Source of the DNA: Ulva prolifera
Taxonomy: Eukaryota; Chlorophyta; Ulvophyceae; Ulvales; Ulvaceae
DNA: 64,000 bases
Direction: 5' to 3'
Assembly: GCA_023078555.1 (NCBI GenBank)
Contig: CM041204.1
Location: forward strand, 1,026,923 to 1,090,922
The translations under genes and the position numbers were made by a program. Positions 1 to 64,000 of the stretch are shown here, one piece after another. How positions within the stretch are numbered: the stretch's first letter is position 1; every line of letters starts with the position of its first letter. The notes beneath the pieces are model-generated. The model was not told where the DNA came from and did not search any database. It saw nothing but the letters and a program-made list of their open reading frames with translations.

Positions 1-809
1 NNNNNNNNNNNNNNNNNNNNNNNNNNNNNNNNNNNNNNNNNNNNNNNNNNNNNNNNNNNNNNNNNNNNNNNNNNNNNNNNNNNNNNNNNNNNNNNNNNNN
101 NNNNNNNNNNNNNNNNNNNNNNNNNNNNNNNNNNNNNNNNNNNNNNNNNNNNNNNNNNNNNNNNNNNNNNNNNNNNNNNNNNNNNNNNNNNNNNNNNNNN
201 NNNNNNNNNNNNNNNNNNNNNNNNNNNNNNNNNNNNNNNNNNNNNNNNNNNNNNNNNNNNNNNNNNNNNNNNNNNNNNNNNNNNNNNNNNNNNNNNNNNN
301 NNNNNNNNNNNNNNNNNNNNNNNNNNNNNNNNNNNNNNNNNNNNNNNNNNNNNNNNNNNNNNNNNNNNNNNNNNNNNNNNNNNNNNNNNNNNNNNNNNNN
401 NNNNNNNNNNNNNNNNNNNNNNNNNNNNNNNNNNNNNNNNNNNNNNNNNNNNNNNNNNNNNNNNNNNNNNNNNNNNNNNNNNNNNNNNNNNNNNNNNNNN
501 NNNNNNNNNNNNNNNNNNNNNNNNNNNNNNNNNNNNNNNNNNNNNNNNNNNNNNNNNNNNNNNNNNNNNNNNNNNNNNNNNNNNNNNNNNNNNNNNNNNN
601 NNNNNNNNNNNNNNNNNNNNNNNNNNNNNNNNNNNNNNNNNNNNNNNNNNNNNNNNNNNNNNNNNNNNNNNNNNNNNNNNNNNNNNNNNNNNNNNNNNNN
701 NNNNNNNNNNNNNNNNNNNNNNNNNNNNNNNNNNNNNNNNNNNNNNNNNNNNNNNNNNNNNNNNNNNNNNNNNNNNNNNNNNNNNNNNNNNNNNNNNNNN
801 NNNNNNNNN
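1..809. other. Assembly gap (N run)
   Basis: 809 undetermined bases. The helicase exon of copy A runs into this gap, so the C-terminus of that gene and the left end of its element cannot be seen. Confidence 0.99.
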
Positions 810-1342
810 ACGGCTGTTCCGTGGTCTCCGCTGTTGGGATCATCCACAATGCGACCGATGCCACCCGGAGCGACGATCTGCTGCAAGTGGTCTCCGCTGG
901 CAACGAGCTTCATGCCAGCCAGCGGCTGCTCGAGGTCGTCGTACGGTTCAGGCCTCAGCAGCCGGCTCGCTGCCCAGTTCACCGACTGCTTTGCTGCTTT
1001 GTACGCCCCCAGGTGGTGTTCAGTCGATCGATTCGGCATGGCCGTGACCTCCTCAGCGAACAGCATGTTCAGGTCCGCAATCCTCTTGGCCGCCGAGATG
1101 TCGCTGTACGGCGGGTGTTCGTGTGGCGCGTACGAACCGTAGCTCATGCATCGTGCGTACGTCTCGCAGCCGATAGTGGCGGCCAACCTGCCGCTGTGCA
1201 CACAGCGCGCCACCGCTGCCACTCCGAGCAAGATCTTGGCGAGCCTGAACATCTCTTTGCCGGTGAAGGTCTTGCCGCAGCCGCCGGAGCCCAGCATCAG
1301 AATGGCGTTGAACGGGCCGTGCATCAGCGCGTGGAGCAGATC
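810..1342 (-). CDS. PIF1/RecD-like superfamily 1 DNA helicase domain (exon of copy A, partial)
   Basis: The minus-strand exon starts after the acceptor CATGCAG at 1343 and is in phase 0 with the preceding exon. About 177 residues are visible before the gap. They show a Walker A loop (ILMLGSGGCGKTFTGKEMF), a motif Ia-like block (SGRLAATIGCETYARCM), a Walker B-like block (LFAEEVTAM, where PIF1 usually has DEISM; the first acidic residue is replaced by Ala), and a motif III-like block (KLVASGDHLQQIVAP, compare GDxxQLPPV). The order and spacing match PIF1 family helicases, which unwind DNA 5' to 3' and are known from Helitrons, large DNA viruses and the nucleus. The later motifs lie in the gap. 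The AEE for DEx change may weaken ATP hydrolysis or be a tolerated variant. Confidence 0.78.
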
Positions 1343-4300
1343 CTGCATGGCATGCCCACAGTGACAGCCAGGCGATGGCAGATCAGGGCGCGGGTGACAG
1401 CCTGAAACAAGGTGTACCGATATGTACGTGCACGGGGTTGACGTTGCTACAGGCAGTAACTCCAAGGCGCCATATCACACACAGTGGACAAGGCACACAC
1501 AGGAGCAAGTGTGAGTCTGACGGAGTGGGTGCACACCGCCGGGCGGACCGTCATGATCGCGGCATACAGGTCTGGTGGGAGGCCGGCACGATCGTACACG
1601 TACGTGTCGATGTCGACGTGGTGCTGGGACGCCGCCAGGTTGCTGAGAGGCTCGCCCGGGACATCAGGCTCCGCAGGCACGGCTGCTGGCTGCACAGCAG
1701 CGGCGAGCGCAGCACCCATCAGTCCGGCGGCGAGGTCCATCGCGCCCTCAACGGCGAGTTGTCCACCGAGTGGTGGCACAGGCTGGGCGTTGGGGACAGC
1801 CGCAGGGTGCGCGACATGGGGAGCCTGAGCAGGAGCAGGCACTGGTGCCAGCGCAGCGGCGGGCGGCGCAGCGGCGTTGGCGGGCCCCTCCGCACCCATG
1901 ACCGCGGCAGCGAGATTCATTGCGCCCCCGGCAAGAAGTCCGCCCGGCAGCGGCGCGGGCTGGGAGCCGGGCAGAGCAAGCACGGGCTGACCCTGTCGAG
2001 CAACGGGAACAGCGGCGGGTGCAGCGACACCACCCCCACCGGCGGGATCATGGGCGAGCAGCGGTGCGGGCGGGACATGCACAGCAGCGGCGACATCAGA
2101 CGCCGGAGGCACGTCCGGAGGGGCTTCGGGGGGGGTCAGGACGACTTCCGGATCAGCGTCGGAGTCATCACTGGATGATATCAGTATCGACGGCCCGTCG
2201 TAGCGACGTCCAGGCACGCCACGAACTGCATCCCCGGCCCTCTCCTGCTTGATCACCACAAGTAGGGCCTGTGCAGTGCCGGGGGGCTGCGCGTCCTCAG
2301 GGGGCACTTGGCCTGCGCCTCCGGGGGGCTGTGCTGCATCAGGGGGGGCCCGCAACACTGCGCAGAGGGGGTACCCAGCCGCAGGGGGAGCCTGGGAAGC
2401 CGTCTCCAAGGCTGCCGCATGGGAGCCCTGCGCTCCTGCGCCAAGACGCGCTGTTTCGGGATGGGCCTCGACTGCCGATGGGGAGGCGTGGCCTGTCGCG
2501 CCGAGAGGACACGCTGCCGCAGCGGGGGCGCGGCTGGCCGTCGCGGGGACGGCCGAGTCGAGTGGACGCGCTGCTGGGGGAACCGGGCATGCTGGCCGAG
2601 GGGCCGGGACCGCCCCGCCGTCCCCACTCGCGAGTGCGAACCGCGTCGATGCTCCCGCGCCGTCACCGCTCGGTCCAGCGACGGAGCATTCGCCATAGGC
2701 GGCAGCACCGGCGCGCTCGTCCGGGAACAGGCGCGACGGCGTGATGCCGACGCCCGGGGCAACGCCGCCCGCGACGTGCGCTCGTAGACGCTTGGCCGTC
2801 GTCACGTCGGAGTCTGTGACAGCAGCCATGAGAAAGCCGGCGGCGCGGTCGCCGGCGTGGTTCAGGAGGACAGCGTCAGGCAGCTTCCGTTTGATCTTCT
2901 TGCAGGCCTCCTTTGCGCCGGCGACGTAGAGGGCGTGATCTGGCGGGCCGCCGCCACATGCTGTCATGATCGCGATGGCAGCGCCGCGAATACATGTCCA
3001 CAGGGGTTTGGGCAGATCTCCGCTGACGGTCGCTGCCATCAGGGCACACGTCATGCGTGCAGTGCAGTAGCCGACTGCTTCTGATAGATGAACACCAGCA
3101 TGCTCTTGATGGGCGATGCTTGGAGCGAACAGGTGTGTCGGGATCAGCAGCGTTGGCTGCGTCTGTTCTTGCACCAGCCCCGGCGCCAGGCTGTCGCCGC
3201 ACTGCCGGAGGAGTGCGAGTGTCAGCACATGCACGGGGCCCATTGGGGAGGAGGTGAACAACGCCGGCAGCCGAGCGAGAAGCAGCGCGATGGAGTCCCG
3301 TGCCACCTGCACGGCGGCTGCGTGCATTGGAGTGTCACTGCCGCTGGCCAGCCTGCGACTCGTGTTTCCGCTCTTCATGACCACGGTGCCGAACACCGTG
3401 TCACGATCTTTTCCGATGCGGACGCCACCGAACCAGGCCCACTCCGCGAGGTCTTCAGAGCCCCCCTTCTTGCTGGCACGCATGCCGTGCATGCGTGCAC
3501 ACACAACCTGCACCAGGTCGCACTCACAGCCCGCTGCGAAAACACTGATCAACACAATTGAGTGCCCAGGTAAGGCGACAGGCCTGATTAACTTTTCTGC
3601 GCGATCGTCCACACAACTGCAGCGGGTCATAGTCAAGAGTTTTGGGGCGTGCCTGTTGGAATTTCTTCGAGGGCCACTCGAGGACCCTCAACGCGATGGT
3701 ACCCGTCCTGGCCAGGGCCTGGATCGAGTCTGGGGATGCAAATTTGCAGCGCCCATGACCCCGCCCGAACGGCTGCAACTCTTCAGCCGCGTCGACCATG
3801 GCGTTGCGCGTCGTATACTCATCCTGGAGCCACTCCCGCCCGTGTGCTTGGAGTGCACAGGCGACCGCCAACAGCACTCCATCGGCGATCGGGACCACGT
3901 CGGGCTGCTGCCCGCCCTCTGCATGCAGATGGTTCGTGCGCGCTCGGGGTCGGTGTGATATACCGCAGGGGTGCATGTAGTCTTTGCGCAAAGACGGTTC
4001 GCATGGAGCCACCAGACACGGCGCCACCCGCCAGACATGTACAGTGCAGTGCTGCCGGACGGCTGGTCAGCGGGCGCACCGTCCATCGGAGCAGCGCCAT
4101 CGTCATCCTGAAGCACACGCTGTGCCTTGCCCTTGCGCTTCCCGGCCGCAGCCTGTGCCTTCCGCTTGCTGTTCTGACTGTTGAGCTGCCGGAAGCGCCG
4201 CTCCACGTCAGTGCCTGTACCGGTGCCGATCACGGTGATGTGCCTGCGGCTGCGCAGCTCGGCATACGCTTCCGCATGCTCGGCCGGCACTCCGTGCATG

Positions 4301-7300
4301 AGCGACAGCCGCGGAAGGACGGCGCGCGCCGGCTTTGTCATCATGCGGCCTGCACGTGCTGTGACATCTGAGTGCCGCAGAGCATTGCAGCTTCGGATAC
4401 GCCAGCTGCCCTCCCAAGCATCGCTCATAGGGCGCACAGGGTCCGCGAAGTGGCCACAAGCACGCTGATCAGCAAGCTTGCAATTGCAGTGGATCCCTCG
4501 CGCAGTCTCAGGCAAGCAGTTATGGGAGCAGCACCAACGGACACACATGCACAGGCACATGCACCGAAACACATGCACCGGCACGGCTGCGGCCACACAC
4601 CTTTCCCATACAGCAGCCCGGTCACGAGCGCGTGGTTCACATCAATCATCGAGAGGCCCCCGGCGCCCCTGCCGCGCGCCGCGCATGTGAGGCACACTGA
4701 CTGACCGACGAAGCCCGCCGGGCACGTGTACTGATCGCAGATGGCACACGTCCTGGAAGCCGGAGCAGGCGGCAGCGGCGTGCCGGTCGCCGTGATCTCC
4801 CGAGGTGCCTGCCCGTCATCGTACAGCTTTCTGACCGCCTCCTCGACAAAGTTGTCCTCCTCGTCGATCGCGGACAGGTCGCGACCGAGCACGCGCGCGG
4901 CCCATTTGGTGACCCCATCTCCAAGGTGGCCCTTCAGTTGCGCACACGCGTCCTGGCCGTGCACGAGCATCGACTGCTGCCCCCATTCGGGGTTCCAGGC
5001 ATCCTCCTCGCCCGCGTCATCGGGACCTGCATCAGCGGCATCTGCAGCGACGGCTGCAGCCACGCGCGCCGCTTCCACCGCCTCGTCGCTCGTCGCCGGC
5101 AGGCGGCGGCCTTGGCACGTCCGGAAGAACCCGCTGAAACAGGCGAGTGGCTCCCACTGACCGTGGGTGGAGCACCAGCGAATCTTGCGCCCCGTCTTGA
5201 GGTCGATGCAACAATATGCCTGCATTCGCAATGCCACCTGTCGCCGTGGTGAATCGCCACACGGGTTGGGGTCTCAGATGGCACACTGACGGGGGGCCCG
5301 GTGTCGACGCAGATGTTCCCGGACTCGACAGCACACATAGCAATGAGCACCACGGAGAGGTCGCTGGCATCCATGTGGCCAGGGGGGCACACCGGCATGT
5401 GCGTCAGACACAATGGAAGCACTCGCCGCGCAGCCTCGGGACCTGCGCCCTTCCGTGCAGCCTCTGCCGTGCAGGTCTCGGCCTTGCAGACGCCAGCCTC
5501 CCGGTCCATGACCAGCCTCAGCGCGTTCTCGGGCGTCGCCCACTGTGCGCCTGCGGGGGCATCAGGACGCTCTGTGCGCGGCGCCCGCTGGCGCCGATAT
5601 GCCGCGTTCCTGTCGATGCAGCGACTGCATGACGCGCGCCCGGGCCGGAACAATTGCAGCGGCAAGCCCAGCCCGCACGAGCTGCACGGTCGGATGTACA
5701 TGAGCCTGCCGGTGTGCTTGCCCGTGTTGTCCACGACGGCCACGAGTACAAACTGCAGCCCCCGCACATCCTGCAGGCCAGTGACGGCGCTCACGCCGGC
5801 TCCAGCTCTGGAATGCCAAACTCCAACCCGCGGGATCAACATGAGGTCCACACCAATCACACACAAGTCACAAGGCAGCAGCGGCGCGCGGCAGACAGGC
5901 TGGACACGCACATCAAAGCACTTCTTGCACAGCATGGCCCCGTCGCGGTCCTTGAGCTTGCCGTCCCCCTGGCAGCCGATGCGCACGCAGCGGTGGAGAT
6001 GGCCCTCCCGGTCCTTGTCGTAGAACGGGTAGGCGACGTACGGAGAGTTCAGGGACTCGCCGGGCCGGACCTGGAGGTTGGCATCGGAGCGCTGCTTGGC
6101 CGCGCGCCGGTCGAGAATGAACGACTGGTCGGCATCCTTTCCAGACTCCACCTCCTGTGGAGAGACGGGCAGGTGGACGGGGACCGGCTGCGCTCGGCCA
6201 GGGTTCTTCCGGTTGTGGTCCACCACAGAACACCTCTTGCACACCCCTCCGTCACCGTCGACTCCCGCGCCGTGCCGGAACTCCCGCACGTCGCGGAGCG
6301 CGTGACACTTGGTGCAGCGGCGCACGTCCTCCTCTGTACCCCGAATGCGAACGTCGCCCCTGATGTGCCAAGGGCACAGCCGGAGCGCATGGTCCGTGCC
6401 CAGCTCCACCCGGTCGGGACAGCCGATCACGAGGCACATGTGCGACTGGTTCAGCTCTTCCCGCACGGAGGGCTCGAGATTGCAGGCTCGCGCAGGAATG
6501 ATGGGCAGCGTGCCATGCAGTATCTTTTCAAGGTCCTCAAGGAGGGTGTCCCCGCTGTCGTGCGCAAGGTGCAGAAGGTCCAGCTCGAACTCGGCATGCG
6601 CCTTGGGCACCCGGCTGTAGCTCGGATACGGCACTGCGGACTTGCCGGTCTCGGGGCGTATCGTGAGGCTGTGCTGATGGAATGTGCGCGACTGTATCAC
6701 GGCCAGGGCGGCTTGGTGGCTGACGTTCATCTTGACCACCTTGCCTCCGGCGGACACGGTGCGGCCGACACCCCCCCTCGGCTCGTCCGGGTCCACCGGG
6801 ACCTCCGGAGCCGAGTCCGCCAAAGCTGGCGGACCGTCGTCACGTGCCGCGTCGCGTCCGAGGGCATCTGCCGGAGCGCCTTCCGGGCCTGCCTCCGCCA
6901 GCTCCATCGCCAACTCGAGCTCCATGGCGTCAGCAGGAACAGCCGGGATCTCGGCGGCGGCCTCGACGACATCGCGGAGCTCGCTGTCTGCATGCGCGAC
7001 TGCCTCGGCTTCCTCCTCAGCCGCGCTGCCGTCCATGTCGATGACATCCTCAGGTGCCTCCTCCTCGTCGTCCTCATCGTCAACCTCGTCGGCGTCGAAC
7101 GGGCCGCGTTGGTAGTCCTCCACGATGTCGTCCAGCGTTGCGCGTTGTGGCGCAGCCTTCTCCTGCAGCGCCCTCAGGCGCCGCCTGTCGATGAACATGA
7201 CCTTCTCGGCGCCCTCAAGCCAGGCGTCCTTGGCGGCGACCGCCTCCACCACGACACCGGTGAAGTCAGTCATCACAGCGGGGTGCTCTGCACACAGTGT

Positions 7301-10300
7301 CGACTCACAACATCGCACAGTGCAAGCCAAATCGGCACTCAACGTGCCCATCAAACACCATGCTGGTGTTCGGGCGGTGCGTCGGCTGCAGCCCCAGCCA
7401 AACCGTGGCATCGCATGCCCCCTTACAGCAACGCTGCAGTTCGGCCAACAGGGCCATCTCAGTCCTGCCCGTCGTCGGCACTCACACACCCACCAACAGC
7501 GCCGACGCAGCAGTGATGCTGATGCCACTGCAGCCGCGCACGCCATCGTCACTCACCTGCCCACCCACAGCGGGCATCCCAGTGACATCGCTTCGCCCCT
7601 GAAACCCAATCCGCCGTCAACACCCACATGTACATGCCCACCGCATACAGTGCCCCAGCGACACACGCATGGACACCGCCAAGCAGACTCAAGCGGGCAT
7701 GCTCACCGGGCACCAATGTCAGTGTGCGTGAGGGGCAGAGGACACACCTTCCGGGAGGGCAGCCAGTCGCTCCTCAGACAGCGGCTTCTTCTGGAGCCAT
7801 CTGCCCGGGGCACGGGCCACTCGCCTGGATAGCCGCAAGAACACCGTCGCGATCTGCGTGCCGGAGCCGTCGTCATGGCCGCCGACGTGGTCCGCAAGGC
7901 GCTTGCTTGCCGCGGTCACTCGCGCCTGGTGCACCTGCCCCTGCTGGCTGGCCTAGAACTCCAGGAAGCATGCGAGCTCTCGCTCTGCCTCATTGCCAGT
8001 GACCGGCGCCGGGCCGGAGTTGACCGCGCCGGCGGCGACTCGCTGGATCATGCGAGCCGTCTCCATGTCTTGCAGGTTACCCGTCACGCCGGCGTGCTGC
8101 TGCAGAGGCAAACGCGCACAATCAGACGCCATACGCGGGCAGGCAGTGGAACCGCAACACAGATAGGCTAGCGACGTACCATGCCTCCGAGCGTGGTCGC
8201 GGCCGCCCGGTTGGAGAAGTAGTGCACCATGGCGGCAGAGTTGCTGTTCTGCACCCAGGCGCCCGCGTGCCGCATGACGGTCTCGTCCGGGGCGCGATCC
8301 GAGGTAATCTGCATCAGCACCTGCCGCAAGACCATCGAGGAACGCAGCGCCCGGACGCCGACCTTGACGCCGCGGCCAGGCGGACCGACGTCCGCGAGAA
8401 CGCCCGCCATCGCGACCAGCCACGAGATCCGCGTCCCCGGCACGTTGATGTAGGGCAGCATCAGCAGGTCATCCTGGGCACAGATGACGTACCTGCAACA
8501 CGTCATAGCTGAGCTGCGAGTGGACACGGCAGCTCGGCTGAGCCCACTCCTCTGCTCCACAGCTTGAGTTCGTTCACATTGTGATTGCTCTGTCAGTTAC
8601 ATGGAGTCAATTTTTAAAGTCTTCCAGATCGACATCATGCACAAAACAGCGTTCGGCATCCCGTGCGCTCTGAACTGCATGTTTGCAGCATGTGGACATG
8701 CTATCAGAAGGATTCATGGTGTCAGAGAATGACCCATGTCTGTTCATCAGAGGTGAAGGCAAGAACAAATCAGATGTGCTGGTGCATGTGGATGATTCTG
8801 CGATCTTGGCGGGAGAAGGTGGAGTGATGAAGAATCTGGAGATGCTGGGCAAGAAATTTGAGGTGAAGGATCTGGGACCGCTGCATTTCTTTCTGGGGCA
8901 GGAAGTTGAACAACTGGCTGGAGATGGCCTGCTATTGCAGCAGCCTCAGTATGCCAAGAATGCGCTACAGAGGGCCAACATGTGGGATTGCACGTCCACC
9001 GCAGAGGCTGAGTATATGTCGGCTGCGATGGCAGTGAAAGAAGCACTGTGGCTGAGGAAGTTGCTGGGTGATACCTATGGTCGTGTTGAGCAGATGACTG
9101 TATATTGTGACAATCAGAGTGCTTCGCATCTGCTGAAGCGGAGGACTGCTTGCGCCCCAGGAAGGAGCAAGCACATCGACATCCAGTATCACTTCATTAG
9201 GAACAGATGTGCGCGACAGGAGATTGATGTCCAGTTTGTGCCGACAACTGAGCAGGAGGCTGATATGCTGGCCGAGGCTTTGGCTGGTCCAGCGCTGGGA
9301 AAGGCAGTGGATGGATTCGTGGTTGAATCTCCGAGCGATATGTGCTGGTGCATGTGGATGATTCTGCGATCCTGGCGGGAGAAGGTGGAGTGATGAAGAA
9401 TCTGTAGATGCTGGGCAAGCATTTTGAGGTGAAGGATCCGGGACCGCTGCATTTCTTTCTGAGGCAGGAATTTGAACAACTGGCTGGAGAAGGCCTGCTA
9501 TTGAAGCAGCCTCAGTATGCCAAGAATGCGCTACAGAGGGCCAACATGTGGGATTGCACGTCCACCGCAGAGGCTGAGTATATGTCAGCTGCCATGGCAG
9601 TGAAAGAAGCACTGTGGCTGAGGAAGTTGCTGGGTGATACCTATGGTCGTTTTGAGCAGATGACTGTATATTGTGACAATCAGAGTGCTTTGCATCTGCT
9701 GAAGCGGAGGACTGCTGGCGCCCCAGGAAGGAGCAAGCACATCGACATCCAGTATCACTTCATTAGGAACAGATGTGCGCGACAGGAGATTTATGTCCAG
9801 TTTGTGCCGACAGATGAGCAGGAGGCTGATATGCTGGCCGAGGCTTTGGCTGGTCCAGCGCTGGGAAAGGCAGTGGATGGATTCCTGGTTGAATCTCCGA
9901 GCGACAGCGCACGAGGGGGTGTGTGGGGAGCAGAGCTCCCCTGGTGCAAGCGTGTCTTAGCTGTGATGCACGAGTGCAGCAGATCACATGCGGGCAGCCC
10001 GTAGGTCAGCTGCCCAGAGCACAGAATGCAGGCCGTAGCTGTCGATTCCAGGTCATCTTTGACTGGCAATTGGCAGGTGAGAAAGCTCTGCTGTTTCTGT
10101 GTGTCTGTCTACCGACTACAGCAGAGATCAGAGTGCTGAACGTGCTACGTGGAGCAGGAGTCTGTACTGTATGACTAGTGATCCTAGCAGCTAACAGAGC
10201 TCAGACTGCCACAGGTGGGACACACGGCATAGTTATGCTGCAGGATGTTTGACTGGCAGTTGACAGGAGCTGCGGCGCACCACTCCTCCGTCCCGGGCTT

Positions 10301-11738
10301 GCACGGCAGCATCTCCCCGAAGGCGAGGGCGTCGAGGGACGCCCAGTCGAAGACGCCCATCGCCAGGCCAAGCTCGACCACGGCATTTCCGACGAGCGGC
10401 AGGCCCCGCCTCGCCGGCAGGCCCGTGGGGTCGAGCGCGAGGACGTTGACGCCGTACGCGTTTGGCGCCTTGGTGACCACGTGGCGCGTGACGAGAGCGT
10501 AGCCGATCTGCGGAGGCAACGGCGCGGGTGAGCGCAGGGGACGCAGGCACGGCGGGCGGAGGCACAGCGGGCGGATCCGGCGCATGCGGCCCGGACGGCG
10601 GGTTGCAGGCGGGTCTGAAGCAGCAGCTGCGCACCGTCGTGTCCTTCCGGGCCATGTTCTCCTCAGAGGCCTGCACCGCCTCGCCGTCCAGCAGCAGGAC
10701 CTTCTGCAGGAACACGTCCTGCCAGCGCCAGAACTGGAAGAACGTGCTGCGGACGCCCACGATGGCGGTCAGCGCGAACACGGCGCGCGCCTGGAGCATC
10801 CCGAACCCGCCGACGTACATGCCCTCCACCGTCCGCCGGATCTGGCCCTCCGTCAGGGGCGTGATCTTGCGCGTCCCGCCGAGCCCCGACGACTTGATGT
10901 ACATCGCGACGCCCTTCACGACGCTCTTGTAGCGCTGGAAGGGGCTCGCAGCCTCCACCACCTGTACAGGCAGCGGGGTCAGGGCGGTCGCATGCGCCGT
11001 GAGACTGCAGGCCCCCGCCCACGGCGGCTGACAGGCCAGCGGCGCGGCAGGGCGGCCCCTCTGAGCACAACTGCGGGCTTCTCCGCGACGCCGCGGACGA
11101 CAGGCCGCACCACCGTCGCCCACAGGCGCAGGCCCTCAGCAACGCGGCCGCCCGTGAGCGGCGCGGCGACGCCGGACAGGGCACGCACCTCGTTCGTCGC
11201 CGCGTAGTACTCGCCCATGAGGTTCCCCACCGCGTACTTGATGCCGTCCAGCGAGCCCTTGCTGCCGATGACCTTGCTGTACAGCAGCACGTGGAGGACC
11301 TCGACGAACCGGTCCTTCGTCATGGTCCTCCACGACTTGACGGCCTCGAACATGTCGACGACGAGGCTCTTCTGCCCGTCGTCGGACGTCTCCTCCCGCA
11401 GCAAGGCGTCGGTGTCCTCGCCGCGGAGGGACATGACTGCGTAGTGGGCGCGGGTGAAACGCAGCGCGCCGCGCTCGCCGTCCTCGAGGCCGGGCAGCGT
11501 GCGGTGGAAGCGCGACAGCAGGAGGCGCCACTCCGCGGGGTCCGGGAGGACGCAGTCGGGCTTCTCGGTGGCGTTCAGCGCCGCGCACACCGCGCGCGAC
11601 GGCTCGCCCATCCGGCTGACCTCCTCCGCCGCGCGGTTCAGGCACGCGCGGGCTTTCTCCATGCGCTCCCTCGTCAGGCCGGCGCCCTCCAGCGCCCTGA
11701 AGGCCTCCTCGCCCGCCGGGTTCAACTCGTACCTCCGC
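810..11738 (-). CDS. Copy A: giant tyrosine-recombinase / zinc-module / PIF1-helicase protein gene (both ends incomplete)
   Basis: The exons I can place on the minus strand are 11738-11189, 10961-10635, 10507-10281, 8492-8180, 8099-7748, 7287-5912, 5770-5393, 5219-4601, about 4480-4040, 3918-3653, 3507-1537 and 1342 to the gap. Splice phase agrees at every junction I could test (for example GAG-TG joined to G-TAC across 10281/8492). Together they give a continuous frame of about 2,450 residues or more: helical N-terminus, tyrosine recombinase core, acidic region, Cys-rich modules, basic linker, Pro/Ala-rich tract, PIF1-type helicase. I saw no frameshift in the placed exons, which makes A the best candidate for an autonomous copy. 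The first exon begins at an acceptor (CTCGCAG before 11738), so an upstream start exon is missing from this model. The 8492-10281 intron carries an antisense copia fragment. The host role is probably self-mobilisation, which is inference. Confidence 0.65.
1537..3507 (-). CDS. Copy A: conserved C-terminal region followed by Pro/Ala-rich tract (single 657-codon exon)
   Basis: The exon lies between the acceptor GTGCAG at 3508 and the donor GCG/GTGTGC at 1537; 1971 nt, phase 0 at both ends. The first 250 or so residues are conserved with copy E, with shared blocks such as GPVHVLTLALL, VGYCTARMTCAL and RGAAIAIMTA. The rest is Pro/Ala-rich low complexity. It contains an internal duplication (LLAGGAMNLAAAVMGAEG and QLAVEGAMDLAAGLMGA) and one patch, PSILISSSDDSDADPE, that looks like a SUMO-interacting motif. 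I recognise no catalytic domain. It may be a linker or scaffold between the zinc modules and the helicase. Confidence 0.6.
3653..4480 (-). CDS. Copy A: basic linker exon and short conserved exon
   Basis: Two exons. One (about 4480-4040; exact ends unsure) encodes a Lys/Arg-rich segment (NSQNSKRKAQAAAGKRKGKAQ) that looks like a nuclear-localisation or DNA-binding linker, then an acidic patch. The second (3918-3653) encodes the block VVPIADGVLLAVACALQAHG, conserved in copies D and E. It enters in phase 1 from an ATGCAG acceptor and leaves in phase 0. In copies A and D the exon ends at CAG/GCACGC, which would be a GC donor, while copy E has CAG/GTTCGC at the same place. Confidence 0.5.
4601..5219 (-). 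CDS. Copy A: zinc-ribbon-like exon
   Basis: 619 nt, phase 0 to phase 1. It begins AYCCIDLKTGRKIRWCSTH and ends with a paired-cysteine module (TCAICDQYTC ... SVCLTCAA) before the donor GGGAAAG/GTGTGTGG. The middle holds an Ala/Asp-rich stretch and a conserved helical block (LGDGVTKWAARVLGRDLSAI). Copies D and E have the same exon (50853-51471 and 23417-24239). The cysteine spacing suggests structural zinc binding. No enzyme signature is visible. Confidence 0.6.
5393..5770 (-). CDS. Copy A: CxxC ... CxxC zinc-module exon
   Basis: 378 nt, phase 0 at both ends (acceptor CTGCAG, donor CCG/GTGTGC). It encodes a hydrophobic strand (LQFVLVAVVDNTGKHTG), then CSSCGLGLPLQLFRPGRASC with SRC following, then KAETC and LCLTHMP. 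This repeats the pattern already present at the end of the preceding exon (a C-x4-C / CxxH knuckle and a CxxC-x(n)-F-x(n)-CxxC treble-clef-like knuckle), so the protein appears to contain tandemly duplicated zinc modules. Confidence 0.6.
5912..7287 (-). CDS. Copy A: acidic region plus first zinc modules
   Basis: A 1376-nt exon entering in phase 2 and leaving in phase 0; copy D has an exon of exactly the same length (52173-53548). The first third is a highly acidic Asp/Glu stretch (VDDEDDEEEAPEDVIDMDG). The middle is conserved with copy E (VSHQAALAVIQSRTFHQHSL and PSYSRVPKAHAEFELDLLHL). The end has the Cys clusters CLVIGC ... LCPWH, RCTKCHALRDVREF ... VCKRC and RCVRIGC ... LCKKC. These look like treble-clef or zinc-ribbon folds, possibly for DNA or protein contacts. 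Confidence 0.62.
7748..8099 (-). CDS. Copy A: exon just after the recombinase core
   Basis: 352 nt, phase 0 to phase 1. It encodes a helical region with VAGNE/ARD-type acidic helix starts, the block RLADHVGGHDDGSGTQIATV and RAPGRWLQKKPLSEERLAAL. It is conserved in copies B, D and E. In E this exon is fused to the next one, whereas A, B and D have an intron here of 460 bases (in A) with a GTGTGT donor. The function is not recognised; it may be a C-terminal arm of the recombinase. Confidence 0.6.
8180..8492 (-). CDS. Copy A: tyrosine recombinase C-terminal catalytic exon
   Basis: The exon encodes YVICAQDDLLMLPYINVPG, then a box II-like block (GVRALRSSMVLRQVL), then APDETVMRHAGAW and AAMVHYFSNR. 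In phage-integrase-type tyrosine recombinases the catalytic set is R...HxxR...(H/W)...Y. Here I see RxxR in place of HxxR, W at the third position and the presumed nucleophile Y in VHYF. The first catalytic Arg lies in the upstream exon (10635-10961). It joins the exon ending at 10281 in phase 2, giving EWYVICAQ. Confidence 0.62.
8598..9903 (+). pseudogene. Ty1/copia retrotransposon fragment (RT C-terminus and RNase H), internally duplicated
   Basis: Plus strand, antisense to the host gene and inside its recombinase intron. Visible Pol pieces are FKVFQIDIMHKTAF (RT start, different frame), GFMVSENDPCLFIR, the VHVDD catalytic box, FEVKDLGPLHFFLGQEV, then directly RNase H (TAEAEYMSAAMAVKEALWL, VYCDNQSA, RSKHIDIQYHFIR). 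The thumb/connection region between RT and RNase H is missing. A 568-bp unit (about 8773-9340) is repeated in tandem from 9341, and the second unit has an early stop (TAG at about 9406). There is no gag, protease, integrase or LTR, so this is a dead remnant. Confidence 0.85.
10281..10961 (-). CDS. Copy A: tyrosine recombinase core, N-terminal catalytic part (two exons)
   Basis: Exons 10961-10635 and 10507-10281. The first encodes YIKSSGLGGTRKITPLTEGQ and then FALTAIVGVRSTFFQFWRWQ followed by DV. The AIVGVR...WRWQDV block corresponds to the box I arginine region of tyrosine recombinases (TGLRxxEl..L.W.Di). The second carries the QIGYALVTRHVVTKAPNAYG hairpin, where the family normally places its catalytic lysine, and GLPLVGNAVVELGLAMGVFD. 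Copy E has the same exons, with one extra intron between GMMQ and ARVVF. Confidence 0.6.
11189..11738 (-). CDS. Copy A: N-terminal helical exon
   Basis: A 550-nt exon beginning at the acceptor CTCGCAG with RRYELNPAGEEAFRALEGAG and ending NLMGEYYAATNE before the donor GAG/GTGCGT. It is all-helical in character (EWRLLLSRFHRTLPGLEDGE, DMFEAVKSWRTMTKDRFVEV) and fits the SAM-like, core-binding N-terminal region that precedes the catalytic domain in tyrosine recombinases. Copies B and C are near-identical. Copy E has an extra 162-nt intron within it. Confidence 0.6.
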
Positions 11739-13945
11739 CTGCGAGCGGCGACAGGTCGGGCCACATGCGCTGCTGCTTCGACCAGACGCCCCGTGTACGG
11801 GGACCCGGCCGCGTGTACGGACGGCGCATGCATGCAGTGCGGGACTGCTCCGGGGACAGCACCACCCTCCACCACACAGCGACGCGCGACAAGTGTTGCA
11901 ATGCCACCGGTGCACCTCAGCCAAACTCGGGGTGTTGGAATCACGCATGCAGCATGCGCCACGCGACACCACTCACCACACTGCTCCGCCATGCACTTCA
12001 CAACAGCGTTGTTGACAATTGGATCGCGGATTCGCGAAGCACGCGAAAAAAACTGCCGGTGAATGCCTTTGTTGAGTGAGACTGAGTGCATAGCAACTTT
12101 CCGCACAAGAAACTGTGAAGCACACAGATGTTCGGGGGTGATACCACACGCAGAATGCCATCTGGAGGTGGATGTGCAGAGTGAGAGGCTCTGCTTGCAG
12201 CAGGGCATCACTGTCACATGATGTAAGTATAAACCTCTGGTCAGGCGGGCTTGGGAGATGCAGCATGCTGGAAATTTGGCCTTGAGGGAGCCAACTCTGG
12301 CGACACACCCTCAGTGGGAATGCAATTCGGGGTGTTGCTTTTGCGTTCTAGGAGAGGTGCACAGCCCAGGCTTGAAGATGATGCTTCTTGGGGCGTTTTG
12401 GAGCCGCACAGCATGACGAATAGCAGCCATCAACAGCAATATTTACACGTGGCACTCCTCTAGGTGTCACACAAGCCAATGACCTGTTGCATTTCGGGGC
12501 TGGCGTGGCGGACTGCCCCATGGCCAGTCTGATCAGACACCTCAAACCCGGCTCTGAACAGCCCGAATGTGCTTGCAAACTGGAGCCCGCCACGCGGACC
12601 GGGCGAGCACGGCGAGTGTGGCCCTGGCGTGGGGCGATGCGGGGTGGGCAGGTGCAGGCGGGGCTGCCGCGCGATATGCGTGCGGATATGCCACATGGGC
12701 CCTCGGGGGCTACGGGGACGCGTGTTCTGACGGCGCATGCATGCAGCGCGGGACTGCTCCTAGGACAGCAGCACCCTTCACCACACTGCGGTGCGCGAAA
12801 GGTGCTGAAACACCGCCTGTTGAGAACGTGACCGTGCACCTGCCACGCGAACGACCCAGGCGTGCACGGCGAGCGTGGCCCTATCGCCGGGCGAAGCGGG
12901 GTCGGCAGGTGCCGGCGCGGCTGCCGCGCGATATGCATGCGGATACGCCACGCGCGACCGCGACCTCGCCCCGTCCGCGCGCCCTATATCCCGGATCGCC
13001 GCAGCGACCGCCGCCCTGGCGGCGACATGGGCACTCCGAGGCCTCACAGGAGGCCGTCGTGCGCTCGACCTCGCCGGCGCGGCCGCCACGGCCACGCAGC
13101 GGCGCCAGCGGGCAGCGGTCGGTGCATCGACAGCGCGCGGCGCGCGTGCGCGTCGCGCATGCACGCGCCGCGGCGACCCTGCTGACGCCGCGGCCTTACG
13201 CACGCATCCACGGGCTGCAGCACCTCGCGCACCTCTCCGCGGCCTTCCTCCGCTGCTCTGCGGCTGAATCCTGCTCCATCTCTTCTTCCTAGATGATATC
13301 CTGCCCGTGCCGGCCGGCTGCCGGCCGTGGCGGGCTGTCCCGCGCCTCGCTGCCTCGGAGACCGCCCACGTCCCGCACTGCGCCCCGCGACGCCTGCTTC
13401 GCGCCCTACGCCCGCCTACAGAGTCGAATACCGATGATTCTCTTCTGATAGACCGATCCTCGCCGCGCCGTGCGCCGCTCGCCCGCCACGCCACCCGCTG
13501 CACGTCGCTGCGCTGCCTCGGCGCTCGCACCGCCGCTCCTGCCTCCGACCGCTCGGAACGAAGCCTCTGAAACACTATCAAACGCTGTATCACCTATTCT
13601 CGCGAAAAATACCCGCCGCCGCGCCGTCTCTACGCCGCTGTCGCTCGCCCGGGTCCGTAACAACGCCGACCTCTCGGATGCACGCTCGCCCGTGCTAACA
13701 ACGCACGCGAATGCCATCCGCAGGCTCCCCAGCCGTCCCTAACGGGCCTCGCCCGTCGCGAAACGTCGGTTTCCCGTCGGTCTCGCGGAACGCGCGCCCC
13801 CCCTGCGCCACGCCCAGATGGTCCGGGTTTCGCGCGCTTCCTGCACCGCCCCCGGGCCGCTGCCGCCGCCGCCGCCGCCAAAATCGCCGCGCTTTCGACG
13901 CCCGCACCGCGTCGGGGCTGCGAAAAGTGCTAAAATACTACCTGG
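11739..13945. repeat. R1 block upstream of copy A (non-coding, internally repetitive)
   Basis: GC-rich sequence shared with 47112-49345 (copy C) and, in part, 20526-21627 (copy B). It contains three related motifs, GCGACAAGTGTTGCAATGCC near 11887, GCGAAAGGTGCTGAAACACC near 12799 and GCGAAAAGTGCTAAAATACT at 13921. The first two are flanked by diverged copies of a roughly 100-bp segment containing GCATGCATGC. A longer diverged repeat is visible between about 12590-12690 and 12840-12950. Long frames here are Arg/Ala-rich and look like composition artefacts. It may be the 5' flank or promoter of the element and may hold a missing first exon. Confidence 0.65.
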
Positions 13946-15161
13946 GACCTGGTCGCACACGTGCGAGGCTGGCGTCGAACGCCCCGACCGCTACGACGCC
14001 TGACGCAGCCGTGCCACACGACAGAACGACACCTATTACCAATTACCCACCGAGAACACGACAGCGGCGGTGTTACGAAGAACGCTGCTACCGGTGCGCT
14101 GCAACGGCGCCGGTAGAGTTGGCCGACGACCTGAATGTGTTATCTGGTTTCCCGCTGCAACCCGGGATATACGCAATACAGCACCGTCGCCCGTGCTGCG
14201 TTGATAGATGTATCCCGACACGTCCGCGGTCGTTGCTCGCGCGATGGCGTACATCTCCGAACCTTGCGGTAGCTGCGCCTGTCGCCACCTGCTGCAATGC
14301 CGCGATCGCCTCTGCGCTGCGTCCCCGTCCGCCCACGTCGCATACACCACATCCTGTCGCGTAAAGGTAATTAGCACTTGGAAGGTTATCTTTTCCGTCC
14401 TCGAGCTGACCTCGCAGGCTCCTTCCACGCCGCTTGTGCGACCAGGCATGCGCTCGTGCATACACACGGCACGCTCCGCGACGCCTGCACGCACGAACGC
14501 CAGCGCTGCGACGCCACATGTGCTCGATCGTGTCTTTTTCAACGACCTCTGCATCTTCCTGTTGCTCGCAGGCTCTTTTCCTGCCACTGCGACCAGGCCT
14601 GCACTGGTGCCTTCACACGACACGCACCGCGACGCCTGCACGCACGACCGCCAGCTCTGCGACGCCATATGCGCTCGATCGTGTCTCTTCCAACGACCTC
14701 TGCATCTTCCTGTTGCCCTCACGGCGCCGGCTGCGCCTCGGCGCTCACCGCACGGCGTACAGCTCGCCACGACCTCGTCCACCTCCTGCATCCCTCCACG
14801 CCGCCTTCCACGCCGCTCAGCACCGGCCAGCGCAAACATCCGTGTCTCTCCGACCCTCTGTGCCGAGCGTTCGCCCGCTCGCCTCGCACCGCGCGCCTGG
14901 GACCTCCGCCACCCACGTCCCGCCCGCTGTCCCCTCGCCGCGCGCCCCACGCTGCCTTCGGCACCCCTAACACGCGCAGCCCTGTCCAAAAAGGGCCTCC
15001 GCGTGCCAGTTTGCCTGTCTCGTGCATCCAGGCGCCGTCCCCGAGCCTCCCTCGCCTCGCTGGGGCCGGGCTTCGACCCGCCTCGTCGGTACACGTTCCA
15101 CGACCTCCTCCGTACCGCGTTTTCGACGCAAAAACTAACCTCCTAAGTGCTTATTAAAATG
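13946..15161. repeat. R2 block between copies A and B
   Basis: GC-rich, shared with 31847-36502 (there interrupted by a CACTA element) and with a shorter piece at 49368-49715. The 5' end differs between copies while the 3' end, TAACCTCCTAAGTGCTTATT, is constant. It contains about two copies of a roughly 153-bp tandem repeat starting near 14412 and 14565. I find no convincing protein. The right end abuts the truncated copy B at about 15161. Confidence 0.65.
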
Positions 15162-16492
15162 ACACGGAGCCGAGTCCGCCAAAGCTGACGGTCCGTCGTC
15201 ACGTGCTGCGTCGCGTCGGAGGGCATCTGCCGGAGCGCCTTCCGGGCCTGCCTCCGCCAGCTCCATCGCCAATTCGAGCTCCATGGCGTCAGCAGGAACA
15301 GCCGCGATCTCGGCGGCGGCCTCGACGACATCGCGGAGCTTTTGTCTGCATGCGCGACTGCCTCGGCTTCCTCCTCAGCCGCGCTGCCGTCCATGTCGAT
15401 GACATCCTCAGGTGCCTCCTCCTCGTCGTCCTCATCGTCAACCTCGTCGGCGTCTAACGGGCCGCGTGGGTAGTCCTCCACGATGTCGTCCAGCGTTGCG
15501 CGTTGTGGCGCAGCCTTCTCCTGCAGCGCCCTCAGGCGCCGCCTGTCGATGAACATGACCTTCTCGGCGCCCTCAAGCCAGGCGTCCTTGGCGACGACCG
15601 CCTCCACCACGACACCGGTGAAGTCAGTCATCACAGCGCGGTGCTCTGCACACAGTGTCGACTCACAACATCGCACAGTGCAAGCCGAATCGGCAGAGAA
15701 CGTGCCCATCAAACACCATTCTAGTGTTCGGGCGGTGCGTCGGCTGCAGCCCCAGCCAAACCGTGGCATCGCATGCCCCCTTACAGCAACGCTGCAGTTC
15801 GGGCAACAGGGCCATCTCAGTCCTGCCCGTCGTCGGCACTCACACACCCACCAACAGCGCCGACGCAGCCGTGATGCTGATGCCACTGCAGCCCCGCACG
15901 CCATCGTCACTCACCTGCCCACCCACAGTGGACTTCCCAGTGACATCGCTTCGCCCCTGAAACCCAATCCGCCGTCGACACCCACATGTACATGCCCACC
16001 GCATACAGTGCCCCAGCGACACACGCATAGACCGCCAAGCAGACACAAGCGGGCATGCTCGCCGGGCACCAGTGTGAGTGTGCGTGAGGGGCGGAGGACA
16101 CACCTTCCGGGAGGGCAGCCAGTCGCTCCTCAGACAGCGGCTTCTTCTGAAGCCATCTGCCCGGGGCACGGGCCACTCGCCTGGAGAGCCGCAGGAACAC
16201 CGTCGCGATCTGCGTGCCGGAGCCGTCGTCATGGCCGCCGACGTGGTCCGCAAGGCGCTTGCTGGCCGCGGTCACTCGCGCCTGGTGCACCTGCCCCTGC
16301 TGGCTGGCCTGGAACTCCAGGAAGCATGCGAGCTCTCGCTCTGTCTCGTTGCCAGCGACCGGCGCCGGGCCGGAGTTGACCGCGCCGGCGGCGACTCGCT
16401 GGATCATGCGAGCCGTCTCCATGTCTTGCAGGTTACCTGTCACGCCGGCTGCAGAGGCAAGCGCGCACAATCAGACGCCATACGCGGGCAGG

Positions 16493-17519
16493 TGTCGTGA
16501 GGTGGCACCTCACTCTGGCGCAGGCTGGGCATCATAACTAGTTGCGTTTGATGTGCACAACTTTTCAAAATTATTGATCATGAAATTCACAATGTACAAC
16601 TCATGTACAACCTCATGTTCGTGTCTGAAAATTTTGAAAGATTGTGCACACGAAATGCGAGCATACAAAGCATCGTGCGCTGACGCTCGATGTGGCTACG
16701 AGTGCACAATGTTGACCAGCTCAATCATTATCACAATTGCGCTAACGACTGAACGATTCGATCTCAAATTGGAAGTGCGCTTAAACATGCACAAGAACAC
16801 AACATAGAGCGCTTTAATTAGGTGCGTATATCACTACTTGCTTGCTGGGCGACTATGCTGCGCTCTGTGAACTTCTCAGGTTCACATGCTCACATGTCAG
16901 ACTCAGCAATGCATGCGCTAGTGTGCACAGGCTACGGGCAGATCACAGCCCAAGCCCTTGCGTCCCGCACCGTGGCGGCTCGAGCCAAGGTGGAACACAG
17001 AATGTACTCAACAAGTGTCGGACTCATCTTTTCCGGCATGCCCGTTATACTCCGACCCCAGGATATCGGGACTCATAGGTCACGGATCCTCACTGTCCGG
17101 CATGCATGGCACGACTGAGCACAGACTCCGCGCGCTCAGCGTTTAAAGTCGTATACATACACTTATACACCACAAATTACTGATATTCCCGCAGATGATC
17201 GGGATATCATTGAGGTGCTCGCATTTTGTGCGACATCTTGGCGAGGCCAGCCTTAGCAGGGGGTAGTCCTGGGCGCGTTCACAACAGTATTTATACTGTG
17301 CGCTTGCTGGGTCCGACACAGTAGTTACTGGTCGGATGGGGCGCAACCATTTATGCACTCTGTTCTGATTTGAACTATCACGCATTCTTAACCTTGACTC
17401 TCTTGTCATAAACTTCTAGTGCTCATATCGGTCCCCGCGCCGGGGCCATACCCCTCCAACTTCCCAGCATCAAGCACATCGAGGTCCGCTCAGTGACCAC
17501 GGACAACTAGTCCTAGACA
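16493..17519. mobile_element. Solo LTR, 1027 bp
   Basis: An insertion in a copy B intron, identified by comparison with the empty site in copy A (near 8140). It begins TGTCGTGAGG and ends CCTAGACA (TG...CA, TGTC/GACA termini) and is flanked by the 5-bp duplication GCAGG (16488-16492 and 17520-17524). Copy A has a single GCAGG at this site. The interior is much more AT-rich than the surroundings and encodes no protein, as expected for an LTR left by recombination between two LTRs. The parent retrotransposon family is not identified. Confidence 0.75.
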
Positions 17520-17978
17520 GCAGGCAGTGGAACCGGAGCACAGATGGGCTGGCGACGTACCATGCCTCCGAGCGTGGTCGCGGCCGCCCGGTTGGAGAAG
17601 TAGTGCACCATCGCGGCAGAGTTGCTGTTCTGCACCCAGGCGCCCGCGTGCCGCATGACGGTCTCGTCCGGGGCGCGATCCGAGGTGATCTGCATCAGCA
17701 CCTGCCGCAAGACCATCGAGGAACGCAGCGCCCGGACGCCGACCTTGACGCCGCGGCCAGGCGGACCGACGTCCGCGAGAACGCCCGCCATCGCGACCAG
17801 CCACGAGATCCGCGTCCCCGGCACGTTGATGTAGGGCAGCATCAGCAGGTCGTCCTGGGCACAGATGACGTACCTGCAAACGTCATAGGTGAGCTGCGAG
17901 TGGACACGGCAGCTCGGCTGAGACCACTCCTCTGCTCCACAGCTTGCGTTCGTTCAAATTGTGATTGCTCTGTCAGTT

Positions 17979-18663
17979 ACATGGAGTCAAAATTTAAAGT
18001 GTTCCAGATCGACATCATGCACAAAACAGCGTTCGGCATCCCGTGCGCTCTGCACTGCATGTTTGCAGCATGTGGACATGTTGTCAGAAGGATTCATGGT
18101 GTCAGAGAATGACCCATGTCTGTTCATCAGAGGTGAAGGCAAGAACAACTCAGATGTGCTGGTGCATGTGGATGATTCTGCGATCCTGGCGGGAGAAGGT
18201 GGAGTGATGAAGAATCTGGAGATGCTGGGCAAGCATTTTGAGGTGAAGGATCTGGGACCGCTGCATTTCTTTCTGTGGCAGGAAGTTGAACAACTGGCTG
18301 GAGAAGGCCTGCTATTGAAGCAGCCTCAGTATGCCAAGAATGTCAGCTGCCATGGCAGTGAAAGAAGCACTGTGGCTGAGGAAGTTGCTGGGTGATACCT
18401 ATGGTCGTTTTGAGCAGATGACTGTTTATTGTGAAAATCAGAGTGCTTTGCATCGGCTGAAGCTGACTACTGCTGGCGCCCCAGGAAGGAGCAAGCACAT
18501 CGACATCCAGTATCACTTCATTAGGAACAGATGTATGCGACAGGAGATTTATGTCCAGTTTGTGCCGACAGCTGAGCGGGAGGCTGATATGCTGGCCGAG
18601 GCTTTGGCTGGTCCAGCGCTGGGAAAGGCAGTGGATGAATTCCTGGTTGAATCTCCGAGCGAC
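17979..18663 (+). pseudogene. Ty1/copia RT-RNase H fragment in copy B intron
   Basis: The same fragment and position as in copy A, but without the tandem duplication and with a further deletion. QPQYAKN joins directly to the RNase H part with a frame change near 18340, removing the segment that in copy A reads ALQRANMWDCTSTAEAEYM. Copy C has the identical deletion, so B and C share a more recent ancestor with each other than with A. Confidence 0.85.
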
Positions 18664-20525
18664 AGCGCACGAGGGGGTGTGTGGGGAGCAGAGCTCCCCT
18701 GGTGCAAGCGTGTCTTAGCTGTGATGCACGAGTGCAGCAGATCACATGCATTTCGGTGTGAGTCTGCGGGCAGCCCGTAGGTCAGCAGCCCAGAGCACAG
18801 AATACAGGCCGTAGCTGTCAATTCCAGGTCATATTTGACTGGCAATTGGCAGGTGAGAATGCTTTCCTGTTTCCGTGTGTCTCTCTACCGACTACAGCAG
18901 AGATCAGAGTGCTGAGCGTGATACGTGGAGCAGGAGTCTGTACTGTATGAATGGTGATCGTAGCAGCTAACAGAGCTCAGACTGCCACACGTGGGACACA
19001 CGGCATAGTTATGCTGCAGGATCTTTGACTGGCAGTTGACAGGAGTCTGTGACAGGCTGCGGCGCACCACTCCTCCGTCCCGGGCTTGCACGGCAGCATC
19101 TCCCCGAAGGCGAGGTCGTCGAGGGCCGCCCAGTCGAAGACGCCCATCGCCAGGCCAAGCTCGACCACGGCATTTCCGACGAGCGGCAGGCCCCGCCTCG
19201 CCGGCAGGCCCGTGGGGTCGAGCGCGAGGACGTTGACGCCGTACGCGTTCGGCGCCTTGGCGACCACGTGGCGCGTGACGAGAGCGTAGCCGATCTGCGG
19301 AGGCAACGGCGCGGGTGAGCGCAGGGGACGCAGGCACGGCGGGCGGAGGCACAGCGGGCGGATCCGGCGCAGGCGGCCCGGACGGCGGGTTGCAGGCGGG
19401 TCTGGAGCAGCAGCTGCGCACCGTCGTGTCCTGCCGGGCCATGTTCTCCTCAGAGGCCTGCACCGCCTCGCCGTCCAGCAGCAGGACCTTCTGCAGGAAC
19501 ACGTCCTGCCAGCGCCAGAACTGGAAGAACGTGCTGCGGACGCCCACGATGGCGGTCAGCGCAAACACGGCGCGCGCTTGGAGCATCGCGAACCCGCCGA
19601 CGTACATGCCCTCCACCGTCCGCCGGATCTGGCCCTCCGTCAGGGGCGTGATCTTGCGCGTCCCGCCGAGCCCCGACGACTTGATGTACATCGCGACGCC
19701 CTTCACGACGCTCTTGTAGCGCTGGAAGGGGCTCGCAGCCTCCACCACCTGGACAGGCAGCGGGGTCAGGGCGGTCGCATGCGCCGTGAGACTGCAGGCC
19801 CCCGCCCACGGCGGCTGACAGGCCAGCGGCGCGGCAGGGCGGCCCCTCTGAGCACAACTGCGGGCCCCTCCGCGACGCCGCGGACAACAGGCCACACCCC
19901 CGTCGCCCACAGGCGCAGGCCCTCAGCAACGCGGCCGCCCGTGAGCGGCGCGGCGACGCCAGACGGGGCACGCACCTCGTTCGTCGCCGCGTAGTACTCG
20001 CCCATGAGGTTCCCCACAGCGTACTTGATGCCGTCCAGCGAGCCCTTGCTGCCGATGACCTTGCTGTACAGCAGCACGTGGAGGACCTCGACGAAGCGGT
20101 CCTTCGTCATGGTCCTCCACGACTTGACGGCTTCGAACATGTCGACGACGAGGCTCTTCTGCCCGTCGTCGGACGTCTCCTCCCGCAGCAAGGCGTCGGT
20201 GTCCTCGCCGCGGAGGGACATGACTGCGTAGTGGGCGCGGGTGAAACGCAGCGCGCCGCGCTCGCCGTCCTCGAGGCCGGGCAGCGTGCGGTGGAAGCGC
20301 GACAGCAGGAGGCGCCACTCCGCGGGGTCCGGGAGGACGCAGTCGGGCTTCTCGGTGGCGTTCAGCGCCGCGCACACCGCGCGCGACGGCTCGCCCATCC
20401 GGCTGACCTCCTCCGCCGCGCGGTTCAGGCACGCGCGGGCTTTCTCCATGCGCTCCCTCGTTAGGCCTGCGCCCTCCAGCGCCCTGAAGGCCTCCTTGCC
20501 CGCCGGGTTCAACTCGTACCTCCGC

Positions 20526-21627
20526 CTGCGAGCGGCGACAGGTCGGGCCACATGCGCTGCTGCTTCGACCAGACGCCCCGTGTACGGGGACGCCGTCACG
20601 TGCGTGGGCCCTCGGGGGCCACGCGCCCGCGTGTACTGACGGCGCATGCATGCAGTGCGGGACTGCTCCGGGGACAGCAGCACCCTCCACCACACAGCGA
20701 CGCGCGACAAGTGCTACAATGCCACCGGTGCACCTCAGCCAAAGTCGGGGTGTTGGAATCTCGCATGCAGCATGCGCCACGCGACACCACTCACCACACT
20801 GCTCCGCCATGCACTTCACAACATCGTTGTTGACACCTGGATCGCGGATTCGCAAAGCACGCGTGAAAAGCTGCTGGTGAATGCCTTTGTTGAGTGAGAC
20901 TGAGTGCATAGCAACTTTCCGCACAAGGAACGGTGAAGCACACAGATGTTCGGGGGTGATACCACACGCAGAATGCCATTTGGAGGTGGTTGTGCAAAGT
21001 GAAAGGCTCTGCTTGCAGCAGGACATCACTGTCACATGAGGTAAGTATGAACCTCTTGTCGGGCGGGCTTGGGAGATGCAGCATGCTGGACAGTTGACCT
21101 TGAGGAAGCCAACTCTGGCAACACACCCTTAGTGGGAATGCACTTCGGGGTGTTGCTTTTGCGTTCTAGGAGAGGTGCACAGCCCAGGCTTGAAGATGAT
21201 GCATTCTGGGGCGTTTTGGATCCACACAGCATGACGAATAGCAGCCATCAACAGCAATATTTACACGTGGCACTCCTCTAGGTGTCACACAAGCCAATGA
21301 CCTGTCGCATTTCGGAGCTGGCGTGGCGGACTGCCCCATGGCCAGTCTGATCAGACACCTCAAACCTGGCTCTGAACAGCCCGAATGTGTTTGCAAACTG
21401 GAGCGTGCCACGCGATCCGGGCGTGCACGGCGAGTGTGGCCCTGGCGTGGGGCGATGCGGGGTGGGCAGGTGCTGGCGGTGCTGCCGCGCGATATGCGTG
21501 CGGATATGCCACATGGGCCCTCGGGGGCTACGCGGACGCGTGTACTGACGGCGCATGCATGCAGCGCGGGACTGCTCCTAGGACAGCAGCACCCTTCACC
21601 ACACTGCGGCGCGCGAAAAGTGCTGAA
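20526..21627. repeat. R1 block upstream of copy B (shortened)
   Basis: Matches the first half of R1 of copies A and C, then stops at GCGAAAAGTGCTGAA (end 21627) and joins directly to the C-terminal coding region of copy E. The intact R1 copies continue past this motif at 12805 and 48210. I see no coding sequence. Confidence 0.7.
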
Positions 21628-22213
21628 GTGTGACTCGAATGCGGTCATCGTGGCAACTGCAGCCCCACGGACAGTCTCCCAGACTGACGCCGGGAGAGGG
21701 GAGGGCTTGCTGGCCTCTCGCAGGCCACAAGCGAGGCGCGCTGTGCAGTAACCGATAACATGGGCAACCTTGCTCCTATCAGGCGCACCATCGCCGCTCT
21801 CCACATATTTCTGCCTGTGGCGGGCAATCACCGCAGTGTAGAGATGAGCAGTCATCAGCAACGTCGTCTGATGGCGGTCTTCGATCGCTGGAACCTTGAT
21901 CTTGCAGTTTTCGAGGAAGGCCAGCGACAGCACATGCACCGGCTTCATTGGCACAGGTCCGAGCACATTGTGCAGGCGATCCAGCAGCAACGCAAACGTG
22001 TCACGCCACTTGCACCGCCTCGTCCTGGTGCGGGTCCTGACCAGGCAATCCTGTTGCAATGCGACGAGGCTTCTTGTCCCTCACCAGCACGTCACCGCAA
22101 AGCTCGTTGTCCTTCATACGGATACCATAGCCCCCAAACCACGTGCTGTCAGTAACGGTGTCCGAATCATGCGTCTTGCGACCTCGCAGCCCGGGGGGGC
22201 GAGCACAAATCAC
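21628..22213 (-). pseudogene. Copy E: start of the C-terminal exon, frameshifted and truncated
   Basis: The exon begins at the acceptor GATGCAG (homologous to GTGCAG at 3508 in copy A). The frame VICARPPGLRGRKTH ... GQDPHQDEAVQVA stops near 22001. The matching continuation RDTFALLLDRLHNVLGPVPM ... KPVHVLSLAFL lies in another frame, consistent with a small deletion near 22010. Homology to copy A ends at ATMTAFES, exactly where R1 of copy B begins. Confidence 0.6.
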
Positions 22214-25200
22214 CTGCATCTCAACGTAAACCTCATCAGTCCAGGCCCTGAAGATCTGGTCCGCGGCAACGAGGACCTCAGCTGCCGGTATACAGCTTCG
22301 CGTACAGGATCACCCCGCCAGAGCTCGAGTGTCCCATAATTGGCAGCCACAGCTAGCACAGCACTATTTCGCACTTCTGGCCCCTCGGCGTGCTACCGCG
22401 AACAGTACACAAATTCTCCGGGCAGTGCTTTACAGCATTGTGTAAGAAGCGAACCTGTTGCCATCCACCTTTGTCGCTCTGCCGGGCTCGCAGGATTGGC
22501 CGCGGACCGGCCGCATCGACCACAGCGAAGGACGCGAAGTTGTTCGTTCCGAAACGGCGTGCGAAGGCAGGGAGGAGCTCCTCGACGGTCTCCATGGCGG
22601 CGTGAGTACAGTCGGTGTTCGCCAACCACTCCAAGCCGTGCTCATACACCGCACGGGCAGCGGCCAGCATGGTCAAGTCTGCATCTGCCGGTGCCGGTGG
22701 CTCCGAATCCTCATCATTGCTCTCTGCATAGCTCGTGGTCGATGTCGTCGGGTACCAAGATGAAACGTGCACTGATGAACTGCAGGATCAAAGTGACAGC
22801 GAGTCCGACCACAGAAAGCCCTATGCGCCCTTCCAGAAATGCATTGGGACAGGGCAACAGGCTGTACAAGGGACGATGCTGCCAATGATACATTACCAGC
22901 CAATACGCGCGCACGCAACATAGGGTCAATCAGCGAGGAATGAGCAATCAAATGGCTCACCTGCACATACGTGGTCCTCCTGGTCTGCACACCGCGTCAG
23001 GGCCAAGCCATCCTGCACAACCTTCCGCTGGTGTCTGAGTCGGGCGCTCTGGCTGCTGGTGTGTCGTTGACGCTTCTTTGCAGGCTCGCCTGCGACGCCA
23101 GCAACACTGACGGACCTCCTCTTCTTGAGGCTCTTAGCCACCTGGGCATGCGCCACTGTGATCCCGCCAATCGCGGATAGCTTCGGGTCCGTGCGGACAG
23201 CTTGCCTCCTGACTCTCCGCCCTGCAAGGTGCACCTGTCAGAGTGTCCACCAAAACCCTCGGCACAAACAACAGCTGCATCACTACATCGCACTGCTGCT
23301 AGGCCATCGTCATGGCCCAGGTCTCTCCACATTGTAAACGCACATCACTGCAACACCACAGCTGATGCTGCAACGCCCAGAGTCACAACCGAACACACAT
23401 GGATGATGGACCGCACCTTTGCGATACAACATCCCAGACTCGAGCGCACTGCCAACGTCCACCAGTGAGAGGCTCTCAGCTCCTCCCGCAGCGCACCACA
23501 GGCACATTGACTTGCCGACAAACGCGTCAGCCGATGTAGGCTTGCTACAGCGCGCACATGTCGTTGGTGCGCGCACAGGCGCAACCGGAAACCCAATCGC
23601 TGGTGTGGTGGGGCCGCCTTCCGCGGCGAGTGTGGTGTATAGCTTCTTCACAGCATCGTCCACCGCGGCCCCCATGGCCTCATCGCAGGCATCAGGCCGC
23701 TTGAGGATGCTCCTCGCAAAAGCGGCCGCCCCCTGTCTTCCGAGGTACGCCTGGACTTGGTTGGCCGCAGTACATCCACCGAGAATCGCAGTCTGGCACC
23801 CCCATGCCACCTGCCTCTCCTCTGTGGAACCACCAGCTTCAGCTGTGGTGGGCGTGGCAACAGAAATGGTCTCATGCATGAGCGTATTGACAGCAGATAC
23901 GGGAGCCGCGCAATGCGCGAGTGTCCCAGAGCTCGATACACCAGCCACCGGGCTGTCACTCGCTGTGCCCTCGATGGCAACACCCGAGACAGACTCGACG
24001 AGCGCTGGCGGCCCGGCGACGGGCGTTGCGACTGCAGGCATGGGACGGGCAACATCGGCATCATGAGCGCTGTCAACCCCTTGCTCGCCGGCAGCCCCTG
24101 TCACAGGTAGTGACCTGGTAACAAAACGGTGGCGACACGCACGCACCAAGCCCCCAAAGACGTCCGGATGCTCCCACATCTTGTGGCCCGTGCACCAGCG
24201 CTGCAGAAGCCCGGTCTTCTCCACTTTGACATAGAAAGCCTGCAGGTGATTGGCGTGTTAACAATGGAACAGCTTCCGTACAACACAGTGTTAGATCGCA
24301 AGTACCCCCTGTGGCTGTAGCATTTCTGTAAGACACGCCTGGCAACATGTGGTGGTCCAGTGAGGAGACGCTACCCTGAGGTGAGGCCCACACATCGGCG
24401 CTGCGCGCGTTGTATTCTGTGGGCCACTTCCGATTCGAGCAACCTCCTCTCGGCAGTTCTTCGCCTTGCACAGTCCGGGGCCGTAGGCGTAGTCCATGAT
24501 CAGAGCCTTTTCTGGGGTGGAATACTCCAGATCATCCGTGTTGACGTCCGGGGGTCGCCCCGGCAGCGACTCCTGTGCCGCTCGCCGGCGATACTCGGCG
24601 TCACCGTCGACGCAGCGATTGCACTGAGCCAGGCCATCCCTGAACATGTGCAGCGGAAGCCCCCGCCGGCAACCGCTGCAGTATCGCACATACATGTATT
24701 CCCCGGTTGGACGTCCATCAACGTCCACAACGGCGACGAGGGCGTAATGCCGCCCCCGCACACTCTGCGACATGCACACGCATCAGAGGATACACCGGGG
24801 CTCGAGAGAGGCATTTAGGCATCCACAAAAGCACACGCCAGAATTCTGACAACTGTGACAGGGCTCACAATGAAAACCAGATGCGCCGGGGTGTATACAC
24901 AAGTTCAGTCGCCGCGCACCTTGCAGCAAGCTCGACACAGGGTCGCGGGCTTCGAGGACTTGCTGTCATTGATACAGCCCACCCGCACACACTGGTGCTC
25001 GTGGCCCCGCCGCTCAACAGCATACGTCGCGAGCACCAACATCGGGTCCGACAGCGTCTCACCGGGGCGCGTGCCGATGGGGGCAGCACATTGTGCCGCT
25101 GCACGTCGCTCCAAGATATACGCCTGGGTGCAATCCATGCCATTCTCGATCTCTGTCGCAGACGGGGGCTTGTGCTCGGGGACGGGGAGTGTTGGAACTG

Positions 25201-28200
25201 ACGTGCCCTTTCTTGCGTTCTTCTTGGTGATGGCAGTGTTTCTGCGAATGACAAGGCACCTGTGGCAAACTCCGCCAGTGGTCTCGCTGCCTTGGCCCTC
25301 ACGGAATTCCTCCACAGCACGCAGCCCGTGGCAGGCAGTGCACAAACGGACATCCTCTTCGGTGTTCATCACACGGATGTCGTCGCCCTGGTGTAATTCG
25401 CACAGGTGCAGACTGTGGTTGGTCGTCTCACTGGTGGCATACGACGGGCAGCCTTGCACGATGCACATTTTCGATGCCGTGAGCGCACGCCGAACAGCTA
25501 GGGACATGTTGGCGAAACGCGCCGGCACCATCGGGAGTGACCCATGCAGCACAGCCCGCACTTCGTGCATCAGCTGCTCACCGCTGCTGTGTGCCCATTT
25601 CGTGAGGTAGTCCGTCTCAAACACGGGGTCCCCCTTGGGCACGCGCATTCCAGGCGGATAAGGGATTACGGACTCCCCGGTGTCTGGGTTGATCGTCAGC
25701 AAGTGCACCTGATACTGGCGAGTTGACAGCACACCCAGGGACGCTTGGTGCGACAGGTGCAGGTACATCGTCTCTCCTGACGCTGTGGTAAAATGCGCCG
25801 TGGCACCTTCTGGCTCCCCGGACGCAGCCTCGCCAACAGGCGCGGGCACCTCCGCCGACATGCCTGGATCCGCTTCAGCCACAGCGACTCCGCTGTCAGT
25901 GGCAACCGACGGCTGCTCCGTTGCGCATCGGAGGCCCGCCTCACGCCTGAGCTCCTCCTCCACAGCATCATACACCGTCTCTTCGGTAGCAGTCCCCAAG
26001 GCCGCGAGCTCAGCGACACCCCCCATTACCTCCTGAAGCTCAGCATCGGCGATTTCGTCGGGGTGGTGTGACACGTCGGCATGGCTGTCATCGCAGCCCT
26101 CCATCTCGACGTCACCATCATCAACGGCGTCGTCCCCATCCATGTCCTCATGCTCGCCGAAGGGGCCGTGCGGGAAGTCGATCTCCACATCTTCAACAGT
26201 CGCACACGGCGCTGCCAACGCCGCCTTCCCTTGCTCCGTGCGCAGCCCGACCTTGTCAACGCCGATGACTTGCAGCGTGCTGCGCAGCCACTTGTCCTTG
26301 GCACCATTAGCAGCCACGACTGCCTGCGTGAGTTCCCGCGCCACCTGCGGCAACTGAGCCAGCCGATGACCGGAGAGTGGCCTCTGGAGCAGCCATTTGC
26401 CCGGATACGGTGCCACCTTGCGCATGATACGGTGGTACACCGTCGCGATCTGGGTGCCATCGCCGGCTTGGTGACCACCCACGTAGTCAGCGAGGCGTTT
26501 CGACTTCTCGGTGAGGATCGCCTGTTGTGCTGCGCCTTCCCTGGAATTCTGGAAGGCAAAGAACAAGAACAGTTCGCGCTCGGGCTGGTCTCGCGCCGTA
26601 GCCAACAGGCCTGATCCGCCCGCATCTCCACCAAAGCGTGCAATTGTGCGCGCGCGCTCCATACCCTGTGCGTCCCCCGTGATGTTGACCTGTGCCTGCA
26701 CATGGGGATTATGACTGTTACCAATGCCACCAATATTCGCAAGGAGCCATGCAATACTGTGAGCACCGACACCAAACAGCCGCATACGTGCTACGTGTAC
26801 ATATGCAGTGCAACCTCGCAAACGCAACCATGGCACGGACATCAGCACCCTGGACATGAGAGGACAATGTCCCCACGAGGCCCAGATGACACCACATCAT
26901 GCAGCATTAGAACACTGCCGCCCGCCATGGCCCCCACCGCATGTCTGGGTACTGAGACCTACATGTAGGTCTGCAGCACCATCAGTGGCACGCGCATTGC
27001 GTGCCAGAAAAAACAAGGCGTTGATGCACACCATGCCAGCCAGCGTGGACGCCGCGCCACGGCTTGAGAAGTAGTGCACCATTGCCGCGGCTGTCGCATT
27101 CTGAACCCACGTGCCAATGTGGCGCATCAGAACCTCATCGGGGGCTCGATCTGACACGATCCTTGACAAGACCATGCGCAGAACCATGGAGGACCGAAGC
27201 GCCCTCGGCCCCATGCGAACACCCTTGCCAGTAGGCTTCTCCTGCTCGGCGTTTCCGCCTTCAGGCTCTGCGAGAAGTCCACACACGGCGACCAGCCACG
27301 AGATCCGAGGTCCCGGAACATTGATGTAGGGCAAGAACAGCATGTCATGCTGCGTGCAGATGACATACCTGCAACACCGAGCTGCATGTTAGAAGACAGT
27401 GTAAAAATGCATCTGCTATATGTGCTGAACCGAAATGCCGATATCATAGAGATGCTCTATGTCAGGATTGGGCAAGGGGTCAGGTGGGATGTCACGTTGA
27501 CAATGGATGGGCACACAAGTGAGGTTGACCAGCGTAGTGATCCCTGACAACAACACTGACCGAGGACCACACCAGTCCTGTGCATGTTCCTTCGGGCAAA
27601 GGCGCTGGTTGTACTGCAACTTCTGGATCTGGTCCGCGTCGTACACCCCCATGGCCAGCCCCAATTGCACAAGCAGGCTGCCGATGACCGGCATGGACGG
27701 CGAGACTGGCTGGCCCGTCGGGTCCAGTGCCAGTACCGGCACACCATACGAATTGGGACATTTGTTGACCTCGTGGTGGCTCACAAAGGCAAAGCCAATC
27801 TGCACAGCACCAATAAGTGCAGTGCACATTAAGCGCTGCAGCAGCATCAGCAGCAGCGATCCACAAGCGACACAGCTGTGGCGGAACGATGCGAAATAAT
27901 GCGTGTACGGGTGAGGCAATACGTGGGGGACATCGCCAGAGTCACACAGTGTGGACGAACATACTTCTGCACAGCCATGTGTAGGTACAGCCAGACACCT
28001 TTAGCTGGCAGTCACATGAGATTACAAAAGAGTGAACGGGAGAAAACAAATACTGGCACCGACTCTCATCCGGCAGTCACATGATATACATACTGGGACA
28101 GGCAGCCCAATGGATGTTCACACATCTATTCTGCAACGGCTTCAACTAGGACATCAGTGCTCACCAGCGTGTCGTCATCGTGCACCACCTCCTCAGTCGC

Positions 28201-29484
28201 CTCCCTCACTTGTCCTCGCAGCATAGGGACTTTCACGAGCTCCACGTCCCGCCAGCGCCAGTACTGGAAAAATGTCGTGCGCAGGCCAGCAAGCGCAGTT
28301 AGCGCAAACACAACGCGCGCCTGCAAAAGTGAGGCCAAGTCATATGCGCCAAACAAACCTCTCGAGACCAGCATCTGCATCGGCATGGGCAGGATGGTTG
28401 ATCAAGACAAGCATCTGCATCGGCATGGGCAGGATTGGACGCTGCGCACTTGCATCATGCCAAAGCCCCCGACGTACATCGACTCCACAGTGCGTATGAT
28501 CTGGCCTTGCGTCAGGGGCGTGATCTTGCGCACACCTCCGAGCGGCGAAGCCTTGATGTACATACGGACGCTCCTCACCAGCGCCTTGAAATGCTTGAAC
28601 GGACTCGGAAACTCCACGACCTGCACTGCGGCACTCGCTTGTTTAAAAAATGTATACAGCGCCGCACCCGAGGACCTGGACATGCCACGATCTCCTCACC
28701 ACAAACGACGGGCACTTACATAACACACCTCACACTGTAGCAGTCATAGCAACTACATCAAGAACTGCTGTCAGAGCTGATGGACACACGCACCTCATCC
28801 TTGGCCGCATAGTAATCTCTGCACAAGCAGCTGATCGTGTGCTCGTACGCGTCCAACACCTTGTCACTGCCGATCTGCTTTGTATATAGCATCACGTGCA
28901 GCGTCGCGGTGAAGACATCCTTCGGCATCACGCGCCACGACTCAATCACCTTGAACATGTCCAGCTGCACACCATGACACCGTGTCAGCTCATAGGTACG
29001 TATGACCTGCGAGTGTACAAGGACAATTCGCGGTGGACTGGCAGCTCCGCGAGTACAAACACTGGCATCACAAATGCACGCAACAGTTGCCTGGAAGCGC
29101 CGTCGAGCCCCCAAAAAGTGACACACCTGCATGGTGTCAGGCCTGAGCAGGTGTTCAGTCTCCAGAGCGCGCGAGCTCAGCACAGCATAGTGGGCCCGCG
29201 CAAACCGCAGCACGTTGCGCTCCGCATTCTCGAGCCCCGGCAACGTTCGGTAATGGTGGCTCATCAGCAGGCGCCAGTCATCGAGCTGGGGTAGAGAGAA
29301 CGTCGGCAAGGAAACGCCACTGACGGCGGCAAAGACAGCACGCGACCGCTCCCCGCGGTTGCCAGCTCGGACCGCAGCCGCATTGATGCAAGCGCGGGCC
29401 TGTTGGATGCGCGGCAGCGTGATGCCCTTCCGTTCCAGCTCCTCAATCAGCGCCTCGCCCGCGGGGTTGAGCTCGTAGCGCTCC
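21628..29484 (-). CDS. Copy E: divergent paralogue of the recombinase/zinc-module gene, truncated before the helicase
   Basis: Twelve exons are placed on the minus strand: 29484-29127, 28964-28794, 28620-28450, 28320-28165, 27799-27573, 27368-27032, 26695-24920, 24764-24375, 24239-23417, 23221-22961, 22723-22455 and 22213 to the break. Phases agree at all eleven introns, giving about 1,640 residues before the last exon. The domain order equals copy A. The DNA is too diverged to align outside exons, and intron positions partly differ. The last exon has an apparent frameshift near 22010 and is cut at 21627 by R1 of copy B, so the helicase is missing. Probably a pseudogene now, but the upstream frame is remarkably intact. 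Confidence 0.7.
22455..23221 (-). CDS. Copy E: basic linker exon and short conserved exon
   Basis: Exons 23221-22961 (basic, VAKSLKKRRSVSVAG, EPAKKRQRHTSSQ) and 22723-22455 (ESNDEDSEPPAPADADLTML, then a block homologous to the 3653-3918 exon of copy A). The junction is phase 1, joining HVCA to ESND. The basic clusters could act as nuclear import or DNA-binding sequence. Confidence 0.5.
23417..24764 (-). CDS. Copy E: second zinc-module exons
   Basis: Exons 24764-24375 (YALVAVVDVDGRPTGEYMYV, CSGCRRGLPLHMFRDGLAQC, CKAKNC, MCGPH) and 24239-23417 (WCTGHKMWEHPDVFGGLVRA ... CARCSKPTSADAF ... SMCLWCAAGG). They correspond to copy A exons 5770-5393 and 5219-4601. Both junctions are in phase (0, then 1 at the far end). 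The middle of the second exon has a Ser/Thr/Ala-rich variable stretch. Confidence 0.6.
24920..26695 (-). CDS. Copy E: 592-codon exon with acidic region and zinc modules
   Basis: A single long exon corresponding to two exons (7748-8099 and 5912-7287) of copy A, so one intron differs between lineages. It holds RLADYVGGHQAGDGTQIATV, an Asp/Glu-rich stretch, LSHQASLGVLSTRQYQVHLL, then the Cys clusters CIVQGC ... LCELH, LCTACHGLRAVEEF ... VCHRC and QCVRVGC ... LCRACC. The cysteine pattern is conserved with copies A and D despite low overall identity, which points to structural zinc sites. Confidence 0.62.
27032..28620 (-). CDS. Copy E: tyrosine recombinase catalytic domain (four exons)
   Basis: Exons 28620-28450, 28320-28165, 27799-27573 and 27368-27032. 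Counting from the first placed exon, the candidate catalytic residues are Arg247 (ALTALAGLRTTFFQYWRWRD), Arg419 (GPRALRSSMV), Trp448 (RHIGTW) and Tyr460 (AAAMVHYFSS). The normally conserved His of the HxxR box is Arg in both lineages. That both diverged copies keep these residues supports functional constraint. Crypton-type elements are the best-known eukaryotic DNA transposons that use tyrosine recombinases; the assignment to that group is inference. Confidence 0.62.
28794..29484 (-). CDS. Copy E: N-terminal helical exons
   Basis: Exons 29484-29127 and 28964-28794, separated by a 162-nt intron (CAG/GTGTGT ... GTGCAG). The intron is a multiple of three and has no stop, so the frame reads through it. 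The residues ERYELNPAGEALIEELERKG, DDWRLLMSHHYRTLPGLENA and DMFKVIESWRVMPKDVFTAT align well with copy A. The first exon begins at the acceptor TTGTGTAG, so an upstream start exon should exist but was not found. Confidence 0.6.
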
Positions 29485-29726
29485 CTACACAAGAGTCCGT
29501 CTCTGGCACATGCGCCGAACGGCTAGATCACACCGACGCACGGGGCCGATTCAGTACGCGAGCGGACCGGTCCGGGGCGGGAGGCTGCAGCTGGTGCGAG
29601 GGCAGAGTGCGGGGAACTGGGGCTAGGGAATACACACCCAGCAGCAAGATACGGTAACAAAAAACCCGCGTGCGGCCAGACCAGACCCTTACCAGGCATT
29701 CTTAGTCGCCACGCAAAAGAATCGTC
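29485..29726. other. Region upstream of the first placed exon of copy E
   Basis: GC-rich leader-like sequence ahead of the acceptor at 29485. It should hold the donor of an earlier exon or the transcription start, but I cannot place either. Confidence 0.3.
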
Positions 29727-30715
29727 ACATGCATGCCTGTGAGAATGGTTGGTGCTCCACCGCCCATTCTGGAGCGCCTGGATCGTCACATGCATGACTG
29801 CCCGAATGGTTGGTGCCCCACTGACCATTCTTAGTAAAGTAAAGTAAATCTAAATTTACTGAGCCGTATCCTATTGGACATTGACAACTCCGAATTAACG
29901 GGACCACATATGCCGAAGGGGTAAACCACCTGGAAACCCCCCTCAGACGACCGTACGCAACTCACAGGGCCTCCTCTTGTGCTAAGCGAGGTGGTCACGT
30001 GCGGCCGTCGCCACGCCGCGCATGAATCGTCACATGCATGCCTGCCCGAATGGTTGGTGCTCCACCGACCATTATGGAGCGCCTGGATCGTTACATGCAT
30101 GACTGCCGGAATGGTTGGTGCCCCACCGACCATTCTGGAGCGCCTGGATCGTGACATGCATGACTGCCCGAATGGTTGGTGCCCCACCGACCATTCTCGA
30201 GCGCCTGGATCGTTACATGCATGGCTGCCCGAATGGTTGGTGCCCCACCGACCATTCTCGAGCGCCTGGATCGTTACATGCATGACTGCCCGAATGGTTG
30301 GTGCCCCACCGACCATTCTCGAGTGCCTGGATCGTTACATGCATGACTGCCCGAATGGTTGGTGCCCCACCGACCATTCTCGAGCGCCTGGATCGTTACA
30401 TGCATGACTGCCCGAATGGTTGGTGCCCCACCGACCATTCTCGAGCGCCTGGATCGTTACATGCATGACTGCCCGAATGGTTGGTGCCCCACCGACCATT
30501 CTCGAGTGCCTGGATCGTTACATGCATGACTGCCCGAATGGTTGGTGCCCCACCGACCATTCTCGAGCGCCTGGATCGTTACATGCATGACTGCCCGAAT
30601 GGTTGGTGCCCCACCGACCATTCTCGAGCGCCTGGATCGTTACATGCATGACTGCCCGAATGGTTGGTGCCCCACCGACCATTCTCGAGCGCCTGGATCG
30701 TTACATGCATGGCTT
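29727..30715. repeat. 61-bp tandem repeat array with internal dyad
   Basis: About eleven head-to-tail 61-bp units from about 30025 to 30713, plus two outlying units at 29727-29835 separated by about 190 bp of unrelated sequence. Each unit contains inverted arms AATGGTTGGTG and CACCGACCATT around a 3-bp loop, a CATGCATG palindrome and, in most units, CTCGAG. Units differ at only a few positions. 61 is not a multiple of three, so the long frames crossing it are not meaningful. The array lies upstream of copy E in its transcriptional direction. Confidence 0.9.
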
Positions 30716-31846
30716 CCCTGCTTGACTTACCAGGCCCAACCAGACCCATACTAGCACTTGTACATGCCTCACGCATAAAAAAGGCAGGTGCCTGTGCACG
30801 ATGCATTGCAATAACAGACGAATGTAGTAGCGGACACGGGGGGTAGGAGAGTGGTCAAATTGTTTGGTGTAGCTGTACAGGCCGACGCTCACTGAGTAGG
30901 GGTCGGGCTCTTTTGTGACCAGTCTGATGAGTCCCATCCATCCATCGGCAAAGAACATGGTGGAGACAAGTTTGCATCTGTGTGTGGGTGGAGTTGTGAT
31001 GCCGCAGACGTGTGTACATGCATTGCGCAGATACATGCTTGGCATAGCAATGCACCGCAGCTGTCTGCGAGATAAGATAAGGCTGTTGATTCGAATTAGA
31101 TTCGGTTTCGGCGTTTGTCTTCTCCAGTTCACTCTTTTGTTAAACAAGATAACCTGCGTCGAGAGACGAGACTGGTATGTATACCGGACCAGAAACCGCG
31201 GCGACAGTGAACGGGAAAAGACAAAGACCGCAGAAGGATCTCATCCGAACCATCATCGAGACACACACGATCACACTACAGCCGCGCCCACCCGGGGCAA
31301 GTTTACCAACGCGCGCGCATGCCATGCCATCGGCGGACGAGCGGCACGCTCTAGGTCACACGATAAACATATTCCCGTTCGCCCGGATGATGCTGGTGTG
31401 CCAAACACGAATGCAGCCTATGTCTACGTTGCCTTGTGTAGCGCCTGCATCGTCGCCAGCTCGCCACCGACCGACAGCGACCCTTACGTACCGACGCGCC
31501 CCTTATGCATGCGCTTACGCAACCAGCCGCGACCAGGCTGGGCGCCTTGCCACGGAACGCACCGCTTGGACAACTCCTCGGCCTCTGCAGTCGCCATGCC
31601 TTCCTCCCGCGGCTATATACGACGACAGACTGCGCCTGTGCACGCCTGCGGAGCCGTCGTGGCCAGTGTAGGCGACGGTCTGCTCGCCCGGTTGACCTAG
31701 GTCGTCCCGACCGACTGTGTGACGATCCGCTGCTCCCACGGACACGGCCTCTTGCAAGCGGTGTAAGAACGTCACCCTCTGTGACTGCGTGCGTATGCTG
31801 GGGATCGGGCTTCACGAAGGGCGCGCCACCGTGGTGACCTCGCTGG
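30716..31846. other. Unassigned sequence between the 61-bp array and R2
   Basis: About 1.1 kb without a convincing gene. It includes a short sequence AACAAAAGAGTGAACTGGAG (reverse strand, about 31122-31141) and a related AGTGAACGGGAAAAGACAAA near 31205, which resemble motifs near 28022 and 42014. Otherwise I see nothing recognisable. Confidence 0.3.
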
Positions 31847-34800
31847 GACCTGGTCGCACACGTGCGAGGCTGGCGTCGAACGCCCCGACCGCTACGACGC
31901 CTGACGCAGCCGTGCCACACGACAGAACGACACCTATTACCAATTACCCACCGAGAACACGACAGCGGCGGTGTTACGAAGAACGCTGCTACCGGTGCGC
32001 TGCAACGGCGCCGGTAGAGTTGGCCGACGACCTGAATGTGTTATCTGGTTTCCCGCTGCGACCCGGGATATACGCAATACAGCACCGTCGCCCGTGCTGC
32101 GTTGATAGATGTATCCCGACACGTCCGCGGTCGTTGCTCGCGCGATGGCGTACATCTCCGAACCTTGCGGTAGCTGCGCCTGTCGCCACCTGCTGCAATG
32201 CCGCGATCGCCTCTGCGCTGCGTCCCCGTCCGCCCACGTCGCATACACCACATCCTGTCGCGTAAAGGTAATTAGCACTTGGAAGGTTATCTTTTCCGTC
32301 CTCGAGCTGACCTCGCAGGCTCCTGCCACGCCGCTTGTGCGACCAGGCCTGCGCTCGTGCATACACACGGCACGCTCCGCGACGCCTGCACGCACGAACG
32401 CCAGCGCTGCGACGCCACATGTGCTCGATCGTGTCTTTTTCAACGACCTCTGCATCTTCCTGTTGCTCGCAGGCTCTTTTCCTGCCACTGCGACAAGGCC
32501 TGCACTGGTGCCTTCACACAACACGCACCGCGACGCCTGCACGCACGACCGCCAGCTCTGCGACGCCATATGCGCTCGATCGTGTCTCTTCCAACGACCT
32601 CTGCATCTTCCTGTTGCCCTCCACTACAAGAAACTCGACTTCCCCAAAGTTGAGCAAAGTGCCCTTTCTGGATCAGGGGCCGGTGGGCTGAGGGCATTAA
32701 TGCCCCCTTCTGCATCAGGGGCTGTTTCAGCATACAGCAGTTGGGGGCAGAACTCGCCACACTCACCCCAGAGCCACATTGGCAGCCAGGGGCAGATCTG
32801 TGCAGCACTGCTCGGGGTTGTTTCCATGGCCGGCCACCAACTCGAAGCAGAAGGGGCACATTCATGGATTGGTGCAAGGGCACCTTGAATGATCGGCACA
32901 AGGGACTCGGACGCACAACGTGGACGTATCAGAGGACGCAATGTGGCCCCACGAACATATTTGGTAACCGCACGGCGCGAGCTCAACGATTGGCGAGGGA
33001 TACCGTTTGGCGAAATAGTACACAGCCAACTTGCTTGCAAGCGCAGTATCAGCATTCACAGTCACTTGTACGGCATCATAGTGTTCTCTTCTGTGTGCAT
33101 AATTGGTGAGTCTTGGAAGGGAACACTGCGAGCGGGCCGATTGCAGGCCTGACATGCGCTGCTCGCGCTGTTGTGTCTTACCGCTAGACTCCCGTGAGAC
33201 CCGCCGATCTCATCGGACATAGTGACCAGGACCGTGTACGTCGCTGACAGTATTTGTACATCCCCATGCTGCAAATCAGTGCTGTTGCCAGGATCTAGCG
33301 TGTGCCTATGCTCGCAAACTCGAAGTGCGGTTCTCTGCGAAAAGCGGTTTCAATACAACGATCGCTGAGTGAGCAGTGACCAAGCGCCACTTTTGGTTCA
33401 TATTCAAGTTGCTACTCTGTGATGATCTAATGTTGGCAGGTGAGACAGCCGCAGTTCCAGTTGATGTCTCCGCTTGGGATTGTGGTCAATCGTTCGGGAG
33501 AACTGTGTCTCCCCCTTCAATTTGTATTCATGTGCCGTCTGCATATTTAATTCAATCTTGTATGCACACAGTTGCAAGGCCCTCGAGCTGTACACCAGTG
33601 TGGGCATGGGCGTGTGTGTGGTTGTGTGGCCGTGTCGCTGTGTCCGGCGCGGGTGCTGCCGTTGCGTGGGTGTTTTGGTATGCGCTTCGTGTGGCTTGCT
33701 GCGTGGTGTGCGTTTCCCCTGCTTCTTGCTTGCGGTGCTACCTGCCTCGCTCGCTTTGTCCTTGTAACTTATACACCAGTGTACCTGTGGCCATGGCCCC
33801 TTCTTGCCACTCGCGAAAACATGCTCACATCAGAGCATACGCGCAGCTGACGACCACCCGTGTGTGCATTACGTTGCAGCACAGCCTCAGAATTTTCAAA
33901 GCGGCAAGACTGTCAGAATACGCATCAATTCGCAGCCGATTGTTATTGCTCACTGCATCGTCGGTTACAGCCAGCCGTCGAAGGCAGCCAAGCATTTGAC
34001 TTCATAGTCATTCGTAGCTTGATTTGCCATGCTCGCCTTGTGTTGTTGAGCAGCTTTGTCTGTCTCGGGCTTAGCCTCTACTGCCGGCAACATTCGAGAA
34101 GATGGTATGCATTATCAGCGCGCTTACAGGCGAACACACACGGATATTATGGATGGCTATCAAGGTCTGATCTGCTGCAGTATTTGTCGAGATATACCGC
34201 ATTCGCGCTGTGATTGTTGATCAGGCTGTGCGATGCGCTTTGAGCCAGGCAACGGCCACCGCCTGATGTCTTGCATGAAACGACTGTCATACAACATGGG
34301 GAAAAAATTATTTCTGAAGCTCTCGTCAATGGACGTGCGTCAGATGAAAGATTCACGTTCCGATGTTAGGACAGCGCGTGCGGAAACACTTGATGTACCT
34401 TTGCAGGGTCGGCCACACGCTTCAATGCTAAAGAGCTTCGAAGTTTTTGGATAGTGATAAGTTGCAAAGGCACGTTCTCGGTTTCCTTTGCCTGGTGGTG
34501 CTTGGTCTCGTCAGTTGCACGAAATTTGCACCGTATTATCATACCTGCCGAACTCACGTATTTAAATCATGCTGCCATTACAATACTAGATTCAGCAGAG
34601 TTGGCAGCAATCAATGTGTAGGTGCAATCAACGATACTGTGGACTGACGATTTTGATCAGCCATGGCCACAATGTCAAACAGAGCCTTATCAGTAGGTAT
34701 TCACGATGCAAAGGTGTGACATGTTTACTTCTGCATTCACATGCTGCTTGAGTGCTGCGGCATTAGCACTGAATGCTGAATGCTTGGCTGGATCCAAAAT

Positions 34801-36502
34801 CTGCATTTTGAACGGACGTCGGTGCAGGTCTGCAACATCCGCAACGTAAGCAGCATACAAACATCGTCCCTTATGTGCTTCAGGCAGGCAGTATGCGATG
34901 GCCATGTTGGAGACGTGTTTCCCGCACAGGTACGATGCTGGCCGCTTTAAAGATGAATTCATCTGATGTGACGAGCCATTGTCCTAAATGCTACTTTGCT
35001 TCATCATTCAAGCGTCTCAAAACATTGCTTGATTGCAGATATATCATGAAGGCCATCATCAGGTTCAATTCTTTCATGTTTTTGTGATCCTACGCAGCTT
35101 TCAGAGGTAGTGCTGTTGGGTTGAGTGCTGTGTGCCATGCGATTCAATCGGGGATTATCTAGGGACGTCTGCAGCCGCACGCAAAAGCAAGTTGTAATCT
35201 ACAATAAGCATTCAGCAGACTGTAATGGTGTGCGTGGCCTGTATTGCCGTGTAGCATTGATTTCTAGCACTGGCAGTGTATGTACATTGTACCCCTCGCA
35301 TCGCACACAAAACCTCATCTGCTGCACTCGGGGAGGTTTCTGACCCAAATGTGCGTAAAACCACCACTTGGGCAAGGGCAGTTTCTGCCCAAGGTCCAAA
35401 AGGGGCAGACTTAGGCACGTTCAGGTGGCGCTTTGCATGGGCACGCGACATCATGTAGGAACCTGTTTACGAGTAAATGTAGCACGAATCAAAGCGGCCG
35501 AACACAAAACATACATTAGAGCAATGCATCTATCATCTACTGCCTTGGAATGGGCACTACAGGCGTTGATGCGGAGCGCTGCCAACATCCTACAGAGCAT
35601 GCACTCGCCACGCTGTCGGGCATCAGCTCCCATTCATGCGAACTCACTACAGCTGCGCTTCTGCTACGGTTTAATCCTCAATTGTTGGTCTGCTTAGATC
35701 CGCGATGTAGTTTGGCGGCAACGCATGTGGATCGAACGTTGCCCGTGTTGGCCCCAAACAGCTCCACAGAACTTGGGGCAGTTTGCTACCGATGTACTGC
35801 AACAAGTCTCTGGGACCCGCACCCATACTAAACGACTTATATATCTTCTATGCGCTCATTTGAATCAACACGAGCCAAATCTGTACAGCATCCGACTAAT
35901 AGTGGTCACGTACAACATTTGCCCTTGGCCATCATCAGCCCCAATACCTGGCCTAATGTGCCCCAAGTGATACGCCCCATGTCACAGATCCGCCCCAAGC
36001 CCTTTCCATAAACCTCCCCAGACGCAGTATTGGGGTAGTCAAGTTTCTTGTAGAGCTCACGGCGCCGGCTGCGCCTCGGCGCTCACCGCACGGCGTACAG
36101 CTCGCCACGACCTCGTCCACCTCCTGCATCCCTCCACGCCGCCTTCCACGCCGCTCAGCACCGGCCAGCGCAAACATCCGTGTCTCTCTGACCCTCTGTG
36201 CCCCGCGTTCGCACGCTCGCCTCGCACCGCGCGCCTGGGACCTCCGCCACCCACGCCCGCCCGCCCGCTGTCCCCTCGCCGCGCGTCCCACGCTGCCTTC
36301 GGCACCCCTAACACGCGCAGCCCTGTCCAAAAAGGGCCTCCGCGTGCCAGTTTGCCTGTCTCGTGCATCCAGGCGCCGTCCCCGAGCCTCCCTCGCCTCG
36401 CTGGGGCCGGGCTTCGACCCGCCTCGTCGGTCGACGTTCCACGACCTCCTCCGCACCGCGTTTTCGACGCAAAAACTAACCTCCTAAGTGCTAATTAAAA
36501 TG
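31847..36502. repeat. R2 block next to copy C, interrupted by a CACTA element
   Basis: 31847-32621 matches 13943-14727 and 36059-36502 matches 14728-15161 of the uninterrupted R2. It ends CCTCCTAAGTGCTAATT and abuts the recombinase exon of copy C, which is cut at about 36500. No coding sequence is supported. Confidence 0.75.
32622..36055. mobile_element. CACTA (EnSpm)-type non-autonomous DNA transposon, 3434 bp
   Basis: Begins CACTACAAGAAACTCGACTT; the reverse complement of the right end begins CTCTACAAGAAACTTGACTA, so the terminal inverted repeats match over about 24 bases with a few differences. A 3-bp target duplication CTC (32619-32621 and 36056-36058) is confirmed by the empty site at about 14725 in the other R2 copy, which has one CTC. 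Both features are diagnostic of CACTA elements. The interior is AT-richer than the surroundings and has GGGGC/GCCCC-rich ends (possible transposase-binding sites) but no transposase frame. The right TIR starts CTCTA rather than CACTA, which may reduce activity. Confidence 0.85.
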
Positions 36503-36934
36503 GGCTGGCGACGTACCATGCCTCCGAGCGTGGTCGCGGCCGCCCGGTTGGAGAAGTAGTGCACCATCGCGGCAGAGTTGCTGTTCTGCACCCAGGCGCC
36601 CGCGTGCCGCATGACGGTCTCGTCCGGGGCGCGATCCGAGGTGATCTGCATCAGCACCTGCCGCAAGACCATCGAGGAACGTAGCGCCCGGACGCCGACC
36701 TTGACGCCGCGGCCAGGCGGACCGACGTCCGCGAGAACGCCCGCCATCGCGACCAGCCACGAGATCCGCGTCCCCGGCACGTTGATGTAGGGCAGCATCA
36801 GCAGGTCGTCCTGGGCACAGATGACGTACCTGCAAACGTCATAGGTGAGCTGCGAGTGGACACGGCAGCTCGGCTGAGACCACTCCTCTGCTCCACAGCT
36901 TGCGTTCGTTCAAATTGTGATTGCTCTGTCAGTT

Positions 36935-37490
36935 ACATGGAGTCAAAATTTAAAGTGTTCCAGATCGACATCATGCACAAAACAGCGTTCGGCATCCCGT
37001 GCGCTCTGCACTGCATGTTTGCAGCATGTGGACATGTTGTCAGAAGGATTCATGGTGTCAGAGAATGACCCATGTCTGTTCATCAGAGGTGAAGGCAAGA
37101 ACAACTCAGATGTGCTGGTGCATGTGGATGATTCTGCGATCCTGGCGGGAGAAGGTGGAGTGATGAAGAATCTGGAGATGCTGGGCAAGCATTTTGAGGT
37201 GAAGGATCTGGGACCGCTGCATTTCTTTCTGTGGCAGGAAGTTGAACAACTGGCTGGAGAAGGCCTGCTATTGAAGCAGCCTCAGTATGCCAAGAATGTC
37301 AGCTGCCATGGCAGTGAAAGAAGCACTGTGGCTGAGGAAGTTGCTGGGTGATACCTATGGTCGTTTTGAGCAGATGACTGTTTATTGTGAAAATCAGAGT
37401 GCTTTGCATCGGCTGAAGCTGACTACTGCTGGCGCCCCAGGAAGGAGCAAGCACATCGACATCCAGTATCACTTCATTAGGAACAGATGT
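36935..37490 (+). pseudogene. Ty1/copia fragment in copy C, 5' part
   Basis: Identical in layout to the copy B remnant, with the same internal deletion. It is split at the TA of AGATGTATGCGA by the pogo composite; the remainder resumes at 45091. Confidence 0.85.
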
Positions 37491-37491
37491 A

Positions 37492-40400
37492 CCGTATCAC
37501 CGCTAATTATTGAGACCCCTAATTATTGGACCACTTTGCCACACACCGCTAAGTAATTGGACCACTGCCACCAGCCACCGCTAAATATTGGACCACAGGT
37601 CTGCGAGCACGGTAAATATTGGACCGGTCCAATCTGGTCAAATATATTAGTAATATTAAACAGGGCAACAGAGCTAAAAAATATGTAATTGTTGATAGCA
37701 CACGGTTGGAACGCCTGAGGTCCCCCGCTTAGAGCCATTGGCATAAGGAACACTCAGTCAGTTTTGCTACTGCTGTTGGGTGCCGCAGCAAATATTTGTT
37801 GCGGCACCCGCAATTGTCCCACTCGCCCGTGCCCGCTTGCGATCACGTTGCGGTGCCTCGAATAGAGGGCACAACCTGCGCCCGCCCACAATGGCAGGTG
37901 CAGCTGTTGCAGCCGGGCTTGCCTCAGACTCTTCTGTCTGCAGTGTCTGCACATGTTGCAAAGCACTGGGGTCCTCTTGCATCAAGTGTTGCTGTAGCTC
38001 CTCAATCGTCTGATCTACGGGCTGCACACTGTCCAGCTCCATCATAGACTCCTTGACTGCATCATCCTCAGCATCTAGAGGCGGTGCGCTGATCTTGGAT
38101 TCCGGGAACAGGGGGTAGAACTCATTCGTCTCATCATACTGAGCAAGTCTAGCTCTGCTCACCACATGAGCCCGCCTGTGGTCAAACATGCAGCGCAGTC
38201 CGCATGCATCCCAGCCTTTGATCACCATGTCCGGATCTCGCTTGATCCGGCTCCAACCCGCGTACAGAAAGCTCGGCATCAAGGGCTTCAGTGTGGACAT
38301 CTTGAAATCTTTCAGGATATCAAAGTCACCTGCAAATCTGAAGCACATCAGCGCCCACATGACAATTATACGCGCACGGATACATATACACAGACACATA
38401 GTCAGACACACAAACATACATACTGACACACGACAGCTAGGTGCAGCTGAGCATACCTGTTTGTTGTGCCATTCGATAACGGCCCATCTGCCACTCACAA
38501 AATGACGCCATCACAGCATGCTTGAATGGCTTCTGGTAGAACTTGTCTTGAGGCTGAAGCTTTCCGGTGCAGCTTGGTGGCACATACAACACGAGGATCC
38601 AGGGATATTCAGTCTTCATCCAGTGCCGAAAATCTGCGCTGATGTGCACGGGCCAGCAGTCAATGATGTAGAGTGCTTTCTGAGAATCGCTCAGCTGCAA
38701 CTCTTCAATCTTGGCCCTAAAATATGGCACGAGAATCAATCGCACATAGTTCTTCTGCTCCAGCAAGTTTGACCAGTGGTTCTCTGTAGCTGTCCACTGC
38801 CAATCACTGAATTTTTTGCCTGATCGTCTGATGGCTGGAGGCAGAGAGGCACTAGTCTTCCCACTGAAAATCACCTGCACGTCATTGCACATGTTCTTAC
38901 TCACAGGTGGTATGCTTCCGAAGTCACAAAGCTCAAACACACACAACTCACTCACTGCACACATGAGATGTTCATCATTCGCACCTGTAGTCCCAGACTG
39001 TCACCTGATGCGGTCGTTGCTGGATTGACAGTAATCTGGCGCTTGTCTGCAAAACCAGTGACCGATACATCCTTGCTGCCTTTGACAGCCCATTGGTATA
39101 CTGGAGCGTTTACAAAACAAACTGCTGTCTGATCGGAGTTCACGACCAGCTCGGGTGGAATCTGATGGACATCAACAACGAAGGCAACCTGCACCCGATC
39201 TGTGTTGGAATGTTTGTTAATGAACATGAGGGGAAAACCTAGCACTGTGATCTGACGAAGCAAGTATTTATCGGTCGAGCTGAGAACGAGAACATGCCTG
39301 CATTGTCAAACGTTCTCCCTTCTTCTCCCAATCTTCTGGCAGCTTTGATGCTTGTGTGGTGCACTTTCTGCGAGTCAACCCCAATTCATGCAGCAACTCT
39401 GAGCACCATGTGCTGCCAGCCTTGAATACACCACCATTATCTTCAAGAAGCTCTCCAGCACCAACCTCAACGAGGTAATGCTTAGCGATGATTGCCACCT
39501 GGGCAGCGTCAATTGGGATGTTCTTGTCCAGCATTTTATTCACCTACACAGTACCGTTGTCATTGCAGAGATGCACATCGGGCTGCAGCGAGAGAGTGCT
39601 AGCTGCAAAGCCGAGACACTGTTTGATTAATACAATATCAAATGATCGCTAGCTGGTGATAGCATATGGTGTCGACGTGACTGCAGATTTCGGCGCTGCA
39701 ACAACGTCAACGACGCAGTTGACAACGATCAGGCCGAACGCGACACACCTCCACTCCAATTCCAGCGCGAAATTCATCACTGACAACTTTAGGCCGTCCT
39801 ACAGGCTTCGCTGGCGGCTTCGTATGCTTTGTACTGTCAGCAAGCTCTTCTCGGTAGCGATGCAGCGACTGCTTGCTGACATTGCAGAACCTGGGATGTA
39901 TGCTCTTGATAAACTCGACCTTCTTGTTCAGCGATTCTCTGTCTCCCATCGCGTCTGCTAGATTGATTGTCATCTGTTTCTCCGCTCTTGTTAGCTTCAC
40001 GTACTTCTTCGGCTGCTTCACCTTCTCTGTATCGAGGAGCATCAAGAAGAGCGAGACCTTTTCGATACCGTCCGTCTTGTTGTCTTCAACGATTAATAGC
40101 ACAGACACGAGCTTTCGAAGTGGATGATCGATCGCAGCAGCCTCGTCGGTATCTGCCGATGCAAGGCCGGCGTTCCGCACGACAGGCACTGATTTTGTCG
40201 CTCTTCTACTAGCGGTGCCCATTTTGAGATGACTCTGAGCATACTTAATGATATTGGCTGCATGTTTGTATGTGCCTGCGCGTGCCCGGGGAAGGGGCTT
40301 GCAATCCGAAGGCAACATCGTGGGTCCCTAGCGAGAAAGGCTGTAGCTAAACGAGATGCGCGCAATTTGATTTCCGCCGCTTCATCTAACCGCCCAAAGC

Positions 40401-40533
40401 GCAGTCCGCAAAAGGATTGGACCGGCGTGTTCGTACGTTTTGAAGTTTTTGGACCAGCTGCCTCGAATTAGCGGGGCTAGTTTCGGACCACCGAAAATTT
40501 TACACGTGGTCTCAATAATTAGCGGTGATACGG
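37492..40533 (-). mobile_element. Pogo-type Tc1/mariner transposon, copy 1 (3042 bp)
   Basis: Perfect 26-bp terminal inverted repeats beginning CCGTATCACCGCTAATTATT, with TA on both sides. The left subterminal region (37515-37630) carries several copies of a CTAAxTATTGGACCAC-type motif, likely transposase-binding sites. It encodes one complete transposase on the minus strand. It differs from copy 2 at only two bases that I noticed. Confidence 0.92.
37767..40318 (-). CDS. Pogo-family DDE/D transposase (copy 1), five exons, 666 aa
   Basis: Exons 40318-39749, 39543-39298, 39188-38985, 38874-38457 and 38329-37767; phases agree at all four introns, giving 666 residues. The second intron appears to use a GC donor (CAG/GCATGT). 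The N-terminal part has helix-turn-helix character, including a CENP-B-like stretch (CSELLHELGLTRRKCTTQAS). The DDE_1-type catalytic core has Asp291 (VVNSDQTAVCF), Asp412 (LYIIDCWPVH) and Asp450 (GKLQPQDKFYQKPFK), typical of pogo/Tigger-like transposases that cut and paste at TA. The start ATG at 40318 is the first in frame; MGTASRR further in is an alternative. All key residues are present, so it is potentially active. Confidence 0.88.
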
Positions 40534-40985
40534 TACACAATCCGCCCTTACATATCGGCGGATCGAACCCCCCCCCATAAGGGCGGAGCATAAGGGCGGC
40601 GTAAGTGCGGAACAACATTAAGTTAAGGGCGGAATAAGGGCGCCATGGGTTACAGACGGTGCTATCGCATTGATGCGCCAGGCCCACCCACAACACGGAC
40701 AGGACGATATATTGCATGTATAGCTCACAAAAGCATGAAATAGCCCTGCGATAGCCTACCTTCAGGGCTCGCACGAGCGTGGCATCGTGGTCTGGCGCGT
40801 CACGGTCTGCATCCTCGAGCTCGATGCAGTGGCGCCAACTGAAGGGCCCAGAATCTGCGCGGCCTTGTCCCTCGACATATATAGGAGATCCACGCCTGTA
40901 TTTCGTTCCACGACAGCGGTAACGGCACGATGACTTCGTCGTCATCGAGCTGCTCGCGGAGGTCAGCTATGAATGCGCTTCTCTG

Positions 40986-41816
40986 TAAGGTCCGCCAACT
41001 CCGTATACGTATGGACCTCCGTATAACGTATGATAATGACATTCCGTATTATTTGAATCCGTTCCACATACGGTTATACGGTGCTGATTATACGACACAT
41101 ACGGTGGTTATATACGGCTCTATACGGTGGTCATATACGGTTAAATACGGTCATATACGGTCCTATACGGTGGCCATGTACGGTCATGTACGTATGCATG
41201 AGGCGGTACGTACGCCTGCTTGACCACTGCACTGCGGCAGCAGCCCGTGGCCAAGCTCGACCAGAACCCTTATATGTATGCTGTTGTTGGGCACATTTAG
41301 CTGGTTTCAGGAACGTTGCGCGTTCCTTGCCGTCAGTGCGCGACCACCCGTCAGTGCGCGACCACGGCTTTGCACGAGATGTTTGCATGTTTAAACAGTG
41401 AACGCTGCACAGCAGCGCCGCCATGTCGCATTCGTCATGACCACAATCCTCACAATGTTCACCTGCCACGTTGTGTTGTTTATATTCAAGTGGCATTACC
41501 TCAAACAACAAAACTTATAAACAAGTCGAAGATCTTGTGTATGCTGCTTTGCTCTCACACCAGGGATGAGAACGCTCTCAAACCATCAAGCGGCCTAGTA
41601 CGTGCCCTCAATATGCCATCAAACAGGCGTATATGAACATCGTATGGGTCATCAGGGGGCATGTACGGCACATCATGACGCTATACGGTGCAGCATACGC
41701 CCTATACGGCAGTTTATACGCCATACGGCGACATATACGGCAATATTGGAGATTCAGATATCATACGACGTATGAAACGTATATGACCTGAGATTATACG
41801 TTTTTGGCGGACCTTA
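40986..41816. mobile_element. hAT-type non-autonomous element, 831 bp
   Basis: Terminal inverted repeats TAAGGTCCGCCAA / TTGGCGGACCTTA (13 bp, perfect) with an 8-bp target duplication CTTCTCTG (40978-40985 and 41817-41824). An 8-bp duplication and TIRs fitting 5'-YARNG are hAT hallmarks. The interior has many TATACGG-type motifs near both ends (41085-41200 and 41675-41745), as expected for transposase-binding subterminal repeats. No transposase is encoded. Confidence 0.88.
41085..41745. repeat. Subterminal TATACGG motif clusters of the hAT element
   Basis: Dense irregular repeats of TATACGGT or CATACGG at about 41085-41200 and 41675-41745 on both sides of the element centre. The clustering near the ends suggests binding sites rather than a satellite. 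Confidence 0.7.
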
Positions 41817-42047
41817 CTTCTCTGCGCGCATGAGCCTGGGACCTCCAGCTCATTGGTACCACGCGTACGCCCGCCCACTGGCAGAACGACCATCGTAGAT
41901 TCATTCAAGCGAAGCTGCAAGGAAGGCAGATCAAGGAGTTGCCGTTTCATTGCTGTTCTGCTGAGCCCTTGCAGACCTCAAAAATCGGGCACGGAGAGCA
42001 AAACCAATGTTGGTTACAAAAGAGTGAACGGGCGCTCCAATCCAATA

Positions 42048-45000
42048 CCGTATCACCGCTAATTATTGAGACCCCTAATTATTGGACCACTTTGCCACAC
42101 ACCGCTAAGTAATTGGACCACTGCCACCAGCCACCGCTAAATATTGGACCACAGGTCTGCGAGCACGGTAAATATTGGACCGGTCCAATCTGGTCAAATA
42201 TATTAGTAATATTAAACAGGGCAACAGAGCTAAAAAATATGTAATTGTTGATAGCACACGGTTGGAACGCCTGAGGTCCCCCGCTTAGAGCCATTGGCAT
42301 AAGGAACACTCAGTCAGTTTTGCTACTGCTGTTGGGTGCCGCAGCAAATATTTGTTGCGGCACCCGCAATTGTCCCACTCGCCCGTGCCCGCTTGCGATC
42401 ACGTTGCGGTGCCTCGAATAGAGGGCACAACCTGCGCCCGCCCACAATGGCAGGTGCAGCTGTTGCAGCCGGGCTTGCCTCAGACTCTTCTGTCTGCAGT
42501 GTCTGCACATGTTGCAAAGCACTGGGGTCCTCTTGCATCAAGTGTTGCTGTAGCTCCTCAATCGTCTGATCTACGGGCTGCACACTGTCCAGCTCCATCA
42601 TAGACTCCTTGACTGCATCATCCTCAGCATCTAGAGGCGGTGCGCTGATCTTGGATTCCGGGAACAGGGGGTAGAACTCATTCGTCTCATCATACTGAGC
42701 AAGTCTAGCTCTGCTCACCACATGAGCCCGCCTGTGGTCAAACATGCAGCGCAGTCCGCATGCATCCCAGCCTTTGATCACCATGTCCGGATCTCGCTTG
42801 ATCCGGCTCCAACCCGCGTACAGAAAGCTCGGCATCAAGGGCTTCAGTGTGGACATCTTGAAATCTTTCAGGATATCAAAGTCACCTGCAAATCTGAAGC
42901 ACATCAGCGCCCACATGACAATTATACGCGCACGGATACATATACACAGACACATAGTCAGACACACAAACATACATACTGACACACGACAGCTAGGTGC
43001 AGCTGAGCATACCTGTTTGTTGTGCCATTCGATAACGGCCCATCTGCCACTCACAAAATGACGCCATCACAGCATGCTTGAATGGCTTCTGGTAGAACTT
43101 GTCTTGAGGCTGAAGCTTTCCGGTGCAGCTTGGTGGCACATACAACACGAGGATCCAGGGATATTCAGTCTTCATCCAGTGCCGAAAATCTGCGCTGATG
43201 TGCACGGGCCAGCAGTCAATGATGTAGAGTGCTTTCTGAGAATCGCTCAGCTGCAACTCTTCAATCTTGGCCCTAAAATATGGCACGAGAATCAATCGCA
43301 CATAGTTCTTCTGCTCCAGCAAGTTTGACCAGTGGTTCTCTGTAGCTGTCCACTGCCAATCACTGAATTTTTTGCCTGATCGTCTGATGGCTGGAGGCAG
43401 AGAGGCACTAGTCTTCCCACTGAAAATCACCTGCACGTCATTGCACATGTTCTTACTCACAGGTGGTATGCTTCCGAAGTCACAAAGCTCAAACACACAC
43501 AACTCACTCACTGCACACATGAGATGTTCATCATTCGCACCTGTAGTCCCAGACTGTCACCTGATGCGGTCGTTGCTGGATTGACAGTAATCTGGCGCTT
43601 GTCTGCAAAACCAGTGACCGATACATCCTTGCTGCCTTTGACAGCCCATTGGTATACTGGAGCGTTTACAAAACAAACTGCTGTCTGATCGGAGTTCACG
43701 ACCAGCTCGGGTGGAATCTGATGGACATCAACAACGAAGGCAACCTGCACCCGATCTGTGTTGGAATGTTTGTTAATGAACATGAGGGGAAAACCTAGCA
43801 CTGTGATTTGACGAAGCAAGTATTTATCGGTCGAGCTGAGAACGAGAACATGCCTGCATTGTCAAACGTTCTCCCTTCTTCTCCCAATCTTCTGGCAGCT
43901 TTGATGCTTGTGTGGTGCACTTTCTGCGAGTCAACCCCAATTCATGCAGCAACTCTGAGCACCATGTGCTGCCAGCCTTGAATACACCACCATTATCTTC
44001 AAGAAGCTCTCCAGCACCAACCTCAACGAGGTAATGCTTAGCGATGATTGCCACCTGGGCAGCGTCAATTGGGATGTTCTTGTCCAGCATTTTATTCACC
44101 TACACAGTACCGTTGTCATTGCAGAGATGCACATCGGGCTGCAGCGAGAGAGTGCTAGCTGCAAAGCCGAGACACTGTTTGATTAATACAATATCAAATG
44201 ATCGCTAGCTGGTGATAGCATATGGTGTCGACGTGACTGCAGATTTCGGCGCTGCAACAACGTCAACGACGCAGTTGACAACGATCAGGCCGAACGCGAC
44301 ACACCTCCACTCCAATTCCAGCGCGAAATTCATCACTGACAACTTTAGGCCGTCCTACAGGCTTCGCTGGCGGCTTCGTATGCTTTGTACTGTCAGCAAG
44401 CTCTTCTCGGTAACGATGCAGCGACTGCTTGCTGACATTGCAGAACCTGGGATGTATGCTCTTGATAAACTCGACCTTCTTGTTCAGCGATTCTCTGTCT
44501 CCCATCGCGTCTGCTAGATTGATTGTCATCTGTTTCTCCGCTCTTGTTAGCTTCACGTACTTCTTCGGCTGCTTCACCTTCTCTGTATCGAGGAGCATCA
44601 AGAAGAGCGAGACCTTTTCGATACCGTCCGTCTTGTTGTCTTCAACGATTAATAGCACAGACACGAGCTTTCGAAGTGGATGATCGATCGCAGCAGCCTC
44701 GTCGGTATCTGCCGATGCAAGGCCGGCGTTCCGCACGACAGGCACTGATTTTGTCGCTCTTCTACTAGCGGTGCCCATTTTGAGATGACTCTGAGCATAC
44801 TTAATGATATTGGCTGCATGTTTGTATGTGCCTGCGCGTGCCCGGGGAAGGGGCTTGCAATCCGAAGGCAACATCGTGGGTCCCTAGCGAGAAAGGCTGT
44901 AGCTAAACGAGATGCGCGCAATTTGATTTCCGCCGCTTCATCTAACCGCCCAAAGCGCAGTCCGCAAAAGGATTGGACCGGCGTGTTCGTACGTTTTGAA

Positions 45001-45089
45001 GTTTTTGGACCAGCTGCCTCGAATTAGCGGGGCTAGTTTCGGACCACCGAAAATTTTACACGTGGTCTCAATAATTAGCGGTGATACGG
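42048..45089 (-). mobile_element. Pogo-type Tc1/mariner transposon, copy 2 (3042 bp)
   Basis: Same length, ends and orientation as copy 1 (offset 4556). TA flanks at 42046-42047 and 45090-45091. The substitutions I noticed are at 43804 (intron) and 44413 (silent), so both copies spread very recently or were homogenised. Confidence 0.92.
42323..44874 (-). CDS. Pogo-family DDE/D transposase (copy 2), 666 aa
   Basis: Exons 44874-44305, 44099-43854, 43744-43541, 43430-43013 and 42885-42323. The predicted protein is identical to copy 1, including the three catalytic Asp residues and the HTH region. The one exon substitution that I saw (44413) falls in a third codon position. Confidence 0.88.
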
Positions 45090-45090
45090 T

Positions 45091-45220
45091 ATGCGACAGG
45101 AGATTTATGTCCAGTTTGTGCCGACAGCTGAGCGGGAGGCTGATATGCTGGCCGAGGCTTTGGCTGGTCCAGCGCTGGGAAAGGCAGTGGATGAATTCCT
45201 GGTTGAATCTCCGAGCGACA
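45091..45220 (+). pseudogene. Ty1/copia fragment in copy C, 3' part
   Basis: Continues the RNase H end (RQEIYVQFVPTAEREADMLA) interrupted at 37490. The join with the 5' part restores the copy B sequence exactly at TA. Confidence 0.85.
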
Positions 45221-47111
45221 GCGCACGAGGGGGTGTGTGGGGAGCAGAGCTCCCCTGGTGCAAGCGTGTCTTAGCTGTGATGCACGAGTGCAGCAGATCA
45301 CATGCATTTCGGTGTGAGTCTGCGGGCAGCCCGTAGGTCAGCAGCCCAGAGCACAGAATACAGGCCGTAGCTGTCAATTCCAGGTCATATTTGACTGGCA
45401 ATTGGCAGGTGAGAATGCTTTCCTGTTTCCGTGTGTCTCTCTACCGACTACAGCAGAGATCAGAGTGCTGAGCGTGATATGTGGAGCAGGAGTCTGTACT
45501 GTATGAATGGTGATCCTAGCAGCTAACAGAGCTCAGACTGCCACACGTGAGACACACGGCATAGTTATGCTGCAGGATCTTTGACTGGCAGTTGACAGGA
45601 GTCTGTGACAGGCTGCGGCGCACCACTCCTCCGTCCCGGGCTTGCACGGCAGCATCTCCCCGAAGGCGAGGTCGTCGAGGGCCGCCCAGTCGAAGACGCC
45701 CATCGCCAGGCCAAGCTCGACCACGGCATTTCCGACGAGCGGCAGGCCCCGCCTCGCCGGCAGGCCCGTGGGGTCGAGCGCGAGGACGTTGACGCCGTAC
45801 GCGTTCGGCGCCTTGGTGACCACGTGGCGCGTGACGAGAGCGTAGCCGATCTGCGGAGGCAACGGCGCGGGTGAGCGCAGGGGACGCAGGCACGGCGGGC
45901 GGAGGCACAGCGGGCGGATCCGGCGCAGGCGGCCCGGACGGCGGGTTGCAGGCGGGTCTGGAGCAGCAGCTGCGCACCGTCGTGTCCTGCCGGGCCATGT
46001 TCTCCTCAGAGGCCTGCACCGCCTCGCCGTCCAGCAGCAGGACCTTCTGCAGGAACACGTCCTGCCAGCGCCAGAACTGGAAGAACGTGCTGCGGACGCC
46101 CACGATGGCGGTCAGCGCAAACACGGCGCGCGCTTGGAGCATCGCGAACCCGCCGACGTACATGCCCTCCACCGTCCGCCGGATCTGGCCCTCCGTCAGG
46201 GGCGTGATCTTGCGCGTCCCGCCGAGCCCCGACGACTTGATGTACATCGCGACGCCCTTCACGACGCTCTTGTAGCGCTGGAAGGGGCTCGCAGCCTCCA
46301 CCACCTGGACAGGCAGCGGGGTGAGGAGAATCGCCAGGACAGGCAGCGGGGTGAGGAGAATCGCATGCGCCGTGAGACTGAAGGCTCCTGCCCACGGCGG
46401 CTGACAGGCCAGCGGCGCGGCAGGGCGGCCCCTCTGAGCACAACTGCGGGCCCCTCCGCGACGCCGCGGACAACAGGCCACACCCCCGTCGCCCACAGGC
46501 GCAGGCCCTCAGCAACGCGGCCGCCCGTGAGCGGCGCGGCGACGCCGGACGGGGCACGCACCTCGTTCGTCGCCGCGTAGTACTCGCCCATGAGGTTCCC
46601 CACCGCGTACTTGATGCCGTCCAGCGAGCCCTTGCTGCCGATGACCTTGCTGTACAGCAGCACGTGGAGGACCTCGACGAACCGGTCCTTCGTCATGGTC
46701 CTCCACGACTTGACGGCTTCGAACATGTCGACGACGAGGCTCTTCTGCCCGTCGTCGGACGTCTCCTCCCGCAGCAAGGCGTCGGTGTCCTCGCCGCGGA
46801 GGGACATGACTGCGTAGTGGGCGCGGGTGAAACGCAGCGCGCCGCGCTCGCCGTCCTCGAGGCCGGGCAGCGTGCGGTGGAAGCGCGACAGCAGGAGGCG
46901 CCACTCCGCGGGGTCCGGGAGGACGCAGTCGGGCTTCTCGGTGGCGTTCAGCGCCGCGCACACCGCGCGCGACGGCTCGCCCATCCGGCTGACCTCCTCC
47001 GCCGCGCGGTTCAGGCACGCGCGGGCTTTCTCCATGCGCTCCCTCGTCAGGCCGGCGCCCTCCAGCGCCCTGAAGGCCTCCTCGCCCGCCGGGTTCAACT
47101 CGTACCTCCGC

Positions 47112-49345
47112 CTGCGAGCGGCGACAGGTCGGGCCACATGCGCTGCTGCTACGACCAGACGCCCCGTGTACGGGGACGCCGTCACGTGCGTGGGCCCTCG
47201 GGGGCCACGCGCCCGCGTGTACTGACGGCGCATGCATGCAGTGCGGGACTGCTCCGGGGACAGCAGCACCCTCCACCACACAGCGACGCGCGACAAGTGC
47301 TACAATGCCACCGGTGCACCTCAGCCAAAGTCGGGGTGTTGGAATCTCGCATGCAGCATGCGCCACGCGACACCACTCACCACACTGCTCCGCCATGCAC
47401 TTCACAACAGCGTTGTTAACACCTGGATCGCGGATTCGCGAAGCACGCGTGAAAAGCTGCTGGTGAATGCCTTTGTTGAGTGAGACTGAGTGCATAGCAA
47501 CTTTCCGCACAAGGAACGGTGAAGCACACAGATGTTCGGGGGTGATACCACACGCAGAATGCCATTTGGAGGTGGTTGTGCAAAGTGAGAGGCTCTGCTT
47601 GCAGCAGGACATCACTGTCACATGAGGTAAGTATGAACCTCTTGTCGGGCGGGCTTGGGAGATGCAGCATGCTGGACAGTTGACCTTGAGGAAGCCAACT
47701 CTGGCAACACACCCTTAGTGGGAATGCACTTCGGGGTGTTGCTTTTGCGTTCTAGGAGAGGTGCACAGCCCAGGCTTGAAGATGATGCATTCTGGGGCGT
47801 TTTGGATCCACACAGCATGACGAATAGCAGCCATCAACAGCAATATTTACACGTGGCACTCCTCTAGGTGTCACACAAGCCAATGACCTGTCGCATTTCG
47901 GAGCTGGCGTGGCGGACTGCCCCATGGCCAGTCTGATCAGACACCTCAGACCTGGCTCTGAACAGCCCGAATGTGTTTGCAAACTGGAGCGTGCCACGCG
48001 AACCGGGCGTGCACGGCGAGTGTGGCCCTGGCGTGGGGCGATGCGGGGTGGGCAGGTGCTGGCGGGGCTGCCGCGCGATATGCGTGCGGATATGCCACAT
48101 GGGCCCTCGGGGGCTACGCGGACGCGTGTACTGACGGCGCATGCATGCAGCGCGGGACTGCTCCTAGGACAGCAGCACCCTTCACCACACTGCGGCGCGC
48201 GAAAAGTGCTGAAACACCACCTGTTGAGAACGTGACCGTGCACCTGCCACGCGAACGACACAGGCGTGCATGGCGAGCGTGGCCCTATCGCCGGGCGAAG
48301 CGGGGTCGGCAGGTGCCGGCGCGGCTGCCGCGCGGTATGCATGCGGATACGCCACGCGCGACCGCGACCTCGCCCCGTCCGCGCGCCCTATATCCCGGAT
48401 CGCCGCAGCGACCGCCGCCCTGGCGGCGACATGGGCACTCCGAGGCCTCACAGGAGGCCGTCGTGCGCTCGACCTCGCCGTCGCGGCCGCCACGGCCGCG
48501 CAGCGGCGCCAGCGGGCAGCGGTCGGTGCGTCGACAGCGCGCGGCGCGTGTGGGCGTCGCGCATGCACGCGCCGCGGCGACCCTGCTGACGCCGCGGCCT
48601 TACGCACGCATCCACGGGCTGCAGCACCTCGCGCACCTCTCCGCGGCCTTCCTCCGCTGCTCTGCGGCTGAATCCTGCTCCATCTCTTCTTCCTAGATGA
48701 TATCCTGCCCGTGCCGGCCGGCTGCCGGCCGTGGCGGGCTGTCCCGCGCCTCGCTGCCTCGGAGACCGCCCACGTCCCGCACTGCGCCCCGCGACGCCTG
48801 CTTCGCGCCCTACGCCCGCCTACAGAGTCGAATACCGATGATTCTCTTCTGATAGACCGATCCTCGCCGCGCCGTGCGCCGCTCGCCCGCCACGCCACCC
48901 GCTGCACGTCGCTGCGCTGCCTCGGCGCTCGCACCGCCGCTCCTGCTTCCGACAGCTCGGAACGAAGCCTCTGAAACGCTATCAAACGCTGTATCACCTA
49001 TTCTAGCGAAAAATACCCGCCGCCGCGCCGTCTCTACGTCGCTGTCGCTCGCCCGGGTCCGTAACAACGCCGACGTCTCGCATGCACGCTCGCCTGTGCT
49101 AACAACGCACGCGAATGCCATCCGCAGGCTCCCCAGCCGTCCCTAACGGGCCTCGCCCGCCGCGAAACGTCGGTTTCCCGTCGGTCTCGCGGAACGCGCG
49201 CCCCCCCTGCGCCACGCCCGGATGGTCCGGGTTTCGCGCGCTTCCTGCACCGCCCCCGGGCCGCTGCCGCCGCCGCCGCCGCCAAAATCGCCGCGCTTTC
49301 GACGCCCGCACCGCGTCGATGCTGCGAAAAGTGCTAAAATACTAC
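47112..49345. repeat. R1 block upstream of copy C
   Basis: Near-identical to 11739-13945, including the three spaced AAGTGCT motifs (about 47296, 48207 and 49328). It ends GCGAAAAGTGCTAAAATACT then ACCTG and joins an R2 fragment through a short GATCGA-type simple sequence. No coding sequence is supported. Confidence 0.7.
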
Positions 49346-49367
49346 CTGTCGAGATCGAGATCGATGT

Positions 49368-49747
49368 TCGCTCAGCACCGGCCAGAGCAAACATCCGTGT
49401 CTCTCCGACCCTCTGTGCCCCACGTTAGCCCGCTCGCCTCGCACCGCGCGCCTGGGACCTCCGCCACCCACGTCCCGCCCGCTGTCCCCTCGCCGCGCGC
49501 CCCACGCACCCTCCGGCACCCCTAACACGCGCAGCCCTGTCCGAAAAGGGCCTCCGCGTGCCAGTTTGCCTGTCCCGTGCCTCCAGGCGCCGTCCCCGAG
49601 CCTCCCTCGCCTCGCTGGGGCCGGGCTTCGACCCGCCTCGTCGGTCGACGTTCCACGACCTCCTCCGCACCGCGTTTTCGACGCAAAAATTAACCTCCTA
49701 AGTGCTAATTAACTTAACGCCCATGCGAAAAGTGCTAAAATACTACC
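49368..49747. repeat. R2 fragment and junction motifs before copy D
   Basis: 49368-49715 matches the last 350 bp of R2 (about 14812-15155). It ends CTAAGTGCTAATTAACTTAA and is followed at once by GCGAAAAGTGCTAAAATACT (49723-49742), the motif that ends R1, and then by the C-terminal coding region of copy D. Confidence 0.7.
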
Positions 49748-52700
49748 TGCACCAGGTCGCACTCACAGCCCACTGCGGTAACACTGATCGACACAATTTG
49801 GGTGCCGAGGTAAGGCGACAGGCCTGATCCACTTTTCCGCGCGATCGTCCACACAACTGTACCCGGGTCATAGTCAGGGGCGGACGCGCTGAGGTTTTGG
49901 GGCGTGCCTGTTTGAATTTCCTCGAGGGCCACTCAAGGACTCTCAACGCGATGGTACCGGTCCTGGCCAGGGCCTGGATGGAGTCGGGGGATGCATAGTT
50001 GCAGCGCCCATGACCCCGCCCGAACGGCTGCAACTCTTCAGCCGCGTCGACCATGGCGTTGCGCGTCTGGTACTCATTCTGGAGCCACTCCCGCCCGTGT
50101 GCTTGCAGTGCACTGGCGACCGCCAACAGCACTCCATCCGCGATCGGGACGACGTCGGGCTGCTGCCCGCCCTCTGCATGCAGATGGTTCGTGCGCGCTC
50201 GGGGTCGGTGAGATAGCTGCCGCAGGGGTGCATGCTGTCTTTGCGCAGAGACGATTCGCATGGAGCCGCCAGACACGGCGCCACCCGCCAGACATGTACA
50301 GTGCAGTGCTGTCGGACGGCTGGTCAGCGGGCGCACCGTCCATCGGAGCAGCGCCATCGTCATCCTGAAGCACACGCTGTGCCTTGCCCTTGCGCTTCCC
50401 GGCCGCAGCCTGTGCCTTCCGCTTGCTGTTCTGACTGTTGAGCTGCCGGAAGCGCCGCTCCACGTCAGTGCCTGTACCGGTGCCGATCACGGTGATGTGC
50501 CTGCGGCTGCGCAGCTCGGCATACGCTTCCGCATGCTCGGCCGGCACTCCGTGCATGAGCGACAGCCGCGGAAGGACGGCGCGCGCCGGCTTTGTCATCA
50601 TGCGGCCTGCATGCGCTGTGACATCTGAGTGCTGCTGAGCGTTGCAGCTTCGGACACACCAGCTGCCCTCCCAAGTATCGCTCAAAGGGCGAATAGGGTC
50701 CGCGAGGTGGCCACATGCACGCTGATCAGCAAGCTTGCACGTGGGTCCCCCGCGCAGGCTCAGGCAAGCAGGTACGGGAGCAACACCAACGGACACACAT
50801 GCACAGGCACATGCACCGAAACACATGCACCGGCACGGCTGCGGCCACACACCTTTCCCGTACAGCAGCCCGGTCACGAGCGCGTGGTTCACATCAATCA
50901 TCGAGAGGCCCCCAGCGCCCCTGCCGCGCGCCGCGCATGTGAGGCACACTGACTGACCGACGAAGCCCGCCGGGCACGTGTACTGATCGCAGATGGCACA
51001 CGTCCTGGATGCCGGAGCTGGCGGCAGGGGCGTGCCGGTCGCCGTGATCTCCCGAGGTGCCTGCCCGTCGTCGTACAGCTTTCTGACCGCCTCCTCGACG
51101 AAGTTGTCCTCCTCGTCGATCGCGGACAGGTCGCGACCGAGCACGCGCGCGGCCCATTTGGTGACCCCATCTCCAAGGTGGGCCTTCAGCTGTGCACACG
51201 CGTCCTGGCCGTGCACGAGCACCGACTGCCGCCCCCATTCGGGGTTCCAGGCACCCTCCTCGCCCGCGCCATCGGGACCTGCATCAGCGGCAGCTGCAGC
51301 GACAGCTGCAGCCACGCGCGCCGCTTCCACCGCTTCGTCGCTCGTCGCCGGCAGGCGGCGGCCCTGGCACGTACGGAAGTACCCGCTGAAACAGGCGAGT
51401 GGCTCCCACTGACCGTGGGTGGAGCACCAGCGAATCTTGCGCCCCGTCTTGAGGTCGATGCAACAATACGCCTGCATTCGCAACGCCACCTGTCACCGTG
51501 GTGAATCGCCACACGGGTGAGGGTGTCATATGGCACCCTCACGGGGGGCGCGCTGTCTATGCAGGTGTTCCCGGACTCGACAGCACACGTAGCGATGAGC
51601 ACCATGGATAGGTTGCTGGCATCCATTGTGGCCTGGGGGGCATACCGGCATGTGCGTCAGACACAATGGAAGCACTCGCTGCGCAGCCTCCGGACCTGCG
51701 CCCTTCCGCGCAGCCTCTGCCGTGCAGGTCTCGGCCTTGCAGACGCCGGCCTCCCGGTCCATGACCAGCCTCAGAGCGTTCTCGGGCGTCGCCCACTGTG
51801 CGCCTGCGGGGGCATCAGGGCGCTCCGTGCGCGGCGCACGCTGGCGCCGATATACCGCGTTCCTGTCGACGCAGCGGCTGCATGACGCGCGCCCGGGCCG
51901 GAACAATTGCAGCGGCAATCCCAGCCCGCACGTGCTGCACGGGCGGATGTACATGAGCTTGCCGGTGTGCTTGCCCGCGCTGTCCACGACGGCCACGAGT
52001 ACGAACTGCAGCCCCCGCACATCCTGCAGGCCAACGACGGCGCTCACGCCGGCTGCAACTCTGGAATGCCAAACTCCAACCCGCAGGATCAACATGAGGT
52101 CCACAACAATCACACACATGTGTACATATCACAAGGCAGCAGCGGCGCGCAACAGACAGGCGGGACACGCACATCAAAGCACTTCTTGCACAGCATGGCC
52201 CCGTCGCGGTCCTTGAGCTTGCCGTCCCCCTCGCAGCCGATGCGCACGCAGCGGTGGAGATGGTCCTCCCGCTCCTTGTCGTAGAACGCGTAGGCGACGT
52301 ACGGCGAGTTCAGGGACTCGCCGGGCCGGACCTGGAGGTTGGCATCGGAGCGCTACTTGGCCGCACGCCGGTCGAGAATGAAGGACTGGTCGGAATCCTT
52401 TCCAGACTCCACCTCCTGTGGAGAGACGGGCAGGTGGCCCGGGACCGGCTGCGCTCGGCCAGGGTTCTTCCGGTTGTGGTCCACCACAGAACACCGCTTG
52501 CACACCCCTCCGTCACCGTCGACTCCCGCGCCGTGCCGGAACTCCCGCACGTCGCGGAGCGCGTGACACTTGGTGCAGCGGCGCATGTCCTCCTCTGTAC
52601 CCCGAATGCGAACGTCGCCCCTGATGTGCCAAGGACACAGCCGGAGCGCATGGTCCGTGCCCAGCTTCACACGGTCGGAACAGCCGATCACCAGGCACAT

Positions 52701-54335
52701 GTGCGACTCGTTCAGCTCTTCCCGCACAGAGGGCTCGAGATTGCAGGCTCGCGCAGGAATGGTGGGCAGCGTGCCATGCAGTACCTTTTCAAGGTCCTCA
52801 AGGAGGGTGTCCCCGCTGTCGTGGGCAAGGTGCAGAAGGTCCAGCTCGAACTCGGCATGCGCCTTGGGCACCCGGCTGTAGCTCGGATACGGCACCGCAG
52901 ACTTGCCGGTCTCGGGGTGTATCGTGAGGCTGTGCTGATGGAATGTTCGCGACTGTATCACGGCCAGGGCGGCTTGGTGGCTGACGTGCACCTTGACCAC
53001 CTTGCCTCCGGCGGACACGGTGCGGCCGACACCCCCCCTCGGTTCGTCCGGGTCCATCGGGGCCTCCGAAGCCGAGTCTGCCACAGCTGACGGTCCGTCG
53101 TCACGTGCTGCGTCGCGTCCGAGAACATCTGCCGGAGCGCCTTCCGGGCCCGCCTCCGCCAGCTCCATCGCCAATTCGAGCTCCATGGCGTCGGCAGGGA
53201 CAGCCGCGATCTCGGCGGCGGCCTCGATGACATCGCGGAGCTCTCCGTCTGCATGCGCGACTGCCTCGGCTTCCTCCTCAGCCGCGCTGCCGTCCATGTC
53301 GATGACATCCTCAGCCGCCTCCTCCTCCTCGTCCTCATCGTCAACCTCGTCGGCGTCGAATGGGCCGCGTGGGTAGTCCTCCACGATGTCGTCCAGCGTT
53401 GCGCGCAGTGGTGCAGCCTTCTCCTGCAGCGCCCTCAGGCGCCGCCTGTCGATGAACATGACCTTCTCGGCGCCCTCGAGCCAGGCGTCCTTGGCGGCGA
53501 CTGCCTCCACCACAACGCCGGTGAAGTCGGTCATCACAGCGCGGTGCTCTGCAAGCAGGGCTCGACTCAAGACATCGCACAGTACAAGCCGAATCAGCAC
53601 AGAACGTGCCCATCAAACACCATGCTGATGTTCTGGCGGTGCGTCGTCCGCAGCCCGGGGGCCCGCTAAACCGAGGCATCGCATGCCCCCTTACGGCAAC
53701 GCTGCAGGTCGGGCGTTGGGGCCAGCTCAGTCCTACCGTCGTCGGCACTCACACAGCCACCAACAGCGCCGACGCAGCAATGATGCTGACGCCACTGCAG
53801 CGCCACACGCCATCGGCACTCGCATGCCCACCCATAGCGGCGTCCCAGTGACGTCGCTTCGCCCCTGAAACTCCAATCCGCCGTCGACACTCACATGCCC
53901 ACCGCATACAGTGCCCCAGCGCTACACGCATGGACGCCGCCGAGCAGACACAGGCGGGCATGATGCGGCACCAGCGGCACCAGTGTGAGTGTGCGTGAGG
54001 GGCTGAGGACACACCTTCCGGGAGGGCAGCCAGTCGCTCCTCCGACAGCGGCTTCTTCTGGAGCCATCTGCCCGGGGCACGGGCCACTCGCCTGGAGAGC
54101 CGCAGGAACACCGTCGCGATCTGCGTGCCGGAGCCGTCGTCGTGGCCACCGACGTGGTCCGCAAGGCGCTTGCTGGCCGCGGTCACTCGCGCCTGGTGCA
54201 CCTGCCCCTGCTGGCTGGCCTGGAACTCCAGGAAGCATGCGAGCTCTCGCTCCGCCTCGTTGCCAGCGACCGGCGCCGGGCCGGAGTTGACCGCGCCGGC
54301 GGCGACACGCTGGAGCATGCGAGCCGTCTCCATGT
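49748..54335 (-). pseudogene. Copy D: zinc-module half of the recombinase/helicase gene, both ends missing
   Basis: Exons matching copy A are gap to 54015, 53548-52173 (1376 nt, same length as in A), 52023-51646, 51471-50853, about 50730-50290 and about 50170-49905. Frames are open across the acidic region and all Cys modules. The recombinase core would lie beyond the gap at 54336. At the other end homology stops at CDLVQ, exactly at the acceptor (GTGCAG) that begins the 1537-3507 exon of copy A, so the C-terminal region and helicase are lost. Confidence 0.72.
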
Positions 54336-54435
54336 NNNNNNNNNNNNNNNNNNNNNNNNNNNNNNNNNNNNNNNNNNNNNNNNNNNNNNNNNNNNNNNNN
54401 NNNNNNNNNNNNNNNNNNNNNNNNNNNNNNNNNNN
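54336..54435. other. Assembly gap (100 N)
   Basis: Exactly 100 undetermined bases, a conventional scaffold gap of unknown true size. Copy D and the right-hand transposon region may therefore not be truly adjacent. Confidence 0.98.
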
Positions 54436-55378
54436 TGTCACTGATTCAGACGGTGCGCTCCTCCAAGCAAACAACCCCCGCCACCCCCCCCTGGCCAGTC
54501 TGTCGCATGGCCGTGGTGGGCCAATTCTCTACTCCCGCTCCCAAGGCAGACGTACAGTACCCAGGGATGTTGACCGTGCAGGGACGCAATTCTACAGAGG
54601 GCAGCGAAGCCGTCCCAGCCCCGGATCCTGTGGTGAATACTGGTTGATGAGCAAAGTCCCTGGGGGATGGGGGCCTGTGGTGAATACTGGTTGATGAGCT
54701 AAGTCCCTGGGGGATGGGGGTGCCGGTAGCACAGCTGCGTGGGAGTACACTTTAATGCGGCGTGCAGTGTCCGCTAAGCCATCAAGCGTAGAACTTCCCG
54801 GCAGTATCAGCATAGTAACTTTGTTAATGCAGATGCTACGGGAATACGTCAAAATTATTCCCATTTCGACGGTAATACAAGGACGGTGGGCCACATCACT
54901 GTACAGTGATGCACCCCCGTCTACTAGTGCCATACGCTCTGCTATAATGCAGGGGTTGACCGTTGTACCCCTCTAATCCTACAGCGCCGACCTGGTGTAG
55001 CCGTTGAGGATTGATAGTATTTTTTACACGAAATAACGATTAGAATACTGAGTCGAACTCCGTACGCAAACTGTGGCGTCTTGTCTTCTGTAGACAATGG
55101 GTTCAGAACAGTTTCAGCTGTGCCTGCCTGGCAGCAGCCCGCAGCGCTGCAGTCGAGACACCGAGGTTCAGTGCAGCTGCAGCGAAATGGCATCACCTGG
55201 CCTGTGGCGTCGGAATCTCCCGGATGCCACCTTCAGTGTCTCATAAACGCGTCTTCAGCGATTTAGCCATCAGCTTGTTATACTGCTGTTTCAGGGTAGC
55301 CACTACCGGGCGCGCAGTCTCCAGGAAGGCGTCAAAGCGCGCCTGCAGGTACCACTCCCTGCAGATCCAGCAGCTTCA
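54436..55378. other. Non-coding sequence left of the Ulp1 gene
   Basis: No convincing gene. Contains two direct 47-bp repeats at 54627-54720 (CCTGTGGTGAATACTGGTTG at each start). It could include the left end of the TNP2-like transposon, but I could not identify a terminal repeat. Confidence 0.4.
54627..54720. repeat. Two 47-bp direct repeats
   Basis: Two tandem copies differing by one base that I can see (GAGCAAAG and GAGCTAAG). Confidence 0.85.
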
Positions 55379-55964
55379 TCAGGCAAAGGTCCCCACCGGG
55401 CCTCCAAGGGGGTGCCAGAGGATAGATGGTGACAATGCTGCGGTGGACATGGCAGGTGCATCGACTCGCCCGCACCTCAGCTGCTCTTCGGAAAAGTCTT
55501 TGAAGGGCGGTGTCTGGAGGTGGCGGTCCCACCTAGCGTCGGCTAGAATCTTGGTGGCATCCTCGACTGATAAGTGTCCCAACTTGTCGCCCCCTCTCCC
55601 GCCTCGGTGCCACTCTTGAATGAGGGCTCGAGTGAGGACGATACGGTACAGCACCGCGTGCTGCACCTTGACGCGGTTGGTGAGTAACAGGACCCTTCGA
55701 GTCGCCTCGACACCGTGGATGTCACTGCTGAACACAGTTCCCCCCTCCTGTCGCATGCGGTGGATGACGTCGCACACAGCGTCGGCCAGCATGCATGTGA
55801 AAACCCCGCAGTCGTGGCCGTTTGGTTGCTGCGGGGTTCCTCCTACCTGGACACCATTGGGGGACGGTTATAATGCTAATGTTACGTCAACAGATCAAGT
55901 CCACCGCAGACCTTGGACGCGGGGTGGTTCCAAAGCAGTACGCTGTCCGGGTTCGGGCAGAGAA

Positions 55965-55998
<34 letters not shown>

Positions 55999-58629
55999 CA
56001 GGTGGGCGCAATCAGAGGGTGCTGTTGTGTCAACGATTGCAGTCCATTTGGTAATATGCGCGACTGTCAAGGGTCAGAGGACAGCATCTGTGTGGATGGT
56101 ATCGCAGGAGAACAGTGGGACGTGGGCATTGTACCTTCGCCAACTTCAGGGTTATCCTAGCGGTGGATTCGGTCGGCCGGGTGGCCAGTCGGACGTTGTG
56201 TGGGCGGCCCACTGCTTTTACCCGAGGCCGGGTGGTAGATGCGGGGTCTTCCGGGGGGGAGGGGGCCCGGCCCTCGGGGTAGTCCAGCGCCATGCACAGA
56301 GCCTCACTCAAGACGTCCCTGGCCCGTTCAGCGGTGCCTGAGCCGGCGCTGATCAGGCTGTCAAAGAACGACACAGTCGGCGCCTTATTCTGCTTCATAC
56401 GCCCTGCATTATGGCTGAAACGTCAGTAGTGGCGTTCAGCGGGCCTACTGTGGGGGGGGGGGGGGGGGGTATGGGGGGGCGGGGGGCAATATGACAGTCC
56501 TACGCACAGCAGGCTACCTCATCACAAAGTCTGCTGCGGCGGGAGAGCGTACATGGATGCCAGATGACAGCCAACATCCAGTGGCCGTTCCGGGGGACAG
56601 GGACTAAGACACATTCTTGCTCAAAGGTGTGAGCTTTGAACAACCACCGCCCCATAAATCTGGTGCGTCCGCTTGACCAGTCTGCGTCCGCATCCCCAGT
56701 ACATATCCCAGCCATATTCTGGCTAGGCGTTGCAATGACGCCCTGCCCGGCCAGTGCAACACACCTACTCAAGGCGTAGTCAACGTGTGTACTCTCGGCC
56801 CATGCGGTGGGCCAGCCTCTCGCGAGGGTTTCCAGACCGACTGTCACAGACACCCGAGCATCCCCAAAATGCCCTAGTTGCAAGATCACACCCCCCACCA
56901 CATTCGGGAACCTCCCCCCATCGTCGTCGTCGGAGGACACTACGGTCGGTTCAGCTGCATCCTGCGTTGTGTCGGCAGCGGATGTACCGGCGTCTTTGGA
57001 AGTGGACCCCCCACTGCTGCTTCAGCTTGCCCGGAGGCTTTGCAGGGATGTTTGTGACCCAATCCGGCGGCACCACCGGAGGGTGTGCCAGGAGGGATGC
57101 TGACAGCCGCGGCTTATCCTTACCGGCGGCCGAAGGCTCCGGGACGTCCGGGGCAGGAGGAGGTGCGGACTGGATTGGCCCCTCTTGACCGGGTGCTGGA
57201 CAAGCAGGCTCCGGAGAGGTCCGGAGCGGGGGGGGGGCCTCGCCGATTGAGCAGATGGCTGCACCGACTGGGGCAGGTTGGGGCCCCTCGCTAGGGCCAT
57301 CATCAGGGGTGACGGATGGAACCGGATTGGCATCGGTGTCCGACCTCGCCTTATTGTCTCCTTCGGCAGGGGGGTCCGCAATGGGCCCTTCCCAGGCGGG
57401 GGGATCATCCGGGGGACCTGCCGGCCCCGCGTCTGCGGCAGCTAGTCTGGTTTCGATAGCTGTAGCGGATTCGTCCAGCCGCGGCGGCGGCAGACAGCCA
57501 CTGGTCCGCGATGGCGACGGCGGCCTCACAGGGCCAACCGGCTGTGGGGACTGCTGGGGCAACGCCACAGGGGGAACCCCTACTGCAGCCGGCCCCTCGG
57601 GCGGCGGATGATCCCGGCTAAGGATCTGCGCTACGGCCGCAGCCCCCCCCGTGCGGCACCCCGTGCCCCCCTGGGCCACCTAATTCGGGCGGGCTGCTGA
57701 AGACTGGTGCCCCGATCTGCGCGCCCTCTACCCGGAGCCCGTGCCCCTCGTGCCTCGCCAACCCGCTGCTGCTGCCGCGGATGGGTGTGTCTGCCACGCC
57801 CCTGCCTTCGGTCACCCGGGCCTATGCTGGTGCCGCTGGACTCTGTTGGCGGCGGGGCAGCGGCTGCACCCGGTCCTGGGGCTGTGGCGGTGCCGGTGAC
57901 GCCCCCAAGAGCGGCGTCGGGTCCCCCCCGGTCTTCACCGTGCGACCCGCCCGCCCCACCCCTCTCTAGCTGTAACGCCAACATGGGCGCCTGCAGAGGC
58001 CCCACATGAACCTCGGAGACAGGCCACTTAGGATTTGGAGTCCGTGCGAAGTTTGCCTCGCACTGTATCCACTCGCAGATCAAGTCTGTCCCGCCCGTGT
58101 GCCGCACACGTTCGAGCAGGCCGCCAGCGTCTTCTATGATGCCCGCGCCGACCTGGCAAGACCGGTACAGCACGATCTCCTCTGGCTTGCACGGGGCCTT
58201 AGTATGGACCGCGCGCTCGAATGCGATCATCCGGAGGTCGTGCCAGAGGGATTTCATCTTCTGCTCTACCCGCGCGGCGTGGTCGGCGGTGTGTGAAGCC
58301 TCTACACTCTCCTTCATCGCCCGGATCGAGTCCAGGTACATGTCTAACCCTTCCCCCCCGGCCTCCACTATAGAGCCCACCATGGTAACATCTACAGTCG
58401 TTAATAGGTAGGCGTTGGCCATGAAGTCTATCGGGAACCCGGGCTTCCGGGTACAGATCGTTAGTGCTGGGATCGGCTGGCCAGGCGTCCAGTTACCCTT
58501 CAGGGCGGTTTCCAGGAACCGCTTGAAAGACGAGTCACACTGACGGTTACTACGAATTGTCGCAAGGTAGGCCCGCAAGTCCCCGTCCGTTATCATACTG
58601 GCACACATCGTGTGGACTGTACACCGCAC
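55379..58629 (-). CDS. Ulp1-type (C48) cysteine protease, transposon-encoded
   Basis: The N-terminal half (from about 58629) is helical and unrecognised (MKSLWHDLRMIAFERAVHTK), followed by a Pro/Gly-rich linker where the frame changes near 57650, by an intron or an error. The protease core has the expected order of catalytic elements: His in VPVPRNGHWMLAVI (exon ending about 56553), Asp in APTVSFFDSLI (about 56370), and Gln/Cys in TPQQPNGHDCGVFTCMLAD (exon 55846-55379). Ulp1 enzymes cleave SUMO-like modifiers. Transposon-borne copies are common, but their target is unknown. Exon joins around the two introns in the core are inferred. Two long G runs lie in these introns. Confidence 0.72.
55968..55997 (+). 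repeat. Poly-G run (30 G)
   Basis: An uninterrupted run of 30 G on the plus strand, within a presumed intron of the Ulp1 gene. The exact length is likely unreliable in the assembly. Confidence 0.9.
56453..56469 (+). repeat. Poly-G run (17 G) with further G clusters
   Basis: 17 G, then TAT and further runs to 56486. Lies in the presumed intron between the His and Asp exons of the Ulp1 gene. Could form a G-quadruplex. Confidence 0.85.
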
Positions 58630-58959
58630 AGAAACGTTCTATCCGCGCTATCGCGACGCAGTCTTCCTACATCAACTGCATCAGACCTTGCACCTACCAT
58701 TAATCTGTCCGCTGGACCTGCGACGTGCACTAACAGACGACACCGACGCTTGAAGAGGGAGCGAAAGTGGCCACGAGCGCACGCCGCAGGACGTGGGTTG
58801 TATGGCTCCAACGAGGGTGGCGCCTGTAGACACGCACTGGCGGGGACTCTGGTCCCCCCCGTGGCCCTCTGGCAAGTATGGAAAATGCAAAGTGGGCACA
58901 ACTGGGATTGCCATCAACTGGGATTGCTGACGAAGGCATTTGGCGGTGGTCTTGTACAA

Positions 58960-61900
58960 TTACACAGTTCGGCCAGAAGCCTTGTTCGCTGTGGACCAAT
59001 ACTGCACATTTTGTGCACCCCTCCGGACTGGAACTAACTGGCATGGAACTGCGTCCAAGTCTACGACGTATCTGCCGGCATATGCCCGAGACCCCCTGTT
59101 TGCACCCGCCACACCGAAAAACTCGGGGGGACGTTTCAACACGGGATCTGGGGCGCGGGCTCCCGGGGTGGCTGGCAAGGTGCAATTATACAGATCAGCA
59201 ACCCCCAGGTACAATGGGTTTGGTTTCGCAACACATGACACGCAACACACGCCATCCCGGGGCTGCAGACACGCCCTCGTGAAATACTGCAGTTCCCCGA
59301 CGAAATACGTCACTGTCCCGCCACCCCCGTCCCCGTCCCCCCCAATGAGGTACCTCAAGAGGCACCACTTGTTGTCTTTCTTCCCTTGCGTACACTGTTG
59401 CGCGCAGCTGAACATGTCTGCAACGCGGGATTGCATCTGGTGGAACTTCATAAGTGTCACTGTGCCCTCACGGCGAGCCTCATCAACACTGCCATCCACC
59501 TTCAGGCCCAGAGCTCGGTGGATGGCCACCTGACGTGCATAACCAACCCCCAGGCGACTGTGAGTTGGCCAGCCCTCGTCCTGTAGGGAGTCCTGATGGA
59601 AGAGGAGGTACGGCAACCCTGTCAGATTATCTCCCACAAAGTCCAGGGGGAGGACCGCCGCAGTCTCAGACTGGGCTAGGGCCCTGCCCACCCCCACGAC
59701 CCTGCCGGTGATCCGGTCACTGTCAATTGGTTGCTCCCCGTCAGCGGATCTTCCATTGCGAGTTCGTGCCCGCCGGCGTTTCTCAGTCGCTATGGCATCT
59801 GACAGTGAAGTCATGGCAGCAGGTAGTGAAGCTGCATCATGCAACAGCCGCATACATGTGCGGCGCAGCAGTTCATCGCTCACATATACTTGTTCAGGGC
59901 AACGAGTCGATCGATACTTGATCAGTCTCTTCAGGAGCTGGACCATCCGCTCGATCCAGAATTCAAGACTGAAGAAGGATGCACCGCAGCACCTCACCTG
60001 ATCCGGTAGGTGACTGGCCGCCAGATGCAGCTTGTACGTGCTGAGAGCAGCCCCTTCAAACGTCTCTTCCGCCAGTTTGGCGTACTGCAGCAGCAATCGC
60101 TGTGCTTCCGTGATTCGGGCCGGTGTGTGCTGACCCTCTTCATATCTGAGAAAGTAGAGGGCCCCTGCTCGCAGGAGCCCCCACGACTGCTCAAACACGC
60201 TGCGTATGCGTTTCTCGGAGGCTTTCCACGGGAGATCGTGCAGGAGGTACAGCGAGAATGTCTCGGTGAAGGCCAGCCAGTCTTCCATGAGCCAGCGACT
60301 GCGGTGCCTACGCAAACAGTCACCCTGACTCAGACGGGATGCTTCAACAGGAGTGCACATGGTTCCTGTGTCCAAGTAACAGTCCGAAAAATGGCGCAGC
60401 CTCGGATGCGAGCAGGGTGTGCAGGCGATGGGACTGCGCACTTGGTGATGTCGGTGTACACCTTCTTGAAAAGAGAGGTCTGCATGATGTGGGGCGCTCT
60501 GGCAGCTATCGCCTTGACGACATCCTCTGGCAGTCGGAACAGGGCCCGGAGGCCAGTCAATGGCGCCTTCTTGGACTTCTTCCGGCCCAGGGGAGGGAGC
60601 CACTGGTTCCAGAAGTCCATGAGCACACCGAGCAGAAACACGTGCGCCACTCCGAGCCGGAAGAAATGGCAGGGACTGCAACGCCACAGCGTAATTCATA
60701 ATCAACTCCAGACTCAAGGGCGAGGCAGGCAGCAGCAGGCTGGGGGTGCTCGTACTTGAAGTAGGAGAGGAGACTGAACAGCGGAGAACCTTTCACCCCC
60801 AGTAGCTTGTACTCATCTTTGGCGAGCTTGGCCCTGGACTTCGGTGTCTTCCGGTCGCAATAGCGTTTCAAGGTTGGTGCGTGGACCTGCATTACCACAG
60901 GCCTGGCCAGGGTTACCACAAGAAAAGAGCCGTATCACCAACGACGCTTGTTCGGTGTCAGAGGGGTTGGCAAGATGAGTTGCGGCGCACAGAGGGGGGG
61001 GCAGGGGAGTAGGCCGCATGTGCACAGTTTGCATTCGATGACACTGTAGATGGAATTGCACCTGGGCAGCGATCGTGTCGCCCTTTCGGCCCCTGGCCAG
61101 GATCTCTGCCGCCGAGTACTTCAAGCGGTTGTCCGACTCCCAGGACGAGGGCTGCACATGCCGGGGCTCAGACCACGCGGTCCGTGGGGGGTTGCCACCA
61201 GTGTCCGGTTGTACACTCCCAGGCACCATCCGGGGGTTTGCAGCCGAGGATGCTGCTTCTTCCTCCGGGGTGAGTGATTTCCCTTTCAGAGGCCCGTCGG
61301 CATAGCAGGGCACGGGCTGGTGCAGAGGGTGATGGTGTCCCATCCACCTGTGTGGCATGCATGATAGCAGTTATAAGCAGGACAGGTACGTGAGACAGCA
61401 CTAGCAGGAAAGAGATTACAAACGTAAGTGAACACCCCGGACCTGACAGTGTTGGAGGGGTAATCCCACACGCCGTTTTGGGCACATCTGAAACATGCCC
61501 TCTTCGCTGTATGGCCGATGCTGTTGGTAAGTTTCTCCAGCCATGGGATATCCCCCTCCACACAGCACAGCACCGGCCACACGTGCAGTACCTCGCCCCC
61601 GGGCAGTGTGATTTTGAGTGCCTCACCCCCAGCTCCTGCACTCCAGCCATCACGTGGTGCGGGGGCCAGACACTACGTGATCGGGAACTGTACACATCAC
61701 CCGGCAGTGACCAGGAAGACAAGGTGAGTGCGCGCCCGGATCATGCTTCTTGAAGAACGCCATCACGGACTCCAGAATGCTGGCCATGCATGTTGGTTCG
61801 GATGGCCCCTCCACCACTCCAAGGGGAATCCAGGCCACATTGGTACTTGAGAGATGGGGCGGCAGGTCAAGCAGGCGGATCCCCCAGATTGTGACACCGT

Positions 61901-63477
61901 GCTGCTTGTTGACGTACAGCTGGGCCCCGTCCCCCCCTGCAGGAAAAGCGACTGTCGGGACACGAGGCAGAGGGTCTCAATTCGCGGAGTTGCATAGGCG
62001 TGCCGATGCGGTGTGATAGCCACCTGCTCAGATGAGGAGGTGGAGCGCACCGAGGCTGAACAGCAGGACAAGCTCCCTATGCTTTGGCTTCAGGATTTTG
62101 CCCCCACACGCCAGGTTGAGGGCCTTTCCAGCCGGGGAGTTGAGGAAGCTGCTTTTGTCTTTGACAGCTGTTGCCCTGGCTTCCCGTACGCTCGTCAGCA
62201 GCCCCGGCTGCAGGAGGAGGTCTTTCAGCGAGGCTTCTTCGCCAAAGAAGAAAGTTGAGCGCACAGGGACACCCTTCCCTGTGAGATCGACATCAAATCG
62301 CTGTTGACAACAACCTGGGGTTCCACAGGTGTCCGCCAGATGCTGGTGATGGTCACCCGGATCAAGTGGGGGGAACAAGGTCCAGCATTGGGGACAAACG
62401 TGGCGCGTTACAGAGGAAACAGGCGGGACACCCAAGACCGCCTTGACGAGGTGGAAGGAGGGAGGGAAAAAGTTTCCATCGGGTAGCAGGAGGTAATGTA
62501 TGAACCTGCACCACGTGTCGACGACCACGTCTTGTATGCAGAAGAGGCTCTTCAACTGGGCAATCCACATGCACACTGTGAGGACGGTGAGGGCGCTGCC
62601 GGTGTATATGTGTTTCATGCGTTGCTCATGCCACCAGGCGCCCGTGCCCTTCCGGGCCCCTGTGGTGGGGTCCGGGCCGTCGTCATCCGCCTCCTGCATG
62701 TGCAACGATCAGGCGTGTCCTACGGAGGAGTACGAGCTGATTCACAGCATTGTATGTAATGGAAGATGTGGACACACCTCAGGTTCGTCTGAACTGTAGT
62801 CCGTCTCTGATGAAAAGGCAATGGAGTCGGCGTCTGAGAAGTCTGAGTCGTCGTCTGAAAATTGTGCGGGGCCCTCGGCGTGATCGCTTTCGGACGGTGG
62901 GGGCAGCTGTACACAATCCCAACACCTCGGAGTTGCATTGGGCGAGCAGGCAAGAAACAGCTGAGGGACAGGAGCGCTGACACCCATGGCCATCGTGATC
63001 ACGAGCCGCTGTCATGCCGATCTGCATCATGATCAGGCAAACCGGGACTTAGCACGGTCAACTACCGAAGGTACGCACGTCGAAGAGGTCGTCGGAGTGG
63101 GCAGGCTCATCGGGGGGACCCCCCATGTCTGGAGGTGATGGGGATCTCCCAGAGGGACCGGCCCCGTCGTGTCTGCCGCTGCGGTCATCATCGGCAGTAG
63201 CGGAGGTCGGGCCAGCGGCTGGCCTCGAGTCTGGGCCCGCGTCGTCGTGTCCACCAGCGGCTCTCCGCGATGCGGCTGCTGCACTCAGTCGACGGCTGCA
63301 AGGACCGTGATGGTTTTGGGCGGTGTTGTGCCTCTGAAACTTCTCACCACAGCCTAGACACTGGTATTTAAACGGTTCCTTCCCCGTCGGCTCGGGAGGG
63401 ATCAGGCGCTTACAGTTCGCTTTGGCAACCAATTCGTTCACCTCCGCCCTCTTCAGTCTATCCGCCGAACCAGCCAT
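58960..63477 (-). CDS. TNP2/Plavaka-like transposase, multi-exon
   Basis: Starts at ATG 63477 with a C2H2-like finger (YQCLGCGEKFQRHNTAQNHH then GPC), then an acidic exon (62755-62910). An exon at 62705-62080 has the family's N-terminal pattern (TWCRFIHYLLLPDGNFFPPS ... CPQCWTLFPP). The catalytic region shows GDGAQLYVNKQHGVTIWGIR (about 61940) with LGVVEGPSEPT, then EGDIPWLEKLTNSIGHTAKR and ACFRC (about 61530). The exon 60370-58960 has the DUF4218-like block (HLAASHLPDQVRCCGASFFS then LEFWIERMVQLLKR). The third acidic residue is uncertain (VAHVFLLGVLMDFW near 60640). Several exon joins are inferred. The C-terminus (DLDAVPCQLVPVRR) ends in stop at 58960. Probably catalyses cut-and-paste transposition. 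Confidence 0.7.
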
Positions 63478-63814
63478 GGTAGCCAGCCGGACTTAAGCAT
63501 TCTTGTGAAGATGTTCAACGATAGCGCGGCCTCTGGTGTTTGTCGTCCCTATGATGGCATTACGTCCCACGAAGACCTCCCTGTCGCATCCCATGTTCGC
63601 CCTGACGCCACAATCCCAGGCGAGGCGCCGGGGTATCGAGGCAGCCAAACCTTTGAAGGCGGACCGCGCGACGACGCTACATCGGCATACCATTCAAAGC
63701 ACGGAGCAGCAAAGCATGTGCGAATGACGCGATATGTTAGCTGTGCCTACGATACGACCATCCACAGTACGGGCCATAGACGTGTGTTAATTCCGCTTTG
63801 TCTAATCATCCACC
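63478..63814. other. Interval between transposase start and right-edge reading frame
   Basis: About 340 bp between divergently oriented starts. No promoter motif or terminal repeat could be named. Confidence 0.3.
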
Positions 63815-64000
63815 ATGTCCAACCTGCAGTTCACGTTCCTCCGCGCGGCGCCCGTCGTCATCGAGAAAGAAGTTGTAGATGACGCAGACAACGGAGCAGG
63901 GATGCTTGACGTGCTGGTCAGCAACGTGTGGAGCAGAGGTGCCGGCGTCGACGGGTTGACTTTGACGTCAACCGTCGACAAAGACAGCTCCGTTGATATC
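63815..64000 (+). CDS. Partial reading frame at the right edge, unknown protein
   Basis: ATG at 63815 in a good context (CACCATGTCC), open for 62 codons to the window end: MSNLQFTFLRAAPVVIEKEV, then VDDADNGAGMLDVLVSNVWS and onward. It runs in the opposite direction to the transposase. No domain is recognised. It could be a third gene of the transposon or the start of a host gene. Short, so chance is possible. Confidence 0.4.
   Translation, partial: MSNLQFTFLRAAPVVIEKEVVDDADNGAGMLDVLVSNVWSRGAGVDGLTLTSTVDKDSSVDI

Follow-up and report, generated by a model that had tools for sequence, protein, structure and literature searches.

A probable DNA transposon family of the green alga Ulva prolifera with a predicted recombinase-like, zinc-module and PIF1-like giant protein

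The 64,000-nucleotide stretch of Ulva prolifera DNA analysed here (the window) contains what is probably a damaged member, copy A, of a family of DNA transposons of this green-lineage alga, in which one giant protein would join a recombinase-like core, Cys-rich zinc modules and a PIF1-like helicase. This judgement, held with fair though far from complete confidence, covers the explanation as a whole: the family, the order of the protein, insertion at tRNA genes and into sibling elements, and the strand exchange that we infer.

The giant gene and its damaged copy

A relative of copy A in the same genome (C1:2.75 Mb) gives a spliced gene model of 16 exons and 2,793 codons without an internal stop, its length resting on a putative start codon. 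In this model, the recombinase-like exons are followed by the Cys-rich modules, the PIF1-like helicase and a C-terminal region. The copies at C1, C10 (1.19 Mb) and C8 share the same order, with exons E11 and E12 missing from their expected place at C8, and copy D of the window agrees up to E13. Exon order and strand also recur in a copy at about 30% identity, and a recombinase copy lies upstream on the same strand at 11 of 14 PIF1 loci and on the opposite strand at none. Because the 2,793-codon chain is open in C1 and the colinearity of the copies is conserved, the view that the modules are joined in one predicted gene is well supported. Codon comparisons indicate purifying selection between C1 and D (dN 0.262, dS 1.211; 1,735 codons) and between C1 and C10 (dN 0.024, dS 0.107; 2,577 codons). 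The corresponding values are dN 0.524 and dS 1.216 for C1 and A (2,046 codons), and dN 0.765 and dS 1.286, near saturation, for C1 and C8 (2,176 codons).

Copy A runs along the minus strand. Its exon limits are homology limits, save that the end of the 3507 exon (E13) was taken from its open frame, and they match the minus-strand positions given by the first-pass annotation (10961, 8180, 7287, 4601 and 1342). E1-E2 (11189..11740; 55% and 47% identical to the C1 model by tblastn) encode an N-terminal domain that precedes the recombinase-like core. The box-I region follows in E3-E4 (10638..10961), with a candidate first catalytic Arg (VGVRSTFFQFWRW) and a profile match to the XerD-type family. 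E5 (10280..10507) holds a candidate catalytic Lys (TKAPN), corresponding to the invariant K122 of alignment A1, and E6 (8180..8491) an RxLR box and a candidate nucleophile Tyr (GVRALRSS ... GAWVQN ... MVHYF), while E7 (7752..8093) is interrupted by an in-frame TAG at 7955. An acidic linker and Cys-rich modules occupy E8 (5909..7287; homology limit 7276, acceptor option at 7287), and further Cys-rich modules are found by homology in E9 (5396..5767) and E10 (4601..5237; CAICDQ...CLTC; homology limits 5198-4599). A linker region, E11-E13 (1534..4349, composed of 4314-4153, 3886-3734 and 3507-1534, the limits of E11-E12 being weak), leads to E14 (810..1342; homology limits 1342-848), which carries the RecA1 part of the PIF1-like helicase (GSGGCGKT, AEEVTA, GDHLQ). 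A 976-base N run, which includes positions 1-809 of the window, truncates this helicase exon and leaves copy A without its 3' end. At the other extremity, the 5' terminus of the element (13920..13944, minus strand) lies directly against non-coding sequence from the 5' region of a D-type element.

On the plus strand, the intron between E5 and E6 of copy A harbours a partly duplicated fragment of a Copia-type retrotransposon (8674..9904), with an RVT_2 match over 8674-9390 (E=4.9e-13) and internal repeats at 8774-9338 and 9340-9904. Parts of the fragment are also found in copies B and C (matches at 17520-18662 and 36500-37490). Since it sits in an intron, on the other strand, it need not break the copy A gene.

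The first-pass annotation had deduced a single polypeptide from copy A. The open frame in C1 and the colinear copies agree with this idea, but copy A itself carries the TAG and the cut helicase exon, and the suggested length of about 2,450 residues gives way to the 2,793 codons of the C1 model. The annotation had also invoked compatible splice phases. GT-AG pairs of agreeing phase do exist at each of the 11 junctions checked, but each junction offers 7 to 88 such options, so phase agreement is weak as proof and was dropped as strong evidence for one gene.

The recombinase-like core, zinc modules and helicase

Members of the tyrosine recombinase superfamily share the ordered residues R ... K ... 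HxxR ... H/W ... Y. In alignment A1, R71, K122, R236, R239, W268 and Y280 are invariant in all seven rows, one of which holds an X (a stop) within the RxxR box. Arg replaces the His of HxxR (R236xxR239), the positions having been picked after the alignment was viewed. The 117 residues between K122 and R239 are a long Lys-to-Arg spacing for tyrosine recombinases. In hhalign comparisons with XerD-type integrases, box I scored 27.1, against at most 22.7 among shuffles (n=60), and this segment was the best of 12 protein segments in the match to the XerD-type profile. The whole alignment outscored 60 of 60 shuffles (HH probability 9.6%) and E3-E4 outscored 100 of 100 (25.5%), while the score of E6 was reached by 8 of 100 shuffles (1.2%). 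An AlphaFold2 prediction of E6 alone, from four rows, was uninformative (pLDDT 40).

The tyrosine recombinase assignment of the first-pass annotation fared unevenly. No tyrosine recombinase match was obtained with the 7/7 rows of A1 in Pfam, NCBIfam and PHROGs, or in a PDB profile search, and a failing profile search had been named beforehand as refuting this reading. PF00589 had 0 matches in the alga's own genome, with 14 of 14 controls found; Pfam returned neither of the Crypton-type profiles DUF3504 and GCR1_C, and the Starship captain recombinase profile DUF3435 gave no match. What speaks for the assignment is the R-K-RxxR-W-Y pattern, the box-I match and the one-way insertion at tRNA 3' ends described below, and because of these a highly diverged tyrosine recombinase is kept as the probable best reading of the core.

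The helicase was named correctly at the outset, as profile matches support the PIF1 type. The spliced C1 protein (1/3 rows) matches Pfam PIF1 at 1.8e-5 with 24.9 bits, slightly short of the cut-off of 25.9; a six-frame search places six sites above the cut-off, three of them from the recombinase-helicase family, and a PDB PIF1 profile matches at 1.6e-4. RecA1 motifs I, II and III are present in the helicase exon, motif II reading EE where DE is expected, and Pfam recognises no second RecA domain (motifs IV-VI) in E15-E16, so the predicted helicase may be partial. Among the preceding modules, E8 has a weak Pfam SBP match (E=9.2e-4), below the cut-off.

Insertion at tRNA genes and into sibling elements

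An element lies downstream of, and on the same strand as, six of the 60 listed tRNA genes, compared to a random mean of 0.085 and a maximum of 3 in 20,000. The element ends within about 5 bp of the tRNA 3' end at five loci, one of these ends being diverged, and about 30 bp from it at one. The 5' end of the element gene faces the tRNA 3' end, the tRNA genes are of Ile and Ala type, and the full-length tRNA is kept. Insertion at tRNA gene ends is a familiar trait of mobile elements in bacteria and archaea. Places with a B-box pattern match proved to be tRNA genes in three of five cases, so not every element end is at a tRNA. Candidate tRNA sites were rejected at C4:1140384, which is ARAGORN-negative, and at C6:5745860, where the B-box is a chance one. 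Three tRNA genes, C2:629449, C7:1853222 and C6:1172109, gave no match to the terminus patterns and may be unoccupied. The distal end of the element was searched for in the C1 and C10 loci and not located, and no repeat of the tRNA 3' part rises above chance in the 3.5-3.9 kb downstream of the two genes; the distal end may lie outside this interval. Near C10:1207940 the C10 terminus recurs over 9 bp in inverted form, a similarity close to chance expectation to which we attach no claim.

Elsewhere in the window lie further related copies on the minus strand. Copy B (15165..21627) lacks its 3' part, where it is joined to a D-type 5' end, and its own 5' terminus falls inside exon E13 of copy D. 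Copy D (E1 to E13, 21631..29492) has 66-80% DNA identity to C1 in matched pieces and also lacks the 3' part; the 5' upstream region of the D-type element (29831..32621) contains 61-bp repeats. The block joined to the copy B gene sequence (X block, 14707..15161) is the 5'-terminal block of a D-type element, which rules it out as the 3' end of the gene element. Such a D-type block recurs (36045-36498) at copy C (36500..49348), which bears a 7.6-kb insertion (37490-45091). Copy E (49742..54335), a fragment 93% identical to positions 3503-8068 of copy A, stops at an N run that starts at 54336. At joints with sibling gene sequence, the inserted element takes the orientation of the host gene in 10 of 10 cases; an A-type end in L031 at first taken to oppose its host gene turned out to share its orientation.

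Alternative readings, known elements and a proposed mechanism

The core might instead be an unknown transposase or DNA-binding domain, with the tRNA targeting of tRNA-seeking retrotransposons or of DDE elements such as Dada, and with the rest as described. All family profile searches of the core are negative, as this reading would have it, and the partial texts consulted report tRNA or small-RNA genes as targets of enzymes of other classes too (PMC8869645, PMC5006619). We nevertheless consider it unlikely, given the box-I match, which outscored every shuffle and ranked first among 12 segments, the conserved residues in their order, the recognisable end that lies, at five of the six loci (one diverged), within about 5 bp of the tRNA 3' end, and the single orientation of all 10 sibling-gene insertions. 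That the element carries two adjacent genes, one for the recombinase and zinc modules and another for PIF1, is quite improbable. The splice choices of E11-E12 are poorly defined, and the one-gene model is a prediction from DNA sequence; yet the frame is open through all 16 exons, the C1 helicase exon has no in-frame ATG ahead of its Walker A motif, and the last residues of E13, compared by eye, are alike in three diverged copies (A, C1 and C8) right before the helicase starts in E14.

A rolling-circle element of the Helitron or Helentron kind, with a recognised PIF1 helicase and an overlooked HUH endonuclease, would also be large, variably truncated and equipped with a PIF1-like helicase. Helitron ends begin with TC, however, and most 5' ends of the Ulva family do not, the C10 end excepted; four scanned segments (2,816 residues) gave no Rep/HUH match, and tRNA 3'-end insertion is confined to one strand, all of which makes such an element very improbable. 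Scarcely any credence attaches to the gene being part of an endogenous polinton-like or giant virus. Such elements do carry tyrosine recombinases and SF1 helicases, according to the portion seen of one survey (PMC12220804), but relatives in viral contigs were confirmed for none of 11 candidate stretches, viral family matches in the gene do not exceed chance level, and the gene is rich in introns.

The preferred reading, a family with one recombinase-like, zinc and PIF1-like protein, has partial counterparts among known elements. Cryptons are tyrosine recombinase DNA transposons of fungi, oomycetes, a diatom and animals, with 4-6 bp direct repeats at both termini, and Helitrons and Helitron2 are eukaryotic elements with a PIF1-type helicase. 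The link to either group drawn in the first-pass annotation is unsupported as to membership, there being no Crypton-type profile match and no HUH Rep match. Like Cryptons, the Ulva elements are eukaryotic DNA elements that carry a putative tyrosine recombinase, and no reverse transcriptase belonging to them was seen; they differ from Cryptons in their 2,793-codon, many-exon gene, their zinc and PIF1 parts and their tRNA 3'-end sites; from Helitrons they differ in the missing HUH Rep match, the recombinase-like core and other insertion sites. Helicase and tRNA go unmentioned in the consulted part of the main text of a Crypton survey (PMC3212892). As far as the excerpt goes, bacterial and archaeal tRNA-targeting integrative elements with tyrosine integrases likewise end at the tRNA 3' end, keep the full tRNA and use several tRNA genes (PMC8371274). 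The Ulva family, in contrast, is nuclear, has a spliced giant gene and a core unrecognised by family profiles, and showed no att core repeat in the 3.5-3.9 kb downstream of C1 and C10. DIRS-1 of Dictyostelium, a recombinase element, is described in the passages available as favouring insertion into its own kind and forming clusters (PMC5006619); the Ulva family also inserts into siblings, but its gene has no reverse transcriptase and comes with tRNA sites and a helicase. Polinton-like viruses bring a tyrosine recombinase and an SF1 helicase together in algal elements, but the portion seen of their survey does not describe the two as one protein and reports that insertions had no tRNA gene closer than 1 kb (PMC12220804). 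A Pif1-like helicase and a tyrosine recombinase are named together in one phage paper. Among the literature matches listed, as far as their text was available, on the fusion, on green-algal elements and on tRNA-targeting eukaryotic tyrosine-recombinase elements, no such eukaryotic element appears; the first-pass annotation had remarked that no well-described eukaryotic element is known to fuse the two.

A five-step mechanism can be proposed. One gene with the order predicted in C1, and supported by C10 and C8, would supply the protein; the element would insert so that the 5' end of this gene meets the 3' terminus of a tRNA gene, as read from the sequence at six loci; and further insertions, placed within sibling elements and oriented like the host gene, would build the nested arrays of the window, as shown at the joints read, some of which may have been shaped by later deletions. 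The recombinase-like core would exchange strands close to the AGCACTT terminal motif, at a site that is short and directional, probably starting from a circular intermediate. The zinc modules would select DNA, and the helicase would unwind the element or aid its replication. Whether this amounts to a new superfamily of eukaryotic integrative elements, in which one protein combines the roles of site-specific tyrosine recombinase, zinc-based DNA recogniser and PIF1-type helicase and acts directionally at nuclear tRNA 3' ends, and in which recombinase modules are swapped between elements at intron repeats, is in our judgement an evenly balanced question.

In eukaryotes, DNA transposons with tyrosine recombinases are uncommon and little understood. 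Here a recombinase-like core and a PIF1-type helicase appear to have been retained in one predicted protein over deep divergence, with tRNA gene ends as sites, and a concrete, assayable attachment-site hypothesis is provided. If true, this reading would tie transposons of eukaryotes to the way in which prokaryotic mobile elements integrate, reveal within a nuclear genome a safe-site strategy based on site-specific recombination, and provide a natural setting for testing whether unwinding and recombination are coupled.

A predicted gene joining a recombinase-like part to a PIF1-like helicase

The reference copy of the element, on contig C1 of the same genome (C1:2754001-2772000), is predicted to comprise 16 exons with GT-AG introns and 2,793 codons, the sole stop being the last codon and the start codon provisional. 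Exons E1-E7 form its recombinase-like part, E8-E10 a Cys-rich part of putative zinc modules, E11-E13 a linker, and E14 the PIF1-like helicase, in which no in-frame ATG precedes the Walker A motif. The related C10 copy is colinear with it (97.6% over 8.2 kb), has similarity confined to the exons within the recombinase part, and stops within E16 at concatenated position 14050. The C8 copy is likewise colinear on a single strand at mostly ~30% amino acid identity, both regions past the helicase exon included; a homology search of this copy did not find E11 and E12 at their place in the order. Divergence from the reference copy rises from C10 (dN 0.024, dS 0.107) through copy D of the window (dN 0.262, dS 1.211) and copy A (dN 0.524, dS 1.216) to C8 (dN 0.765, dS 1.286, near saturation). 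Across the 88.9 Mb and 44 contigs searched, there are 27 recombinase-exon matches and 17 PIF1-exon matches, the latter merged into 14 loci. Eleven of these 14 have a same-strand recombinase copy 5.9-13.4 kb upstream, three have none within 15 kb, and no opposite-strand pair occurs among them. The same genome contains at least 38 chlorophyll a/b-binding-domain matches, the best of them strongly similar to chlorophyll a-b binding proteins in PDB, which points to a green-lineage alga as host, or possibly to some other group bearing a green plastid.

The first-pass annotation had read copy A (11738-810, minus strand) as encoding one such polypeptide. Its exon positions agree closely with homology-guided exon limits, and the open chain of the reference copy and the colinear C10 and C8 copies favor a single product; copy A itself, however, carries a TAG at 7955 in E7 and a 976-base N run that truncates its helicase exon. 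The residues at the end of E13, beside the helicase start, look alike by eye in the reference copy, A, and C8. Against one gene stand the weak E11-E12 boundaries and the splice options: phase-compatible pairs do exist, as was claimed, but they are so numerous at each junction that they were counted against the argument. The E5-E6 intron of copy A also holds a Copia fragment on the opposite strand (RVT_2, E=4.9e-13).

Between the reference and C10 copies, dS falls sharply at intron 7, from 0.29-1.10 across E1-E7 to 0.01-0.06 across E8-E16; in that intron both carry ~57-bp tandem repeats (concatenated 5696-6087 and 5697-6208; L044 and L047). Elements appear to have swapped the recombinase module. 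The window (C9:1026923-1090922) holds five mutually nested copies or fragments, A to E. Copy C contains two 3,046-bp direct repeats (37490-40535 and 42046-45091), 99.93% identical and ~1.5 kb apart, each with minus-strand ORFs of 247, 187, and 206 aa; the pair reads as a very recent insertion or duplication.

Recombinase-like core, Cys-rich part, and helicase

The proposed tyrosine-recombinase fold was not recovered by profile search: Pfam, NCBIfam, and PHROGs tyrosine-recombinase profiles matched none of the seven rows of the core alignment, nor did a PDB profile search of the core yield such a match. PF00589 has no match in the element's own genome, while all 14 control genomes were positive. 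The alignment does retain invariant R71 (AGLRT), K122, R236xxR239, W268, and Y280, positions picked after the fact. In profile-profile comparison with 73 XerD-type integrases, LTQGQI...AGLRTTFFQYWRWEDVEL is placed on their box I so that the Arg residues line up. The score is 27.1; none of 60 column shuffles exceeded 22.7, and reversal gave 15.2. The score of E3-E4 alone was reached in 0 of 100 shuffles and that of E6 alone in 8 of 100; E3-E4 also ranks top among 12 protein segments (25.6; runner-up 21.2). HH-suite gives the whole-core, E3-E4, and E6 alignments low probabilities (9.6, 25.5, and 1.2%, respectively), and AlphaFold2 on E6 by itself was uninformative (pLDDT 40).

The 834-aa E8-E10 part of the reference copy contains 27 Cys and seven CxxC pairs; in 2,000 shuffles the CxxC count averaged 0.86 and never exceeded five. 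Its best Pfam match is SBP, below cut-off (9.2e-4 in A, 0.0049 in the reference copy).

The PIF1 identity of the helicase exon held up. Pfam PIF1 matches the spliced reference copy at 1.8e-5, with 24.9 bits just under the 25.9 cut-off (one of three rows matched), PIF1 helicase chains rank first in a PDB search with the three-row profile (1.6e-4), and motif II is EE in all three rows. A six-frame Pfam PIF1 search of the genome gave six matches, all above cut-off (one with its neighbors), three of them family members (C2:10841939, C1:2766117, C10:1202261). Because the Pfam scan recognized no second RecA domain, an active helicase is rated as plausible only. Two stronger PIF1 matches lie 7.5 kb apart at C1:9216609-9224612 (L001, L002), with no listed recombinase copy nearby, and are perhaps ordinary PIF1 genes.

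Element ends at sibling genes and tRNA genes

The 5′ end of the D-type element is TTGTCGTGTCATTTTAATAAGCACTT. It is fixed by a continuous stretch on C2 that runs from the terminal block through the 61-bp repeats to the D-type exons and sits in E3 of a C1-type gene. In the window, about 12 tandem copies of the 61-bp repeat occupy 29712-30805, within the D-type 5′ region, and they recur on C2. In copies A, C, and E the A-type end has TAGTATTTTAGCACTTTTCGC; the distal element end was searched for and not found. Where sibling-gene sequence flanks an element end, both genes are co-oriented in 10 of 10 places and opposite in none: at 15142, 21615, 36483, and 49697 in the window, and elsewhere at loci L010, L011, L012 (a near-duplicate of L013), L013, L031, and L040. 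The remaining ends inspected either lack gene sequence outside them or share a flank already in this tally. The A-type ends at L031 (position 2801) and L040 (position 1783) lie in C1-type and D-type genes, in host-gene orientation. On the reverse strand of L008 (C6:5648795-5652249), ~2990-3110, two tandem element termini precede a long C run, as if insertion had been repeated at one end.

ARAGORN found three tRNA genes across 45 loci and none in the window: tRNA-Ile(AAT) immediately before both the reference and C10 copies, and tRNA-Ala(TGC) immediately before a D-type end (C6:5632847). The two tRNA-Ile genes have different upstream flanks, which suggests that the elements arrived there independently. 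The same terminus also occurs at insertions away from tRNAs, which marks the tRNA gene as a putative target rather than element cargo. A B-box plus end-motif pattern matched five times forward, three being these same tRNA genes, with no reverse and one control match; an A-type end pattern matched a tRNA at C1:12148155, the end of copy A, and C7:3559766. Rfam scoring of 63 of 1,780 candidates gave at least 60 tRNA genes. Six of 60 have a same-strand recombinase copy within 10 kb downstream (C1:2754240, C10:1190230, C6:5632775, C6:5625795, C1:12148155, C2:10551198), versus a mean of 0.085 and a maximum of three in 20,000 random placements assuming uniform tRNA positions. At the reference copy, C10, C6:5632846, and C1:12148155, no more than ~5 bp separate the tRNA 3′ end from a recognizable element end; the end at C6:5625866 is diverged and assigned by resemblance, and at C2:10551198 the gap is ~30 bp. 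A C1-type-like 5′ end at C4:1140411 (L157) lies away from any tRNA gene; no recombinase copy is listed on that contig.

Relation to known mobile elements

Cryptons, DIRS, Helitrons, Starships, and polinton-like viruses (PLVs) each have one part in common with the family. The earlier statement that no well-described eukaryotic element is known to fuse such a recombinase to a PIF1-like helicase stands among the matches listed in the open-licence literature, which does not prove absence; nor do those matches describe a eukaryotic element that uses a tyrosine recombinase and sits at tRNA genes. A cryptophyte PLV survey reported zero tRNA genes within 1 kb of insertions (PMC12220804). With caution, given the failed superfamily profile test, the family may be regarded as a new form of tyrosine-recombinase transposon.
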